From NCBI GenBank assembly GCA_022641775.1, contig JALCDS010000007.1:1-64000 (forward strand): DNA of 64,000 nucleotides, given 5' to 3'. A program made the position numbers and the translations under genes. This document shows positions 1 to 64,000 of this stretch, one piece after another. The notes beneath the pieces are model-generated. The model was not told the origin of the DNA. It ran no database searches and was given only the letters and a program-made list of their open reading frames with translations. This stretch comes from Clostridiaceae bacterium. GTDB taxonomy: Bacteria; Cyanobacteriota; Vampirovibrionia; Gastranaerophilales; Gastranaerophilaceae. Numbering within the stretch: the stretch's first letter is position 1; each line of letters begins with the position of its first letter.

Positions 1-3000
1 TGCCATAAATAATGAAGGTTGAACAATCAATTTACCTTGTTTAATTTCAAAGTTATATCCGGATTTTGAAGCAACACCGGCTGTAATCATTGCGAAATTA
101 TCGGTTCCGTATCGAGTATAAGCTTCGCCTGCACTACCACCTGCTGAAACTGCTAAACCTGTAAAGAAATTACCCTTATACAATGTTCCTGCAACACCAA
201 GTGTTCCACCTTCCATATTGGCACTTACGCTATCATATGAATAATGAGAACCGTTATAACCGATGAATGGAGAAATAACTCCGTAGAAACCGTGACCTAA
301 ATCTTTCAATTCAGAATCACCACCATACAATGCTCCATAACTCATATTATCAACTTTAGGCCCATTCTTCAATCCAACAGATTCAAAAGTTGTATAAGGT
401 TTTGTCCAGAAAGCTTCTCTATCTTCAGGGAGTTCTGCATCTCTATATACACCACAAACAAGTGATGCCGAACGATTTCTCATATTATTCTCGGCTTTCA
501 ATTTGTAAGGATACTTAGTATATCTATCCATATGATAGAAAGCATCATTCAATGTTTGAACCTGATTAAAGTATCCGCCTAATTGCGTAGCAACAGGAGC
601 TGCCATAATTGCAGGGTTTACAGAATTGTAATCCGGATTGTCACCGCCCTGTTTTGCAAAGTTCAAATAACCGTTTGAATATGACAAATTATATTTTTGG
701 ATTGGACCCATAACCGATGTTGTTTGCAAGTCTAAATAATTGCCTGATGCAAGCGCACCACCCAAAATATGTGCCTGTGTATTATTAAGTAATGAATCAC
801 TAACAACGCTTAATGAAGCATTATTTATAACAAATTTACCTGTACCTGATACATTTGTTGCAGAAATTCTATCTGAATTTGTTTCTGCATTACTGTTTTT
901 CAAATCAGCATCAAGTCTGTAATTAACATTTCCATTCAACGTAAGATTTGTGAAATTCAAGTTTTCTATACTTGCCGGGTTAGGATTTGTTGTCCAATTA
1001 CCGGAAGCATCCTTAACAGCATTTGTATTATGCAAGTCAAATGTTGTTCCACCTGCAAAAATTCCGTTTGTAATCGTTCCGATTTTTGTTCCTGAACCTA
1101 TTCCGAAAGTTCCGGAATTTACTGTTAAATTGCCAACAGTTCCGACAGTAGAATTCTTACCCGTTGAGAAATTACCTGAATCACTAATTGTAATATTTGA
1201 AACATCACCAATAGTTGATTTTTCACCTGTTGTAAATGCACCTGAACCTGATACATTAACTGTATTCAAATTCCCCAATGTTGAGTTTGCTTCTGTTGTT
1301 AAGTTACCTTCACTAACACCTAAACTACCGTTAAATCCGGATTGAGAATTTGTCAATGTTAATGTTGAAGCACCTGTTTTGGTAATTGTTCCTGTACCGG
1401 TAACGGTATTTGCCAAAGTTGTATCAACAGTTGTATTAACCTTCAATCCGCCATTTACACCAAGATTTGTTGTGCTTGTTGAACTAAGATATTTATTTGT
1501 TCCATTGGCGTTATATTGAACGTTTCCATTATTAACATCAAGTGTTCCGGTATAATTTGAGTCGTCGCCTGTCAAAATAACATCTTTTGAACCTGTTTTT
1601 GTAACAGTACCGGCACCTTTTAATACACCAATTTGGGTATCAGATTTATCAACATTCAAATCAAGTGAACCACCAACATTTGTTGCACCTTGAATATATG
1701 TATCACCGGAATTTGTTTGATTGAATGCGACTTTTCCAGTTGTAATATTCAAATCGCCACCAAATCCTGCATTTTGACCGGTAAGATTTAATGTACCATC
1801 ACCTGTTTTTGAAATTGTACCTGAACCTGATACATTCTGAATATTATCAGTATTTGCATTATTTATATTTAAAGCAGTACCACCTGCAACAGCTACAGGA
1901 CCTTCGACAAAGCTTCCGCCTGCACTTTGTGTATAATCAACAGTACCATTATTAATATTTAATGCACCTGTTAAGTTTTTGTTGTTTCCTGTCAAATCTA
2001 AAGTTCCGTCACCTGTTTTTGTTAAAGTTCCGTTACCCGCAAGACCGCTTGAGATTGATGAAGTTTTGCCTGTCGTTGTATTAAATTCAACATTTGTATT
2101 AGCTCCATCAATATAAATATCATTTGCACCGTTTTTATCTGTATTGTTACTAAATGTCGAATCTGTTATCTTCATATTGTTAGCTGTGTAAATTGCACCG
2201 CCAAGTCCGGCTGTTGATTTGTTTCCGGTAACATTGGCGTCTGTAATTGCAAAACTGTTTGAACTTGTATTATTGATAGCACCACCATTTCCGCTTGAAG
2301 TATTATTTGTTAAATCTACATTGTTAAGTGCTATATTTGAACTATTATTATTTGCATTTACAACAGAACCGCCTTTTATTGTATTCGTTGCATCACTTGC
2401 ATTGGCAATAGTTAAATTGTTAACTGTCAAATTTGTATTATCTTTGGTAACATCAAACATTGAATTAGTTGAACCATCGATTACTGTTGTGCCTTTAGTA
2501 TTACCGTTCACAGTAAATGTACCATGTTCTGTTTCGCCAAGATTATCTTTAATCGCATATGTTGTTGTATTATCAGAGAAGTTGAAACCTCTATTATTAG
2601 CTTCAGTTCCACCGTTATAGATATTTTCTTTTCTCAAAGAATCATTGTTCGCTTCAGAAGTTCTTGTCAATGTAACATCAGAACCATCAACATCTACAGC
2701 ATATGTATAAATATCAGTTGACCAAGAACCAATTGATGAACCTTTTCCGCTAAATGTTAATCCGCTCAAAACATTCAATTTAATAGGAACAGCTTCAATA
2801 CCATCATCTTTTTCTTTATAATCCTGCAAATTCAATGAATTAAGGATTACAGAACCACCACCTGAATTTGAAACCAATTTATCATATACATGTGCATTTG
2901 GAGATTGGAAAATAACATCTATATTTAATTTTGTATTATTTGTAGTTGTTAAATTGTTAAATGTAGCTGTTGTAATATCAGCCGTAGCCGGTTTTGAAGC

Positions 3001-6000
3001 AGATGCCATATCTATTGTAGAATTATCTACAGTATAATTACCTGTATATGTATTTGTTGAATTTAATTTTAAAGTAGAATTATCAGCAAATATTATGTTA
3101 TTACCTGTTGAATGAGTCAAATCACTTGATAATGAATATGTTCCGCCGTTGAATTGTGCGGTTGCACCTTTATCTGTATTAGCAAATGAAACAGTTTTTG
3201 AAGATGTATTCAAATTAATATTGCTACCTGTTCCTGCAGTATATGTAAATTTACCATTATTAATCTGGGTATTGATATCTAATTCCGTTGCATTGGCAAT
3301 AGTAGAGGTATAAGCTAATTCACTGTTGCCATCTTTTATCAACAAACCAGAGCCTGATACATTTTTCAATGTATCATCTTCACTTGCTTTATATGTTAAT
3401 GTTCCGTTTACTACTGTTGCACCTGAAATGTATTTATTTGCACCTGCATTATCAAATAATGCAGAAGAACCGTTGTTAATAATAAATTTAGCAGTTGAAC
3501 CTGTTTCAGAACCAAAGTCTGAATTGTCACCGGTTAAGGTTACAACACCTGTTCCTTTTAGATTTATATTTCCGGTTGAAGTTACAACTCCGCTTGATTG
3601 CAAACCTGATACAGAATTCAAGGTTATAGCTTCCGTATTTGCCAAATCAAGACTTGCATCTTTTGCTATCTGATATGTTGTAGAACTACCGAAGAATTTG
3701 CTGCCTGTACTTGTTGTATAAGAAAGAGTACCTGCTTCAACTTTTGCAGTTCCGCCAAAACCTGAATTGTCACCTGTCAAATTCAAAGTTCCAGTACCCA
3801 ACTTATCAAGAACACCTGTTCCTGAAATTTTAGCTATATTATCAGCTGTATCATTTGTATATTTTAAAGTTCCGTTTTGTTCAATTGCAGTTTCACCACC
3901 GACATAAGATGTATTTGTACCTTTTGTATAAGCTAATGTTCCATCTTTTATCGTAGTTGTACCTGTAAATTCTAAATTTGAACCTATTAAATCTAAATTA
4001 CCATTATTTGTTTTTACAAAATTACCTGTACCTGAAATATTACCTAACGCTTGATTTGTTGTTGTATTAGAAATATCAGCAGTCAATGTACCTGCAGTTT
4101 CGATTGATGTCGTACCTGCAAAATATTTATCACTATTAGAAGTTGCAGTATAATTCAAATCACCTGCATTAATTTTTGTTGCACCTGTGAAGCCTGAATT
4201 ATCACCTGTTAAATTAACAGTTCCCAATCCTAATTTATTAAAATTACCACTTCCTGAAACTTTCTTAAGATTATCTGTCAAAGTATTATCAACAGTATAA
4301 TTTAAAGTTCCTGTTGTATCTATAACGGTACTTCCTGAAATGTATGAAGTTGAATCATCTTTCTTCTCATAATTCAAAGCACCATCTGCAATTTTTAATG
4401 CTCCGGTAAATCCTGAATTTTTACCTAGTAAATCTAAGGAACCAACACCTGATTTTGTAATATTTCCTGTCCCTGATACGTTTTTAATATCATCAGCTGT
4501 TGAATTTGAGATATTTAATGCACCGTTTACCGCAACATCACCTGATACAAAACCATTATTAACAGTTTGTGTGTAATTAACTGTTCCTTCATCAACCGCA
4601 AATTTACCTGTCAAACCTGAATTGTCACCTGACAAATTCAATGTACCTTTATCGGTTTTTGTCAGTGAGCCTGTTCCTGCAAGACCGCTTGCGATAGTTG
4701 AAGTATTATTTTCAGTTGTTTGGAAAGTTACATTAGCTGTTTCATCTATATAAATATCATTTTGTTTACCGTTTTTGTGGGTATTTAATTTTGTCGTACC
4801 AAAACTTGAATCAACAATTGTCATATCTTTATTTGTATAGATTGCACCGCCCTTTGAATCCGTTCCAGTTGCAGAGTTTCCATCAGCCGTAATATTGGTC
4901 AATGTCATGCCTGTCGATGTATTATAAATCGCACCACCATTTCCACTTGCCTTGTTACCTGAAATCGTTGAATTTGTTAAAGTAAAGGATTTACTTGCTT
5001 CATTTGCAATAGCGCCACCATTACCGGCTAAGACTTCATCATTTTTGAAATCAACATCTGTTAATGTAACTGTTGAATTAGCGTTATTTGTATAAATTAC
5101 AGAACCGTCTTTTACCTTACTTGTATCGTAGCGTTTTGCATTTTCAATTGAAACTTTTGAAATATCTAAATTAGTCGGAGCTTGTAATTCAAAGAATGAA
5201 CCATTTTTTATATCTTTAGAATGACCTGCTGTAAAGGCATCAGGTGTAATTGTATAAATTGCATTCCCTTTTGCATCAGTTCCCGGTGTTATATAATCCG
5301 TAACTTTAGTTTTATATTCTGAACCATTATCATAGTAATCAGTATAATAATAATCTGTACCATCAGAGGTTAATCTTACATTATTCTTGTCAAGCGTTAA
5401 ATCTTTCAATTCACCTGATAACAAGCTCTTTGTAGTACCGATAGTTTTACCTATAATTGTGAAATTATCTTTGCTTGTTGTGTCTAAATCACGATAAATA
5501 TGATAACTGTTATCTGTTTCCGTATTACCTACAAAACTAAAACCTCTGTTACCACCTGTATAATAACTTATATTGTATCTGTTCAAGTCTCTCAATGTAT
5601 CTGTACTTGATGGACCTTTTGCACTTATTTTTATACTATCTGCAGTGTAATTTGTTTGTGCCGAATCAAGTCCATATCTATAAATATTCGTTGCCCAACT
5701 CAAAATCTCAGTATCGTTTGCCGTTGCGACATGAAGCTTTTGAGATGCGTCATTAATAACTTTTATCTTTTGATATTGTTCAGGGGCTGTGGCAATAGCT
5801 CCGTTATCATCAACAATAAATAATTTTGTAATATTCAAATATTCATCGCTCGTTGCACCTTTTGTAACAGTAATTGTGTCACCTGTAGGATAAACATTAT
5901 TTGTAGGATCATATACAAGATTTACATCTATTCCAATATTTGAAGTTCCCTTGCCTGAAATTGTTTCAGCATCAAGTGAATTAAATGTGTAATTATTTAT

Positions 6001-9000
6001 CGCATGGTAATCTTGTGTCAAATCAAGTGTTGAGCTGCTTAATTTGTAATCATTTGTATAATTTGTTATACCATCAACTACATTTACTGTTGCATTATTA
6101 AATCCGATTACATTTTTTACATTCGAGTAACTTCCGGAATTCAAAACATAAGTTCCGTTATTCAAAGCAACAACATTGTTTGAATTTCCATCAGTAGTCA
6201 AGAAGTTTGAATTAAGAGTAATTGTACCGGAATTATTCAGGTTGAATGTTCCGCCATTTTTTAAATTTGTCTTTGTATTATCAAGAGTCAAATCTGTATC
6301 AGACAAATTATAATTTAATGTTGAACCAACAACATTGATTGCAGAACTGTTTGACAAACTGTTTGCATAACTTCCAGTATAAGTCAAAGTTCCTGCGTTT
6401 ACATTTGTTTCTCCTGTAAATCCTGATTCATCACCGGTTAAAGTAACAGTACCTTCACCAACTTTGTTCAATGTAGAACTTGAACCTGAAATGTTTGCAG
6501 ATACAGTTGTTGAAACGCCATTATTGTTATTCAAATTCAAGGTCCCCTTATCAGTAATAGAACCTGTTGTATAACTTGTATTATAAATATTTGTTGTAGC
6601 ACCTGAATTTACTGTCAAATTATCATTTGTTAAATTAGATAATTCACTTGTCGAAGCCGAATCGCCTAATGATAAAGTCCCTGTATTTGCTGTCATATTT
6701 TGATTTGTAATTTTATTTGTAAGATTTACCGTTCCATCTGAATTTAATGTGCCATATTTTGTTTTTGCTGATGATGAAATTTCATCTTTTATTGTCATGG
6801 CACCGGTCGTTGCAGCCAAATTTATTGTACCGTCATTTGTAATATTTGCAGACGTTGTAGAATCAACATTGTTATTGATAGTTAAATCCTTATTTGCCTC
6901 CAAATTCAATGTAGCATCAGCATTGTTATATATGTATGAAGTTCCGCTGTTTGATGTGAATGTAGAATCAAGCAGTGTTAAAGTTCCTGCGTTAAATATA
7001 GCAGAACCGTTTGTTGCTGAGTTTTTCTCAAATGTTGAATTGTTTATGTTGTTAATTGTACCTATATTATAAATCGCACCACCATCTGTAGCAGAGTTTG
7101 ATTTGAAGGTTGAATTATTTATAGTTGAAATTGTACCTGTACCGGCATTATAAATTGCGCCACCCATACCATCTGTGGCTTTATTAGACGTAAATGTTGA
7201 ACCGTTTATGCTGGCAATTTTTCCGTTTTCATCATTATAAATTGCTCCGCCTTTAACATTGGCCCCACTTGTTGTCGTTGCTTCATTTGATGTAAATGTT
7301 GAATTAATATCACCAGAAATAGTGCCGTTATTATATATTGCACCACCTCTTGTTGCAGTATTTGAAGTAAATACAGAATTGATACCGTTTGTAATAGTTC
7401 CGCCATTAACAATTGCACCACCTGCACCATTTGTCAGGTTTGAACTATTTGCAATAAAGGTTGAATTATTTATGCTTTCAATTGTACCTGAGCCTTCATT
7501 AAAAATAGCTCCGCCGCTACTACCTGCAATATTACCTTCGCCTGTTCCAGTACCACCAAAAGTTGCCTTAATATTTCCTATTGTACCTACATTCGAAATT
7601 GCACCGCCATGATAAACAGTTGTGTTAGATTTAAAGGTATCATTGTCTATAGATGTAATCTTCCCATTGGTTTCATTACAAATTGCACCACCATTTTTAG
7701 CAGTATTTGAAGTAAATACAGAATTACTTAATTTTGTAATCGTTCCGGCATTATAAATAGCACCACCCATACCTGAACCAACACCTGAAGCATCACTTGT
7801 ATTATTTTGCATTGTTGTATTTTCAATACTGATTTTTGAATCTGTTGCTGTTGCATTTATAACAGAGCCTTGTGTACCTTTTGCATCTTGTATTGTTAAA
7901 TCTTTTATATTCAAAGTTGTATTAGGATTTACCAATTCAAACATTGACAATCCTGTAGTTGCAGAACTATCAGCCTTTGCAATAATCGTATTACTTGAAC
8001 CTGCCACATTTGAGCCTAAGACATTTAATGTCCCGGTTAAAGTTTTATCAAGGTTTTGACCTATATAATAAGGTGTTGTACCAATGAAGTTAAATGTTCT
8101 TGTATTTGAACGTTCATGATTCAATATATATAATGAATTTTTACTCAATGCGGTAGCTGTAAGTGTCAATATACCATTTTGAGTTGATGCCGTATAATTA
8201 TATATTTCAGATTTTATTGTATTTGATAAAGTTGTTTTTGTTGTTCCGAAAGTTAAATTATCGCCTAAAACAGTATAATTTCTTGTTAATAAAGTCCCAT
8301 CATCAGAAGTTTTATTCAAAACATTTATATTATCCACACTGCTGATTTTTACTGTACTATTTGTACCTGCATTTGTCGAAATTAATTTATCAGAAGTTGT
8401 TCCGTTCAAACTTATATCTAATTTTATATCAGTATTATCTGTCGATAATTTATTAAATGTATAATTGTTTGTTGCATTATCAATCATACTGATAGTTGAA
8501 GCATTATCAGTTGAATAGTTGCCTGAATAATTTGTTGTTCCAAGATTTACAGTTGCAGATTTAAAGTTTACAGTGTTACCACTGCCATTTGCAAGGTCAG
8601 AATTCAGATTGTAAGTACCCTTATTAAATGTTGCAGTTGCATCTGTAGCGCCTGAATTAAATTTAACATTTGAAGTTGAATCAAGAGTATATGTATTATT
8701 CGCTGATGATGCATTATAAACAAGATTTGAATTACTTGCGATATTGAAATTATTATTAAATGTTGTGTTATCGGCTGTATTATTAACAGTCAAGGTTCCG
8801 CCATTTACATTTGCTGTTCCTGTAAATGTTTTTTCTAAAGTAGTTGTTAAAGCACCGGTTCCTTCTTTATTCAATATACCAGTGCCTGTAATATCCCCAA
8901 TTGTATCAGCAGTTGTGGTATTGTTTGTATATTTTAATATTCCGTTAGCACCGATTTTTGTTGTACCGCCAACATATGAATTACCGGTACCTGATGTATA

Positions 9001-12000
9001 TGCCAAAATTCCTGATTGAATATCAGTTGTTCCGGTATATCCTGAATTAGCTCCTGTCAGATTTACAATTCCATTATGAGATGAACTTGTATCATTTATA
9101 ATAAATTGAGCAGTTGAATTTGTATCTGAAGACAGTCCGTTTACAGTTTGATTTGCTGTAACTCCGTTCGGGTCAATTTTTAATGTTGTTCCGTTTGCAA
9201 GTTTTACCCCTCCACCCAAGAAGGTTGTATCAGTTGAATTTGTTGCTTTGTAATCAACTTCTCCGCCATTAATATTGAATTGACCTGTATAACCCGCATT
9301 TTGTCCGTTAAGCGTCAATATCTTTGAACCAGATTTATTAATTATTGCAGTTTTATCAGTTGAAGTTAAACCGTTTGCGATTAAATCTGTTTTGCCGTTA
9401 TCATTAATATTTAAGATTGAACTTGTTCCAACATTAACCTTGCCACCAAAGAATTTGTCTGTTGAACTTGCAGCACTATATGTCAAAGTCCCTTTATTTA
9501 CATTTGTTTGTCCAAGATAATTTGATTGATTTCCACTAACAACAACTTCACCCAAACCATCTTTATTCAAGGTTGAAGTTGAAGTGCCTTCAATATTTAC
9601 AGCAATATCTGTTGAAATACCGGTATTATTGTTCAAGTTCAAGGTCCCCTTATCCGTAATAGAACCTGTTGTATAATTTGTATTATAAATATTTGCCGTT
9701 GTACCTGAATTTACGGTTAATTTATCATTTGTCAAATTAGATAATGCACTTGTCGAAGTTGAATCGCCTAATGATAAAGTTCCTGAATTTACGTTAATAG
9801 CTTGGTTTGCTATAGCATTTGTAAGATTTACGTTTCCATTTGTATTAATTGTACCTGAGGTACCTGATGTACTTGCTTTACCTATAATTGCATCTTTTAT
9901 TGTCAATGTATCAGTTGTTGTTGAACTTGTTTCTTTCAAGTTTAAACTATAATTATTTGTAATATTTGCAGTTGTATTATTATTAATCGTCAAATCTTTA
10001 TCAGCTAATATACTGAAATTGCCTGTATTATCAATATATGACGTTCCTGTATTAGATGTAAATGTCGGATCAAGCAATGATACATCACCTGTATTGTATA
10101 TAGCAGAACCGTTTGTTGCGGTATTATTTGTAAATGTATCAAATGATGAAATATATGTATCTGTATTATATAAAGCACCACCTTTTTCTGTTGCACTATT
10201 GCCATTAAATGTAGTTTTATAAGAACCAATTCCACCTGTATTATAAATTGCACCACCATTTTTGGCTTTGTTTGAAGTAAATGTATTGGCACTCGTATCA
10301 TCATAATCCGTGCCTATATATATAGTTCCATAAGCCGTATTATTATATAATGCGCCACCATTTGCTGTTGCAACGTTACTTGATATAGTTGAACCGTTTA
10401 TCTGGAATAAATCTATATCATTATTATAAATAGCGCCACCATTTGTTGCTTTACTATTTGTCAAAATTGCATCTTTTACTGTGATATAAGAATCTATATT
10501 ATTTGCATAAATTATAGAACCGTCACTTGCACTATACGCATCTTCTACAGTTACATTTTTCAAGGTGAAATCTGTATTATTAACTATCCTAAAGAATGAA
10601 CCATTTTTTATATCTGTAGAATGACCTGCTGTAAAGGCATCAGGTGTGATTGTATAAATTGCATTCCCGCTTGCATCAGTTCCCGATGTTATATAACCTG
10701 TTACATCAACGCCATCATACTTGTATGTAGTACCTGTTTTTTCAATTCTTGAATCATCTTGGCTAATAACTATATTGTGCAAACTTCCTGAAATGAATGT
10801 TGAATTTGAACTTGTATCAGATACAGTAAAATTACCTGCCGCGGTATCAGAAAGGCTTCTACCTATATAGTATGTATTGGCTTTGCCATCCTTAATCATA
10901 CTAAAGCCTCTGACATCTGAGGTTTTGTTCATTTTGTATAAAGAATCAGCATCAGCGACTTTGTCTGCCACAAATTTTATTGAATCATAAGTCGACGGAT
11001 TATCAGGATCAGTAGAAGATTGAGCTGCTGTAATATTGTATTCATAGACATTCGTTGACCATTTTGCAAGTTCAAAATTACCGGAAGCCAAACTTGCATC
11101 ACTTAATAATGTAATGGTACTCTTAGAAGTTGCATTGTTGATTACTTGAACTTGTTTTGTATGTGAACTATCAGCAAAAATTCCATTATCTGCATCAATA
11201 CCGATTGTTGTAAGTTTTATTTTACCGGAACCATTGTTAACATTAATCATATCTGCCTTAGGAGATTGCCCTGAAGCTGTATCATAAGTCAAATCGACAT
11301 CTACACCAAATGTAACATAATCCGTACTTGTTGAACCTATAGTCAAGTTATCAAAAGTGGAGGATGTAATTTTTTCATCCCACATATTTATCGTTGAATT
11401 ACCGTTAAGCGTGTAATTACCATTATATGTAGCGCCATCTTTTACATTAACTAAAGCGTTGTTAAATATAATATTATTGCCTGTGGCATTAGCGATATCA
11501 CTATTTAAAGCAAAATTTCCTGTATCAAATTTTACGGTTGCACCCGTTGCACCCGTATTAAATTTTATTGTAGAAGTATTATCAAGCGTATATGAATCAG
11601 ATTTATTAGTTGAATTGTAATCTAATTCAGCTCCACTTGCGACATTCGCAGCTATATTGAATTTGCCTGCTGTTGTTTGAGAAGTCGGTGTTACACTCAA
11701 AACCCCACCATTTACATCTGCAGTACCTGCAAAATCTGTATTTTTTAATGTTGTAGTTCCGGTTCCAGCTTTTACAATTTTACCAGCACCGGATACTGTC
11801 AAAGCTTCATTTGTATCACTTGTATAATCTAATATTCCGCTTGTTTCAATAACAGTCGAACCCGTTGTATATTTTGTTGTATCCGATTGTGTAACCGCTA
11901 AAATGCCTGATTTTATATCAGTTGTACCGGTAAATTTTGAATTATCACCAAGCAATGTCAAAATGCCATTTTTACTTGCACTTGTATCATTAATAATAAA

Positions 12001-15000
12001 TTGTGCAGTATTATCTTCTGAAGTTAAATCACCTGCTATATTCTGAGTAGTTGTATTTCCGTTTGTATCAATCTTTAATGTTGTACCACTTGCAAGACTT
12101 ACATTCCCGCCGACAAATGTATCACCTGAATTTGTTGCTTTGTAATCAACTTCTCCGCCATTGATATTGAATTGACCTGTATAACCCGCATTTTGTCCGT
12201 TAAGCGTCAATATCTTTGAACCTGATTTATTAATTGTACCTGCACCTGTGGTTTGTGAATTCAAACCGTTTGAGGTTAAATCTGTTTTGCCGTTATCATC
12301 TATATTTAATACAGTGCCATTATAAAGATTTACTCCTCCACCGAAGAATGAATCACCGCTATCTGTTGCTTTATATGATAATGTTCCGTTTTGTATATCA
12401 ACTGCACCTGTAAATCCTGAATTTATACCGCCAACATTTAATGTTCCGGTACCGAGTTTATTTAATGTACCTGTACCTTGAATACCACTTGATATAGCAG
12501 ATGATGTATCATCATTTGTTGTAAAATCTATTGTCTTTCCATTCAAATAAATATCATTTTTAGTCCCGTTTGCAGTATTACCGCTAAATGATGAATCTGT
12601 AATATCTAAATCAACATTAGAATAAATCGCACCACCAAGACCACTCGTGGATGAGTTATTGCTAAATCCTGAATTTTTAATTACAACAGCAGATTTTGCA
12701 TTGTTCAAATATAAAGCACCACCATTACCGGTTGATTTATTATTTTTAAAATCAACGCTATCAACGTCTAATGTTGAATTTGCATTGTCCATACTAACAA
12801 CAGAACCTGTTCCATTTTGATAAGCATCAGCAAACGTAACATTGTCCAAATGTAATTTAACACCTTCATTCGCACTTGAAATTTTGAAGAATGAACCGTT
12901 TGTATCGGATGAAAATGCTGTATGTGCAATTGTATAAGTATCATCAGTTGCATTATAAGAAACTTTATCTGTCGGTATTGTTACACCATCATATTTGCAT
13001 GCAGTAATATTCCCTGAAACATCTTTTGTAACGCTTATTCTTGAATCATTTGATTTGACCGTTATATCAACTAATTTACCTGAAATAGTCGTTGTATTTT
13101 TATTCGTGTCAGAAACGGTAAATTCACCAGCCAAAGTTTCACTTAAACTACGACCAATATTATAAGTTGTACTATTTAAAACATTGAACCCTCTTGTATC
13201 GGAATGATTGTTCATTTTGTATAAAGAATCCGCATTTGCAATATTTTGGGCAACCAATCTGACAGTATTACCAGATACACTAACCGCATAATCATAAACA
13301 TTGTTACCTTGTAAAATTATAGATTTCAAAGCACTCAATGTGGCAGATGAACCACCTTGTAATACAGTGAAAGTTTTGTCAGTTGTCAAACCGTTATCAT
13401 CAGTGATATTTAATGCTGAAACATCAACAGTTCCTGAAGACGTCGAACCTAGAGTTAAAGTATCACTTGCACTATTTGCACTTAACATTTTTAAGTCAAG
13501 CGTGAGTTTTGTTGTATCAGTTCCTGCAATTAAATTGCTGATTGTAATATTGTTTATTGCACTATTTATCAAATCTATTGTTGAATTAGTTGTTGCAACA
13601 TTAGCTGATAACGTTCTATCTCCATTGAATTTTATTGTAGAATCTTTAACAGATATATTTGAATAAGTTGTACCTGTTCCAAGATCTTTGTTGATAGTAT
13701 AATCAGCGCCACCTGTCAAAGCCAAGTTTGAAGTGCTTGCACTTGCAAACCCAACTGAATTAATCGCAACATCACCTGAGCCTACAACCTTTAAAGTAGC
13801 ATTACTTGCAATATTTATATTTGAAGGAAGAGTATCACCGCTAAGCGTATAAGTTAAGACAGAACTTGTACCCACTACGTTTACTGTTGCAGTACCTGTT
13901 ACAAATTTATTTCCACTTTGAGTAGCATCAAATGAAGCTGTCCCTTGTGTTACTATGCCACCACCGGTTTTACCTATATTCAAAACTCCGGTAAATTGGG
14001 AATTATCTCCGGCTATATTCAAATTGCCTGCGCCATCCTGATTTACAGTACCAGCACCTGATAAATTTTTAATGTTATCAGCTGACTTATTTGAAATAGA
14101 TAAAAGATTATTAGCTGCAACAACAACAGGACCGCCGACAAAACTACCGTCTGTAGTTTGAGTATATTTAATACCTCCACCTGTATCACCTTTTACATTT
14201 AAAGTACCTGTGAAATCTTTATTTACACCGGATAATGCAATAAATCCGGTACCCGTTTTTTCAAAATTACCACTGCCTGATAAACCACTTTGGATTGATG
14301 AACCTTTTGTCAAATCAGCTTGGAATGTAACTTTTTTACCATCAGCTATATAAATATCGTTTTGAACTCCACCTGCCTTATTATCGGAAAATTTAGAATT
14401 CTTTATTGTAATATTATTTCCTGCATAAATTGCACCACCAGATTTTACCGCAGTATTTCCGGTAAATGAAGTAGAATCAACAGTTAAATTTGCACCATCA
14501 GCAACATTGATTGCACCACCGTTTTGAGAATAAAAGCCATGGTACTCAGATATATTATTAACATTTAACGTTTGTCCAGATAATACATTAATTCCATTTA
14601 TTGTAGCTGCAGTTGCAGTAATTTTATGATTGTTACCATTAATATTCAAAGTTGAATTTGCACGTTCCATATCACCTAAAGACTGAGTGACACTTTCATC
14701 TTTAGTCATATTATAATTTCTTGGATCAGTAGTATAACCAATATTATGAACAGCTTTATAAAGACTGTCTTCACTTGCACTCATAAATGTCAAAACACCT
14801 TGACCGGAAGAATTCATTGAATATGTAATAGTATAATTTTTTGAGACGCCACTAGCTTTAGATATAGTAACAGTAGTTGCTTTGGAAATTGCCTTACCTA
14901 AAACGCTATCAGAAATGATTATTTGGGTATTATCAGTAGAACTATCTGACATAATATTTATAGCATTAATTACAATATTACTTGCACTTGTATTAGAAAG

Positions 15001-18000
15001 AGCAGCCGCTGTGATTATATCACCTTTAGTATTTGCTAAGTCGACATCCAAGCCCAAATTGATATTACCGTTTAAAGTAACAGTTTTGCCTAAACTTGTT
15101 GATGCAAGTGAACTATTCATAAGGTCAATTGTTCCTGCATTTGCATAAAACGCAACCGAACCGCTGTCAAAATTACCTACACCGCCTGTCTCAGTTGATG
15201 AACCAAATTTTAATGTACCACCATAAAGATTAACTATATTTCCGCTTACAGTATTGTTAATTTCCACAATCCCTGATGTTGGAGCATCTGTTGGGATATA
15301 ATTCCCTGTTAACCCTGTACCGGTTTGGTTTATATTAACAGTTCCGGAATCACCTGTAATTGAATCATTAAAGATAACATTGTGATGATCCCCGGCATTT
15401 AGATTTAAAGTACCTGACTTACCTTTATATTTGGCGTTATAAACTGCATTATACTTAATACCACCAGAAGTTGTATTGTTCCCTGAAAAAACTGCATCTT
15501 TGGTATCTGCAATTATATTTGATACTCCGCCATTATTGAATATAGCACCACCATTTGTCGCTGTTGTATTACTTGTGAAAGTGGAATCATAGAAAGTTGC
15601 TACGCCGGAATTATAAATCGCACCGGCATCATCTCTGGCTGAATTTCCAGTAAATGTAGAATTTTTTATTGTAACTTTTGTAACGTTTTCCCCAACAGAA
15701 ATCGCCCCGCCACGTGCTCCTTTACTATTAACAGTAGCACCATTGTTAGAGAAAGTTGTATTATCAATATTTAACGTAATATTTAATGTATTCTTTGTAT
15801 CCGGAACAGTACCGATTGCCCCACCAATTTTGGATGTATTACTTGTAAATGTACTATCTTTAATATTAGTTGTACCATTAGCGACTCTGATAGCACCGCC
15901 TCGTCCTTTAGAACTATTACCGATAAAATCGGTATTTGTAAAACTTTCAGTTCCGGTAGAACCCCAATATATAACTCCACCATCAGTATTAGGGGCACTG
16001 TTCGATTCAAACAAAGAATCTGACACTGTTAAATTTGAAGTGCCGGTTGACCAAATTGCACCGCCACCTTGCTCACTAACACTATACGAGGTCTTGTTTT
16101 GGGAAATAATACTGTTTTTAATATTTAAGGTATCAGCACCATTCAGCTGGATAAAACTACCATTACCTCCGGAAGAAAATTTGTAAAAACCTGCATTGGA
16201 AGATGCATCATAAGTTGCGGAAGTATCCCCGACATCTTGAATATTTATTGTTTGAGGAGTGCTTGTAGCTCCTGCCGTGACTATTCCGGATTTAGAATTC
16301 CCGTTGATATTATGCGTATTACCCTTAATATTCAATGTTGAACCGGCACTTTGCATTGTTCCAAGGTTTTGAGTTTCTGTTTCATTATCCGCTAAAATAT
16401 ATGTTCTATTACCATTTTTATACTGAACTGCTTCGTGAAGAGTCGCCGAACCTGAATAAGAATATGCAAGTTGACCTTTTTTCGATGTTGTTGAAAATGT
16501 AATTTTACCAAGTGAAGAAATTAAAGCAGTATTTAAACTTGAAACATCCAAAGTTATATTATTATTATTTGTACCTGTTATAACATTTAATTTTCCGCCG
16601 GTTGTAGGTAAATCGCCAAAAATATTAATATCAGAAATCTTCAATGTACCTGAAGATGAACCCACATTAAATACATCACTTGTACCGCTTGTACCGCCTG
16701 ATAAATTGGCATCAATCGCAATACTTCCGCCTGAACCCTTTAGACTTGTTAAAGTATAAGTCTTTAAGTCATTATCAATAGTATTAAGAACTCCGCCTTT
16801 TAAATCTAAATTAACAAAAGTTCCAAAATCTCCGCTTGAAGTTACTTTATTAACGGTTGCACTCCCGAGTTTTAACGTTCCGCCTGATAAATTAACATTG
16901 TTATATGAAATTGCATTGTTTAAATAAACAGTACCTGTATTATCAGGTGATACAGATGATGAATTTATGTTAATAGTAGGAGGCCCCCAAGTTACATCTT
17001 TACCTGTAATTTTGTCGTTAAACGTTACAGAATAATTTTTCGTTGCATTTATATTTAATGTACTGCCACTACCAACACCAGTATAAATAGCATTACTTCC
17101 GGTACTGTCAGTATTTCCGCTAAATAAAATATTATTATCAGATGCAACAATATTTGTAGTTGGGCTTTGATTTTCAGGCATATATATAGCACCACCAAGT
17201 CCTGCTGCATGATTTCCTATAAAATTTCCGCCTGTAACAGTCGTAGTTCCAAAATTATAAATAGCACCACCATCACTTGTTGAAGTATTTGAAATAAAAT
17301 TTCCATTAATATTATTTATTTTTGAAGTCTGCCCATTGTAAATAGCCCCACCATTAACTGCACTATTGCCGGTAAAATCACCTGTAATTTTTGATATTGT
17401 ATTTCCATATCCGTTATAAATAGCACCGCCATTGCCCGTTGCGGTATTTGAAGTAAAGTTTGCAGTAGAGGTTCCTATTGAACCACCTTGTGCCAAATCA
17501 ATAGCACCACCATCACCTTTGGCAGTATTTCCTGTAAAACTTCCTGATAATGTTGTTATTTTCCCACTATTATATACAGCTCCACCATTTTGGGTTGAAG
17601 AATTCGCAATATAATTACCCGTTATTGAATCTATAGTATCATTATTGTTACTGATTACTCCACCGCTATTAGTTGATGTATTTTGAATGAAATTACCATC
17701 AACACTCTTTATAGTAGAACCCCAAGAACTGGCATCAAAAACCGTACCCGAATTATCATAAAATGTACTATTTTTAACTATTATAGTACCATATTGAGCT
17801 ATCGTAACAGGTTTTGTAAACCCACTCATGCCGGTAGCTTGGTAATATTTTATACTTCCATCAGCTTGCGCTACCTTGATTGCACCAGTTGTGCCTGATG
17901 TAGTTTCGGTCATCGTATTACCGATATTTTGTATAGTCAGAGTTTTACCTGAACTTACAGTTATTCCGGAAGAAGTTGCAGTTGCAGTTATATTATGTTT

Positions 18001-18225
18001 GTTACCTTCAAGGGTAACAGGGGTTGCACCTAATGTGCCTAAATCTCCGCTACCTAAGATATCTCCGGTAACGTTAATTGTTGATGCAGTTGATGATTTA
18101 ATAGCAGTTTGCAGTGCAGAATAATCGATGACATCTGCTGATGCTTTTTGAGGGCACATAGCTAAGACAGCTATCGCTGCCGATAATAAAATTTTTGAGC
18201 TCTTCTTTTTATCAATACTTCTCAT
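1..18225 (-). CDS. Giant Pmp-type autotransporter adhesin, 3' end outside window
   Basis: The frame opens at the ATG at 18225 and stays open to base 1: 6075 codons without a stop, checked by translating several distant segments in phase. Residues 1-30 are a signal peptide (basic start, hydrophobic core, then QKASA before DVIDY). The passenger is rich in Asn, Thr, Ser and Gly. It alternates more than 30 GGA[I/L/V] motifs with FxxN-type partners, as in chlamydial polymorphic membrane proteins, with autotransporter-associated beta-strand repeats of the form GTLxKxGxGTLxLxGxN. Both predict a right-handed beta-helix. Seven large modules open with a DSLYK-like segment near residues 595, 1150, 1665, 2430, 3365, 4205 and 5195. 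A linker near residue 5890 (NPAIMAAPVATQLGGY) leads to an autotransporter barrel starting about residue 5938 (FWTKPYTTFES). Only about 138 of the usual 270-300 barrel residues are in the window. Likely an outer-membrane, surface-displayed adhesin; ligand unknown. Confidence 0.93.
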   Translation of the reverse strand, partial: MRSIDKKKSSKILLSAAIAVLAMCPQKASADVIDYSALQTAIKSSTASTINVTGDILGSGDLGTLGATPVTLEGNKHNITATATSSGITVSSGKTLTIQNIGNTMTETTSGTTGAIKVAQADGSIKYYQATGMSGFTKPVTIAQYGTIIVKNSTFYDNSGTVFDASSWGSTIKSVDGNFIQNTSTNSGGVISNNNDTIDSITGNYIANSSTQNGGAVYNSGKITTLSGSFTGNTAKGDGGAIDLAQGGSIGTSTANFTSNTATGNGGAIYNGYGNTISKITGDFTGNSAVNGGAIYNGQTSKINNINGNFISNTSTSDGGAIYNFGTTTVTGGNFIGNHAAGLGGAIYMPENQSPTTNIVASDNNILFSGNTDSTGSNAIYTGVGSGSTLNINATKNYSVTFNDKITGKDVTWGPPTININSSSVSPDNTGTVYLNNAISYNNVNLSGGTLKLGSATVNKVTSSGDFGTFVNLDLKGGVLNTIDNDLKTYTLTSLKGSGGSIAIDANLSGGTSGTSDVFNVGSSSGTLKISDINIFGDLPTTGGKLNVITGTNNNNITLDVSSLNTALISSLGKITFSTTSKKGQLAYSYSGSATLHEAVQYKNGNRTYILADNETETQNLGTMQSAGSTLNIKGNTHNINGNSKSGIVTAGATSTPQTINIQDVGDTSATYDASSNAGFYKFSSGGNGSFIQLNGADTLNIKNSIISQNKTSYSVSEQGGGAIWSTGTSNLTVSDSLFESNSAPNTDGGVIYWGSTGTESFTNTDFIGNSSKGRGGAIRVANGTTNIKDSTFTSNTSKIGGAIGTVPDTKNTLNITLNIDNTTFSNNGATVNSKGARGGAISVGENVTKVTIKNSTFTGNSARDDAGAIYNSGVATFYDSTFTSNTTATNGGAIFNNGGVSNIIADTKDAVFSGNNTTSGGIKYNAVYNAKYKGKSGTLNLNAGDHHNVIFNDSITGDSGTVNINQTGTGLTGNYIPTDAPTSGIVEINNTVSGNIVNLYGGTLKFGSSTETGGVGNFDSGSVAFYANAGTIDLMNSSLASTSLGKTVTLNGNINLGLDVDLANTKGDIITAAALSNTSASNIVINAINIMSDSSTDNTQIIISDSVLGKAISKATTVTISKASGVSKNYTITYSMNSSGQGVLTFMSASEDSLYKAVHNIGYTTDPRNYNMTKDESVTQSLGDMERANSTLNINGNNHKITATAATINGINVLSGQTLNVNNISEYHGFYSQNGGAINVADGANLTVDSTSFTGNTAVKSGGAIYAGNNITIKNSKFSDNKAGGVQNDIYIADGKKVTFQADLTKGSSIQSGLSGSGNFEKTGTGFIALSGVNKDFTGTLNVKGDTGGGIKYTQTTDGSFVGGPVVVAANNLLSISNKSADNIKNLSGAGTVNQDGAGNLNIAGDNSQFTGVLNIGKTGGGIVTQGTASFDATQSGNKFVTGTATVNVVGTSSVLTYTLSGDTLPSNINIASNATLKVVGSGDVAINSVGFASASTSNLALTGGADYTINKDLGTGTTYSNISVKDSTIKFNGDRTLSANVATTNSTIDLINSAINNITISNLIAGTDTTKLTLDLKMLSANSASDTLTLGSTSSGTVDVSALNITDDNGLTTDKTFTVLQGGSSATLSALKSIILQGNNVYDYAVSVSGNTVRLVAQNIANADSLYKMNNHSDTRGFNVLNSTTYNIGRSLSETLAGEFTVSDTNKNTTTISGKLVDITVKSNDSRISVTKDVSGNITACKYDGVTIPTDKVSYNATDDTYTIAHTAFSSDTNGSFFKISSANEGVKLHLDNVTFADAYQNGTGSVVSMDNANSTLDVDSVDFKNNKSTGNGGALYLNNAKSAVVIKNSGFSNNSSTSGLGGAIYSNVDLDITDSSFSGNTANGTKNDIYLNGKTIDFTTNDDTSSAISSGIQGTGTLNKLGTGTLNVGGINSGFTGAVDIQNGTLSYKATDSGDSFFGGGVNLYNGTVLNIDDNGKTDLTSNGLNSQTTGAGTINKSGSKILTLNGQNAGYTGQFNINGGEVDYKATNSGDTFVGGNVSLASGTTLKIDTNGNTTTQNIAGDLTSEDNTAQFIINDTSASKNGILTLLGDNSKFTGTTDIKSGILAVTQSDTTKYTTGSTVIETSGILDYTSDTNEALTVSGAGKIVKAGTGTTTLKNTDFAGTADVNGGVLSVTPTSQTTAGKFNIAANVASGAELDYNSTNKSDSYTLDNTSTIKFNTGATGATVKFDTGNFALNSDIANATGNNIIFNNALVNVKDGATYNGNYTLNGNSTINMWDEKITSSTFDNLTIGSTSTDYVTFGVDVDLTYDTASGQSPKADMINVNNGSGKIKLTTIGIDADNGIFADSSHTKQVQVINNATSKSTITLLSDASLASGNFELAKWSTNVYEYNITAAQSSTDPDNPSTYDSIKFVADKVADADSLYKMNKTSDVRGFSMIKDGKANTYYIGRSLSDTAAGNFTVSDTSSNSTFISGSLHNIVISQDDSRIEKTGTTYKYDGVDVTGYITSGTDASGNAIYTITPDAFTAGHSTDIKNGSFFRIVNNTDFTLKNVTVEDAYSASDGSIIYANNIDSYITVKDAILTNSKATNGGAIYNNDIDLFQINGSTISSNVATANGGALYNNTAYGTIYIGTDYDDTSANTFTSNKAKNGGAIYNTGGIGSYKTTFNGNSATEKGGALYNTDTYISSFDTFTNNTATNGSAIYNTGDVSLLDPTFTSNTGTSYIDNTGNFSILADKDLTINNNTTANITNNYSLNLKETSSTTTDTLTIKDAIIGKASTSGTSGTINTNGNVNLTNAIANQAINVNSGTLSLGDSTSTSALSNLTNDKLTVNSGTTANIYNTNYTTGSITDKGTLNLNNNTGISTDIAVNIEGTSTSTLNKDGLGEVVVSGNQSNYLGQTNVNKGTLTYSAASSTDKFFGGKVNVGTSSILNINDNGKTDLIANGLTSTDKTAIINKSGSKILTLNGQNAGYTGQFNINGGEVDYKATNSTDTTFLGGGVKLANGTTLKIDPNGVTANQTVNGLSSDTNSTAQFIINDTSSSHNGIVNLTGANSGYTGTTDIQSGILAYTSGTGNSYVGGTTKIGANGILKYTNNTTTADTIGDITGTGILNKEGTGALTTTLEKTFTGTANVNGGTLTVNNTADNTTFNNNFNIASNSNLVYNASSANNTYTLDSTSNVKFNSGATDATATFNKGTYNLNSDLANGSGNTVNFKSATVNLGTTNYSGNYSTDNASTISMIDNATNNYTFNKLSTDNTDIKLDISLNGTTSDKLISTNAGTNSTVKISSVDNINVLNKTSDDGTLLTRNYTVLGDNLTFGTTKTTLSNTIKSEIYNYTASTQNGILTLTATALSKNSLYILNHERSNTRTFNFIGTTPYYIGQNLDKTLTGTLNVLGSNVAGSSNTIIAKADSSATTGLSMFELVNPNTTLNIKDLTIQDAKGTQGSVINATATDSKISIENTTMQNNTSDASGVGSGMGGAIYNAGTITKLSNSVFTSNTAKNGGAICNETNGKITSIDNDTFKSNTTVYHGGAISNVGTIGNIKATFGGTGTGEGNIAGSSGGAIFNEGSGTIESINNSTFIANSSNLTNGAGGAIVNGGTITNGINSVFTSNTATRGGAIYNNGTISGDINSTFTSNEATTTSGANVKGGAIYNDENGKIASINGSTFTSNKATDGMGGAIYNAGTGTISTINNSTFKSNSATDGGAIYNIGTINNINNSTFEKNSATNGSAIFNAGTLTLLDSTFTSNSGTSYIYNNADATLNLEANKDLTINNNVDSTTSANITNDGTINLAATTGAMTIKDEISSSAKTKYGTLNSDGTVNLTNKITNQNMTANTGTLSLGDSASTSELSNLTNDNLTVNSGATTNIYNTSYTTGSITDKGTLNLNNNNGVSTTVSANISGSSSTLNKVGEGTVTLTGDESGFTGETNVNAGTLTYTGSYANSLSNSSAINVVGSTLNYNLSDTDLTLDNTKTNLKNGGTFNLNNSGTITLNSNFLTTDGNSNNVVALNNGTYVLNSGSYSNVKNVIGFNNATVNVVDGITNYTNDYKLSSSTLDLTQDYHAINNYTFNSLDAETISGKGTSNIGIDVNLVYDPTNNVYPTGDTITVTKGATSDEYLNITKLFIVDDNGAIATAPEQYQKIKVINDASQKLHVATANDTEILSWATNIYRYGLDSAQTNYTADSIKISAKGPSSTDTLRDLNRYNISYYTGGNRGFSFVGNTETDNSYHIYRDLDTTSKDNFTIIGKTIGTTKSLLSGELKDLTLDKNNVRLTSDGTDYYYTDYYDNGSEYKTKVTDYITPGTDAKGNAIYTITPDAFTAGHSKDIKNGSFFELQAPTNLDISKVSIENAKRYDTSKVKDGSVIYTNNANSTVTLTDVDFKNDEVLAGNGGAIANEASKSFTLTNSTISGNKASGNGGAIYNTSTGMTLTNITADGNSATGTDSKGGAIYTNKDMTIVDSSFGTTKLNTHKNGKQNDIYIDETANVTFQTTENNTSTIASGLAGTGSLTKTDKGTLNLSGDNSGLTGKFAVDEGTVNYTQTVNNGFVSGDVAVNGALNISNSTADDIKNVSGTGNITKSGVGSLDLLGKNSGFTGALKIADGALNYEKKDDSTSYISGSTVIDTTGTLNYTVDNTLTDNLKKVSGSGNFNKLGLGTVNLTGDNSGFTGATKINAGDLNYTATSNSDKYFAGTTSIETAGTLTADISNTTTNQALGNISGTGNFVKTNNGNLDLIGSNLEFTGTTTIKDGTLAYTKGTNTSYVGGETAIEQNGTLKYTNDTADNIAKISGTGVLDKLGTGTLNLTGDNSGFGGTAKVEAGTLSYTTSTGSKFFGSSTTYQIAKDASLDLANTEAITLNSVSGLQSSGVVTSTGNINLKGTGVVTLTGDNSDFGSETGSTAKFIINNGSSALFDNAGANKYISGATVVNGTLTYKASEDDTLKNVSGSGLLIKDGNSELAYTSTIANATELDINTQINNGKFTYTAGTGSNINLNTSSKTVSFANTDKGATAQFNGGTYSLSSDLTHSTGNNIIFADNSTLKLNSTNTYTGNYTVDNSTIDMASASKPATADITTATFNNLTTTNNTKLNIDVIFQSPNAHVYDKLVSNSGGGSVILNSLNLQDYKEKDDGIEAVPIKLNVLSGLTFSGKGSSIGSWSTDIYTYAVDVDGSDVTLTRTSEANNDSLRKENIYNGGTEANNRGFNFSDNTTTYAIKDNLGETEHGTFTVNGNTKGTTVIDGSTNSMFDVTKDNTNLTVNNLTIANASDATNTIKGGSVVNANNNSSNIALNNVDLTNNTSSGNGGAINNTSSNSFAITDANVTGNKSTAGLGGAIYTANNMKITDSTFSNNTDKNGANDIYIDGANTNVEFNTTTGKTSSISSGLAGNGTLTKTGDGTLDLTGNNKNLTGALNINNGTVDYTQSAGGSFVEGPVAVAGGTALNINNANTDNIQNVSGSGTISKTGDGTLNLTGQNAGFGGDLNITTGKVAFNQTNSGDTYIQGATNVGGSLDLNVDKSDTQIGVLKGAGTVTKTGSKDVILTGDDSNYTGTLDVNNGNVQYNANGTNKYLSSTSTTNLGVNGGLKVNTTVDTTLANTVTGTGTITKTGASTLTLTNSQSGFNGSLGVSEGNLTTEANSTLGNLNTVNVSGSGAFTTGEKSTIGDVSNITISDSGNFSTGKNSTVGTVGNLTVNSGTFGIGSGTKIGTITNGIFAGGTTFDLHNTNAVKDASGNWTTNPNPASIENLNFTNLTLNGNVNYRLDADLKNSNAETNSDRISATNVSGTGKFVINNASLSVVSDSLLNNTQAHILGGALASGNYLDLQTTSVMGPIQKYNLSYSNGYLNFAKQGGDNPDYNSVNPAIMAAPVATQLGGYFNQVQTLNDAFYHMDRYTKYPYKLKAENNMRNRSASLVCGVYRDAELPEDREAFWTKPYTTFESVGLKNGPKVDNMSYGALYGGDSELKDLGHGFYGVISPFIGYNGSHYSYDSVSANMEGGTLGVAGTLYKGNFFTGLAVSAGGSAGEAYTRYGTDNFAMITAGVASKSGYNFEIKQGKLIVQPSLFMA
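5191..5298 (-). repeat. Long intragenic repeat A, copy 2
   Basis: About 108 bp inside the giant autotransporter gene, nearly identical to 10591-10698 with only a handful of mismatches. The copies lie exactly 5400 bp apart, a multiple of three, so both are read in the same frame. The encoded peptide includes YTITPDAFTAGHS and KNGSFF. Confidence 0.9.
6509..6684 (-). repeat. Long intragenic repeat C, copy 2
   Basis: About 176 bp similar to 9611-9786 at an offset of 3102 bp (1034 codons), with scattered substitutions. It encodes LSNLTNDNLTVNSG and TGSITDKGTLNLNNN type strands of the beta-helix. Confidence 0.88.
9239..9343 (-). repeat. Long intragenic repeat B, copy 2
   Basis: About 105 bp, differing from 12131-12235 at only about two positions. 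The offset is 2892 bp, or 964 codons, so the frame is kept. It encodes an autotransporter-associated beta-strand repeat (ILTLNGQNAGYTGQFNING). Confidence 0.92.
9611..9786 (-). repeat. Long intragenic repeat C, copy 1
   Basis: Partner of 6509-6684. It is more diverged than repeat B, so the three repeat pairs look like duplications or conversions of different ages within one gene. Confidence 0.88.
10591..10698 (-). repeat. Long intragenic repeat A, copy 1
   Basis: Partner of 5191-5298 at a distance of 5400 bp. A third, diverged relative lies near 12880-12960 at the same point of the neighbouring module, so this is a recurring part of the module rather than a chance match. Confidence 0.9.
12131..12235 (-). 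repeat. Long intragenic repeat B, copy 1
   Basis: Partner of 9239-9343. The near identity at the DNA level, including synonymous positions, contrasts with the much more diverged repeats around it and suggests recent duplication or gene conversion. Confidence 0.92.
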
Positions 18226-18247
18226 TTATCATTCCGGTTTCCGCAAC

Positions 18248-18253
18248 ATTATA
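18248..18253 (-). promoter_or_regulatory. Perfect -10 box of the giant autotransporter gene
   Basis: Read on the minus strand this is TATAAT, 22 bases before the ATG at 18225, giving an expected 5' UTR of about 16 nt. The sequence between contains GGAAACCGGAATG, a weak ribosome binding site. No good -35 hexamer is seen at 16-18 bp. The rest of 18226-18494 holds no gene. Confidence 0.6.
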
Positions 18254-18342
18254 ACCTATGTTTTTGCCCAAAAAAACATAAACATATTTCATAATTTACG
18301 GGTAATACAACTGCTAATTTAATTGTACTATTAACACTTTTA

Positions 18343-18363
18343 AAGGGCAACTTTTTTGCTCTT
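18343..18363 (-). terminator. Hairpin between prfB and the autotransporter gene
   Basis: Eight-base arms (AAGGGCAA / TTGCTCTT, one wobble) surround a short T/A loop, 130 bp beyond the prfB stop. It lacks a clean T-tract on the minus strand, so it is only a possible prfB terminator. Confidence 0.3.
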
Positions 18364-18494
18364 AAATCATACTTTTAATGTATATCTTTTTAATGATTTT
18401 GTCGTAACATACAACATTCAACGATTACAGCTTTACATTTTGTTACATTAATTGTGACCTTTTTCACAAATCTAATTCATAAATGTTTACAATG

Positions 18495-19578
18495 TTAGCT
18501 CTGTCTTAAAAAACTTTCCACAAAACCGTCAATATCTCCGTCCATGACCGCATCAACATTCCCGACTTCATAGCCTGTTCTATGGTCTTTTACCATCTTA
18601 TACGGATGGAAAACGTACGAACGAATTTGTGAACCAAAATTTATGTCAACATTTTCACCTTTCAATTGAGAAAGTTTTTTTTCATGCTCATTTCGTTTTA
18701 TTTCCAAAAGCTTGGATACCAAAATCTGCATTGCATATTCTTTGTTTTGCAACTGTGAACGTTCCTGTTGACATTTTACAACGATACCGGAAGGCTTGTG
18801 CAAAATTCTAACGGCAGTTTCAACCTTATTTACGTTTTGTCCACCTGCACCACCAGAACGCATCGTCGTTATTTCGAGTTCATCAGGAGGGATTGAAATT
18901 GTTTTTTCAAAATCTGCAATAATCGGAGAAACCTCTAATGAGGCAAAACTCGTTTGACGTTTACCATTTGCATTATACGGAGAAATTCTAACCAATCTAT
19001 GGACTCCTTTTTCGGCTTTTGCATAGCCATAGGCATACTTTCCTGAAATTTTAAATGTAGCAGATTTTATTCCGGCTTCATCGCCATCAAGTTTGTCCAG
19101 AAGTTCGACTTTCCATCCGCGATTTTCTGCCCAACGGAAATACATTCTCAAAAGCATACTTGCCCAATCCTGAGCATCAGTGCCTCCGGCTCCGGCATTA
19201 ACCGTCAAAATTGCATCGGCATCATCATATTCTCCGCTCAACATCATCTGAATTTCAAATTTGTCCAAAGCATGTTCCATATCTTCCAAAAGATTAGAAC
19301 TTTCCTCAATCAAATCAACATCAGACATTTCAAGTGCAACTTCACTATCTTCCAAAACAGATTCCCAATGATTTACAAAATCTATATTTTCCTTAATTTC
19401 ACGACTTTTTGAGCCCAATTCGGACGCCAATTCTTGATTTGACCAAACCTCTGAAGATTGCAACTTAGTTTCAATCTCTTTTAATTCTTTTTCCTTTTGA
19501 GGTAAGTCAAAGACACTCCTTGATTTTTTCAAATCTTGGAGTTAACAAATTTATTTTTTGTTTCAATTCAGTTTCCAT
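18495..19578 (-). CDS. prfB: Peptide chain release factor 2, with programmed +1 frameshift
   Basis: RF2 releases finished proteins at UGA and UAA codons. The complete gene starts at the ATG at 19578. After 23 codons (METELKQKI...) it meets an in-frame TGA at 19509-19507. The site reads AGGAG-TGT-CTT-TGA-C: a Shine-Dalgarno-like AGGAG just upstream of CTT TGA C, as in the classic RF2 autoregulatory shift. Reading continues in the +1 frame from GAC at 19508 ([13 protein letters not shown]), giving about 360 residues, the normal RF2 length. The catalytic GGQ loop is present ([10 protein letters not shown]). The stop-codon recognition tripeptide, normally SPF, reads SPY ([13 protein letters not shown]). 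The ATG at 19532 gives an uninterrupted frame but lacks the N-terminus, so it is not the true start. No strong ribosome binding site precedes 19578. Confidence 0.96.
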
Positions 19579-19679
19579 AATTTGAACATATCATAAAATA
19601 TACGTTATTTAAACCATTAAAATTCATATTAAAAGTTATACAATTATAAAAACTGTTACAATTTTGGAAGGGAAATCAG

Positions 19680-20519
19680 ATGAAACAAATTTTCAACGCC
19701 ATAAAGGATATCTATTCAGGTGAAAACAAAATGCAAGTTCATGCAGTATTATTTTCAATTGCCGGTATCGGAACAATAATAGAATCTTTGACCGGAGATT
19801 ATGCGAAAAGTATGCAAAACGTAAAAACATTCGACCCGAACTTTTTTGGACAAATAATAGGAATAATTGCACTTATTTGGTTAATTTCACTTGTAGTCAA
19901 AATCTTTATGTTAGGTTTTAACGTAAGTTTTATACATAGAAAATTGGCAAAACTATCAGGATTGCCCGAAATAGAAAATTCATTCTGGCTAAGAGGTCTT
20001 ATGAGCTTCATCTTGAATTTCATATGGACATTAGGAATCGGATTAGCCTTCGGAATTATAATCATTCCGCTCTCAATTATCGTCGCAAAAGGTACAATAG
20101 CATTAAAGATTGTTAGTGTTTTGATTATGATACTTCTGGCTTTTGGATTGGCATTAATCACACCGTTTTATTCAATGTTATTCATAAGTTATGCAAAAAA
20201 CTTTTCACTCCACGGACTTTTTAATCCTAAATTATTGGTATGTTATATAAAATCTTCATTTAACGATGTAATGATTTTGCTTTGTAAAATGCTCGTATTA
20301 GGAATTGTATTATTTGCCGCTATCTATGTCATAAGTATAATAGTTTCCGCGCTCACAAGTATCTGTGGAATGGATGGGAAAGCCATTGAAAGTCTTGTTA
20401 TGAGTTTGCTCGGTGGATATCTTGGAACAATATTGAGTTTGATAACCTTCTACTGTTTAACCTTTATTTATAAAGGCAAAGTCGAACAAGAACTACTCAA
20501 TAACGGTCTTATTCAATAA
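19680..20519 (+). CDS. Multi-pass membrane protein, unknown function
   Basis: A 279-residue protein with about five or six hydrophobic segments, including IIGIIALIWLISLVVKIF, FILNFIWTLGIGLAFGIII, IVSVLIMILLAFGLALI, MLVLGIVLFAAIYVISIIV and a last one near residue 250. It resembles the DUF4013-like class of bacterial membrane proteins in layout, but no diagnostic motif was recognised. The start is supported by GGAAGGGAAA upstream of the ATG. It is divergent from prfB, with the promoter somewhere in 19580-19670, and convergent with the nucleotidase-like gene only 3 bp beyond its stop, with no visible terminator between them. Confidence 0.75.
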   Translation: MKQIFNAIKDIYSGENKMQVHAVLFSIAGIGTIIESLTGDYAKSMQNVKTFDPNFFGQIIGIIALIWLISLVVKIFMLGFNVSFIHRKLAKLSGLPEIENSFWLRGLMSFILNFIWTLGIGLAFGIIIIPLSIIVAKGTIALKIVSVLIMILLAFGLALITPFYSMLFISYAKNFSLHGLFNPKLLVCYIKSSFNDVMILLCKMLVLGIVLFAAIYVISIIVSALTSICGMDGKAIESLVMSLLGGYLGTILSLITFYCLTFIYKGKVEQELLNNGLIQ

Positions 20520-20522
20520 TTT

Positions 20523-22004
20523 TTAATCAACAACTTTTACTCGCCCGTCATCTTTTATGGTTACGGGCGTTTTATCACGTTTAAAGTGATCTTCAACACA
20601 TTTTATCAAGTCAAAATCAAATATTTTTTCAGCTTTGTCATATTTATTTAACATTGAAAATCCGTCATTACCCTGCGCGCAATAATCGTTTATACCAAGT
20701 CTATAAATTTTATTCGGATCAGGATTTTGAACATTAATTTTGTGTTCAACACCTGATTTGTCAATATATGTCATATCTTTCAATTCACCTGAACGAGAAA
20801 CTGCATATTTCAAACCTGATGGATGGAACAACCCGGGTTTGTTATTAGATTTAATCATCGAACTGCAGCCTCGTTTTATCGCATCAACGAGGTCTTTTTC
20901 ATTACATGGAACAATACACAAACGGTTTCTGAACGGTGAAATTTCATCCAACACCTGACTGTCCAAATTTCCGCTTTCAAAATAGCCTCTTACATTTGCT
21001 GCAGATAATAGTGCTATATCACAGCCCAATTCTTCTTTAATACAATCAACTACAAAATTTGCATGCGGATTAGGTTCAATCAAATCATTGTTTAAAGGCG
21101 GAGCTGCCGATGCCACTTGTCCCACGACAACCGGCTTCCCTAAAATCTGGTCAAAAATATATCTGACCGGTGCATTACGTTTAAATCCGCGAGTGCCGGT
21201 TACACTGTTTTTAACTTTTGTTATATGACCTGAATTATCAAATTCCAAGTCTAAAATCCCAAAATTTTTGCCATCACGACCTGCTTGAGTAATCACAACA
21301 TAATCACCTGATTTTGATTTAAACATATTATATTCAGGTTCTACACTCTTCAACAAGTTGTGAGAATGTCCTCCTAAAATCACATCAATACCGTCGGTTT
21401 CCTGCGCAATTCTTTGATCATAACCAAAACCTGTATGTGACAACAAAATGATTTTATCAATACCCTGCTGTCTAAATTTATCAACTTCAGTTTGTATATC
21501 TTTTATCGTTTGACCTATATCATCAATCTTAAATTGTTGAAAAATTTTCCCGTATTTTACACGTGAAAATAAATCTGTCGGGGATGTTCCTATTATGCCG
21601 TATTTGTGACCGTTTATATCTTGGACATAAGATTTTTCAATTTTTTTAGAATAAGGATTTTCCGGTGAAACATGTACATTACATGCCAAAAGCCTGTATT
21701 TCATATCAGGAATAACGTCTTGAACTTTTTCTGCCATATCGTACTCATGATTTCCGACGGCAGAAGCAGATATTCCCATGATATTTTGAGCCTTAACAGC
21801 AACCATGTTAGTCGGTTCAACTTCGCCCAACATAATATCACCTGAGGATAATTTAAGTTTATCAACACTTTGCTTCCGTGAATTATCAAATCCGTTTGAA
21901 GCTGTAACTGTACGTTCCATGTTTATCGATTTACCATGGTAATCGTTAATATAAAAAATACTCGTTTTTATAGGCTGTAAATTTGAATTTACGGGCGTTA
22001 TCAT
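20523..22004 (-). CDS. 5'-nucleotidase / UshA-like metallophosphoesterase
   Basis: 493 residues in the two-domain layout of bacterial 5'-nucleotidases and 2',3'-cyclic phosphodiesterases. The N-terminal metallophosphoesterase domain shows FYINDYHGK (metal-binding D and H), GNHEYD and GGHSHNLL. The C-terminal substrate domain shows NDYCAQGNDGFSML, matching the N-D-(F/Y)-x-A-x-G-x-D-G loop. The family hydrolyses nucleoside monophosphates, usually outside the cytoplasm. This copy has no signal peptide: it starts MITPVNSNLQPI and goes straight into the first beta strand. It is therefore either cytoplasmic, exported by another route, or misstarted; no better upstream ATG was seen. A candidate binding site AGGGA lies about 10 bases before the ATG. 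Confidence 0.85.
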   Translation of the reverse strand: MITPVNSNLQPIKTSIFYINDYHGKSINMERTVTASNGFDNSRKQSVDKLKLSSGDIMLGEVEPTNMVAVKAQNIMGISASAVGNHEYDMAEKVQDVIPDMKYRLLACNVHVSPENPYSKKIEKSYVQDINGHKYGIIGTSPTDLFSRVKYGKIFQQFKIDDIGQTIKDIQTEVDKFRQQGIDKIILLSHTGFGYDQRIAQETDGIDVILGGHSHNLLKSVEPEYNMFKSKSGDYVVITQAGRDGKNFGILDLEFDNSGHITKVKNSVTGTRGFKRNAPVRYIFDQILGKPVVVGQVASAAPPLNNDLIEPNPHANFVVDCIKEELGCDIALLSAANVRGYFESGNLDSQVLDEISPFRNRLCIVPCNEKDLVDAIKRGCSSMIKSNNKPGLFHPSGLKYAVSRSGELKDMTYIDKSGVEHKINVQNPDPNKIYRLGINDYCAQGNDGFSMLNKYDKAEKIFDFDLIKCVEDHFKRDKTPVTIKDDGRVKVVD

Positions 22005-22084
22005 GTGTTAATATCCCTGCATGGAGAACGTCCGTAAATAAAAAATTTTGCTATTATACTTTTAAATGTTTACAAAAATTATCA

Positions 22085-22315
22085 TTAAAATTTCATTGTT
22101 TGAACTTTGCCAAATTGAGCGAGTTTCTTTTCAAATTCTGAAGTTTCACCAATAACTTCTAACAAAACAATTCCGTCAGGCGCGCATTTTGTATCGTTTG
22201 CATCATGAAGCCCGATTCTGGTTTTAACCTGACATCCGAATTCTGTTACAACCTTTTGGAAATCTAAAGAATTTAAAACCCTGTTTTCCAATTTTACTCC
22301 AATAATTGTTGCCAT
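22085..22315 (-). CDS. TM1266-like ACT-fold regulator, small
   Basis: A 76-residue protein with a beta-alpha-beta-beta-alpha-beta pattern: ATIIGVKLENRV, an amphipathic helix, CQVKTRIGLHDAND, GIVLLEVIGE, a second helix, and VQTMKF at the end. This matches the small ACT/NikR-C-like proteins annotated as iron-only hydrogenase system regulators. No hydrogenase gene is in the window, so the name describes family only. The binding site AAGGAGT lies about 6 bases before the ATG. It sits 15 bp downstream of purA and is probably co-transcribed with it. Confidence 0.6.
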   Translation of the reverse strand: MATIIGVKLENRVLNSLDFQKVVTEFGCQVKTRIGLHDANDTKCAPDGIVLLEVIGETSEFEKKLAQFGKVQTMKF

Positions 22316-22330
22316 ATAAGACTCCTTTCG

Positions 22331-23608
22331 TTATTTAAAAATAGTTTGATCTCTGTTTGGACCTACACTTACAATATCAATTGGAACATTGATAAGTTCT
22401 TCCAATTTTGCAAGGTATTTTTTACAGTTTTCAGGTAACTTATTATAGTCTTTTATTTGAGAAATATCAACTCCCCAACCCTTACAAGTTTCATAAACAG
22501 GTTCAAGATATTTATGCATATAAACATCTGTAGGATATGTTTTGTAAATCTTGCCGTCACGAGTATCTTTATAAGCCGTACAAACTTTTATTTCATCAAA
22601 TCCGTTAAATACATCAATCTTTGTTAATGCAACAGATGTCAAGCCACCTACAAGTGCGCCATAACGCATAGTAACGGCATCAAACCAACCGCATCTGCGA
22701 GGACGACCCGTTGTGGTACCAAATTCATGTCCGACTTGTCTTATTTTTTCGCCAATTTCATCTGTTAATTCGGTTACAAAAGGACCTTCGCCAACACGAG
22801 TTACGTATGCTTTTGCAACCCCAATAACTTCATCAATCATACAAGGACCAAATCCACTTCCTGTGGCAGCTCCTCCTGCAATGGCATTTGAGCTTGTTAC
22901 ATAAGGATAAGTCCCGTAATCTATATCCAGCATAACACCTTGAGCACCTTCAAAAAGGATTGTAGCTTTATCACGTTTAAATTTTTCAAGCATTTCTTGC
23001 CAATCAAAACAAACATAAGGTCTGAATATTTCTGCATATTTTTCACACAATGACATTACACATTCTTTTGTATATGGTTGAAGTCCATAAACTTTTTCCA
23101 GCATTTTATTTTTTAAAGGAAGGATTACATCCAATTTTTCTGATAAAGATTCCGTAGAATACAAATCTTGAACTTTCAAACCTATTCTTGCCATTTTATC
23201 TGTATATGTAGGTCCGATACCTTTTTTAGTGGTTCCTATTTTGCCTTTTTTAGCTGAATCCTCACTATAACCATCGACTTCTGTATGATAAGGCATTGTA
23301 ATAGATGCTAAAGGACTAATCTTCAAACCTTTTAAACTCACACCCTGTTCTTTTAAGGCTTTAGTTTCTTCTTCAAAATATTCGGGCAAAATTACGACAC
23401 CTGCACCGATAAAACAAGTTTTACCTTCATACAAGCTGCCTGATGGTACCAAGTGAAATTTAAAAACTTTATCATTGACAACAACAGTATGACCAGCATT
23501 ACAACCACCTTGATATCTTATAATAAAATCCGATTTTGCAGCCAAAATATCAGTAATCTTAGCTTTTCCTTCGTCTCCCCATTGAGCTCCAACTACAACT
23601 TTATTCAT
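22331..23608 (-). CDS. purA: Adenylosuccinate synthetase
   Basis: 425 residues, normal length. It condenses IMP with aspartate using GTP to form adenylosuccinate, the first committed step to AMP. The N-terminus has the signature VVVGAQWGDEGKAKITD and GGCNAGHTVV. Further conserved parts are GTTKKGIGPTY, LFEGAQGVMLDIDYGTYP, TTTGRPRRCGWFD and the C-terminal SVGPNRDQTI. In many bacteria the P-loop-like start reads GDEGKGK; here the second G is A (GDEGKAK), a mild variant. AAGGGA lies upstream of the ATG. Cytoplasmic. Confidence 0.97.
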   Translation of the reverse strand: MNKVVVGAQWGDEGKAKITDILAAKSDFIIRYQGGCNAGHTVVVNDKVFKFHLVPSGSLYEGKTCFIGAGVVILPEYFEEETKALKEQGVSLKGLKISPLASITMPYHTEVDGYSEDSAKKGKIGTTKKGIGPTYTDKMARIGLKVQDLYSTESLSEKLDVILPLKNKMLEKVYGLQPYTKECVMSLCEKYAEIFRPYVCFDWQEMLEKFKRDKATILFEGAQGVMLDIDYGTYPYVTSSNAIAGGAATGSGFGPCMIDEVIGVAKAYVTRVGEGPFVTELTDEIGEKIRQVGHEFGTTTGRPRRCGWFDAVTMRYGALVGGLTSVALTKIDVFNGFDEIKVCTAYKDTRDGKIYKTYPTDVYMHKYLEPVYETCKGWGVDISQIKDYNKLPENCKKYLAKLEELINVPIDIVSVGPNRDQTIFK

Positions 23609-23676
23609 TGAAAAATCCCTTCTTAAAAACTGCTATTACCGATTTATTTTAGCACGGAAAAAGTTCGTTGTTAAAT

Positions 23677-24666
23677 TTATTTTAATTCTCCAATCAATTT
23701 AGGTAAAATTTCAAAAACATCACCAACAATACCATAATCGGCATGTTCAAAAATCGGAGCGTTTTCATCAATATTTATAGCAAATATTTTATCAGAATTT
23801 TCCATTCCGACAATGTGTTGGATAGCACCGGAAATTCCGCATGCAATATAAATTTTTGGAGAAACTGTAATCCCTGTTTGTCCGATTTGCATATTTTTCG
23901 GAGCAATTCCAATATCAGTTGCGCCACGGCTTGCACCAACTTCAGCGCCCAAGGTATCGGCAAATTCTTTCAACAGTTCAAAGCCCTTCGCAGTTTTCAT
24001 ACCTTTTCCACCGGAAATAATAATTTTTGCATCCAATAATTTGTTACGCTCTTTTTCTATCCCCTTTGCAAAGTTCAAGATTTTAACCCGTTCATACAAA
24101 CCGTAGATTTCAGCTTTGTCATAAATATATTCTGTTTGTTTAGGCGTATCATGCTCCATAGGTTTGAAAACATTTTCTCTAACCGTTGCCATTTGAATAT
24201 CGGATTTTGAAAGGATAGTTGCCATCAATTGACCGTCAAAAGTCGGACGAGTAGCAGCTAATTGACCTTTTTCATTAATATCAAGTTCTATACAATCCGC
24301 AGTCAACCCAGCATGAAGTTCTGAGGCTAAACGCGGAGCCAAATCTCTGCCTTGAGTTGTTGCTCCGATTAAAATTATTGCAGGTTTTATTTTTTTTATT
24401 TCATCAAGTGCGACTTTTGAATAAAATTCAGTAGTGTAATTTTCCAATCTGTCATCTTCCACAACATAAACTTCATCAATTCCGAATTTTTCAAACCCTT
24501 CTTTAAAGTTTTGAGTATTGCCTTCTTTCGTAATAATTAATGCCATCACAGGACAATTATCAATCTTTTCAGCTAATTTTTGAGCTTTTGATGCAAGTTC
24601 AAAGAAAACCGGTTGAACATAATTGGACTTATTCACTTCTGCATATAATAAAATACCTTTATTCAT
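23677..24666 (-). CDS. etfA: Electron transfer flavoprotein, alpha subunit
   Basis: 329 residues, typical of EtfA. The N-terminal alpha/beta domain carries VVEDDRLENYTTEFYSKV and LIGATTQGRDLAPRLASEL. The C-terminal FAD-binding domain carries ISGGKGM, LGAEVGASRGATD, IGQTGITVSPKIYIACGISG and INIDENAPIFEHADYGIVGD. With EtfB it moves electrons between flavin dehydrogenases and acceptors, or takes part in flavin-based bifurcation. The start overlaps the end of etfB by 8 bp, so the two are translationally coupled. It is the last gene of the nfnA-like - Cys-rich - etfB - etfA operon. Confidence 0.95.
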   Translation of the reverse strand: MNKGILLYAEVNKSNYVQPVFFELASKAQKLAEKIDNCPVMALIITKEGNTQNFKEGFEKFGIDEVYVVEDDRLENYTTEFYSKVALDEIKKIKPAIILIGATTQGRDLAPRLASELHAGLTADCIELDINEKGQLAATRPTFDGQLMATILSKSDIQMATVRENVFKPMEHDTPKQTEYIYDKAEIYGLYERVKILNFAKGIEKERNKLLDAKIIISGGKGMKTAKGFELLKEFADTLGAEVGASRGATDIGIAPKNMQIGQTGITVSPKIYIACGISGAIQHIVGMENSDKIFAINIDENAPIFEHADYGIVGDVFEILPKLIGELK

Positions 24667-25438
24667 CTTCTTTCAAGCACTCCTTAATATTTGTTGCTAT
24701 TTCATCAGATGAAATAAACTTACATTCATGTTTTTTAATTGGACGAAAAGCCTTTGAAACATATGTTGGAGAACCTTTCAGACCGACATCTTCGGGTTCC
24801 AATAAAATATCTTTATGCGAAAGAACTTTTATTTCAGTATTTTTTGCACGTTTCATTCCGTTAATAGTAGGACGTGAAGGCTCATACGCTCCTTGTAACA
24901 CACAAATAAGTGCAGGAAGTTTGACTTGAACAGTCTCAATTCCTTCTTCCAATTCTCTGCGTACCGTCACATAAAATTCATTAGCATCAACAATCTCATT
25001 TACGTATGTAACCTGAGGAATATCAAGTTTTGCAGCAACAGAAGGTCCGGTCTGTGCAGTATCACCATCCACAGCAAATTGCCCGCATATAATCAAATTA
25101 AAATCAGAATAATGCGTTTTTATTGCAGCAGAAAGTGTCTTGCCTGTTGCATAAGTATCCGCACCGGCAAATTTTTTATCAGAAATCAAACACCCGCCAT
25201 CACAACCCAAAGCAACAGCCTTCTTTAGCATATCTTCAGCTTGATTAGGCCCCATTGTAATTGCTGTTATTTCCACATTTTGTTCATGCTTTTTAATTTT
25301 TAAAGCTTCTTCAAGCGCATAAACATCGTAAGGATTGATAACACTTTCCAATCCTTCACGTTGAATGGTATTATTTTCGGTCCATTTGATATTTGTTGTA
25401 TCAGGGACTTGTTTTATACATACAAGTATCTTCATCAA
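24659..25438 (-). CDS. etfB: Electron transfer flavoprotein, beta subunit
   Basis: 259 residues, normal for EtfB. It begins MMKILVCIKQVPDTTN, the usual family start, then has NPYDVYALEEALKIK, an AMP/FAD-binding stretch AITMGPNQAEDMLKKA and the FAVDGDTAQTGPSVA loop. Whether this pair is of the bifurcating type, with a second FAD in place of AMP, cannot be settled by eye, but the neighbouring NfnA-like flavoprotein makes it worth asking. It sits 9 bp after the Cys-rich small gene and overlaps etfA by 8 bp. Confidence 0.95.
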   Translation of the reverse strand: MMKILVCIKQVPDTTNIKWTENNTIQREGLESVINPYDVYALEEALKIKKHEQNVEITAITMGPNQAEDMLKKAVALGCDGGCLISDKKFAGADTYATGKTLSAAIKTHYSDFNLIICGQFAVDGDTAQTGPSVAAKLDIPQVTYVNEIVDANEFYVTVRRELEEGIETVQVKLPALICVLQGAYEPSRPTINGMKRAKNTEIKVLSHKDILLEPEDVGLKGSPTYVSKAFRPIKKHECKFISSDEIATNIKECLKEDE

Positions 25439-25447
25439 TATTCCTTA

Positions 25448-25627
25448 TTATGAATGTTTTTGTTTTGAATTTGCATCTAACAAAGCGTTATATGCAATCA
25501 TATAAACTGAGCATTTTTTTACAGAAGAAACGTACCAAGCACAACGTTCCTTTGTACAAACCATATCAAGGCCTGCACCAACACTCATCAAAGGACAAAA
25601 CGGAATTTCTTTTTTTATATCAGTCAT
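25448..25627 (-). CDS. 59-aa Cys-rich protein inside the nfnA/etf operon
   Basis: The minus-strand frame starts with ATG at 25627 and stops at TAA 25450-25448. The product starts MTDIKKEIPFCPLMSVG and continues with CTKERCAWYVSS and KKCSVYMIAYN. It has four cysteines, with CxxxxC in the middle, a spacing fit for a small Fe-S or zinc site. It is separated from nfnA by 9 bp and from etfB by 9 bp, so it is clearly part of the operon. No family was recognised. The strategic place between two flavoprotein genes suggests a redox or metal role, but that is inference from position and cysteines only. Confidence 0.75.
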   Translation of the reverse strand: MTDIKKEIPFCPLMSVGAGLDMVCTKERCAWYVSSVKKCSVYMIAYNALLDANSKQKHS

Positions 25628-25636
25628 TTTATTCTC

Positions 25637-26479
25637 CTATTTTGCAACAGCTTGTTTTAACAAGTTACAATTTTCGTCACGAGTTTTTTCAACATCTTTG
25701 TAAAGACGAGTTCTGTTTATAACTTCATCAAAATCAATTTCGTGTGCATTAAAATCAGGCCCGTCAACACAGGCAAACTTAACTTTACCGCCAACAGTAA
25801 CACGACATGCACCACACATACCTGTACCATCAACCATAATCGGGTTCATACTTGCTTCTGTATAAATACCCTTGTCACGTGTCAAATTGGCAACCGCTCT
25901 CATCATAGGCATAGGACCTACGGCAATTGCATAATTTACTGGTTCACTGTTCATAATACGTTCAAGCACCTGAGTTACAAAACCTTTTTCACCTAGAGTT
26001 CCATCATCAGTTGTGATAAATAATTCAGTACAAGCATCTTTCATTTTGTCTTGCCAGAAAATCAAATCTTTATTTCTCGCACCCATAATCATATAAACTT
26101 TGTTACCTGCTTCTTTAAACGCTTTTGCAATCAAATAGCATGGAGCAGCACCATAACCGCCTGCGAGACAAACAACTGTACCATATTTTTTGATATGTGT
26201 AGGTTGTCCCAAAGGTCCTACGATATCAACAAGTTCATCTCCGACATTCAATTTTGCGAGTTTCTTTGTTGAATACCCGACAGCCATAAATACAAGTGTC
26301 AAAGCACCTGTACTTTTGTCAACATCGGCTATTGTCAACGGCACTCTTTCGCCATTTTCTTCTGCTCTAAATATAATAAATTGTCCTGCCTTTGCATTTC
26401 TAACAACATAAGGTGCATCAACTGTTATTTCATATTGATTCGGACAAATTTCTTTTTTTGATAATATTTTGTATCCCAT
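25637..26479 (-). CDS. nfnA: NfnA-like ferredoxin-NADP+ reductase / sulfide dehydrogenase FAD subunit
   Basis: 280 residues of the ferredoxin-NADP reductase superfamily. The FAD domain has the variant RVPLTIAD, the NAD(P) domain has CLAGGYGAAPCYLIAKA and IAVGPMPMMRAV, and the [2Fe-2S] site near the C-terminus reads VDGTGMCGACRV and FACVDGPDF (one Asp and three Cys as likely ligands, as known for NfnA). It corresponds to the small subunit of NADH-dependent ferredoxin:NADP+ oxidoreductase or sulfide dehydrogenase. The usual partner, the NfnB/GltD-like large subunit, is not adjacent; etfBA is instead. It is first in the operon, with AGGAAA before the ATG. Confidence 0.85.
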   Translation of the reverse strand: MGYKILSKKEICPNQYEITVDAPYVVRNAKAGQFIIFRAEENGERVPLTIADVDKSTGALTLVFMAVGYSTKKLAKLNVGDELVDIVGPLGQPTHIKKYGTVVCLAGGYGAAPCYLIAKAFKEAGNKVYMIMGARNKDLIFWQDKMKDACTELFITTDDGTLGEKGFVTQVLERIMNSEPVNYAIAVGPMPMMRAVANLTRDKGIYTEASMNPIMVDGTGMCGACRVTVGGKVKFACVDGPDFNAHEIDFDEVINRTRLYKDVEKTRDENCNLLKQAVAK

Positions 26480-26532
26480 TTTCCTACCTTTTATTTTCTA
26501 TTCTACAAGAATTATACAATAAATTTCACAAT

Positions 26533-27576
26533 TTAGCATGTTTTATAAGAGTAATCAGGTGTATTCTTAAGCTTAGCCTCGATTTCGTCAAATGTTAAAA
26601 ATCCTTTTGTTGCACCAAATTCAGAAACAACACCGGCTGAATTTACAGATGCCATCATCAACGATTTGCCGATATTTTTGTCTGTTCTATCCAATGAAGC
26701 GCAGAAAGTTGAAGCAAAAGCATCACCGGCTCCAAGGGTTGAAACTACAGGGCCGTCAAAACAAGGGCAGTAGAAGAAAGTTTTTCCGTCATAAGCGTAA
26801 GCACCCCTTCCGCCATCTGTTATTACAATAATTTGATAATCCTTAACCTTTAATTTTTTAAACATTTCAATAATATCAGGGTGAATCATACAATCAGAAA
26901 ACTTTTCAGTACGTGTATCCGGACGAACCTGAATTTGTGTTGCCATAGATGCTTCTTCTTTGTTCATAACAACAATTTCAGCATTTTCCAAAATACCTTT
27001 GATATAGTTATATCCACGTTTCAAACAAGTTGTTCCGGCATTGAAACAAACATAAACATTGTTTTCGTGTGCAAATTTTACGATATTATCAAGAACTTTG
27101 TTACTATCACCATTCAACGGTGCAATATATAAAAGTCTTGCTGATTTAATTGCATCATAATCAATTTCTGATTTTTTTATACAAGCGTTTGCGCCACGGT
27201 GAGCAAGAACTGTTCTATCACCTTGAAAACTTGTCAAAATTATTGAAAAACCTGTTGATACATTTTTATCTTGAATAATACTTGATGTTGAAACTTTTGT
27301 TTCTTTGAAAGCTTCTAAAATACCTTGAGAATAAATATCGTCTCCTATTTTTACGATAGCATTTGTTTTAAAGCCTAAATTATCAAAATTCATTGCGGTA
27401 TTAACTCCGCCACCGCCGACATTTGAGGCAAAATCTGTTATCTCAACTTTTGCACCGTACGGATAGCTCATAAAATCAGAACGCTTGTCTTTTTTGCAAA
27501 CTGACACAATATTGGCATCATCACTTTCAACAAATACATCCATCGTGGCACTACCAATCGTAACTACATCAACCAT
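26533..27576 (-). CDS. PfkB-family carbohydrate kinase
   Basis: 348 residues. The N-terminus MVDVVTIGSATMDVFVE and the NVGGGGVNTAMN loop match the first PfkB signature region. The C-terminal signature with the catalytic Asp is VSTLGAGDAFASTF. This ribokinase/fructokinase-like fold phosphorylates a sugar or nucleoside at the expense of ATP; the substrate cannot be told. The start chosen is the second ATG (27576), because GGAG lies 7 bases before it. The ATG two codons earlier (27582) directly abuts that site. It stands alone, downstream of the pnp terminator. Confidence 0.88.
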   Translation of the reverse strand: MVDVVTIGSATMDVFVESDDANIVSVCKKDKRSDFMSYPYGAKVEITDFASNVGGGGVNTAMNFDNLGFKTNAIVKIGDDIYSQGILEAFKETKVSTSSIIQDKNVSTGFSIILTSFQGDRTVLAHRGANACIKKSEIDYDAIKSARLLYIAPLNGDSNKVLDNIVKFAHENNVYVCFNAGTTCLKRGYNYIKGILENAEIVVMNKEEASMATQIQVRPDTRTEKFSDCMIHPDIIEMFKKLKVKDYQIIVITDGGRGAYAYDGKTFFYCPCFDGPVVSTLGAGDAFASTFCASLDRTDKNIGKSLMMASVNSAGVVSEFGATKGFLTFDEIEAKLKNTPDYSYKTC

Positions 27577-27663
27577 TTTCATTCTCCATTTTATCTATAT
27601 AGGAATATTTTAACACAAATAGAAAAAGATGGTTTTAAATACATAAATGGATAATTAAAATTT

Positions 27664-27695
27664 AAAAAAAAGAGCCGATTAAAATTAATCGACTC
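27664..27695 (-). terminator. Rho-independent terminator of pnp
   Basis: On the minus strand the arms GAGTCGATT and AATCGGCTC pair (one G-U) around a six-base loop and are followed directly by an eight-base T run. It lies 23 bp past the pnp stop. Confidence 0.88.
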
Positions 27696-27717
27696 TCTTT
27701 TTGATATATTTTATCTG

Positions 27718-29856
27718 TTATTGAACAGATGCTTTTTCTTCTTCGGTTACACCCTTGATTGTAAGGTTTACTCTGCCCTTATCATCAATTTTGATAACCT
27801 TAACGATTACTTCATCACCGACTTTTACGTGCGGTTCAATCGTTTCAATACGTTCTTGACAGATTTGAGATATGTGAACCATACCGTCTTTTCCACCGCC
27901 AAGTTCAACAAATGCTCCGATTGGAATAATTCTTACAACTTTGCCTTTCAAAATCATACCTTCTTGCGGTTTGAATGTTAAGTCTTTAATCATTTTCTTC
28001 GCAATATCAGCACCTTCTTGATCGTTAGATGTAATTGTTACAACACCAGAATCTTGGATATCGATTTCAGCACCTGATGCATCAATAATCGCTCTGATTT
28101 GTTTTCCGCCAGGTCCGATTACTGTTCCGATATCTTCTGTTGCAACTGTCATTGTGCAAATTTGAGGAGCGTAAGGTGACAAATGATCATTTGGCGCTGT
28201 AATAGCTTTTCTCATTTCGCCTAAGATATGCAATCTGCCTTCTTTTGCTTGACCTAAAGCACGACGTAAAGTTTCATTAGGAATACCTTTTGCTTTCATA
28301 TCCATTTGTAAAGCGGTAATTCCTGTGTCATTACCTGTAACTTTAAAGTCCATATCACCCAAGAAATCTTCAATACCTTGAATATCAGTTAATACAACAG
28401 GTTCATGACCTTCTTCTTTAATCATACCCATTGCAACGCCACCTATCATACATTTAACAGGAACGCCTGCATTCATCAAAGCCATTGAACTTCCGCAAGT
28501 TGATGCCATTGAAGTTGAACCGTTTGATTCCAAGACATCAGAAGTTACACGAATTGTATAACCAAATTCTTCTTGAGAAGGAAGTGCCGGAATATTGGCA
28601 CGTTCTGCCAAGTTTCCGTGACCAACTTCACGACGACCAGGACCTCTTAAAGGTTTTACTTCACCAACTGAGAATCCAGGGAATATGTATTTGTGCATAT
28701 AAGTTTTTTCTGTTTCAGGATCAACACCGTCAAGTTCTTGTTTCATGCCAGGACCTGCAAGAGTTGCAACTGATAATACTTGAGTTTGACCTCTTGTAAA
28801 TACAGCTGAACCGTGAGCACGAGGAAGAACACCAACTTCGCACCAAATAGGACGAACTTCGTTTGGTTTTCTACCGTCAGCTCTAACGCCTTCTTCTAAT
28901 ATCATTTTACGCATAACGTGTTTTTCTGCAGCTTTAAATTCTTCTGCTACAAAATCAACACCTGTATCTTCAATCATTTTTCTGATTGAGTTATCTTCAG
29001 GTAATGCGTCTATTTTATCTTTTACTAATTGTTTTGCTTCATCAAGTTTGTTTTGTCTATAAGTTCTGTCAAAATTGTGATAAGCATCAAAAATCATATC
29101 GTGAGCATTGTCTTCAATAATTTTTGCAATTTCTGATGTGTCATAAGGATTTACAAATTCTTGTTTTTCAACACCACATTGTTTTGCGAATTCAACTTGA
29201 GCTTCACATTGTTTTTTGATTTCGCCTTGAGCAAATTCAACAGCTTCCATAATATCGTCTTCACTAACAAAGTTGCAACCAGCTTCAACCATAATTACAG
29301 AATCGTGAGTTCCGGCAACAACAATGTTCAAGTCAGACTTGTCACATTCTCTGTGTGTAGGGTTAGCAATCATTTTGCCATCAAGTTTTGCGACACGAAC
29401 AGCACCGATTGGTCCTTCAAACGGAGCTCCGCTTATCATCAACGCACAAGATGCACCTAACATTGCAAGTGTATCAGGTTGATTTTGTTGGTCATAGCTG
29501 AACAATTGAGCTACGATTTGAATATCGTTTCTATATCCTTTTGGAAATAACGGTCTGATTGGTCTATCAATTAGACGAGAAACAAGGATTGCCTTGTCGC
29601 TTGCTTTACCTTCTGAACGGTTGTAACCACCGGGGATACGTCCGATAGAAGACATTCTTTCTTCATAATCAATTAATAATGGGAAAAAGTCTATCCCAAC
29701 TCTAGGTTCCTTGCTTATAGTTGCGTGAACGAACAACATTGTATCGCCACATCTAACTGTAACAGAACCGTTTGCAGAATTTGCATACTTCCCTGTTTCA
29801 ACTGTAACGGTTTTATCACCGATTACGAGTTGCATTTGTTTTGTTTCAGGTATCAT
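27718..29856 (-). CDS. pnp: Polyribonucleotide nucleotidyltransferase (PNPase)
   Basis: 712 residues. It degrades RNA 3' to 5' by phosphorolysis as a trimer. Two RNase PH-like domains are visible: the first with GDTMLFVHATISKEPR and IDYEERMSSIGRIPGGY, the second with GVRADGRKPNEVRPI and RAHGSAVFTRGQTQ. The KH domain (GPGGKQIRAIIDASGAEIDI) and the S1 domain (GKVVRIIPIGAFVELGGG) close the protein. The start at 29856 (MIPETKQMQ) is chosen because AAGGAAA lies 6 bases upstream. An upstream ATG at 29931 would add 25 residues that look like untranslated leader. Confidence 0.97.
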   Translation of the reverse strand: MIPETKQMQLVIGDKTVTVETGKYANSANGSVTVRCGDTMLFVHATISKEPRVGIDFFPLLIDYEERMSSIGRIPGGYNRSEGKASDKAILVSRLIDRPIRPLFPKGYRNDIQIVAQLFSYDQQNQPDTLAMLGASCALMISGAPFEGPIGAVRVAKLDGKMIANPTHRECDKSDLNIVVAGTHDSVIMVEAGCNFVSEDDIMEAVEFAQGEIKKQCEAQVEFAKQCGVEKQEFVNPYDTSEIAKIIEDNAHDMIFDAYHNFDRTYRQNKLDEAKQLVKDKIDALPEDNSIRKMIEDTGVDFVAEEFKAAEKHVMRKMILEEGVRADGRKPNEVRPIWCEVGVLPRAHGSAVFTRGQTQVLSVATLAGPGMKQELDGVDPETEKTYMHKYIFPGFSVGEVKPLRGPGRREVGHGNLAERANIPALPSQEEFGYTIRVTSDVLESNGSTSMASTCGSSMALMNAGVPVKCMIGGVAMGMIKEEGHEPVVLTDIQGIEDFLGDMDFKVTGNDTGITALQMDMKAKGIPNETLRRALGQAKEGRLHILGEMRKAITAPNDHLSPYAPQICTMTVATEDIGTVIGPGGKQIRAIIDASGAEIDIQDSGVVTITSNDQEGADIAKKMIKDLTFKPQEGMILKGKVVRIIPIGAFVELGGGKDGMVHISQICQERIETIEPHVKVGDEVIVKVIKIDDKGRVNLTIKGVTEEEKASVQ

Positions 29857-29980
29857 AATTTTCCTTTCTTTGTACACTCTTGTGTACCTTTTTGTTATCC
29901 ACCTATTTTGTACAAGAAAATTATATACCAAATATAAAAATAATCAAAATTTAGAGAAAGATTATAATCCGATTTTAAGG

Positions 29981-30526
29981 TTATTTTTTATAGCTTCCGA
30001 CAGATTTAATTTTTAAACCTCTTTTAGGAATATTCCAATTGTACAGGTTATACAATGCTAGCAAATCATTATATTGAATACTCTGATTATTCAAAGGAAC
30101 CTTATACATTACACTATATTTGTCGGATGAATTGTTTAACCCAATTGAAATACCTACATAATGCAAAAACTTAGCTCTCAACTGATCATTATTCAAGCCG
30201 TTTGTCTGAATATTTATTGTTACAACAGGCAAATTGATACCATTTTGGGTAATTGAAGTGACACCATCTTGACCTTGATTAAAAAGTATTTTGATATGAG
30301 CATACTTATTCATTGCCTTTGTCCCGCTTACATTAAAAAGAATATTTCTATTTGCAGCTGCAACCCAGGTATAATAGGCATCATTCATAATGGAATAATA
30401 AGGACCTTTTGCAATATAAACATCCAATACGGTACTTTTCCATCTCTCAACTTCTCCTGCATAGCTCATCATTGAAGTTGACAAAAACATTATTAAACCT
30501 AAAAGTAATAAAAAAACTTTTTTCAT
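29981..30526 (-). CDS. Secreted matrixin-like protein lacking catalytic residues
   Basis: 181 residues with a signal peptide (MKKVFLLLLGLIMFLSTS, cleavage likely after SYA-G). The mature part follows the matrixin (M10/metzincin) order: a first strand with VLDVYIAKGP, helix A with DAYYTWVAAA, the ILFNVSG strand, AHIKILFNQG, VVTINIQTNG, then the active-site helix and Met-turn. The active-site consensus HExxHxxGxxH reads H122 Y V G I S I G L N N132, so the catalytic Glu is Tyr and two His ligands are Ile and Asn. The helix glycine (129) and the Met-turn SVMY (138-141) remain. It is therefore probably an inactive relative used for binding or structure. AAGGAG precedes the ATG. The assignment depends on pattern matching; a structure prediction would test it. 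Confidence 0.6.
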   Translation of the reverse strand: MKKVFLLLLGLIMFLSTSMMSYAGEVERWKSTVLDVYIAKGPYYSIMNDAYYTWVAAANRNILFNVSGTKAMNKYAHIKILFNQGQDGVTSITQNGINLPVVTINIQTNGLNNDQLRAKFLHYVGISIGLNNSSDKYSVMYKVPLNNQSIQYNDLLALYNLYNWNIPKRGLKIKSVGSYKK

Positions 30527-30597
30527 TGCATACTCCTTTACAAAAAGGATTATACACAATTTAAAAAGTTTTATCAATAAAAATTATTTTAAAAATA

Positions 30598-30903
30598 TTA
30601 GCAGTCCATATCAAATTTTGGAGCTGCACCGTTTATTTTTTCATCTTCCATACGCATAGCAGAACCAATTGTAAAGCTTTGCGCAAAAATCTTGTTCATT
30701 TGGAAATTGATATCACCATTAAAAACATTTTCATTTTCTTCCAAAAACGTAAATAAAGGTTCAACCGGACTTTTAACAATTTCACCTAAAGTATCACCTG
30801 CTTGTTGAAGAGTTCTTTCTCCAATTTCAGGTACCTTTACATTAAAGCCGAAAGGTTTGTAAGGTCTGTTAAATGATGTTCCTGTGTTTGTAGTATCTGC
30901 CAT
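30598..30903 (-). CDS. Hypothetical protein, 101 aa
   Basis: Begins MADTTNTGTSFNRPYKPFG and ends with an acidic tail (KFDMDC). It is polar and without signal peptide or membrane segment; residues 25-60 (PEIGERTLQQAGDTLGEIV) look helical. No family was recognised. AAGGA lies some 12 bases upstream. It sits between the matrixin-like gene and the HNH/CxxC gene on the same strand. Codon use and composition look like those of the neighbours, so it is probably a real lineage-specific gene. Confidence 0.55.
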   Translation of the reverse strand: MADTTNTGTSFNRPYKPFGFNVKVPEIGERTLQQAGDTLGEIVKSPVEPLFTFLEENENVFNGDINFQMNKIFAQSFTIGSAMRMEDEKINGAAPKFDMDC

Positions 30904-30988
30904 AAAATAATTAATCCTTATTCTTACATGTTTGTTATCGGAACATTAAAGAAAAAAGTTTAATTTTTTATTTTAAATTTTACAATTG

Positions 30989-32491
30989 TTAATAAATATC
31001 GTCAGAAACATCAGGAATATATTTCAAACCTCTTGTATCAGGCTTGATTCCGGTTTGACTAAAGTAATTTTTCGCCATTTTTATAACATCTACAGGATTG
31101 AATTGTCCGTCGTTAGCATCTTTTATAATAGTTCGGAAATATCTTTCACCGGCTTTTTTGCTAAACGGGAATTTTGCATATTTTATATCATCACTGCCAT
31201 GAATATTATTGCAATAAGGACAAGCTAACGCCCAATTGCCAATAATATCAACACCTTTTTTGATTTTGGTATTATTTTCTTTGTTCATTCTTTTTAGTTG
31301 TTTTTGACTGGTATTTCTCAAAATAGGTTGGATATGCTCAATCGTAACTCTGGAATTTGACAACAAATTATAAATAATAGTTTCATTTGCAGCGTCTTTA
31401 TTCTTTACAATAAAAGCATTCTTATTATTCAATGATGTCGGTAATTGTTGCGCAATTTTTTGGAATTTATCTCTTAATGATGGATCAACATCTTCTAAAA
31501 TTTCATATAATTTATATCTGAAAGATTTGTTACTAAACTGCAAAATAACAGGTTTCCTTAAAAGTTTTTTCTCGGTAATATCACAAAGCTCCACAATATC
31601 AGGACGTCTATGCTGTTTCGAGATATCTTTAATTCGTTTCAGAACAAGCAATTGAACTTTTACTCTTGCATTTTTATCTTTTGAAGAAATAAATGCATTT
31701 TTCCTTTCTTTCAAATTTTGAGGAATAAAATCTTTTATTTTGGCAATAAGTTTTATCGGGAACGGTCCTTCTTTTTCCTTAAATGCAGGATGAGTCAAGA
31801 AGTTAGCAATATTCATTATTTGTTGAGCTGCACGCTCATCATTCATAGTCTTTACTAACTTACATACTTTATAATCAAATTCTTTAGCACTATATTCACT
31901 TACATAAGGAATCCCTTGAATACGGTAATATGAATGTTGAACCAAAGTATCGAATGCCTGGAATTTTTTGACAGGCAATGCTTTTTCCTTCAAATCCAAA
32001 AGGCGTTCAAATACATATTTTTGAGTATTCAAAAGTTTATATTCAGCTTTCGGATTCATTATATTTAAAGCTTCTCTTAAGTCAACATCAGGATTAGCAC
32101 TCCCGACACGCCTTATATCCTCTAGCAATTTTATATTCTCTTTGGAAAAATAATCTGAATTTTTCAACATGGCAGTAGCAAATAACTTTGCATTAGAAGC
32201 CAAACGATTGCTAAACTTTAAAAAAGCACCGATTTCTTTTTCCGTAAACATATGTTTGCCGCAATAAACACAACCTATATGACCGTTTTTTGCATACTCT
32301 CTAAATGCCGATTGCGTGTTTATTACACTTGAAAATCCTTCAAAACTCGGAGTTTGTCGAACAAATACATCTTGAATAGGAGCAATCTGAGGCGTCGAAT
32401 ACTTGTTCCCTAACGCAGATTTTTGATTTAGAGAACTCCTCGAAAATAATTCAGATGTAACCGGCAAAATTTTCACATGAGTAAAATACAC
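30989..32491 (-). CDS. HNH-like CxxC protein, one-module form
   Basis: 500 residues, no signal peptide. A disordered N-terminus ends in TPSFEGF (about residues 47-53). Then comes CVYCGKHMFTEKE (Cys 74 and 77) followed by a helical block. A basic helical middle leads to RVTIEHIQPILRN (about 385) and NWALACPYCNNIHGSDD (about 425), the layout of an HNH nuclease core: E-H, then N, then CxxCN. The larger protein at 45285-47342 shares the CxxCG-x2-M-[FL]-T opening, the following helical block and the HNH end, so they are paralogues. The start is uncertain: the only in-frame starts after the upstream stop are GTG codons (32491 and 32476), neither with a good binding site. Function unknown; nucleic-acid cleavage is possible but unproven. 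Confidence 0.65.
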   Translation of the reverse strand: MYFTHVKILPVTSELFSRSSLNQKSALGNKYSTPQIAPIQDVFVRQTPSFEGFSSVINTQSAFREYAKNGHIGCVYCGKHMFTEKEIGAFLKFSNRLASNAKLFATAMLKNSDYFSKENIKLLEDIRRVGSANPDVDLREALNIMNPKAEYKLLNTQKYVFERLLDLKEKALPVKKFQAFDTLVQHSYYRIQGIPYVSEYSAKEFDYKVCKLVKTMNDERAAQQIMNIANFLTHPAFKEKEGPFPIKLIAKIKDFIPQNLKERKNAFISSKDKNARVKVQLLVLKRIKDISKQHRRPDIVELCDITEKKLLRKPVILQFSNKSFRYKLYEILEDVDPSLRDKFQKIAQQLPTSLNNKNAFIVKNKDAANETIIYNLLSNSRVTIEHIQPILRNTSQKQLKRMNKENNTKIKKGVDIIGNWALACPYCNNIHGSDDIKYAKFPFSKKAGERYFRTIIKDANDGQFNPVDVIKMAKNYFSQTGIKPDTRGLKYIPDVSDDIY

Positions 32492-32538
32492 TTAATCAAA
32501 ATAATTTGCTAGTTTATTACTTTTTATTTACAAATATT

Positions 32539-33150
32539 TTAACCCATAGCAGGTGGTTGAATATAGAGAGGTTTTAGCTTTCTCCAATTACATTCTGAAG
32601 ATGCAGCCTTTTCAATTGCTAAATCCGTAAGAATTTTACCAAGATTGTATTCATTACCTTGATAAGATGTTCCGCCGAAAATTTCATTCATCTTATTATC
32701 CGTAATAATATTATAATCTTTGTCTTTTATTGATTCTTTTATTTCATCAATATCTACAGCACCTTTAATTTCATTATCCTTATACAAATAAGCACAATGT
32801 TTTCTGGCATCAAGAGCTACCAAAGGATTTGTATCAGCTAATTTTGCAAGTATTTCTAAAGAAGAAACTCCAATAGCACGACAATTAAGCGTTTGAGCCA
32901 TTACACGAGCAACTGTAATACATGCTCTTATTCCTGTAAAACTTCCCGGTCCTATATTTGTCCCAATCAAATCAATGTCTTGAGGTTTAAATCCATTATC
33001 TCTCAATATATTTTTTATAGTTGAAATCAAAAATGCGGAATGATATTTCCCATCTTTATTTTCAATGATTTCTGCTGCCAAAAATTTATCATCATTTTTT
33101 AAAGCAACATACATTTTATCTAATGCAGTATCAAAGGCTAAAACTAACAT
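32539..33150 (-). CDS. tsaB: tRNA threonylcarbamoyladenosine biosynthesis protein TsaB
   Basis: 203 residues of the ASKHA fold. It begins MLVLAFDTALDKMYVAL and carries the family stretch IGTNIGPGSFTGIRACITVA. It is the non-catalytic partner of TsaD in making t6A at position 37 of ANN-decoding tRNAs. The start overlaps the tsaE stop by 7 bp (ATGTTAG). TsaE and TsaB adjacent on the same strand confirms the call. tsaD is not in the window. Confidence 0.93.
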   Translation of the reverse strand: MLVLAFDTALDKMYVALKNDDKFLAAEIIENKDGKYHSAFLISTIKNILRDNGFKPQDIDLIGTNIGPGSFTGIRACITVARVMAQTLNCRAIGVSSLEILAKLADTNPLVALDARKHCAYLYKDNEIKGAVDIDEIKESIKDKDYNIITDNKMNEIFGGTSYQGNEYNLGKILTDLAIEKAASSECNWRKLKPLYIQPPAMG

Positions 33151-33617
33151 CCCATCAACCCTTCCACAATATTATTTTTATCTTCTCCAATATATTCAAA
33201 CGTATAAATTCTTGAATCATCATCAGAATATGTTACATTAATCTTCAAATGATCAAACGGCATTTCATTTTGAGAAAACTCTGCCCATTCCACAAAAGTT
33301 AAATTTTTACCTTCTGAATATTCTCTGAGTTCATCTGTAATCGTTTTAACGCCTTCATTTTCCAATCTATACAAATCAAAATGATACATAGGAATAAGCC
33401 CCGAATGATATTCATTCAAAATTACAAATGTCGGACTTGTAACATGTTCCTTTACTTCAAGAGCATCCGCAACAAGTTTTACAAATGCTGTTTTGCCTGC
33501 TCCGATTTCACCATAAAGTGACACAAAGCATCCGTTTAAAACCAGTTTTGCAAATTTGTTTGCCAAAACCTTTGTATCTTCTAAACTATTACACTTTTTT
33601 GAATAAGCTTTCGCCAT
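33144..33617 (-). CDS. tsaE: tRNA t6A biosynthesis ATPase TsaE
   Basis: 157 residues with Walker A GEIGAGKTAFVK, then TSPTFVILNEYHSG, MYHFDLYRLE and TFVEWAEF, all typical of TsaE (YjeE). It binds and hydrolyses ATP to regenerate the TsaBD complex. The start lies inside the 3' end of the diguanylate cyclase gene (29 bp overlap) with AAGG upstream. Fourth-gene coupling yebC - diguanylate cyclase - tsaE - tsaB is tight throughout. Confidence 0.93.
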   Translation of the reverse strand: MAKAYSKKCNSLEDTKVLANKFAKLVLNGCFVSLYGEIGAGKTAFVKLVADALEVKEHVTSPTFVILNEYHSGLIPMYHFDLYRLENEGVKTITDELREYSEGKNLTFVEWAEFSQNEMPFDHLKINVTYSDDDSRIYTFEYIGEDKNNIVEGLMGC

Positions 33618-34962
33618 AAACTATTACCTTATTTCTTCCGGTTTCTTTTGCCTCATACAGTGCTTTATCAGCATTCTGTACCAAATCTTCGGGAGAATCA
33701 GAATCTTTCAATTCACTCACTCCTAGACTTATTGTAACACCAACATGATTTTCTGTAATTTCAGGATTGATTTTTGAAATATCCAATTTTGTATTTTCAA
33801 CAGCTTCTTTCAAACGATTTGCTACCATTTCAGCTTCAGAAATTTTTGTAAATGGCAACAACAAAACAAATTCCTCACCACCGTAACGACCTGCCACATC
33901 ATAATCACGAAGTTGCTGTTTCATAACTTTTGCCACAGTTTTCAAGACATAATCACCCACAGCATGCCCGTAGTTGTCATTAAATGATTTGAAATAATCA
34001 ATATCTGACATTATTGCACAAAGAGGTTTTTTAGTACGTTTGGAAGATGAAACCTCTTGTTTCGTCCTCTCTTCCAGCTGTCTGCGATTGTAAAAACCGG
34101 TCAAAGCATCCAATGTCGCGTGTTTTAAAATTTCAGCATACACATTAGCTCTATTGATTGTAGTTGCAGCTTGGTTTGCAAGTTGTTCAATATATTCAAC
34201 TTCTTTTTCATGCAAACATGTATCAACGCTTTTGGTAACTATTGTGCCAATAAGTTTATTTTCTGCTGACATCGGGAAAACTCCGATTTTTTTATTTTCT
34301 GTTGTAAAAAACTCCGAATTGGCTTGAACAACTTTTACAAGTTCTAATATTTTTTCATCATTACAAGCTTTCGGCCAAATGAGCGTCATTGAATCATTAT
34401 CTTCGTCATTCAAAAATATATAAACCAAATGCTCTGCAACAAATTTATCAATCATTTCTCCGATAATCGGAATAATGTAATTAGTTTCATACTGAGTTTC
34501 AATAATTTTTGCGATATTTTTCATTGAAGAGTGGAAATCAATATTTTTCTGCATTTTATCTGACAAAATTACATTTTGAACTTTTAAAGACAACATACAT
34601 TCAATCAAATCTAAAAATTCAATAACTGCATTATCCGGCTTCATCTCAACAGATAAAAAACCGATAATTTTGTTGTATTTTTTTAACGGATAAAACAAAT
34701 TATTTTTTAAAAGAACAGGTTTTTTATCAGAAACTAATTTTTGCCAAATATCATAGATTTCATCTTTTTTATTCTCTATAATCAGCCAATTTTTTGAAAA
34801 ATCACGCAAAGTCTGAGTGCTTTCATCAAAAATATAAACAAACACTCTGTCGGCATTATAATTATGAACCCAAAACGTATTCAACGCAGCAACTATACTT
34901 TTAGGATTGTATGCCTCATTGAGCCCTTGGGCAAGTTCTTTTATTTGTTCTGTTAAAGACAT
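33589..34962 (-). CDS. Diguanylate cyclase with N-terminal GAF-like sensory region
   Basis: 457 residues. The last 170 form a GGDEF domain: TLDALTGFYNRRQLEE, DIDYFKSFNDNYGHAVGD, then RDYDVAGRYGGEEFVLLLP. The active site is GGEEF and the product-inhibition site RxxD (RDYD) is intact just before it, so an active, feedback-inhibited c-di-GMP synthase is likely. Residues 1-270 contain one or two GAF-like folds (for example FPMSAENKLIGTIVTKSVD) and no membrane segment, so the signal is probably cytosolic. The ATG follows the yebC stop with zero spacing (TAG ATG). Confidence 0.92.
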   Translation of the reverse strand: MSLTEQIKELAQGLNEAYNPKSIVAALNTFWVHNYNADRVFVYIFDESTQTLRDFSKNWLIIENKKDEIYDIWQKLVSDKKPVLLKNNLFYPLKKYNKIIGFLSVEMKPDNAVIEFLDLIECMLSLKVQNVILSDKMQKNIDFHSSMKNIAKIIETQYETNYIIPIIGEMIDKFVAEHLVYIFLNDEDNDSMTLIWPKACNDEKILELVKVVQANSEFFTTENKKIGVFPMSAENKLIGTIVTKSVDTCLHEKEVEYIEQLANQAATTINRANVYAEILKHATLDALTGFYNRRQLEERTKQEVSSSKRTKKPLCAIMSDIDYFKSFNDNYGHAVGDYVLKTVAKVMKQQLRDYDVAGRYGGEEFVLLLPFTKISEAEMVANRLKEAVENTKLDISKINPEITENHVGVTISLGVSELKDSDSPEDLVQNADKALYEAKETGRNKVIVYGESLFKKV

Positions 34963-35715
34963 CTAAGCGTCAATTTGCTCCATAACTTCATCAGGAATAT
35001 CACAATTTGCATAAACATTTTGAACATCATCATGTTCTTCAAGTTTTTCTAACAATTTAACAACCCAAGAAGCATTTTGAACATCTGTAACTTCAATTGT
35101 ATTTTCAGGAATTCTTGTTAATTCAGCATTAACAGATTTAAAACCTTTTGTTTCCAATCCTTCAACAACCTTTTGGAAGTTTTCAACTGAAGTCAAAACC
35201 TTGTATCCGTCATCTTCTTCTGTAACATCTTCTGCATCAAATTCAATTGCTGCATCAAAAAGTTTTTCAAAATCAACTTCATCCTTATTAAAAGTAATAG
35301 AACCCTTTGGAGAAAACATCCAGCCTACACAACCATTTTCGCCCAAGTTTCCATGGAATTTTGTAAAGAAACTTCTAATATCACCGGCTGTTCTATTTCT
35401 GTTATCTGTCATAACTTCAACAAATACAGCAACTCCGCCAGCTCCGTATCCTTCATACGTTAATTCTTCGTAACTTTCAGAACTGCCTGCTCCCGCACCT
35501 TTATCTATTGCTCGTTTAATATTGTCATTTGGCAATCCTGCAGCTTTTGCTTTTTCAATTGCTGTACGCAATCTGAAATTTCCGGCAGGATCAGGTCCGC
35601 CAAGTCTCGCTGCTACTATTAATTCTCTTGAATATCTTTGAAATACAACTGCACGTTGTGAATCAACTTTTGCTTTCTTATTCTTTATATTTGCCCATTT
35701 TGAGTGTCCAGACAT
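34963..35715 (-). CDS. YebC/PmpR family protein
   Basis: 250 residues, normal length. It begins MSGHSKWANIKNKKAKVDS and has LPNDNIKRAIDKGAG and EVMTDNRNRTAGDIR, strongly diagnostic of the family. Members have been described as transcription regulators and more recently as ribosome-associated factors helping translation of difficult stretches, like mitochondrial TACO1. It is the first gene of the run with the diguanylate cyclase and tsaE-tsaB. Confidence 0.95.
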   Translation of the reverse strand: MSGHSKWANIKNKKAKVDSQRAVVFQRYSRELIVAARLGGPDPAGNFRLRTAIEKAKAAGLPNDNIKRAIDKGAGAGSSESYEELTYEGYGAGGVAVFVEVMTDNRNRTAGDIRSFFTKFHGNLGENGCVGWMFSPKGSITFNKDEVDFEKLFDAAIEFDAEDVTEEDDGYKVLTSVENFQKVVEGLETKGFKSVNAELTRIPENTIEVTDVQNASWVVKLLEKLEEHDDVQNVYANCDIPDEVMEQIDA

Positions 35716-35793
35716 AATTTTATCCCTCTTTTTTAATAATTCCTGACACCATCATATCAAAAAAAAGAAAAAAGTCTAACCAAATGGAAATCT

Positions 35794-36465
35794 TTAATCC
35801 AAAATTCCGCTGTCTAATATTTTCTGAACTTCAATATTCATAATCTTATGGATTTCTTTTATAGGCTTTGTACCATCAATTGACTTAAATCCATACTCTT
35901 TTTTCATCCAATTATACTGTTCAAGACATTTGTTTTGATACATTTCAAAACTGTTATAAAAATCTGTAGAAAATCCTACATCACGTCCGCTTTCATAATA
36001 ATCCAAACCTGTTGTCCCGATTATACGTTTCAAAAGTACATCAACAGGCATATCCAGATAAAACGTCAAATCCGGTTGCGGAGCAAAATCATACAAATTT
36101 TGTACCCATTCAATATCTTGCCCACGAACAACATCACGAGCTAATGCAGTATAATAATATCTATCCAAAAGCACTATAAACCCTGATTTTAAGGCTGGAA
36201 TAATTTGGTTTTCCAATCTGTCAGCGAAATCCGCAGCATATAAAAGGCTATAAGTCGTTGCATTCAGAAGGTTTCTATCTTTTGCTTCATCAATAACATC
36301 CGCAATTAAACGAGAAGTTTTCCATTCTGAAACCATAACACCATATGATTTATCTTCAATAAAACGTTTTAACAGTTCTAATTGAGTAGATTTTCCTGAA
36401 CCGTCAGTACCTTCAATTACAATTAAAAGTCCGTCATAATCATGTTTTCTTGTAAATTTCTGCAC
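35794..36465 (-). CDS. Thymidylate-kinase-like P-loop kinase, paralogue 1
   Basis: 223 residues starting at a GTG (36465) with GAGGTG 5 bases before it. Walker A is EGTDGSGKSTQLELL, and a DR motif reads LLDRYYYTALARDVVRG. It resembles dTMP kinases, but the usual TREPGG loop after strand 2 is replaced by VSEWKTSRL and the AYQ helix motif by ARD. The LID region reads DYYESGRDVGFSTD. It lies 2 bp after paralogue 2. A nucleotide or nucleoside monophosphate kinase is likely; dTMP as substrate is uncertain. Confidence 0.8.
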   Translation of the reverse strand: MQKFTRKHDYDGLLIVIEGTDGSGKSTQLELLKRFIEDKSYGVMVSEWKTSRLIADVIDEAKDRNLLNATTYSLLYAADFADRLENQIIPALKSGFIVLLDRYYYTALARDVVRGQDIEWVQNLYDFAPQPDLTFYLDMPVDVLLKRIIGTTGLDYYESGRDVGFSTDFYNSFEMYQNKCLEQYNWMKKEYGFKSIDGTKPIKEIHKIMNIEVQKILDSGILD

Positions 36466-36467
36466 GA

Positions 36468-37142
36468 TTACACCTCAATTCCTTTTGCTTTCAATACAGT
36501 TTTAAGCATTTCACGAATTTTTACCTGTTTTGAATGAATTGAATCTGTCGCATCAAGTTTTACCAATCCGTATTCCTTAACCATCTTTTTGTACTCTTTG
36601 ATTACTCTTGATTGGAAAATAACGTAGCTTTCATATGGATCATTACTCAATTTCAAGTCCATTCCGGCTTCATAAAATTTTGGAGCTCTGTTAAAACATA
36701 TTCTTTCCATAGCAACTTTCGGATCAATGTCAAAATAAATTGATAAATCCGGTTTGATTGCAAAATCATAAACATTACGAACCCAAGAAGGATCAACACC
36801 ACGAGCAACATCACGCGCAAATGCCGTATAAGCATATCTATCTGCAAGTACAATAAATCCTGCTTTCAACGCCGGCGCTATTACTTGTTTCAATCTGTCT
36901 GCGAAATCCACCGCATGCAACAACGAAAACGTACGAGGCGAAAGAAGATTCTTTTTCTTTGCAAGTTTTGTAGTTTGGCTGATTAGAGGAGAAGAATTCC
37001 ATTCAGTATATAAAACATCCTGTCCACAAGATTTCAACCAATCTCTTAAAAGATTTAGCTGAGTAGATTTCCCTGAACCGTCGATTCCTTCAACACAAAC
37101 AAGCGTTCCTTTTAATTCATGAGTTTGAGTCAATTTAGCCAA
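36468..37142 (-). CDS. Thymidylate-kinase-like P-loop kinase, paralogue 2
   Basis: 224 residues from the preferred start, a TTG at 37142, which has GAGGAAAA 5 bases before it and overlaps the preceding stop (TTGGCTAA). An ATG at 37175 would add 11 residues (MFQCWKRKRKI) but lacks a good binding site. Walker A is EGIDGSGKSTQLNLL and the DR motif ADRYAYTAFARDVARG. It is plainly paralogous to the next gene, with TEWNSSPL in place of TREPGG. The tandem pair and the shared departures from canonical Tmk suggest a distinct subfamily, perhaps working as a heteromer. Confidence 0.8.
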   Translation of the reverse strand: MAKLTQTHELKGTLVCVEGIDGSGKSTQLNLLRDWLKSCGQDVLYTEWNSSPLISQTTKLAKKKNLLSPRTFSLLHAVDFADRLKQVIAPALKAGFIVLADRYAYTAFARDVARGVDPSWVRNVYDFAIKPDLSIYFDIDPKVAMERICFNRAPKFYEAGMDLKLSNDPYESYVIFQSRVIKEYKKMVKEYGLVKLDATDSIHSKQVKIREMLKTVLKAKGIEV

Positions 37143-37986
37143 GATTTTCCTCTTTCTTTTCCAACATTGAAACATTTATTTTACCAAATTTTGCAGATAA
37201 ATTATCTACAATATTAATTAAATATAAGTCATTATCAATATCTTTTTGGTCTAAGTCAATAATTGCACCCCACTCACTTCTGCCATGGTGTGCTGCAATC
37301 ATTTTTGCAACATTTTTAAATCCTTCATTCATACAAAGACAAAATCCGTATTGAGTATGAGAAATCCAATCTTTTTTAAACTCCTCATCATATTCAATCA
37401 ATCCGTCTTCGGTATTTATTTTGTATTCATATATTTTGCCTATATCATGTAAAAGGCAAGCTGCAATAATTTCATCTTTGTTCAATTTATAAACAAAATG
37501 CGGCAAATTAAGCTTTGCAAAATTTACAACTTCAAGAGTATGAACCATTAATCCGCCGATATAATTGTGATGCATAACCTTTGCAGCAGGCGAAACTTTT
37601 ATTTTATCAGAATGTTCCATAAAATATTTAGCAACAAAAGACTGTAATTTTTCATCTTTTATTTCATTTATACAATCAACAAGTGCTGCATAATATTTTT
37701 CACGCTCATTTTCATCAAGACCTGTCTTTGCCTCTTTTACCAATTCCAAGACTGAAATAAGGCAATTATTATACTTTTCATTAAATGAAGCTGAAATAAT
37801 TTTAACAAGATTCCCGCATCTGAAAATTTTGGCATCAAACCTGTTCAAGGTTTCTTCCCATAAAACACAATTTAAAATCGTTTTATCTTCAGTATTTTTT
37901 AACTGAAGTTTACCCATTTTTGTTCCGGCTTTGGTATCTCCTACAGAGAATGCTGCAACCTCATATATAACATCTGTTGAATACAT
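37135..37986 (-). CDS. YhaM-like 3'-5' exoribonuclease (OB + HD domains)
   Basis: 283 residues. An N-terminal OB-fold (VAAFSVGDTKAGTKMGKLQ, ILNCVLWEE) precedes an HD domain with AKVMHHNYIGGLMVHTLEV, the signature LLHDIGKIYEY, a further IAAHHGRSEWG and NIVDNLSAKFG. This is the layout of YhaM/Cbf1 nucleases, which trim RNA (and single-stranded DNA) 3' to 5'. GAGGT precedes the ATG. It is first in a three-gene operon with the two thymidylate-kinase-like genes, which fits nucleotide salvage from RNA decay, an inference from context. Confidence 0.88.
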   Translation of the reverse strand: MYSTDVIYEVAAFSVGDTKAGTKMGKLQLKNTEDKTILNCVLWEETLNRFDAKIFRCGNLVKIISASFNEKYNNCLISVLELVKEAKTGLDENEREKYYAALVDCINEIKDEKLQSFVAKYFMEHSDKIKVSPAAKVMHHNYIGGLMVHTLEVVNFAKLNLPHFVYKLNKDEIIAACLLHDIGKIYEYKINTEDGLIEYDEEFKKDWISHTQYGFCLCMNEGFKNVAKMIAAHHGRSEWGAIIDLDQKDIDNDLYLINIVDNLSAKFGKINVSMLEKKEENLG

Positions 37987-38106
37987 TTTTACCTCTAAAA
38001 TTTTACCGACTAGTCAAAACATTATCACAAAAAAGCAAAAACTCAATCTTTTTAAGTTTAAATATGTTATCAATTCTTAATTATCACAATTACAAGATAA
38101 GAAGAT

Positions 38107-38131
38107 AGGATACCACATCTTGTGCTATCCT
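38107..38131. terminator. Hairpin between two minus-strand genes
   Basis: Arms AGGATA-C-CACA and TGTG-C-TATCCT (one internal mismatch) around TCT. The plus strand is followed by TTTTATTT; the minus strand has only a broken T tract. It lies 61 bp past the stop of the 38192 gene, so it is probably that gene's terminator. The rest of 37987-38191 is AT-rich with nothing else seen. Confidence 0.5.
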
Positions 38132-38191
38132 TTTATTTGGTGAAAATTATATAAATTTGTAAAAAATTTATTTTGGGGGTTAATCGTATAA

Positions 38192-38728
38192 TTAAGCTTT
38201 TCTTGTTGCAGATTCTGTTTTCAAAATATTATGAGTAACACCTGCAAACAATCCTGTTAATGCACCGGCTACAACAAATGGAGCAGTTGGTCTTATGCGT
38301 TTTACATATCCTTCATATACCGAAATGATAGTATTTGCACGTTTAATAGCTGTTTCATTCATTCTTGCAAGAATATTTTTAAATTCAATTGCATTTACAG
38401 AATCTGTACCGCCAAGTTTTGCCATCGCTTCTTTGATAATTGATGGTTTTATAACAGGTTTATCAACATCAACAATCTTCAAAAATTGATCTTGCGCAAG
38501 GCTTCTGTTAGGGATATTTCTGATTTCTTCAATGAATTCACCCTTCAATTTTTTAGATTGCTCACGAGCAATTTTTATTGTCTCATGATAATTCTTATCT
38601 TCTCTTTCCTGAGTAGTAATAGGCAAAACATATTTTGAAGCATAACCCAATGCAGCTCCTACAGCAGAAGCTTTGACTACAGTTGACAAATTGTCATTCT
38701 CATTCGATTGAATAGCTCTTATCGTCAT
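38192..38728 (-). CDS. Hypothetical protein with hydrophobic ends
   Basis: 178 residues from the ATG at 38728 (MTIRAIQSNEND), which has AAGGA 8 bases upstream; an upstream ATG at 38797 has no such support. A glycine/alanine-rich stretch (VKASAVGAALGYASKYVL) near the start and another near the end (APFVVAGALTGLFAGVTH) could insert in or associate with membranes. Between them is a charged helical region (KIAREQSKKLKGEFIEEI). No family was recognised. It is a single gene, with a terminator-like hairpin after it. Confidence 0.65.
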   Translation of the reverse strand: MTIRAIQSNENDNLSTVVKASAVGAALGYASKYVLPITTQEREDKNYHETIKIAREQSKKLKGEFIEEIRNIPNRSLAQDQFLKIVDVDKPVIKPSIIKEAMAKLGGTDSVNAIEFKNILARMNETAIKRANTIISVYEGYVKRIRPTAPFVVAGALTGLFAGVTHNILKTESATRKA

Positions 38729-38895
38729 AGTAACATCCTTTTTGCTAACTAATCTCAAGTAACTAAATGTCCATACAACTTTAATCAGGAATAACATCCT
38801 AATTCAAAAGTTCTATAGGGGGATTTACACTTAAATATTTCGTACTTCACGCACAAAACTGAGTAATTAAATCCATGACGGATTTTATCACATAG

Positions 38896-39867
38896 TTATT
38901 TTTTTGTCAAGCCATTTATTAAGTTTATTATCACCATAATTGAAACGATTACAAAAATTGTAACTGCATATAATTTCAAAGTAGTCACCCCAACAAGCAA
39001 TGTTGCCAAGGCACCTGCTATAATTGCAACCGTAGATAATATCAAAACTGTTTTCTTTTGAGAAAATCCTGCATGAAGTAATTTGTGATGTATATGTTCA
39101 GCATCTGCAACAAAAGGAGAAGTTCCTTTTGCAATACGTCTTAAACTTGAAAAAGTTATATCCATAATAGGAACAGCTAAAACAACAAATGGCAAAAGAA
39201 TTGCCAATGTCGCAGTTTTCATAACACCTGTAATTGAAATTGCGGCGAGTAAAAATCCTGAAAATAAAGCTCCGCTGTCACCCATAAATATTTTTGCAGG
39301 ATTAAAGTTATAAGTTAAAAATGCCAACATTGAACCAGCTAAAATAAAACCAATCAAAGCACTTATCGGATTTGGAGGGGTCATTGCAACTGCAATAATC
39401 GCAATTGTAATAGCGTTTATTGTTACTACAGAACCACACAAACCATCAACCCCGTCAATAAAGTTGAAAGCATTGCTTATTCCGACAATCCATAACAAAG
39501 TTATAGGATATGCCCAAAGTCCTAAATTTATACCTCCAAAGAATGGAATAGCATCAATTCTTACCCCTAACAAATATACTAAAGTTGCAATTGCTATTTG
39601 AATAAACAACTTGAATTTTGCAGGCAAATTATACAAATCATCAACAAATCCTAATAAGAACATCAAAGAACTGCCGAGCAATATTCCTGATAATAAACTT
39701 CCATACGGATAATAACTCATAAAGACAAGACACAAAAAGGTCAACATTGTACTTGTCCAAATTGCAACACCGCCTATTCTTGAAATAGGTTTTGTGTGAA
39801 TTTTTCTTGCATTTGGTTTGTCTACCCAGCCTTCTTTTTTAGAGAAAGCTATAACAAAAGGAACCAA
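38896..39867 (-). CDS. Polyprenyl-phosphate sugar-1-phosphate transferase (MraY/WecA type)
   Basis: Multi-pass membrane enzyme that links a sugar-1-phosphate (GlcNAc or similar) to undecaprenyl phosphate and so starts a surface glycan. Diagnostic parts are DKPNARKIHTKPISRIGG, FVDDLYNLPAKFKLF, NAFNFIDGVDGLCG, FNPAKIFMGDSGALF and HIHHKLLHAGFSQKKT. The coordinates use a TTG (39867), the only standard start codon in the frame, but that removes most of the first membrane helix. The frame is open upstream, encoding HVHIIGAIIAYLIG, and AGAGGA sits about 7 bases before an ATT at 39942, just after the glyA stop. A 348-residue protein from an AUU start is the better biological reading. Confidence 0.9.
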   Translation of the reverse strand: MVPFVIAFSKKEGWVDKPNARKIHTKPISRIGGVAIWTSTMLTFLCLVFMSYYPYGSLLSGILLGSSLMFLLGFVDDLYNLPAKFKLFIQIAIATLVYLLGVRIDAIPFFGGINLGLWAYPITLLWIVGISNAFNFIDGVDGLCGSVVTINAITIAIIAVAMTPPNPISALIGFILAGSMLAFLTYNFNPAKIFMGDSGALFSGFLLAAISITGVMKTATLAILLPFVVLAVPIMDITFSSLRRIAKGTSPFVADAEHIHHKLLHAGFSQKKTVLILSTVAIIAGALATLLVGVTTLKLYAVTIFVIVSIMVIINLINGLTKK

Positions 39868-39953
39868 ACATACTCCGATTAAATATGCAATAATGGCACC
39901 TATTATATGTACATGTTGTAATGATAATGATTTAATAAAAATTGTCTTATCCT

Positions 39954-41192
39954 CTATCTTTCAATCGGGTGTTTTTTACAAAGTTTAAGCGAACGTTCTT
40001 TTAAATTTTGTAACCCGAGTTCATTGTCTGACGCATAGATTGCAGATGCAATAATCTTTGCAACCTCAATCATATCTTCTTCTTTAAACCCACGAGTCGT
40101 AACTGCAGGCGTTCCTAGTCTAATTCCGCTTGTAACAAACGGACTTTGCGGATCATTCGGAACTGTATTTTTGTTAGCGGTAATCCCTACACGCTCCAAA
40201 ACATTTGCCATATCTTTACCGGTTTTGCCTGTTTTTCTCAAATCAAGTGTCATCAAATGATTTTCTGTCATACCGCCAACGATATCCATACCTTCATCCA
40301 TCAAGCCTTGAGCCAAAGCTTTTGCATTTTTAATAATTTGGGCTGCATACTCTTTGAATTCAGGTTTAGAAGCTTCCAAAAGCGCAACTGCTTTCCCTGC
40401 TATAATATGTTCCAAAGGACCGCCTTGCATTCCCGGAAAAACCGCTTTATCAATACCTGCAGCGTGTTCTTCCTTACACATAATAATTCCGCCACGAGGA
40501 CCGCGTAAAGATTTATGCGTTGTTGTGGTGACAAAGTCACAATATGGCGCAGGTGATGGATGAAGTCCTGCCGCTACAAGTCCTGCAATATGCGCTATAT
40601 CAGCGAGTAATAATGCACCGACTTCATCAGCAATTTCTCTAAACTTTTTAAAATCAATAATTTTTGAATAGTTACTTGCACCGCAAACAATTAATTTTGG
40701 TTTGTGTTCTAAAGCAATTTTACGGACATTTTCATAATCAATGTTACCGTTTTCATCAACACCGTAACTTTTTACATCAAAATACATGCCTGAAAAATTA
40801 ACAGGTGAACCGTGAGACAGGTGACCACCGTTTGACAAATCCATCCCCATAACATGATCGCCCGGTTTCAAACAATACATAAACACAGCCATATTAGCCT
40901 GTGCTCCGCTATGAGGTTGAACATTAGCATGATCCATATGAAATAATTCACACGCTCTTTTTTGAGCAAGTTCTTCAATTACATCAATACATTCACAACC
41001 GTTATAAAATCTTTTGTGTGGCTTACCTTCTGCATATTTGTTTGTCAAAACGCTTCCGCAAGCTTCCATTACAGCAGATGATGTTATATTTTCACTTGCA
41101 ATCAATTCTATTGTATTTTGTTGACGTTCATATTCAGCTTCAATAGCTTTTGCAACGTCAGAATCAACTTTTTTTATATTTTCTAAATTCAT
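39954..41192 (-). CDS. glyA: Serine hydroxymethyltransferase
   Basis: 412 residues. The PLP enzyme converts serine and tetrahydrofolate to glycine and 5,10-methylene-tetrahydrofolate, feeding one-carbon metabolism and thymidylate synthesis. The N-terminus has [17 protein letters not shown] and [15 protein letters not shown]; the PLP lysine lies in [17 protein letters not shown]. Conserved [12 protein letters not shown] and [12 protein letters not shown] are present. It lies 38 bp after dxr and probably shares its transcript. Confidence 0.98.
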
Positions 41193-41230
41193 GCTCTACC
41201 TATCCCTCAAATAAAATTATATTCAAAATA

Positions 41231-42400
41231 TCATTTTATGGCAATATTATTAACTATTAATTCTCTTGTTTTTTCTCTTGTAGTCTCGTCAACTTCAAAA
41301 ATCTCATCAATTGTCGGATTTTGAATAACTTTATGTTCATCAAAAATTTGCTTTGTAATTTCATAAATATTAAACAATTTTATTTCACCACGCAAAAAGG
41401 CGAAAACAGCTTCTTCATTCGCAGCATTCATGCAAGCTGTTGCAGTTCCACCGATTTTTCCTGCACGATAGGCTAATTTTACAAACGGGAATTTTTCATA
41501 ATCAGGCTTTTCAAAATCTAAATGGGCAATTTCAGCAAAACTAAAGCTTTTTGTTTTTATTCCTTCAAATCTTTCAGGATAAGAAATTGCATATTGAATA
41601 GGGATATGCATACTTGGCAACCCTAATTGCGCAATTACGCTCCCGTCTTTGTATTCAACAGCAGAGTGAACAATACTTTGCGGATGAACTACAACATCAA
41701 TATTTTCATAATCAAACCCGAACAAATGGTGTGCTTCAATGACTTCTAATCCTTTATTCATCAATGTTGCACTGTCAACGGTAATTTTTCTGCCCATATT
41801 CCAGCGCGGATGTTTCAATGTTTGCTCAACTGTCGCATTTTTCATATCATCAATTGATTTATGTAAAAAAGGCCCGCCGCTTGCGGTAATAATCAATTTA
41901 TCAACTTGATTTATATCTTTTATACATTGATGAATAGCACAATGTTCACTGTCGACAGGAATTATTTTTACGCCGTTTTCTTTGGCTTTTTTCATCACAA
42001 TATCACCCGCCATAACAAGAGTTTCTTTATTGGCAAGTGCGATATCAATTCCGTTATCAATAGCTTTCAATGTAGGACGAAGCCCGATTTTTCCTGACAC
42101 CGCAACAAGAATTATATCGTTTTCTTTGTTAGAACAAATTTCATCAAGCCCTTGTGCGCCATACAAAAGTTTGAAGCCCTTGTAAGAAGAAGCCTCAGAC
42201 GTCTCAATTTCATCCTCTTTAGGCTTTCCGATACAAACATATTTTGGCTTAAATTTTTCAGCCTGTTCCATTAACAGTTCAACATTACTTCCACCAGCAA
42301 GTGATATTATTTCAAACTTATCTTGTAATTTTTCTAAAACCTCCAGCGCTTGACGTCCGATTGAACCTGTTGAACCAATTATACTTATTTTTCTTTTCAT
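41231..42400 (-). CDS. dxr: 1-deoxy-D-xylulose 5-phosphate reductoisomerase
   Basis: 389 residues. It makes 2-C-methyl-erythritol 4-phosphate using NADPH, the committed step of the MEP isoprenoid pathway that supplies undecaprenyl carriers. The NADPH motif is ISIIGSTGSIGRQALEVL. The metal and substrate parts are NKETLVMAGDIV, IPVDSEHCAIHQ, TASGGPFLHKS, HPRWNMGRKITVDSATLMN and MNAANEEAVFAFL. AGAGGA precedes the ATG. Confidence 0.98.
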   Translation of the reverse strand: MKRKISIIGSTGSIGRQALEVLEKLQDKFEIISLAGGSNVELLMEQAEKFKPKYVCIGKPKEDEIETSEASSYKGFKLLYGAQGLDEICSNKENDIILVAVSGKIGLRPTLKAIDNGIDIALANKETLVMAGDIVMKKAKENGVKIIPVDSEHCAIHQCIKDINQVDKLIITASGGPFLHKSIDDMKNATVEQTLKHPRWNMGRKITVDSATLMNKGLEVIEAHHLFGFDYENIDVVVHPQSIVHSAVEYKDGSVIAQLGLPSMHIPIQYAISYPERFEGIKTKSFSFAEIAHLDFEKPDYEKFPFVKLAYRAGKIGGTATACMNAANEEAVFAFLRGEIKLFNIYEITKQIFDEHKVIQNPTIDEIFEVDETTREKTRELIVNNIAIK

Positions 42401-42423
42401 TTTATCCTCTTAACCAAATCTTA

Positions 42424-42960
42424 TTACAAAAACATGTGTGAACACACTATAACGGCAGCAACAATTCCAACCAAATCTGCCAAAATTCCGACAAGCATTG
42501 AATATCTTAATTTTGAAATTCCAACTGCGCCAAAATACACAGCCAAAACGTAAAATGTTGTTTCACTGCTGCCGACCATTACTGCTGCAAGCTTTGTGGC
42601 ATAGCTATTTGCGCCAGCAGTATGTGCTATATCAGAAAAAACACCCAACGCTGCTGAACCTGATAATGAACGTACAATCATCAATGGCAAAACATCAACA
42701 GGAATATGGAAATGCGTCAAAAATCCATTCATTAAATGTGACAAAATCTCTATAGCACCTGACGCTCTGAACATTGAAATTCCGACCATAATCGCAACCA
42801 AATACGGAATGATATTGATAGAAACTTTAAATCCGTCTTTTGCGCCTTCTGTAAAACTTTCGTACAACGGAATTTTCTTAACCAATGCGACAGTCAAAAT
42901 TGAAATGATTATAAATGGCAATGCCCAAAGTGATATAAGGTTCATAACATGTTGAAACAT
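42424..42960 (-). CDS. spmB: Spore maturation protein B-like, nucleoside-recognition (Gate) domain
   Basis: 178 residues with four or five membrane segments. Family features include ESFTEGAKDGFKVSINIIPY, LVAIMVGISMFRASGAIE, LPLMIVRSLSGSAALGVF and GSSETTFYVLAVYFG. In Bacillus the SpmAB pair acts in spore core dehydration, but homologues are common in non-sporulating bacteria, where the role is unknown and transport is suspected. The start overlaps the spmA stop (TGATG), so translation is coupled. No sporulation gene is visible here. Confidence 0.9.
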   Translation of the reverse strand: MFQHVMNLISLWALPFIIISILTVALVKKIPLYESFTEGAKDGFKVSINIIPYLVAIMVGISMFRASGAIEILSHLMNGFLTHFHIPVDVLPLMIVRSLSGSAALGVFSDIAHTAGANSYATKLAAVMVGSSETTFYVLAVYFGAVGISKLRYSMLVGILADLVGIVAAVIVCSHMFL

Positions 42961-43574
42961 CAGTTATTCTCCTTATCTTCAGGGGTTTCCGTATGTTGCG
43001 GTTTCCAAATTTTTTGAAAAACTTTTGCCATAACAATTGCACTCAAAAATGCAATCGTTGTAACCAAAAGTGTCGGTGCAATAATTTCTGTAGGATTTTT
43101 GTAACCGATACCTATTAAAACTGCAATAACTGTTGCCGGAATCAATTGAAAACCCGCGGTATTCATCCCTAAAAACATACACATAGCATTTGATGCAGTT
43201 GTTTTATCTTTATTTTCTTTTTGAAATTCTTCCATCGCACGGATGCCTATTGGAGTTGCGGCATTGGTAAGCCCTAAAGCATTGGCAGAAAAGCTCATTG
43301 CAACGTCACCCAAAGCTTTTGAATCTTCAGGGATTTCATTAAATAAAATTTTTGTAATCGGTTTTATTAATTTTGAAATAAATTCAACAATACCTGATTG
43401 CTCCGCAATCTTCATAATTCCTAACCAAAATGCCATAATTCCGATAAGGGAAAATGCAACCTTCACAGAAGTTTCTGCCCCGGTCAAAATAGAATTTACA
43501 ACATCTTGAAGGTGTCCTGTCAAAGCTCCGATAATTATTGAAAATACAATTAAAAAATAAAATATGTAATTCAT
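42960..43574 (-). CDS. spmA: Spore maturation protein A-like, nucleoside-recognition (Gate) domain
   Basis: 204 residues, multi-pass. Family features: VKVAFSLIGIMAFWLGIMKI, AEQSGIVEFISKLIKPI, MSFSANALGLTNAATPIGIR and MCMFLGMNTAGFQLIPATVI. It pairs with the next gene as the usual SpmA-SpmB unit; some genomes carry the two as one fused protein. It lies 40 bp after nagZ. No clear ribosome binding site is visible before the ATG. Confidence 0.9.
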   Translation of the reverse strand: MNYIFYFLIVFSIIIGALTGHLQDVVNSILTGAETSVKVAFSLIGIMAFWLGIMKIAEQSGIVEFISKLIKPITKILFNEIPEDSKALGDVAMSFSANALGLTNAATPIGIRAMEEFQKENKDKTTASNAMCMFLGMNTAGFQLIPATVIAVLIGIGYKNPTEIIAPTLLVTTIAFLSAIVMAKVFQKIWKPQHTETPEDKENN

Positions 43575-43614
43575 AAAAAAATGATACCATAAAAATTACA
43601 AGTTAAAAAAAGCA

Positions 43615-44583
43615 TTATTTAATTTTTTCTTTCAATTTTGAAATTTTTTCAAAAGACTTTTCAATATTTTGAGATAATTCAACATCATCAAGTGCCATTT
43701 TATAAATTTCTTCAATAATAGAAATAGTCTCAGGATTTGAATTTCTGTAAATAAACATATTTAAACCTGCTCTTATACCCATTTCACAAGCTTTTACCGA
43801 ACCGAATTTTGAAACGCCTTTCATTATCATATCATCGGATACCGTAACACCCTCAAAATTTAAGGTGTTTCTCAAATAATCAATCGCATTTTTGCTCAGA
43901 GATGTCGGAATTACATTTTTTTCAAAGTGTGGAATAAAAAGGTGTGCAACCATAACCATTTCAATTCCGTCTTCTATCAACGATTTGAAAGGCTTTATAT
44001 GAAATTGTTCTAATTCTTCAAATGGAATCTTTATTTCAGGCAAAGTTTTATGACTATCAGAATCAGCATCGCCATGTCCCGGAAAATGTTTTATACAAGG
44101 CAAAATATCATTATCACGATAAACGGTAGCAACAAGTTTTCCACCTTCAATAACATCATCAGGATTTGATGAAAAAGCTCTTTCTCCGATAATCGGATTG
44201 TTAGGATTTGTATTTACATCAATACATGGAGCAAAATTTAGATTTAGTCCGTAATTTTTCAACTCATGCGCAATATCTTCTGTTTGGGCTTTTAAAAAAT
44301 CTAAACCTTTAGCATAAGCAAATTTTGCAGATAAATATTTTTTGCCGTTATGAATATTCTCGGTTCTTTCAACTCTCCCGCCTTCTTGATCTATAGATAA
44401 AAACGGTGTTGTAACAGCATTCTCAAGGCATTTTTTTGTAAGCATTTTAAACTGATTTTCAGATTGGATATCATGTGTAAAAAATATAATTCCGCCGAGG
44501 TTATTTTTTAAAGCATCAATATACCCGTCACCCTCTGTTCCCAAAATAAACATTTGATAAAGTTTTTGTTTAAGATTTGGCAT
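43615..44583 (-). CDS. nagZ: Beta-N-acetylhexosaminidase, glycoside hydrolase family 3
   Basis: 322 residues, the single-domain NagZ length. It removes N-acetylglucosamine from muropeptides during peptidoglycan recycling. Key parts: LSIDQEGGRVERT, the recognition stretch KHFPGHGDADSDSHKTLP whose H in the flexible loop is the acid/base helper, and VTVSDDMIMKGVSKFG, whose Asp is the nucleophile. There is no signal peptide, in line with a cytoplasmic recycling enzyme. The start overlaps the upstream stop (TAATG). Confidence 0.94.
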   Translation of the reverse strand: MPNLKQKLYQMFILGTEGDGYIDALKNNLGGIIFFTHDIQSENQFKMLTKKCLENAVTTPFLSIDQEGGRVERTENIHNGKKYLSAKFAYAKGLDFLKAQTEDIAHELKNYGLNLNFAPCIDVNTNPNNPIIGERAFSSNPDDVIEGGKLVATVYRDNDILPCIKHFPGHGDADSDSHKTLPEIKIPFEELEQFHIKPFKSLIEDGIEMVMVAHLFIPHFEKNVIPTSLSKNAIDYLRNTLNFEGVTVSDDMIMKGVSKFGSVKACEMGIRAGLNMFIYRNSNPETISIIEEIYKMALDDVELSQNIEKSFEKISKLKEKIK

Positions 44584-45167
44584 TACAAAATCATATCCTT
44601 AATATTATAAAATTCTGTAAAATTACCGTTTTCTATAACACTTTTAACTGTTTTTTCAGCAATTTCAGAATCTTTAGCCGATAACACCTTTACATTTTCA
44701 GGGAGTTTTATGTCATCAGTTTTGTTACATTTTACAAAACCCTCATTAAGTATCAAAAATTCTTTATACTTGTTTAAGATATCTAATTCAAAATCTTTTA
44801 CTTTATAAGTTTCATTCATATAATATTTTGCATCGCGTTCAAGTTGTTTTGCAAAATCAATAACAAAATTAACTTCATACAAAGTGTCTTCGTCATATGT
44901 TCCGCCATAACAAAGGTTTCCGATTACAGATTGACCTTCTTCTTTTTTTATTAAAGCCGCCCATATAATGCAACCCAAATAAAATCCGATATAACTATCC
45001 AAAAGTGTTTTGAGTTTGGAATAATATATTTTAAACATATTCCTTTTTTGACTGAAATTTTTGAAATTGGAAAATTTTGAATAAATATCTTCAACTGTAG
45101 GAATAAAGGCTTGCAGATGAATAATAAACCCCGGGTCAAACTTTATATCTTCTTTTGTTAATGTCAT
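44583..45167 (-). CDS. Hypothetical protein coupled to nagZ
   Basis: 194 residues, acidic-basic mixed and mostly helical, with one moderately hydrophobic stretch (DSYIGFYLGCIIWAALI). It has no signal peptide and no recognised family. AAGGAGAG precedes the ATG. The stop overlaps the nagZ start, so the two are co-translated. It heads the long minus-strand run that continues through spmAB, dxr and glyA. Its job in muropeptide recycling, if any, is unknown. Confidence 0.65.
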   Translation of the reverse strand: MTLTKEDIKFDPGFIIHLQAFIPTVEDIYSKFSNFKNFSQKRNMFKIYYSKLKTLLDSYIGFYLGCIIWAALIKKEEGQSVIGNLCYGGTYDEDTLYEVNFVIDFAKQLERDAKYYMNETYKVKDFELDILNKYKEFLILNEGFVKCNKTDDIKLPENVKVLSAKDSEIAEKTVKSVIENGNFTEFYNIKDMIL

Positions 45168-45284
45168 TTTTCTCTCCTTATAATATTATATATAAGTTTA
45201 TCATATCAAAACAAAATATCCGGATTTGTAAAACTTCTTAAAAATTTGCAAATTTTTATATTTACGAGTTTTATAGAAAATATC

Positions 45285-47342
45285 ATGATAAAACCTATAA
45301 ATATTATAAGGTTAAATAACAATAATATTGTTAACAATAAAACTTCATTCGTTTCATATCCTGCATTTGGTTCGGAGGAAAAAGATTCCTTTGAAAAAAG
45401 CAACAAAATTGAACCGCCTATACAAGAGCCTGAAGCTTCCATTTGCACGCCTCAACAAATACAATTTCAAGAAGAACTTTTAAATTTACCAAACATTCAT
45501 TGTCCTATATGCGGGACAAAAATGCTTACGCAAAAAGATTTTCAAAATATCTTGCAACAGGCGGAAAATGTTAAAACCCCTGAAGAATACACAGATTTAT
45601 TAAGAGCAAACCAAGAATTTCTCCCTGATGGGAAACTTGCAATTTTAAAAAATGCAGACAAAATAATTGAAAAAAATCCTGAAATTGATTTGGCTACGTT
45701 TATGCAAAGCCTAAAACAAACAAGCACAGAATATGTCGACAATATGTTCCAACAAAATATTGATTATCTTCAAGCTCATATTGACAGTGAAATGTATGTC
45801 GATAGTGATATCAAACGAATGAAGGCTTGTATAAAAGATTTTCAGATTTTGAAACAAAAAAACATTGATGAAAATACACTCATTTATAAAGAAATATCTG
45901 ATACTCTGAAAAAAAATCTTGCCGGGATAGAATCCTCAAATATAAACCAAATTTATAACCACATAAAAAACAATTTCAAGGCAGCACTGGCATATAAAAC
46001 TGCTGTAAATATCAGAAAAGATGAAACCACGCCTCAAAAAGATATTACAAAACAGGCTTTTTCACGTATTTTTCAAAGTTCTGTTTCAAAAATTTCACCC
46101 GTACAACAAAATTCCGAAGAATTAAATTCCGATATCGCAAACAACATTCTCATTTGTACTTCATGTGATAAAAATAAACAAAATTCATTAAAATTTTATC
46201 CGCATAATGTAGACTACAAAAAGCTGAACAAAAATTTTGATAATTATTCAAGAGACATAACAAATGCAATCTGTAACAATTCATTCCCTTATCCGATGTA
46301 TTTTGGGAGAATGGCATCAATGGTTTATAGTATTTCAATGCATTCAGTAGGACTTTCAAAAGACAAGTTATACGGTTACAAAACTAAAATTGATGATTTT
46401 GGAAGAAAAGTAAATTTCCAACCTCTTTATCTCAATGATGATATCCCTTGTTCTTGTTGCGGAACTACTATGGTCTCTTTTAACAAGATGGATGAAATTA
46501 GTGAGCAAGTCAAAAAAGCAAAAACTTTACCCGAATTGAACAATATTATTCAAACAAATAAAAAATATTTAAACAGAAAATTGTTGTCACTTGCCGACTT
46601 TATAAATGATATGACAGTCGAACATCCGAATATCTCATATGAAGAGGCAATGACTGAAGTTCAAATTGAAGACGCTATCCTATTACAAAAAAGATTCGGA
46701 CATATTGTCAAAAAAATCAGAGAAAAAAGTAATTCTCTAATTGGCAATCAAGAGCAACGTGATGAATATGCAAAATTGGCAGATGAGTTGGAAGAGGAAT
46801 TTATAAAACATAAACATTTAGGTTTCATTAATTTTACAAAATACAAAGATATATATTCTAAATATCCGGTCACAGACCAAAGAGATGCTTTCCGCCTTAT
46901 CCCACTTATAAAATATAAAGGAAAAGAATATATTGCCTTTTATAATGTGGCACATGCGTCTGAAGCTAAAACCGAAAAATACGGTTCTGAAATGCAAGCG
47001 TTTGTCAGAAATATGTTTAATATGTCTGCGCACACTATGGATCATTCAGAAGCAAAAAGCCGAGGTGGAGACAATGCACTTAACAATTTAATTGGGATGT
47101 GCCACTCTTGCAATACCGGCAAAGCTACACATGATATAGGATATTGGGCAATGGTAAACCCTGAAATGAAGAGGAATACAATAAAAAATCTAAAAAGAAT
47201 AGATGAACTTGCAAAACAAGGCAAGCTTGACGGTTACGAAAACTATGCAACAAATGTTTCAGAAAATCTTTACAACATTTCATATGGAACTTTTGATATC
47301 AGATATGCCTTTAATAAAGGGAAAACAAAACATAAAAAATAG
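45285..47342 (+). CDS. HNH-like CxxC protein, two-module form
   Basis: 685 residues from the ATG at 45285 (MIKPINIIRLNNNN); a TTG at 45246 would add 13 residues. A low-complexity N-terminus contains YPAFGSEE. Module 1 opens with CPICGTKMLTQKD (Cys 73, 76), has a helical block of about 60 residues, and ends at a degenerate NILICTSCDKNK. Module 2 opens with CSCCGTTMVSFNK (about 389), repeats the helical pattern, and ends in a complete HNH core: MDHSEAKSRGGDNALNN (about 585) and MCHSCNTGKATHD. The protein at 30989-32491 is a one-module paralogue. The C-terminal HNH looks able to bind metal. No signal peptide, no adjacent partner. Function unknown; a nuclease or a metal-bound scaffold are both possible. 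Confidence 0.7.
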   Translation: MIKPINIIRLNNNNIVNNKTSFVSYPAFGSEEKDSFEKSNKIEPPIQEPEASICTPQQIQFQEELLNLPNIHCPICGTKMLTQKDFQNILQQAENVKTPEEYTDLLRANQEFLPDGKLAILKNADKIIEKNPEIDLATFMQSLKQTSTEYVDNMFQQNIDYLQAHIDSEMYVDSDIKRMKACIKDFQILKQKNIDENTLIYKEISDTLKKNLAGIESSNINQIYNHIKNNFKAALAYKTAVNIRKDETTPQKDITKQAFSRIFQSSVSKISPVQQNSEELNSDIANNILICTSCDKNKQNSLKFYPHNVDYKKLNKNFDNYSRDITNAICNNSFPYPMYFGRMASMVYSISMHSVGLSKDKLYGYKTKIDDFGRKVNFQPLYLNDDIPCSCCGTTMVSFNKMDEISEQVKKAKTLPELNNIIQTNKKYLNRKLLSLADFINDMTVEHPNISYEEAMTEVQIEDAILLQKRFGHIVKKIREKSNSLIGNQEQRDEYAKLADELEEEFIKHKHLGFINFTKYKDIYSKYPVTDQRDAFRLIPLIKYKGKEYIAFYNVAHASEAKTEKYGSEMQAFVRNMFNMSAHTMDHSEAKSRGGDNALNNLIGMCHSCNTGKATHDIGYWAMVNPEMKRNTIKNLKRIDELAKQGKLDGYENYATNVSENLYNISYGTFDIRYAFNKGKTKHKK

Positions 47343-47365
47343 GACTCTTGAAATTCAAAAGTCCT
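47341..47365. terminator. Bidirectional terminator between HNH gene and aquaporin gene
   Basis: Arms AGGACTCTTGAA and TTCAAAAGTCCT pair with one wobble or mismatch. The minus strand is followed by ATTTTTTATG, a good T run for the aquaporin transcript. The plus strand has only ATCTTTAT. The hairpin begins within the stop codon of the HNH-like gene. Confidence 0.7.
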
Positions 47366-47388
47366 ATCTTTATATAATTTCTTATATT

Positions 47389-48030
47389 TTATTCTTCAGG
47401 TTCCAAAAATTTAAAAGTATAACCTGCAACAACACCTGCTACCAAGTTTGTTAATGCTGTAATTGAAATAATTTTTAAACTTGAAATTCCCATAATTAAT
47501 AATGAAACCGCAACTGCAGGATTGAAAGCACCTGTACAAACAATTCCACCTACTGCAAAAGCGCCAACCATTACAGTTGAACCTATTGCCAAGCCATAGT
47601 ATGAATTCCCTTCACATTTTTTGCTTGTAGCAGTCAAAAGAACTACATAACAAAGAGCAAAGGTAAATAAGAATTCACAAATTACTAATACCGGAATATT
47701 AAATACAATAGAATCGGCTTCTGCCGGAGCTACTCCAACAAATCTTGAAAGAAAAGCCGCACAAACAGCGCCTAAAACTTGGAAAATCCAATATGGAACT
47801 AACTGTTTCCACTCTAATGCACCTCTTACTCCTGCTGATAAAGATACCGCAGGATTATAATGTCCGCCTGAAATATGTCCGCCTGCATAAACCATTACCA
47901 TTAGCACAAAACCTATTGCAATTGCCGGAATTACTATACTTCCATGCAACAGTGCCGTACACCCGATTGTAAATACCAGAAAAAACGTTCCGATAAATTC
48001 AACAAGGTACTTCCTAAAATTTTCTACCAT
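47389..48030 (-). CDS. Aquaporin / MIP family channel with altered second NPA region
   Basis: 213 residues with six membrane segments. It begins YLVEFIGTFFLVFTIG, the usual MIP start. The first half-helix has GGHISGGHYNPAVSLS. The second has GAFNPAVAVS: the NPA is kept, but the residue that follows, normally Arg of the aromatic/arginine filter (NPAR), is Val. The channel is therefore expected to select solutes differently from AqpZ or GlpF. AAGGAGA precedes the ATG. A single gene with a terminator behind it. Confidence 0.9.
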   Translation of the reverse strand: MVENFRKYLVEFIGTFFLVFTIGCTALLHGSIVIPAIAIGFVLMVMVYAGGHISGGHYNPAVSLSAGVRGALEWKQLVPYWIFQVLGAVCAAFLSRFVGVAPAEADSIVFNIPVLVICEFLFTFALCYVVLLTATSKKCEGNSYYGLAIGSTVMVGAFAVGGIVCTGAFNPAVAVSLLIMGISSLKIISITALTNLVAGVVAGYTFKFLEPEE

Positions 48031-48125
48031 AGAATGTCTCCTTTTCTATAGTGAACAATAAGTTCACCTATATTAACTAAAGAATTATATCATATTTAAT
48101 ATCTTTTGTTATCATTTTTTTGTAG

Positions 48126-48131
48126 TATAGT
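48126..48131 (+). promoter_or_regulatory. -10 box placed for a leaderless pgeF transcript
   Basis: TATAGT ends 6 bases before the A of the pgeF ATG at 48138, which is where transcription would be expected to start. No ribosome binding site lies upstream of that ATG. Confidence 0.45.
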
Positions 48132-48137
48132 AATACC

Positions 48138-48857
48138 ATGTTTTATTTCGATAAAATTGAAGGCAAAAATATTTTAAAATCTGACAAGCTTGATAACGCG
48201 TTTTTTACAACGCGTGAGACTATTATCAAGTCAAAAGATCCTCAAAATTTTGATTTGGTAAAAGCCAATCGAGAACTTATCAAAAAGTATCTGCAAGTAG
48301 AAAAACTTATCCGACCTTCACAAACACATACCTCAAATGTTGATGTTGCAAATTTTGACAGGGATATGTATCCGAATACTGATGCCTTAATATTGAATGA
48401 TAAAAGACTCGGAATATTTTTAAATTTTGCCGATTGCACTCCTATAATCTTGTATGACAAGAAAAAAAATATCGGGGCAATAGCTCACGGTGGTTGGCGC
48501 GGAACCGCAGAAAAAATCGGTGCAAAAACCGTATTAAAAATGGTTTCTGATTTTGGTTGCAAATCTGAAAATATCACAGCTCTAATTGGACCTTGTATTT
48601 CAGAATGTTGTTTTGAAGTCGGCGGTGAAGTTCTCAACAAACTGAATGAAAGCATTGGAAACAATGAAAGAATCTCAGAAGATGAAAAGACCTTTGCTGA
48701 TTTGAAACAAATAAATAAAATTCAACTTGAACAAGTCGGAGTAAAAGATATTGATATTGCTCCTTATTGTACAGTTTGTAATAACGATATGTTCTTTTCC
48801 TATAGAAATGAAAACGGGACGTCAAACCGCCACAGCGCTGTTTTAAAAATCAAATAG
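48138..48857 (+). CDS. pgeF: Peptidoglycan editing factor PgeF (YfiH/LACC1 family)
   Basis: 239 residues. The family shows purine-nucleoside phosphorylase/deaminase activity in some members, and in E. coli it helps keep wrong residues out of peptidoglycan precursors. The zinc and active-site motifs are all here: RPSQTHTSNVDVA, NFADCTPIILYD, IAHGGWRGTAEKIG, IGPCISECCFEVG, and DIAPYCTVCNND with SYRNENGTSNRHSA at the end. No ribosome binding site is visible. Confidence 0.94.
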   Translation: MFYFDKIEGKNILKSDKLDNAFFTTRETIIKSKDPQNFDLVKANRELIKKYLQVEKLIRPSQTHTSNVDVANFDRDMYPNTDALILNDKRLGIFLNFADCTPIILYDKKKNIGAIAHGGWRGTAEKIGAKTVLKMVSDFGCKSENITALIGPCISECCFEVGGEVLNKLNESIGNNERISEDEKTFADLKQINKIQLEQVGVKDIDIAPYCTVCNNDMFFSYRNENGTSNRHSAVLKIK

Positions 48858-48873
48858 AGATAATAAAGATTTA

Positions 48874-48882
48874 TGCTATAAT
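48874..48882 (+). promoter_or_regulatory. Extended -10 box placed for a leaderless GT4 transcript
   Basis: TGCTATAAT is a perfect -10 hexamer with the TGn extension. It ends 6 bases before the ATG at 48889, so the expected start of transcription is the A of the start codon. No ribosome binding site lies between. Confidence 0.6.
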
Positions 48883-48888
48883 CTCGTT

Positions 48889-49983
48889 ATGAAAATTATT
48901 TTAGTAACAGATTTATATCCCGTAATGAATAACGAAAAAACAACTCCTAGAACACTTTATGATTTTGTTCAAGGATGGAAAGCTTTGGGACATGAGGTTT
49001 CTGTTATAAAACCAAATTTCATTTTAAATTCTTTTATAAGAAAAAAACCGTTTTATAAACAGGGACAATATAATGACGTTTTAAATTTGAATTTTTGGCT
49101 GCCATTTCTAATGGTCGGCAAAAACTTTTTAGATGATACAGATTCTTTGGTAATTGCACATATGCCATCAGGAATATTATTTGCTGACAAACTTAATGTT
49201 CCTTTTGTTGCAGGAATTCATCAATCAGACCTTGACGTTTTAACAAAACCAATTTACAAATTTTATTTTGGGAAACGATTGTTAAAAGCATTACGAAATT
49301 CAAAAGCAATCGCTTGCCGTTCATATCCCTTAAAAAATAAACTTTTAAACCTTTACCCTGAATTTAGTGAAAAAACTTTTGTCGCACCATCAGGTATTGA
49401 GGAAAACATCATTACAAATATATCTGAAAATCTCGGTGATTGGCAAAATAGAAAAATAAAAGTTCTGACAGTTGCAAATTACAAAAAAAGAAAAAATATA
49501 GATAAGGTAATTGAAGCTGTAAAAGATATGGAAAGTTTTGATTTAACCGTAATAGGTAATAATGTTGAAAAATCAATTCTTTCAACTTCCGCCGACTCAA
49601 ATGAAAATATCCACTTAATAGATTATCTTCCGCACGAAAAAATTTTGGAAAAAATGAGAAACTCAGATATATTTATATTGCCAAGCGAAAATGAAACATT
49701 CGGGATGGTATATCTTGAAGCTATGGCAAGCGGTTGTATAACAATTGGCACAAAAGGAACAGGCATTGACGGAATTGTTAAGAACAATGAAAACGGATTT
49801 TTAATAAACCCTACCGTTACAGATATCAAAAACATTTTAAATACAATAAAAAATATGGATAAAAATGCACTAAAACTCTTGCAAGAGAATAGTTTCCAAA
49901 CAATACAAAATTATACAAAAGAAAAATGTTGTAACGAATATTTGCAACAAATTTTAAGATTTTGTAAAGATTTTGGTAAATAG
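48889..49983 (+). CDS. Glycosyltransferase family 4
   Basis: 364 residues with the GT-B two-domain fold. The N-terminal domain has IILVTDLYPVMNNEKTTPRT and IAHMPSGILFADKL. The C-terminal donor-binding domain has KVLTVANYKKRKNIDKVIEA, then the E-x7-E signature in SENETFGMVYLEAMASGC, followed by GTKGTGIDGIVKNNENG. It probably transfers a sugar from a nucleotide donor to a surface glycan or lipid; the substrate is unknown. It starts 31 bp after pgeF but has its own promoter. Confidence 0.9.
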   Translation: MKIILVTDLYPVMNNEKTTPRTLYDFVQGWKALGHEVSVIKPNFILNSFIRKKPFYKQGQYNDVLNLNFWLPFLMVGKNFLDDTDSLVIAHMPSGILFADKLNVPFVAGIHQSDLDVLTKPIYKFYFGKRLLKALRNSKAIACRSYPLKNKLLNLYPEFSEKTFVAPSGIEENIITNISENLGDWQNRKIKVLTVANYKKRKNIDKVIEAVKDMESFDLTVIGNNVEKSILSTSADSNENIHLIDYLPHEKILEKMRNSDIFILPSENETFGMVYLEAMASGCITIGTKGTGIDGIVKNNENGFLINPTVTDIKNILNTIKNMDKNALKLLQENSFQTIQNYTKEKCCNEYLQQILRFCKDFGK

Positions 49984-50000
49984 AAACATGTTTTTGGTAG

Positions 50001-50006
50001 TATAAT
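50001..50006 (+). promoter_or_regulatory. -10 box upstream of the AGCS gene
   Basis: A perfect TATAAT 86 bases before the ATG at 50093, giving a leader of about 80 nt. AAGGA lies about 12 bases before the ATG. No riboswitch fold was recognised in the leader. Confidence 0.4.
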
Positions 50007-50092
50007 TAAGGTTCGTTATTTACCCTAAAATTTTCACTTGGAATTTGAAGATAGAGCCGAAATGAACACAAGCATAAGGATATAATAAATTA

Positions 50093-51676
50093 ATGAAAAA
50101 ATTTTTAATCGCACTTTTGACACTTATTTTTAACGTACAACAAGCAAACGCAATGAATTTCGATGCGTTCATGGATAAACATATCGCGCCCGTGTCAGAT
50201 GCGATAGCGGGAGTAATTTTTCACCCCATACATATTTTTGGTGCAGAAATTCCAATAATTATATTTTGGATTTTAGCAGCAGGTTTATTCTTCACTTTCT
50301 ATTTGAGATTAATTCCTATTTGGGGATTTGTTCATTCAATCCATAACCTTGTAAAACCAAATAAAGATGGTGACAATTCAGGTGAAGTTTCATCATTCCA
50401 AGCATTGATGACAGCATTATCAGGAACAATCGGACTTGGTAGTATAGCAGGTGTTGCACTTGCTATTTCAATGGGCGGTCCCGGTGCTGCATTTTGGGTA
50501 ATAATAGGTTCAATACTCGGAATGTCATTAAAATTTGTAGAAGCAGCTTTGGCTGTAAAATATAGACGATTTAACCTTGACGGTTCAATATCAGGTGGTC
50601 CTATGCATTATATGGCACACGGACTTACAAGAAAACATTTGCGTTGGTTAGGTCAACCTCTTGCCGTATTATTTGCAATTCTTTGTATTTGCGGAGGTAT
50701 CACAGGCGGCAACATGATACAGATAAACCAAGCAACTAACCAATTTATAAACGTTACAGGTGGTGCACATAGTATAATGCACAATTACCATTGGGTTATC
50801 GGACTTTTAATGGCAATTTTAGTCGGTATGATTGTAATCGGCGGAATAAAGAGCATAGTAAAAGTTACAGAAAAAATCGTTCCTTTAAAGATTTTTGTAT
50901 ATTTAATCTCTGCATTGGTTGTTATTTTGGTAAATTGGCAACACATACCACATGCAGCATATGTAATTGTACATGAAGCATTTCACCCCGAATCAGTTTA
51001 CGGCGGAATGTTTGTAGCAATGATTATGGGCTTACGTCGTTCAGTTCAAACAAACGAAGCGGGAACAGGTTCTGCTCCTATTGCTTACGCAACCGTAAAA
51101 ACGAATGAACCTATTTCTCAGGGTTTTGTTTCATTGTTAGAACCGTTTTTGACAGGTTTTATGTGTACATTAACAGCCTTTACTATTGTAATTACTGGCG
51201 TATATAAAACTTTTACAGGCGAAACTTCAGGTATTGAAATGACTTCAGCTGCCTTATCATCTGTCATAACATTCTTCCCTAAAATATTGGCAGCAATAGT
51301 TTTATTGTATGCGTTATCAACATTAATTTCTTGGGCTTATTACGGACAAAAAGCTTGGAACTTCTTGTTTGGAGAAGGAAAGAAAAGAACTCTAACATTC
51401 CAATTCATATATTGTTCATTTATCATAATCGGTTCTGTAATGAATGTTAAATCAGTAATTAACGTAACTGATGCAATGATGATTTCAATGTCAATTCCAA
51501 ATATTATAGCAATGTATATTTTAGCTCCTGAAATCAAGGAAGATTTGAAAGAATATTGCAGAAAATATAATGTAGGTAAATGGCTAAACAAAGATTGGTT
51601 TAAAGTTCCGGCAACAGTTCCGGTTGAAGTGGCACAAGAAAATGAGGAAGATGTTGTATGTCAGAACAACAAATAA
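50093..51676 (+). CDS. Alanine/glycine:cation symporter (AGCS family)
   Basis: 527 residues with about eleven membrane segments. Family features: SSFQALMTALSGTIGLGSIA, GVALAISMGGPGAAFWV, ISGGPMHYMAHGL and the signature TNEAGTGSAPIAYATVKTNE. It imports alanine or glycine with sodium or protons. Unusually, residues 1-20 look like a cleavable signal peptide (LIALLTLIFNVQQANA) ahead of the normal family start. The 3' end overlaps the ACT-domain gene by 19 bp. Confidence 0.92.
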   Translation: MKKFLIALLTLIFNVQQANAMNFDAFMDKHIAPVSDAIAGVIFHPIHIFGAEIPIIIFWILAAGLFFTFYLRLIPIWGFVHSIHNLVKPNKDGDNSGEVSSFQALMTALSGTIGLGSIAGVALAISMGGPGAAFWVIIGSILGMSLKFVEAALAVKYRRFNLDGSISGGPMHYMAHGLTRKHLRWLGQPLAVLFAILCICGGITGGNMIQINQATNQFINVTGGAHSIMHNYHWVIGLLMAILVGMIVIGGIKSIVKVTEKIVPLKIFVYLISALVVILVNWQHIPHAAYVIVHEAFHPESVYGGMFVAMIMGLRRSVQTNEAGTGSAPIAYATVKTNEPISQGFVSLLEPFLTGFMCTLTAFTIVITGVYKTFTGETSGIEMTSAALSSVITFFPKILAAIVLLYALSTLISWAYYGQKAWNFLFGEGKKRTLTFQFIYCSFIIIGSVMNVKSVINVTDAMMISMSIPNIIAMYILAPEIKEDLKEYCRKYNVGKWLNKDWFKVPATVPVEVAQENEEDVVCQNNK

Positions 51677-51936
51677 TAATCACCGTATCCGGTGTTGATA
51701 AAGTTGGAATAGTAGCTTCAGTTGCAACATTGCTTGCAAAATATGAAGTTAATATTGAAGATATTAAACAAACTTTAATGCAAGGCCATTTCGTAATGTT
51801 TATGTTATGCAATATTGAAAAATCAAGTTTTTCATTCAAAGAAATTAAAGAAGCTTTGACAAAACTAGGCGAAGAATTGAAGATGGAAATCTGGGTTCAA
51901 AAACGCGAAATTTTTGACAATATGCACAACATTTAG
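51658..51936 (+). CDS. ACT-domain protein (UPF0237/GcvR-like)
   Basis: 92 residues, a single ACT domain: IIITVSGVDKVGIVASVATL, a helix, VNIEDIKQTLMQGHFVMF, and a C-terminal strand with EIWVQKREIF. Such small ACT proteins bind amino acids and often sit beside a PFL-like (DUF711) gene, which is absent here. Its 19-bp overlap with an alanine/glycine importer suggests it senses that amino acid. Partner and output unknown. Confidence 0.85.
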   Translation: MSEQQIIITVSGVDKVGIVASVATLLAKYEVNIEDIKQTLMQGHFVMFMLCNIEKSSFSFKEIKEALTKLGEELKMEIWVQKREIFDNMHNI

Positions 51937-51959
51937 TTTAAATTTGTTTGAACAAATAT

Positions 51960-52247
51960 CTAGGCTTGTTTGTCCAATTTTGCACCAAGCATTTTGTTTT
52001 GATTTTCAATAATTTTATTTTGGTTTTCAATAACTTGTTCCAACATAAGATTATTTCTTGTTACGGCTCTAAGCGTAATCTCTTGAGGTTCTTTTATTAA
52101 ACTTGTTGTAAACAAAGCAGGAGTTTCATGGTTTAAATCTTTTATCCTTGATTGCACTAAATCCGGGCTGATTCCGTTTATATCATTATTCCCGCTATTT
52201 ACACTATTGCCGCGGAATGATTGAGCTGAAATTGAATTAACTTCCAT
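51960..52247 (-). CDS. Hypothetical coiled-coil protein with N-terminal SFRG motif
   Basis: 95 residues beginning MEVNSISAQSFRGNSVN. The C-terminal third is a predicted coiled coil with the near repeat EQVIENQNKIIENQNKML. No signal peptide or known domain. AAGGAAG precedes the ATG. The N-terminal S/A-F-x-G type motif also occurs in the two HNH/CxxC proteins of the window. Confidence 0.6.
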   Translation of the reverse strand: MEVNSISAQSFRGNSVNSGNNDINGISPDLVQSRIKDLNHETPALFTTSLIKEPQEITLRAVTRNNLMLEQVIENQNKIIENQNKMLGAKLDKQA

Positions 52248-52450
52248 AATAACTTCCTTTATAATTTTCTACACACAAATTCATAATGAATCTCAAACTT
52301 TAAAATTGCCTGTTTTTTGCAAATTATTAATAAATTTTAAGGTCATTATTTCAACAAAATAGCCGAAGCGGATAGATACTTTTGGTAATGTTTATCGTTG
52401 CGAATAACGTACATAATCAAGTATCAGTTTTTTAAACGCGAATTTTTTTA

Positions 52451-52473
52451 AAGATTTTTAGAAAAAAAATCTT
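52451..52473 (+). promoter_or_regulatory. Hairpin just before the ribosome binding site of the SLH gene
   Basis: Arms AAGATTTTT and AAAAATCTT pair perfectly around AGAAA. The strong binding site AAGGAGGT (52481-52488) begins 7 bases after the hairpin. The rest of 52250-52450 holds no gene. This AT-rich hairpin may stabilise the message or tune translation. Confidence 0.4.
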
Positions 52474-52492
52474 GAAACACAAGGAGGTAAAA

Positions 52493-54550
52493 ATGACCAT
52501 TAAAAAACTTACTGTGGCAGCTGCGATTGCCGTTGGAATAGCAACGTGTTCCTTGAATCAAGCAATGGCAGCTTGCCCGTGCGAACAAGCAAACAGTCCC
52601 GCTCCGTGCAATGAACCGATGCCAACGGTGACGGGTGGAGCTTGTCCATGTGAACAGCAGACGCAACCTGCAACGACTTGTGACAAATGCCACAAAGCAC
52701 TTCCTGACTGCGATTGCACTAAAGACGATGAAGACATTACCCCACCGCCATGTCCAAATGAAGACAAAAAATCCGATTGCGGTTGTCCTGCAAATACAGG
52801 CTGCGACAAACCAAAGGATGCAGCAAGTGCAGTTTGTCCTCAAATCGGCAAACCTGCAAAAAAGGATATGAAACAAGTTTATGCATATCCAAACGCAATT
52901 TATGGACAAAACAATTATGTCGGCGAACCGGCTAACGGAATCCTTTCAACAGAAACTGCCCTCGGAGGAAATCCGATTAGTAAAATGAGTGCCAATACAG
53001 GAGGGGTTACTGTTGCTACAGACGGAAATGTAACCGGTGCAGCTTCAAATATTCCATGCCTAAATGAAGCCCCTGACAGGTATAACGGCATCCCTATAAA
53101 TAGGAATGACCGTACAATTGACAACAACAATTGTCCAATCAATATCCAAACAGAAAATTCCATTGATGCATTAAAAAAATCTATGGTTCCGTTCACTTAC
53201 CAAGATGGTGCAGGTTGTGGAGTTACCACAGGTGCAGCAGCAAATTTAGGCGGTTGTTCATTTCCCGATGTGCCACAAGGATTTTGGGCAGCATGCAACA
53301 TCGACAAATTGGCAATGAATGATGTTGTCGTAGGTTATCCTGACGGATATTTCAAACCTAATAAGGACATTTCCAGAGCTGAATTTGCAACTATGCTTGT
53401 TAAAGGTTTCAATCTTAACAAATGTGATATGAGTGAAACCTCAAAATTCAAAGATGTAAGCCAAGGTAACTGGGCAAATGCAGCGATTGCAAAAGCTGTT
53501 GACGAAGATTTGCTAAAAGGATATCCCGACCACACATTCAAACCAAACCATCCGGTGACTCGTGCTGAAGCATTAACATCAATTGCAACAAGTATGACTT
53601 GCGATATTGATGATTGCAAAGCAAATGAAATTTTGAGTAAATACGCTGACGGAGGTCAAGTTCCGGCTTGGGCAAGAATACCTATAGCTAAATCATTACA
53701 AAACGGTGCTTTAGCTGATACTCCAAATCCAAACTTAATTATGCCTAACAAAGAAGCATCACGTGCTGATGTTGCCTCTATGTTACAAACGGTTCGTGTA
53801 GCTTTGGGTTATGATACAAATCCAAAAACTGCAAACAACATTTGTCCGGCTTGCCCTGTAACTAAACAGGCTTACCACGAACAAGAAGAAATTGTTAAAA
53901 TTCCGACTCTTCAATTAGCAATGATTGACCAAATTTCAGCAAAATCTTCTCATGTCGGACAATATTTCAGAGCGAAAACTCTTGAACCGGTAACCCTTAA
54001 CGGCGTAACATATCCTTGCGGTTCAACAGTATCAGGTCAAGTTGTAGAAGTTGTAAGACCATCTGGCGCTGACAAAGGGGCAATAAAACTTGCCTTCACT
54101 AAAATCAAAAATGGTGATTGTGAAGCAAAATTACCAAAACAAATCTTATCAGCACAAATAGATAAATCAAAGACGGTAAACCCTGTTGCCAGATTAGTTG
54201 AAATGCCATTCACTTGGGCAGGCTCTTTAATCGGTGTTGTAGGTAGAACTACAGGCGGTATTTTGACAAATATAGGGAACGCCGCAGAAAACGTTACAAA
54301 TAGCACAGGCTACACTTTAGGTAACGTATTCAACGGAGAAATGGGTGCTTCTGCACGCAGCTTCGGGGATGCTTTATTTGAAACAGCAAAAATGCCGGTT
54401 GATGCAACAAGAACAGCATTATCAGGTTCTATGGGTATGTTCCAAACAACAGGCGACGAATTTGCATATCTTGTAGACCCACACGGTTACAAAATATCAA
54501 CTCTTAACCCTAGAGAACATTTCACAATTGCATTCGGTTGTCACGAATAA
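52493..54550 (+). CDS. SLH-domain envelope protein with Cys-rich N-terminus
   Basis: 685 residues from the ATG at 52493, which has a full AAGGAGGT upstream. A signal peptide ends near MAA-CPCEQ. The first 90 mature residues carry 14 cysteines in pairs (CPCE, CDKC, CDC, CGC). Two clear SLH domains follow: FPDVPQGFWAACNIDK to YPDGYFKPNKDISRAEF, and FKDVSQGNWANAAIAK to YPDHTFKPNHPVTRAEA. A third, weaker one starts near WARIPIAKSLQNGA. After that comes a beta-rich segment (GVTYPCGSTVSGQVVEV) and a C-terminal region of unknown fold. SLH domains bind cell-wall polymers. The OprB porin barrel that usually follows SLH in cyanobacteria is not seen. Probably an abundant envelope protein. Confidence 0.88.
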   Translation: MTIKKLTVAAAIAVGIATCSLNQAMAACPCEQANSPAPCNEPMPTVTGGACPCEQQTQPATTCDKCHKALPDCDCTKDDEDITPPPCPNEDKKSDCGCPANTGCDKPKDAASAVCPQIGKPAKKDMKQVYAYPNAIYGQNNYVGEPANGILSTETALGGNPISKMSANTGGVTVATDGNVTGAASNIPCLNEAPDRYNGIPINRNDRTIDNNNCPINIQTENSIDALKKSMVPFTYQDGAGCGVTTGAAANLGGCSFPDVPQGFWAACNIDKLAMNDVVVGYPDGYFKPNKDISRAEFATMLVKGFNLNKCDMSETSKFKDVSQGNWANAAIAKAVDEDLLKGYPDHTFKPNHPVTRAEALTSIATSMTCDIDDCKANEILSKYADGGQVPAWARIPIAKSLQNGALADTPNPNLIMPNKEASRADVASMLQTVRVALGYDTNPKTANNICPACPVTKQAYHEQEEIVKIPTLQLAMIDQISAKSSHVGQYFRAKTLEPVTLNGVTYPCGSTVSGQVVEVVRPSGADKGAIKLAFTKIKNGDCEAKLPKQILSAQIDKSKTVNPVARLVEMPFTWAGSLIGVVGRTTGGILTNIGNAAENVTNSTGYTLGNVFNGEMGASARSFGDALFETAKMPVDATRTALSGSMGMFQTTGDEFAYLVDPHGYKISTLNPREHFTIAFGCHE

Positions 54551-54572
54551 TAATATTAAACAGAACAAAAAA

Positions 54573-54597
54573 GGCGGAACTTACGTTCCGCCCTTTT
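54573..54597. terminator. Terminator after the SLH gene
   Basis: Perfect eight-base arms GGCGGAAC and GTTCCGCC around TTAC, with A-rich sequence before and CTTTTT after. It works in both directions and also ends the convergent alcohol dehydrogenase gene. Confidence 0.92.
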
Positions 54598-54611
54598 TAT
54601 GCTTTTAGTAT

Positions 54612-55820
54612 TTATATAGCTCTCAAAGAATTTTTATAAATTTCTTCAACAACTTTTCTGTCATTTCCACAAGGAGCTATTTCCAAAAGTCCTTCAAGTG
54701 ACGGTGTTGCATAAGTTAAATCAACTAGTTTTTCAACATCATTGTCAGTAAATCCTACATCAACAAGTTTTTCACTTACGCCGACAGATTTTAGCCAAGC
54801 TTCAACTTCTTTTGCAGCCTTTTCAGCCTCATCAGGAGTACCTTTTAAACCTTTTGCAATAGGAGCTAAAATATCAGCTAAAACGTTAGGGAATTTAGGA
54901 TAAATAGCTTTTATAACGGCAGGCAACAATATTGATAAGCCTAAGCCATGTGACAAATCCGGTTTTACACCACTCAATGGGTGTTCAAGAGCGTGTGTAT
55001 AATGTAACATTCCGTTATCAAATGCCACTCCGCCCATCATAGCTGCGTAAGCCAAGAAATATCTTGCTTCCAAATCATCAGGCTTTTCGTTTGCAATAGG
55101 CAAGTATTTTGCAACAAGTGCAATTACTTCTCTTGCAAGTGTAATTGAATAAGGTGAAGCCACTTTACTTGTTGCCGCTTCAATTACGTGGTTTACTGCA
55201 TCAATTGAAACGTAACGAGTTTGCTTTGGTGACAATTTTGTCATCAATTGAGGATCATCAATTGCAAACATCGGATAGATACAATCATAAGCAATAGCCG
55301 GCTTAAAATTCTTTTCAGGAATTGTTACAACCGCAAATCTGTTTGTTTCTGTTCCTGTTCCGTGAGTCAAATTAATTGAAACAATCGGTACAGCCTTATC
55401 AGGTGTAAACTTGTATTCAAATAAATCTTGGGCAGTTTTATCAGGATATTCAAGTAAAATTGCAACTGATTTTCCTGCATCTGTTGGAGATCCGCCACCT
55501 ATTGAAATTACAGCCTTTGCGCCAAATTCTCTTGCTTCTTTTACGGCATCATTAACATGATGTGTTGTCGGATTTGGTGTAACTTTATCAAAATTGATAT
55601 AACCGATTGAATTTTCTTTCAATGCTTTTTCTACAACGTCCCAAGCCCCTGTGGCTTTGTAAGCATTGTGTCCTGACATTACAATAACTTTGTCAATTCC
55701 TTTTGATTTTAAAATTTTGGCAATATCATGAATTTTTTGAATTGCTCCAACACCAAAATAAACAGTTGAACGTGTTCTTATTTCTTTAATATCATTGATA
55801 TTTAAGTCCTTTTCCCACAT
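54612..55820 (-). CDS. Iron-containing alcohol dehydrogenase
   Basis: 402 residues of the group III metal alcohol dehydrogenases. Key parts: TVYFGVGAIQKI at the start, AVISIGGGSPTDAGKSVAIL for NAD(P) binding, NLTHGTGTETNRFAV, and the metal ligands in DAVNHVIEAATS (Asp and His), MLHYTHALEHPLSG and SHGLGLSILLPA. It reduces aldehydes or oxidises alcohols during fermentation; the substrate cannot be told. A single gene. Confidence 0.93.
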   Translation of the reverse strand: MWEKDLNINDIKEIRTRSTVYFGVGAIQKIHDIAKILKSKGIDKVIVMSGHNAYKATGAWDVVEKALKENSIGYINFDKVTPNPTTHHVNDAVKEAREFGAKAVISIGGGSPTDAGKSVAILLEYPDKTAQDLFEYKFTPDKAVPIVSINLTHGTGTETNRFAVVTIPEKNFKPAIAYDCIYPMFAIDDPQLMTKLSPKQTRYVSIDAVNHVIEAATSKVASPYSITLAREVIALVAKYLPIANEKPDDLEARYFLAYAAMMGGVAFDNGMLHYTHALEHPLSGVKPDLSHGLGLSILLPAVIKAIYPKFPNVLADILAPIAKGLKGTPDEAEKAAKEVEAWLKSVGVSEKLVDVGFTDNDVEKLVDLTYATPSLEGLLEIAPCGNDRKVVEEIYKNSLRAI

Positions 55821-55952
55821 AATAACTCTCCTTTCATTACTCTACATCTTTATATCTCAGAAACATTATTAAATAAAAAATCGTGAATTTCAACACGATT
55901 AATATTATTTTAACCTTCTTGCTATAAAGTTTTGTTTGTCGTAGAATTCAGG

Positions 55953-55958
55953 TATAAT
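55953..55958 (+). promoter_or_regulatory. -10 box of gatA
   Basis: A perfect TATAAT 24 bases before the ATG at 55983, with AAGGAG at 55969-55974 between them. A 7-bp inverted repeat (AATCGTG/CACGATT, 55879-55900) lies upstream in the divergent region. Confidence 0.6.
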
Positions 55959-55982
55959 TTGAGTAGCTAAGGAGAATTTTAG

Positions 55983-57446
55983 ATGAACGAGCTTTTGAAA
56001 AAATCGGCAACAGAACAAAGTAAAGCCTTAAAAAATAAAGAAATTTCAGCTGTTGAATTGACAACTGAAGCTTTAACAAGAACAAAAAGTTTAGAAGATA
56101 AGTTGGGTGCATTCAATTCATTTACAGAAGAAACCGCATTGAATACAGCAAAAAAAGTTGATGAAAAAATCGCAAAAGGCGAAGAATTACCGCTTTTAGC
56201 AGGTATTCCGTTAGTTTTAAAAGATAATATGAATTTGAAAGGTTCTAAAACAACTGCATCATCAAAAATTTTGGAAAACTTTGTATCTCCATATAATGCT
56301 ACAATTACAGACAAATTGTTGACCAATATGGTTCCGATTATCGGAAAAGCAAACTTGGATGAATTTGCAATGGGTTCCTCAAATGAAAATTCAGCTTTCA
56401 AAAAAGTTCATAACCCTTGGAACTTGAACAAAGTTCCGGGCGGTTCATCAGGCGGTTCAGCTGCAAGTGTCGCAGCATGCGATGCAACTTTGGCACTCGG
56501 TTCTGATACAGGTGGATCTATAAGACTTCCGGCATCTTTCTGCGGTATCGTAGGTATGAAGCCGACTTATGGTAGAGTTTCCCGTTACGGATTGATTGCA
56601 TTTGCATCATCCCTTGATCAAATCGGACCTTTCAGCAGAACGGTTGAAGATGCGGCAAACCTACTGGAAGTTATTTCAGGTCATGATGAAAAGGATTCTA
56701 CCTCACTTGATATTCCTGTTGAACACTTTGCAGGACATTTAAATGATGATATTAAAGGTAAAAAAGTTGGTGTCATAAAAGATTTGATGGCAGAAGGTGT
56801 AACTGATGACGTTGCAAAAGCTATCGAAAATGCTATTGATACTTATAAAAAATTGGGTTGCGAAATTGTTGAAATTTCACTTCCAAAACTTAAATATTCA
56901 ATCGGGATTTATTATATCTTGGCAACAGCAGAATGTTCATCAAATTTGGCTCGTTTTGACGGTGTAAGATATGGCTACAGAACTTCTAATCCTGAAAATC
57001 TGATGGATTTATACACAAGAACTCGTGCAGAAGGATTTGGACCTGAAGTCAAACGTCGTATAATGCTTGGAACTTATGCATTGTCTTCAGGATATTATGA
57101 TGCATATTACAAAAAAGCTCAACAAATGAGAGCATTGGTAACTCAAGATTTCGTAGAAACATTCAAAAATGTTGATATATTGATTTCCCCAACTTGTCCG
57201 AATACTGCATTTGATTTGGGTGCAAAATCATCAGACCCACTTGCAATGTATTTAACAGATATCGCAACAATTTCTGCAAACCTTGCAGGTATTCCTGCAA
57301 TGAGCATTCCTGCAGGATTTGACAAAGACGGAATGCCAATAGGATTACAAATTTTGGCTCCTCAACTTCAAGAAAGCAGTTTGTTCAATTTTGCTCATAA
57401 ATTTGAACAGGAACATGATTTTTACAAAACTTTAGCAAATATTTAA
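55983..57446 (+). CDS. gatA: Glutamyl-tRNA(Gln) amidotransferase subunit A
   Basis: 487 residues of the amidase family. It frees ammonia from glutamine to turn Glu-tRNA(Gln) into Gln-tRNA(Gln). The catalytic Lys-Ser-Ser triad lies in LVLKDNMNLKGSKTTASS and VPGGSSGGSAASVAA with ALGSDTGGSIRLPASFCG. The rest (GRVSRYGLIAFASSLDQIGP) is typical of GatA. gatB and gatC are not adjacent. AAGGAG lies 8 bases before the ATG. Confidence 0.97.
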   Translation: MNELLKKSATEQSKALKNKEISAVELTTEALTRTKSLEDKLGAFNSFTEETALNTAKKVDEKIAKGEELPLLAGIPLVLKDNMNLKGSKTTASSKILENFVSPYNATITDKLLTNMVPIIGKANLDEFAMGSSNENSAFKKVHNPWNLNKVPGGSSGGSAASVAACDATLALGSDTGGSIRLPASFCGIVGMKPTYGRVSRYGLIAFASSLDQIGPFSRTVEDAANLLEVISGHDEKDSTSLDIPVEHFAGHLNDDIKGKKVGVIKDLMAEGVTDDVAKAIENAIDTYKKLGCEIVEISLPKLKYSIGIYYILATAECSSNLARFDGVRYGYRTSNPENLMDLYTRTRAEGFGPEVKRRIMLGTYALSSGYYDAYYKKAQQMRALVTQDFVETFKNVDILISPTCPNTAFDLGAKSSDPLAMYLTDIATISANLAGIPAMSIPAGFDKDGMPIGLQILAPQLQESSLFNFAHKFEQEHDFYKTLANI

Positions 57447-57462
57447 TAAAAATTAATGCCTA

Positions 57463-57495
57463 AAACCCTTACTAATAATGATGTAAGGGTTTTTT
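57463..57495 (+). terminator. Terminator of gatA
   Basis: Arms AAACCCTTAC and GTAAGGGTTT pair perfectly around TAATAATGAT and run into six Ts, just after the gatA stop. Confidence 0.93.
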
Positions 57496-57571
57496 AAAGC
57501 TTATTATATATTAATAATAATTCCGTTTTTTATTGACAAGTTAAATAATTTGATTCAATATATAAACGGAG

Positions 57572-57754
57572 ATGTTTATAAAAAGTTTGGAATTAGAAAG
57601 AAAATTAATTGAAACCTCCGATTTGGTCGACACATTACAGGATGCCCTCAATTACAATATTGCAAATGGCACTCCAATATGTCACCTATCAACAATCGGT
57701 GAAGTTACACAACAAAAATTGAAAGAAATATTAAACGATTTAGATGAAATTTAA
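57572..57754 (+). CDS. Hypothetical protein, 60 aa
   Basis: Polar and helical (LELERKLIETSDLVDTLQ) with no recognised family. TTGACA at 57533-57538 and TATATA at 57559-57564 put a transcription start close to the ATG, and the GGAG before the ATG touches it, too close to work normally; a near-leaderless message is possible. It overlaps the converging minus-strand gene by 4 bp. Confidence 0.45.
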   Translation: MFIKSLELERKLIETSDLVDTLQDALNYNIANGTPICHLSTIGEVTQQKLKEILNDLDEI

Positions 57755-57957
57755 TAGTTTGTATCAAGAGCTCTTTTAGTAGCCTGATTGTTTTGATTCT
57801 GAGAATTATTAAATTTGAAAATAGTTTTTTCCTTTGACATTGATTGTTCAACTTGAGTTTCTGCTCCATTAGGATTTATTGAAGCTTCAATTTTTGCATG
57901 ATTAGTATATGTAAAAATACATGCTGCCATAATGAGAATAAAAAGAATAAATTTCAT
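57751..57957 (-). CDS. Small exported or membrane-anchored protein
   Basis: 68 residues. MKFILFILIMAACIFTYTN is a signal peptide or signal anchor with a Cys that does not fit a clear lipobox. The rest is polar and Asn/Gln-rich (NNSQNQNNQATKRALD). AAAGGAG precedes the ATG. No family recognised. Confidence 0.6.
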   Translation of the reverse strand: MKFILFILIMAACIFTYTNHAKIEASINPNGAETQVEQSMSKEKTIFKFNNSQNQNNQATKRALDTNY

Positions 57958-58197
57958 AATTGTCTCCTTTATTTATAAATATATAACAGTAATTTTATAC
58001 TTTAATCCTCTAATTTTATGAAATACTACTCATGAAGAATTGTTAAGTGAAATTTTGAACACAAAATTACTCATTTTAAAATTTCCAAAATCCGAAAGCG
58101 TGTAAAATCAACACTTTTGGACTATTTTTTTGTAAAGAATTGTAAAATTTGTTATAGGTGTAGTACTAAAGATTGAAGATTTGCATGAAAAAAGTGG

Positions 58198-58282
58198 TAT
58201 AATATAAGTAGAAAAGAACAATAAATCTTGGAAGAAAAAAGCCCGTATTTTGTAAGATCGTAAATGTCTCGAAAGTTCGAGA
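58198..58282 (+). promoter_or_regulatory. Promoter and inverted repeat before the Ycf45-like gene
   Basis: TATAAT at 58198-58203 lies 116 bases before the next ATG. Within the expected leader, TCTCGAA-AG-TTCGAGA (58267-58282) is a perfect 7-bp inverted repeat. Upstream, 57958-58197 holds no gene; it has an imperfect hairpin at 58091-58120 followed by a T run to 58131, and otherwise nothing seen. Confidence 0.5.
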
Positions 58283-58318
58283 ATAGATATAAAACAAAAT
58301 AGAAAGGCGTGATGAAAA

Positions 58319-59944
58319 ATGAGTAACCTACAATTTCACAATGACCTTGACAAGATGGCAGAAATATTGCCCGAAAAAGTCAAGCGATACATCACTTATG
58401 AGAGGATGGAAGATGTCATTGAAATTGTTCTCGACATTGGTCGAACCCCCGAGATACGACATTCCTCGGGAAAGATAGAGTATTTGGATTGCTCATTTGT
58501 CACAGATGAAGATTTAGAATTTATAACGAGCAATATTCAACCGTTTACGTCGGATAATCGTTCAGGAATCCCCGGAACACTCCACAGAATTAGTGCAATC
58601 AGGAACAGACAAGGCAAAATTATTGGTTTAACACTAAGAATTGGTAGAGTTGTTACGGGGACAATTGCATGTATAAAGGATATTTGTATGATGAACAAGA
58701 GTATCCTTTTCTTAGGTAGACCCGGTGTCGGCAAAACTACAAAATTGAGAGAAATTTCAAGACTTGTAGCAGATGAACTCGGTAAACGTGTTGTAATCGT
58801 AGATACATCAAATGAAATAGCCGGAGATGGGGACATTCCGCATCCTGCAATAGGTCATGCAAGAAGAATGCAGGTAACTCAACCTGAGTTTCAAAAGGAT
58901 ATAATGATTGAAGCTGTTGAAAACCATACTCCTGAAGTTATCGTCGTTGATGAAATCGGAACAGAAGCTGAAGCTCAAGCTGCCAGAACAATTGCCGAAC
59001 GTGGCGTTATGCTAATTGCAACAGCACACGGCAATAGCTTGGAAAACTTAATCAAAAACCCTACATTATCAGATTTGGTAGGTGGAATTCAATCTGTTAC
59101 ATTAGGTGATGATGAAGCAAAACGTAGAGCTTCTCAAAAAACCGTACTTGAACGTGAAAAACAACCAACATTTGACATTGTAATAGAAATTTTGGATAGA
59201 AACACTCTTGCTGTATATAAAGATACCGCAGAAGCCGTGGATTATATTTTAAGAGGATGGCCAATCAGACCTGAAATAAGAAAAGTTGATCAGGTTTACG
59301 ATACAAAACCCGAATCGGAAAACGCCATTTCTGAAATTAATACTGAAATCAACAAACTTGAACAAAAAATATCACCAGAACCTGCGCAAGACAGTTTGAA
59401 ATTCAGCTTTTCAAGACAAAAATATGTTGAAGAAGTTAAAAAATTCAAAAAAATATATTTGTATGCAGTTTCAAGAACTATAGTTGAAAAAATTATTGAA
59501 CGACTGGATTTGAATGTAGAAATCACAAGAAACATTGATGATGCGGATATAGTAATCGCTCACAAAAACTTTGCAAAAGGTGGAGCAAAAGTATTGAGTA
59601 CTGCAAACGATTACAGATTACCAATTTATTACATCAAAACAAATTCTATGGCACAAATTCAAAAAGTAATGAAAGATGCACTACAATTGAATGACGGTGC
59701 ACAAACTTTGCAAGGATATTACGATGATGCAGAACGCGCACTTGATGAGGCAAAAGCCGCAATAAATAAAATTCTTGCAGGAGTTGACGGAGATGTAGAA
59801 TTGACTCCTCAAAATCAACAAATAAGAAAATTACAACACGAACTTGTTGAACAGCACAACCTCCAAAGTAAAAGTATCGGAGAAGGCGCTCAAAGACACT
59901 TGAGAATCGTTGGTGGTAAAGATTACGACGGTAAAGCAAGCTAA
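58319..59944 (+). CDS. Ycf45-like AAA+ ATPase with R3H domain
   Basis: 541 residues. The N-terminal region (residues 1-120) resembles the SpoIIIAA/Ycf45 start. Walker A is FLGRPGVGKTTKLREI (about 136-151), Walker B is EVIVVDEIGTEAEAQAA, and IATAHGNSLENLIKNPTL follows. The C-terminus has an R3H-like single-strand nucleic acid-binding motif: RKLQHELVEQHNLQSKSIG. This family is typical of cyanobacteria and plastids. Its job is not settled; nucleic-acid handling is likely. A single-gene unit with its own promoter and a perfect terminator. Confidence 0.9.
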   Translation: MSNLQFHNDLDKMAEILPEKVKRYITYERMEDVIEIVLDIGRTPEIRHSSGKIEYLDCSFVTDEDLEFITSNIQPFTSDNRSGIPGTLHRISAIRNRQGKIIGLTLRIGRVVTGTIACIKDICMMNKSILFLGRPGVGKTTKLREISRLVADELGKRVVIVDTSNEIAGDGDIPHPAIGHARRMQVTQPEFQKDIMIEAVENHTPEVIVVDEIGTEAEAQAARTIAERGVMLIATAHGNSLENLIKNPTLSDLVGGIQSVTLGDDEAKRRASQKTVLEREKQPTFDIVIEILDRNTLAVYKDTAEAVDYILRGWPIRPEIRKVDQVYDTKPESENAISEINTEINKLEQKISPEPAQDSLKFSFSRQKYVEEVKKFKKIYLYAVSRTIVEKIIERLDLNVEITRNIDDADIVIAHKNFAKGGAKVLSTANDYRLPIYYIKTNSMAQIQKVMKDALQLNDGAQTLQGYYDDAERALDEAKAAINKILAGVDGDVELTPQNQQIRKLQHELVEQHNLQSKSIGEGAQRHLRIVGGKDYDGKAS

Positions 59945-59960
59945 TTATTTTTGATAAAAT

Positions 59961-59995
59961 AAAAAGGCAGATTGAAAATTTCAATCTGCCTTTTT
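59961..59995. terminator. Perfect bidirectional terminator
   Basis: Seventeen-base perfect arms (AAAAAGGCAGATTGAAA and its complement) around a single A. Poly-A before and poly-T after let it end both the Ycf45-like gene and the GGGtGRT gene that converges on it. Confidence 0.95.
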
Positions 59996-60016
59996 ATATA
60001 TTTGTTTTGTTATTGA

Positions 60017-61018
60017 TTAACCACGAAGAGCTTTATCAACAGCAACGGCACATGCAACAGTAGCGCCAACCATAGGGTTGTTGCCCATACCGATTACACC
60101 CATCATTTCAACGTGTGCAGGAACTGATGATGAACCTGCAAATTGTGCGTCTGAGTGCATTCTACCCATTGTATCTGTCATACCGTATGATGCCGGGCCT
60201 GCTGCAACGTTATCCGGGTGAAGAGTTCTTCCTGTACCACCACCTGATGCTACTGAGAAATATTTCTTACCGTTTTCAGTACACCATTTTTTATATGTAC
60301 CTGCAACAGGGTGTTGGAAACGTGTAGGGTTTGTTGAGTTACCTGTAATTGAAACATCAACACCTTCACTTCTCATAATTGCAACGCCTTCTGAAACATC
60401 ATCTGCACCATAGCATCTGATACTTCCACGGTCACCTTCTGAGAATTTTGTTTCGTTAACAATTTTCAATTCGCCTGTTTTGTAATCATATTGAGTTTCA
60501 ACTGATGTAAATCCGTTAATTCTTGAAATTACATAAGCTGCGTCTTTACCTAAACCGTTCAAAATAACTCTCAAAGGATTCTTTCTAACTTTGTTAGCAT
60601 TTTTAGCAATACCAATTGCACCTTCAGCAGCTGCGAATGATTCGTGACCTGCTAAGAAGCAGAAACATTGAGTTTCTTCAGATAACAACATAGCACCTAA
60701 GTTACCATGACCGATACCAACTTTTCTTTGGTCACCAACTGAACCAGGTACAGCAAAAGCTTGTAAGCCTTCACCAATCAAGCTTGCAGCTTCTGCAGCT
60801 GATTTTGCTTCTTTTTTAAGAGCAATAGCACAACCTAGTGTATATGCCCAAACAGCGTTATCAAAAGCGATAGGCTGAATTCCTTTAACGATTTCTTCTA
60901 CGTTAATTCCTTTAGATGAACACAAAGCTTGTGCTTCTTCTAAATTTTTGAAACCGTATTCAGGTAATATTTTATTTAATTTATCTTGACGTCTGTCTTG
61001 TCCTTCAAATTTTACCAT
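60017..61018 (-). CDS. GGGtGRT protein
   Basis: 333 residues. The name-giving motif is present (SVASGGGTGRTLHPDNVAAG). Other conserved stretches are VGIGHGNLGAMLLSEETQ, FLAGHESFAAAEGAIGIAK, ILNGLGKDAAYVISRING and IGMGNNPMVGATVACAVAVD. No catalytic function is established for this family. There is no signal peptide. It follows the IscU-like gene by 43 bp, a pairing found in other anaerobes from general knowledge. Glycine-rich loops suggest phosphate or nucleotide binding, which is inference. Confidence 0.88.
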   Translation of the reverse strand: MVKFEGQDRRQDKLNKILPEYGFKNLEEAQALCSSKGINVEEIVKGIQPIAFDNAVWAYTLGCAIALKKEAKSAAEAASLIGEGLQAFAVPGSVGDQRKVGIGHGNLGAMLLSEETQCFCFLAGHESFAAAEGAIGIAKNANKVRKNPLRVILNGLGKDAAYVISRINGFTSVETQYDYKTGELKIVNETKFSEGDRGSIRCYGADDVSEGVAIMRSEGVDVSITGNSTNPTRFQHPVAGTYKKWCTENGKKYFSVASGGGTGRTLHPDNVAAGPASYGMTDTMGRMHSDAQFAGSSSVPAHVEMMGVIGMGNNPMVGATVACAVAVDKALRG

Positions 61019-61061
61019 TTTTAATTTCCTTTATATTTTTAATGTACTTTAATCTCTAAAA

Positions 61062-61766
61062 TTAGTCCTTACGAGGATCGATAACCTTAACGGCTTCAGC
61101 AAATCTGCCATAAGTACCGATATTCTTTTCGTAAGCTTCTTTCGGATCCATGCCTTCTCTAATCATTTCAAGCATTTTTCCTACTCTTACGAACTTATAA
61201 CCGATAATTTCGCCATTCTTATCCAAACCTGTTGCCAAGATATAACCTTCAGCAACTTCAAGGTATCTAGGACCTTTTTGTTTTGTTGAGAAAATTGTAC
61301 CAACTTGAGAACGAAGACCTTTTCCTAAATCTTCCAAACCAGCACCAACAGGCAATCCGTTATCAGAGAAAGCTGTTTGAGTACGTCCGTAAACGATTTG
61401 TAAGAACAATTCTCTCATTGCAACGTTAATAGCATCACAAACAAGGTCTGTGTTTAATGCTTCTAAAATTGTTTTGCCAGGTAAAATTTCAGCAGCCATA
61501 GCAGCTGAGTGAGTCATGCCTGAGCATCCTATTGTTTCAACTAGTGCTTCTTGAATAATACCCTCTTTAACATTAAGTGTTAATTTGCAAGTACCTTGTT
61601 GCGGTGCACAACATCCGCAGCCGTGTGTCAAGCCTGAAATATCTTTGATTTCTTTGCATTTTGTCCATTGACCTTCTTGAGGTATTGGAGCAGGCACACC
61701 TTTAACGCCACGTTTTACGCAGCACATTTCTTCTACTTCTTTTGTTACTTGTATACGATCCAACAT
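61062..61766 (-). CDS. IscU/NifU-like Fe-S scaffold-type protein paired with GGGtGRT
   Basis: 234 residues from the ATG at 61766 (MLDRIQVTKEVEEMCC), with GGGAG upstream. Cys-rich parts include EMCCVKRG, HGCGCCAPQQGTC and ETIGCSGMTHSAAMAAE, the last matching the IscU/NifU-N strand-Cys layout. The remainder (LRSQVGTIFSTKQKGPRYL) has no named domain. It probably holds an Fe-S cluster. It is not in an isc or suf operon: the only partner is the GGGtGRT gene, suggesting a dedicated rather than housekeeping role. Confidence 0.82.
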   Translation of the reverse strand: MLDRIQVTKEVEEMCCVKRGVKGVPAPIPQEGQWTKCKEIKDISGLTHGCGCCAPQQGTCKLTLNVKEGIIQEALVETIGCSGMTHSAAMAAEILPGKTILEALNTDLVCDAINVAMRELFLQIVYGRTQTAFSDNGLPVGAGLEDLGKGLRSQVGTIFSTKQKGPRYLEVAEGYILATGLDKNGEIIGYKFVRVGKMLEMIREGMDPKEAYEKNIGTYGRFAEAVKVIDPRKD

Positions 61767-61858
61767 TTTTATTACTCCCTTCGGTTCTATACAAGTAAAT
61801 TGTACCAAGTCAAAGGGGCAAGTCAAGAAAATATAACATTATTAATTACCATAATATA

Positions 61859-62659
61859 TTACATTTTCAAAGAAAAATGTGCGTTTTGAGTGTATGATTC
61901 TAAAATCTTTCTTTGACATTCATTCCAATATTGAATAGTTCTATTTCGCCAAAAAGAAGAACCGTTAAATCCGCCTTTTGAAATTTTATCTGTAGTATTT
62001 TTATGTTTTTTTACATACAATCTGTCAATTGTATTTGCAAAAACATCCATACTTGTAGCAATACTGTCATGCTGCTGATAACCACCTTTTGCGCGACGAA
62101 GTCCGGTAACATTATATTTTGTTCCATGAGCAGGATTTTTACCCATACCTGATTCTGTTCCCGATACTGCAATCATAAACAAAGGATCAATATTGTATTT
62201 TTTTGCCGATGCCAAAATCTGTTCACCCAAACCTTCCATTGGAGAGCCCTTCAAACATATTTCCAAATCTGATGCAGATAGAAGCGTTTTGCCATCAATT
62301 CTTGTTTGTGTTGTAACCTTTTTACGTAAAGAATCCATTAACCTTTGAGTATCAACAGGTTGTATAGCAACAAGCGGTGGCTTCAAATCAGGAATCGCAT
62401 CTTGTTTGGCAACCATCCCCTCAGCTTGACGTTGCTCAGCTATTTTTTTACCTTCTTCAAGCAATTTTAATTTATCGATATCAACATATTGACCATCACC
62501 AACCGTACTTGAATTTACAGTCGGATGCTCAAGTTCTTTTTTTATAAATACAGTATTGGGCTTTTTGGGTTTAGTTTTTTGGGGGTGAGACTGAACCCGA
62601 TTATTATTATTTCCACCTCTAACCTTTTTTCGTCCGTTATCATCATCTGAAATTCTCAT
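61859..62659 (-). CDS. Glucosaminidase-like (GH73-type) peptidoglycan hydrolase
   Basis: 266 residues. The first 110 are polar and disordered (basic, then Gln/Pro-rich), with no signal peptide. The catalytic domain runs ILASAKKYNIDPLFMIAVSG, then TESGMGKNPAHGTKYNVTGL, with the putative catalytic Glu at residue 169, and DSIATSMDVFANTIDRLYV. This fits the lysozyme-like glucosaminidase fold. Lack of a signal peptide in an enzyme of this kind is odd and leaves export unexplained. AGCAGGT precedes the ATG. Confidence 0.75.
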   Translation of the reverse strand: MRISDDDNGRKKVRGGNNNNRVQSHPQKTKPKKPNTVFIKKELEHPTVNSSTVGDGQYVDIDKLKLLEEGKKIAEQRQAEGMVAKQDAIPDLKPPLVAIQPVDTQRLMDSLRKKVTTQTRIDGKTLLSASDLEICLKGSPMEGLGEQILASAKKYNIDPLFMIAVSGTESGMGKNPAHGTKYNVTGLRRAKGGYQQHDSIATSMDVFANTIDRLYVKKHKNTTDKISKGGFNGSSFWRNRTIQYWNECQRKILESYTQNAHFSLKM

Positions 62660-62738
62660 TTTACCTGCTCCACTAAATTGTTATTAATCTACTTTATTTT
62701 ATAATACGGCTTTTTTAAAAAAATCTTTAATAATACAA

Positions 62739-62768
62739 AAAGACCGAATATTTTCATATCCGGTCTTT
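62739..62768 (-). terminator. Terminator of the M48-like gene
   Basis: On the minus strand, AAAGACCG-GATAT and ATATT-CGGTCTTT pair around GAAA and run into TTTTTG. It lies 19 bp past the stop at 62787. Confidence 0.88.
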
Positions 62769-62786
62769 CATTATTACTTTTAATTT

Positions 62787-63692
62787 TTATTTTGAAGTTG
62801 ATGTTTCAGTTGAATTCATCAAAGATTTCAAAATACTGTATGAAGCATCCCAGCCTGATGTTCCACCTGTTGCTTTGTATGTATTCAAGTCTCTTTGTCT
62901 TTGTTTCTTCAATTTTGCTTGTTGTTTTCTGAATTTTGCAAGTTCAGATTTTGAAGAATTTCTCTTTGTAATAGTTGGTTGAATATATGAGATGAAATTT
63001 CTGTATTCTTTACAAGCATAACCTGCTTTTAATTTTGTAGGATAGTTGTAAGAAACATAATCATAAATATTCATTGTTCTTTTAATGTTAGAAGGTTGAC
63101 CTGTAACGGTTTCCAAAACACTTCCATCCATTTTACCCAACACAACAATCATTGCAAGTGGATTGTATCCGGCTTTAACCATCAAATCAACACCGGTTAC
63201 ATCAGCATTTTGAGCTTGTTTTGTTGACATACTACTTGTAGAATAATTATTTAATACTAAAGCTGCATTTTGAGCTTTTGTTGATTTAATATTCCCGGCA
63301 ATAGCTGAGGTTAAATTTGAAAAAGCTGTATTTTTTGATGCGGAAGAATTAATAACTGCGCCCAACTCATCTGCAATAATTGCAGCTAATTCGTTATCGT
63401 TTCCGGCATAACCGATTTCAGTTTTTGTAAGATACAAAACATTTGTTGTTGCAATATCAGCATTACTTGCTGTAGTATCAGTAACCTTAAATGTCACTGA
63501 AGGTAAATCGTTTTTGCTTAAAATATAAGCTCCGACTGCATCAACTCTGTTTGCAGGAACATAAACTGTTGAAACTGCTGTCGTAGTTGTCGTTTTTTTG
63601 GCTGTTGCAGTCTTTTTAGTAGCTGCCATACCAACATTTGCACTCAACACAAATGCAGTAAGCAAAACTAATGAAACTAATGTTTTTTTCAT
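62787..63692 (-). CDS. Secreted M48-like protein lacking zinc ligands
   Basis: 301 residues with a signal peptide (LVSLVLLTAFVLSANVGMA). A Thr/Lys-rich stretch follows. The core resembles M48 Zn metalloproteases: the HExxH helix reads NDNELAAIIADELGAVINSS, giving D108-E109-x2-A112 in place of H-E-x2-H, and the downstream EADxxG motif reads QNADVTGVDLMVKAGYNPLA, with Asn162 for the third-ligand Glu. So all three zinc ligands are gone while the surroundings are kept. A basic, Lys/Arg/Gln-rich C-terminal part (FRKQQAKLKKQRQRDL) follows. A non-catalytic envelope protein is likely. Pattern-based assignment. Confidence 0.65.
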   Translation of the reverse strand: MKKTLVSLVLLTAFVLSANVGMAATKKTATAKKTTTTTAVSTVYVPANRVDAVGAYILSKNDLPSVTFKVTDTTASNADIATTNVLYLTKTEIGYAGNDNELAAIIADELGAVINSSASKNTAFSNLTSAIAGNIKSTKAQNAALVLNNYSTSSMSTKQAQNADVTGVDLMVKAGYNPLAMIVVLGKMDGSVLETVTGQPSNIKRTMNIYDYVSYNYPTKLKAGYACKEYRNFISYIQPTITKRNSSKSELAKFRKQQAKLKKQRQRDLNTYKATGGTSGWDASYSILKSLMNSTETSTSK

Positions 63693-63712
63693 AATCGTTT
63701 TCCCTTTCTTAA

Positions 63713-64000
63713 CTAATCTACAAATCTGTACTTAATCAATGCAAAAATCGCATGAAAGCCGTCACGCCAAGTAATTTTTTTACCTTCAGCGAATTCTCTG
63801 CCATAATAAGATATCGGCAATTCATACAATCTGGCACCCTTTTTCAAAACCTTTGCCGTAATTTCAGGCTCAAAATCAAATCTGTTTGATTTTATATTTA
63901 TATCTTCTATAAATTCACGTTTAAAAGCTTTATAACAAGTTTCCATATCGGTCAAGGTTGAGCCGTACAAAACATTTGTCAATAATGATAAAAATTTATT
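63713..64000 (-). CDS. Glycosyltransferase family 2, C-terminal part (5' end outside window)
   Basis: The frame is open to the right edge. The 96 residues seen include STLTDMETCYKAFKREFIED, NRFDFEPEITAKVLKKGARL, ELPISYYGREFAEGKKITW and FHAIFALIKYRF, typical of the end of DPM1/GtrB-like enzymes that load a sugar onto polyprenyl phosphate. It ends 21 bp upstream of the M48-like gene. Confidence 0.9.
   Translation of the reverse strand, partial: NKFLSLLTNVLYGSTLTDMETCYKAFKREFIEDINIKSNRFDFEPEITAKVLKKGARLYELPISYYGREFAEGKKITWRDGFHAIFALIKYRFVD

What the first reader, a model, noticed from the sequence alone, without database searches (positions are those of the whole stretch)
1..18225. Single gene of more than 6000 codons: giant Pmp-type autotransporter in a cyanobacterial relative
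The largest feature of the window is an unbroken minus-strand frame of at least 6075 codons with signal peptide, over 30 GGA[I/L/V] Pmp-type repeats, autotransporter-associated repeats and the start of a beta-barrel. It combines the repeat types of chlamydial Pmps and of classic autotransporters in one passenger. Type V secretion on this scale is little described for the non-photosynthetic cyanobacterial lineage.
Basis: partly seen in the sequence, partly recalled or inferred. Interest (0 to 1): 0.8.

Follow-up and report, generated by a model that had tools for sequence, protein, structure and literature searches.

The report
Giant modular autotransporter of gut Melainabacteria
This is one end-truncated gene for a surface protein of more than 6,000 amino acids that carries its own outer-membrane exporter and is built as a chain of eight repeated passenger units; relatives nearly as long, or longer, are common in this family of non-photosynthetic, mostly gut-dwelling cyanobacterial relatives.

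Summary
Window 1-18225 (minus) is one open frame of 6075 codons with a signal peptide, 34 GGA[ILV] motifs, and Pfam/NCBIfam hits to both Pmp and autotransporter repeats. It runs off the contig end inside its C-terminal beta-barrel. The barrel subfamily escapes Pfam PF03797. However, 79 related loci, mostly Gastranaerophilales MAGs, show it complete. A model of a 65%-identical relative has 12 long strands plus a linker helix and matches BrkA, EspP and AIDA-I. Intermediate members hit both profiles. So this is a type Va autotransporter.

(1) The passenger is eight tandem units, each ending in an autochaperone-like domain that normally occurs once, just before the barrel. Copy number tracks length across relatives (rho 0.94), and copies group by position between species, so the array is old, not an assembly artefact. 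(2) The size is typical of the family: complete relatives reach 4817-6185 aa, and another frame exceeds 8459 aa. The barrel family is in 108 of about 130 family genomes sampled and almost nowhere else in the phylum. (3) Nearly all relatives carry a lysine-rich tail after the barrel.

Most likely a roughly 100-nm adhesive surface fibre (inferred). New variant of a known kind.

The parts
1..18225 (-). Open frame of 6075 codons, truncated at the contig end: giant type Va autotransporter
18136..18225 (-). Signal peptide (about residues 1-30, MRSIDKKKSSKILLSAAIAVLAMCPQKASA)
   Evidence: sequence; heuristic
16444..18135 (-). Passenger module M1 (residues ~31-594): 6 GGA[ILV]/8 FxxN, ends in AC-like domain (16447-16902)
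14767..16443 (-). Module M2 (595-1153), AC-like domain 14776-15240 (E 2e-19 with a profile made only from pre-barrel domains of relatives)
13228..14766 (-). Module M3 (1154-1666), AC-like domain ~13324-13659
10945..13227 (-). Module M4 (1667-2427), starts with cap motif SLYKMN..TRGFN, AC-like domain ~11188-11478
8137..10944 (-). Module M5 (2428-3363), AC-like domain 8152-8580; positional counterpart of unit 3 in relatives
5602..8136 (-). Module M6 (3364-4208), 9 GGA[ILV]; AC-like domain ~5605-6165 found only with the profile made from the window's own units; positional counterpart of unit 4 in relatives
6946..8637 (-). Junction AC5 + cap + Pmp array of M6, predicted with high confidence (pLDDT 92.6, pTM 0.90)
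2641..5601 (-). Module M7 (4209-5195), AC-like domain 2659-3165
637..2640 (-). Module M8 (5196-5863) with the barrel-proximal AC-like domain 643-1131
544..615 (-). Alpha-helical linker entering the barrel pore (by homology to L003 model residues 166-189)
1..414 (-). First half of the 12-stranded beta-barrel (about 6.5 strands; about 115 barrel residues plus a ~20-residue tail missing beyond the contig end)

Best explanation
A type Va (classical) autotransporter of a Gastranaerophilaceae bacterium. The signal peptide sends it through Sec. The C-terminal 12-stranded barrel, inserted by BAM (two Omp85 proteins are encoded), lets the passenger cross and fold on the cell surface from its C-terminus outward. 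The passenger is not one long beta-helix but eight concatenated passenger units of about 510-990 aa. Each unit is a cap, then Pmp-type and PATR-type beta-helical rungs, then an autochaperone-like (AC-like) domain. The barrel-proximal AC-like domain would start folding in the usual way. Each internal copy plausibly restarts and caps the helix of its own unit, which would let a roughly 6,000-residue chain fold in stages without stalling. The product would be a segmented surface fibre of the order of 100 nm. Because Pmp rungs present loops on one face and no enzyme domain is found, adhesion (to host mucus or epithelium, or to neighbouring cells) is the most likely role. SHOWN here: the frame, repeats, module array, half barrel and its homology to complete barrels, predicted folds, family distribution, conservation by position. 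INFERRED: secretion, staged folding, fibre length, adhesive role.
For: Repeat profiles. 79 related loci with 44-65% identical barrels, complete and ending in a GFRWxxGK-type last strand. Model of the 65%-identical relative L003: pLDDT 86, AC-like beta domain, helix 166-189, 12 long strands; nearest solved structures are the autotransporter barrels BrkA (TM 0.85, 2.8 A), EspP, AIDA-I, Hbp, NalP. Members such as G142:C17, G150:C1 and G062:C1 match both our barrel profile (about 1e-170) and PF03797 above cut-off. BamA/Omp85 present. Modules align to each other. A profile of pre-barrel AC-like domains from relatives only, without the window, finds copies at 7 of the 8 unit ends; shuffled sequence reaches 4 bits at most. 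AC copy number tracks length, rho 0.94 over 31 frames, and proteins of 975-1500 aa have one copy. AC-like domains group by position across species: last copies 99/97, units 3 with window M5 99/93, units 4 with window M6 100/100. The internal junction model is confident. Complete relatives of 4817-6011 aa begin with signal-peptide-like sequence, and a 6185-aa one has signal peptide, 10 AC copies, whole barrel and tail.
Against: The gene is cut by the contig end, so its own barrel is not seen complete. No member of the aligned barrel set reaches PF03797 by sequence. Relatives do not end at an aromatic residue. No TamB (PF04357) found in this genome. The AC-like domain has no sequence match to any solved autochaperone, and the junction model matches solved passengers only weakly (EspP passenger E 4.5e-3). 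M6's copy is found only with the profile built from the window's own units. No expression or secretion data exist.
Confidence: 0.9

Rival explanations
1. The extreme length is a short-read assembly artefact: repeats of several autotransporter genes were joined into one frame.
For: It is a MAG of 41 contigs ending inside the gene; internal DNA repeats exist, the longest near-identical one 118 nt at 97% between M4 and M5.
Against: Independent genomes hold complete giants of 4817, 4825, 4829, 5228, 5248, 6011 and 6185 aa; AC-like domains keep the same order by position across species; most repeats are far below 97% identity; composition is uniform.
Confidence: 0.05
2. A polyprotein: each unit is cut free on the surface at its AC-like end, so one barrel delivers eight separate passengers.
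For: Each unit has the anatomy of a whole small autotransporter passenger; single-unit proteins of about 1,000-1,500 aa exist; units are conserved by position, as if each had its own job.
Against: No recognisable protease domain or cleavage motif in the frame; the predicted junction is continuous and well ordered, not a flexible linker.
Confidence: 0.12
3. A relict: the gene lost its barrel beyond the contig edge and is no longer secreted.
For: The missing end is not found in the assembly; the paralogue on C1 is frameshifted in its repeat region.
Against: A frame of more than 18 kb without a stop; the barrel half present is intact and 65% identical to complete ones; the contig simply ends there.
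Confidence: 0.05
4. The repeated domain is not an autochaperone but a generic beta-helix cap or spacer.
For: No sequence or strong fold match to solved autochaperones; about 150 residues versus about 110 for known ACs (PMC5767081).
Against: It is the same domain that stands directly before the linker and barrel in single-unit members, the place where ACs sit in known autotransporters (PMC5767081).
Confidence: 0.3

Closest known systems
Classical type Va autotransporters (BrkA, AIDA-I, EspP barrels; PF03797)
   Same: Signal peptide, beta-helical passenger, AC-like domain, helix in the pore, 12-stranded barrel.
   Different: Barrel subfamily below the PF03797 threshold; passenger of about 5,830 aa versus up to 3,333 aa in the adhesin group with the widest range in one review (PMC9289746); eight AC-like domains instead of one; post-barrel tail.
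Chlamydial polymorphic membrane proteins (Pmp)
   Same: Paired FxxN and GGA[ILV] rungs, PF02415/TIGR01376 hits; large paralogous families of surface autotransporters.
   Different: Pmps have one repeat region of 9-25 rungs and one Pmp middle region (PMC10715098); no hit to a Pmp middle domain here; PATR repeats are added; several units in tandem.
PATR / autotransporter-associated repeat proteins (PF12951, TIGR02601)
   Same: PATR repeats within the passenger.
   Different: They alternate with Pmp-type rungs within the same passenger.

Membership tests
Type Va autotransporter | N-terminal signal peptide | tested here: met
   MRSIDKKKSSKILLSAAIAVLAMCPQKASA; heuristic test; no dedicated predictor available
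Type Va autotransporter | Repetitive beta-helical passenger | tested here: met
   PF02415, PF12951, TIGR01376, TIGR02601; model pLDDT 92.6
Type Va autotransporter | C-terminal 12-stranded barrel with helix in the pore, same chain | tested here: met
   Half present in the window; complete in 65%-identical relatives; 12 long strands and helix, BrkA TM 0.85
Type Va autotransporter | Barrel recognised by the PF03797 profile (a detection threshold, not a biological definition) | tested here: not met
   No hit for this gene or 57 aligned relatives; more distant members of the same barrel family do pass. A profile limit, not a lack of the fold
Type Va autotransporter | Last strand ends the protein with an aromatic residue (beta-signal) | tested here: inconclusive
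   Window truncated; relatives have GFRW-type last strands followed by GK and usually a 16-30 residue tail
Type Va autotransporter | BAM machinery in the genome | tested here: met
   Two Omp85 proteins
Type Va autotransporter | Secretion to the cell surface | not testable with these tools
   Needs expression
Chlamydial Pmp family | FxxN/GGA[ILV] repeats | tested here: met
Chlamydial Pmp family | Pmp middle domain between repeats and barrel | tested here: not met
   No Pfam hit of that kind in the frame or in the pre-barrel region
Autochaperone domain | Domain just before linker and barrel | tested here: met
Autochaperone domain | Similarity to solved autochaperones | tested here: inconclusive
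   No sequence match; fold match weak

The most novel reading that the evidence does not exclude
Autotransporters in Gastranaerophilaceae grew by concatenating whole passenger-plus-autochaperone units before a single barrel. Each internal autochaperone acts as a re-nucleation (or release) station during export, which removes the usual length limit of type Va secretion and yields segmented fibres of 4,000 to more than 8,000 residues. The post-barrel tail would be a further periplasmic element not seen in classical autotransporters.
Probability: 0.4. Interest if true: 0.78.

Novelty: new variant of a known kind. Interest (0 to 1): 0.6.

Why it matters
Gastranaerophilales are common, hardly cultured gut bacteria whose host contacts are largely unknown. 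I found no open-access paper joining the order with autotransporters, and one review places type Va autotransporters in Proteobacteria, Chlamydiales and Fusobacteria (PMC9289746). A near-universal, multi-copy family of giant modular autotransporters gives their surface a concrete molecular identity. The tandem autochaperone-like array makes a testable case of how very long passengers fold during type V secretion. The barrel subfamily is invisible to current profiles, so annotation pipelines will miss it.

Tried and rejected
Self-BLAST of the intact frame gave nothing; splitting it into modules did. Search for the missing C-terminus elsewhere in the assembly found only the paralogue. PDB sequence searches with the barrel and AC profiles gave no real hits. 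Pfam on AC-like domains gave nothing. TamB not found in this genome, left open as one profile in a 94% complete MAG. Synteny of the flanking genes with the relatives' giants not found. No match to the barrel plus AC-like region on plasmids. Considered and rejected: chimeric assembly, Pmp family membership proper, a non-autotransporter barrel. Paper searches gave nothing specific on autotransporters of this lineage.

Full report
OBSERVATION. The minus-strand frame at 1-18225 is real: 6075 codons from ATG, no stop, open at the 3' end. The window starts at base 1 of contig C7 of a 1.71-Mb, 41-contig genome, so the frame is cut by the assembly. The chance of such a frame is nil. GGA[ILV] occurs 34 times against a mean of 1 in shuffles, and FxxN 50 times against 24. 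Pfam and NCBIfam both find Pmp-type repeats (PF02415, TIGR01376) and autotransporter repeats (PF12951, TIGR02601) along the frame.

THE BARREL. The last 220 residues match nothing in Pfam, and PF03797 has no match in the genome. A scan of bacterial genomes gave 79 loci with the same region, titled mostly Candidatus Gastranaerophilales, Melainabacteria or Cyanobacteria MAGs or uncultured rumen and gut bacteria, at 44-65% identity. In nearly all of them the frame continues about 110-120 residues to a last strand of the type GVGLQAGFRWAIGK. AlphaFold on L003 with 57 rows gave pLDDT 86 and pTM 0.79: an N-terminal beta domain, helix 166-189 and 12 long strands. Foldseek ranks autotransporter barrels first (EspP, AIDA-I, BrkA with TM 0.85 and 2.8 A, Hbp, NalP). 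PF03797 passes its cut-off in 22 of 97 genomes of the family, and several of those places also match our barrel profile at about 1e-170. The barrel is therefore a divergent autotransporter barrel. The window holds about half of it; the rest is not in the assembly.

TANDEM UNITS. The passenger divides into eight units of about 510-990 aa that align with one another (up to 54% identity over 350 aa). Units 2-8 begin with a related cap; the clearest form is SLYKxN..xRGFNF followed by YxI. Units run through Pmp and PATR rungs and end in a domain of about 150 residues. The same domain stands just before the barrel in single-unit relatives. A profile built only from pre-barrel domains of relatives finds it at 7 of the 8 unit ends of the window frame (best E 2e-19 internal, 1.5e-27 before the barrel); shuffles reach 4 bits. 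M6 is detected only with the profile built from the window's own units. Over 31 frames of 703-6075 aa, copy number tracks length (Spearman 0.94; some frames are cut by contig ends). In a tree of 49 copies, domains group by position rather than by protein: last copies together (99/97), window M5 with units 3 (99/93), window M6 with units 4 and with units 2 of two shorter proteins (100/100). The window's M1-M3 and M7 copies are not firmly placed. The array is thus old and keeps its order between species. The junction between two units (residues 3197-3760) is predicted as one ordered beta structure with pLDDT 92.6.

SIZE AND SPREAD. Complete giants with signal-peptide-like starts and tails measure 4817, 4825, 4829, 5228, 5248 and 6011 aa. 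G234:C9 holds a complete one of 6185 aa with 10 AC copies and a whole barrel, and G102:C7 an open frame of at least 8459 aa with 10 AC copies and 81 GGA motifs, cut before its barrel. In a phylum sample of 292 genomes the barrel profile matches 109. All but one belong to the window's own family (108 of about 130 sampled there, with up to 28 candidate places per genome); the one other is in a second family of the same order. Pmp repeats follow the same spread, with weak traces in two other families of the class. The window's genome has two barrels; the second, on C1, has a frameshift within its repeat region.

TAIL. Of 52 barrels whose last strand was parsed, 49 carry at least 8 residues after it, usually 16-30, lysine-rich, ending in motifs such as KKVIKSL or PELPKTxIxL. 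In the model the tail is disordered. Three end at GFRWAIGK. Classical autotransporters are expected to end at the last strand (general knowledge), so this is a lineage feature of unknown role.

MECHANISM. Shown: architecture, predicted fold, spread, conserved order. Inferred: Sec export, BAM-assisted insertion (two Omp85 proteins), C-to-N folding on the surface, staged folding at each AC-like domain, and a rod of about 100-140 nm (about 5,830 residues, 20-27 per rung, 0.48 nm per rung). AC domains in known autotransporters are about 110 residues and lie near the barrel (PMC5767081). I could not show by sequence or fold that this domain is homologous to them, so it is called AC-like. Structural work on Pmps holds that FxxN/GGA rungs place loops on one face (PMC10715098). 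With no enzyme domain found, an adhesive fibre is the best guess.

NOVELTY. Known in kind (type Va autotransporter with Pmp and PATR repeats), new as a variant: tandem passenger-plus-AC-like units, lineage-wide giant size, an unrecognised barrel subfamily and a post-barrel tail. No open-access paper joins Gastranaerophilales with autotransporters; the library lacks most subscription journals.

Noticed in passing
L091 about 4440-4460 (G000:C1:87000-94000, minus strand): The genome's second autotransporter is split into frames of 703 and 676 aa that overlap by about 10 bases inside Pmp repeats: a frameshift (assembly error, decay or slipped-strand variation).
   Followed up: partly
window 19507-19522 (-): prfB (release factor 2, 18495-19532) shows the classic programmed frameshift site, AAGGAG followed by CTTTGAC; the listed frame is only the part after the shift.
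   Followed up: partly
G102:C7:322000-349066 (L102, L103): Open frame of at least 8459 aa with 81 GGA[ILV] motifs and 10 AC-like domains, cut by the contig end; larger than the window's gene.
   Followed up: yes
L003, L028 and most other barrel loci, last 16-30 residues: Conserved lysine-rich tail after the autotransporter barrel (KKVIKSL / PELPKTxIxL).
   Followed up: partly
G000 whole genome: No TamB (PF04357) match although autotransporters and two Omp85 proteins are present; the Synechococcus control does have one.
   Followed up: no
window 52472-54550 (+): Protein with SLH domain, probably a cyanobacterial-type SLH porin, consistent with an outer membrane.
   Followed up: no
window 45246-47342 (+): 698-aa frame with a C-terminal HNH nuclease domain; remote relatives (22-23%) lie next to autotransporter genes in L027 and L032.
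   Followed up: no
window 9226-9343 and 12118-12235: 118-nt stretch 97% identical between modules M4 and M5, far above the rest: recent gene conversion or duplication.
   Followed up: no
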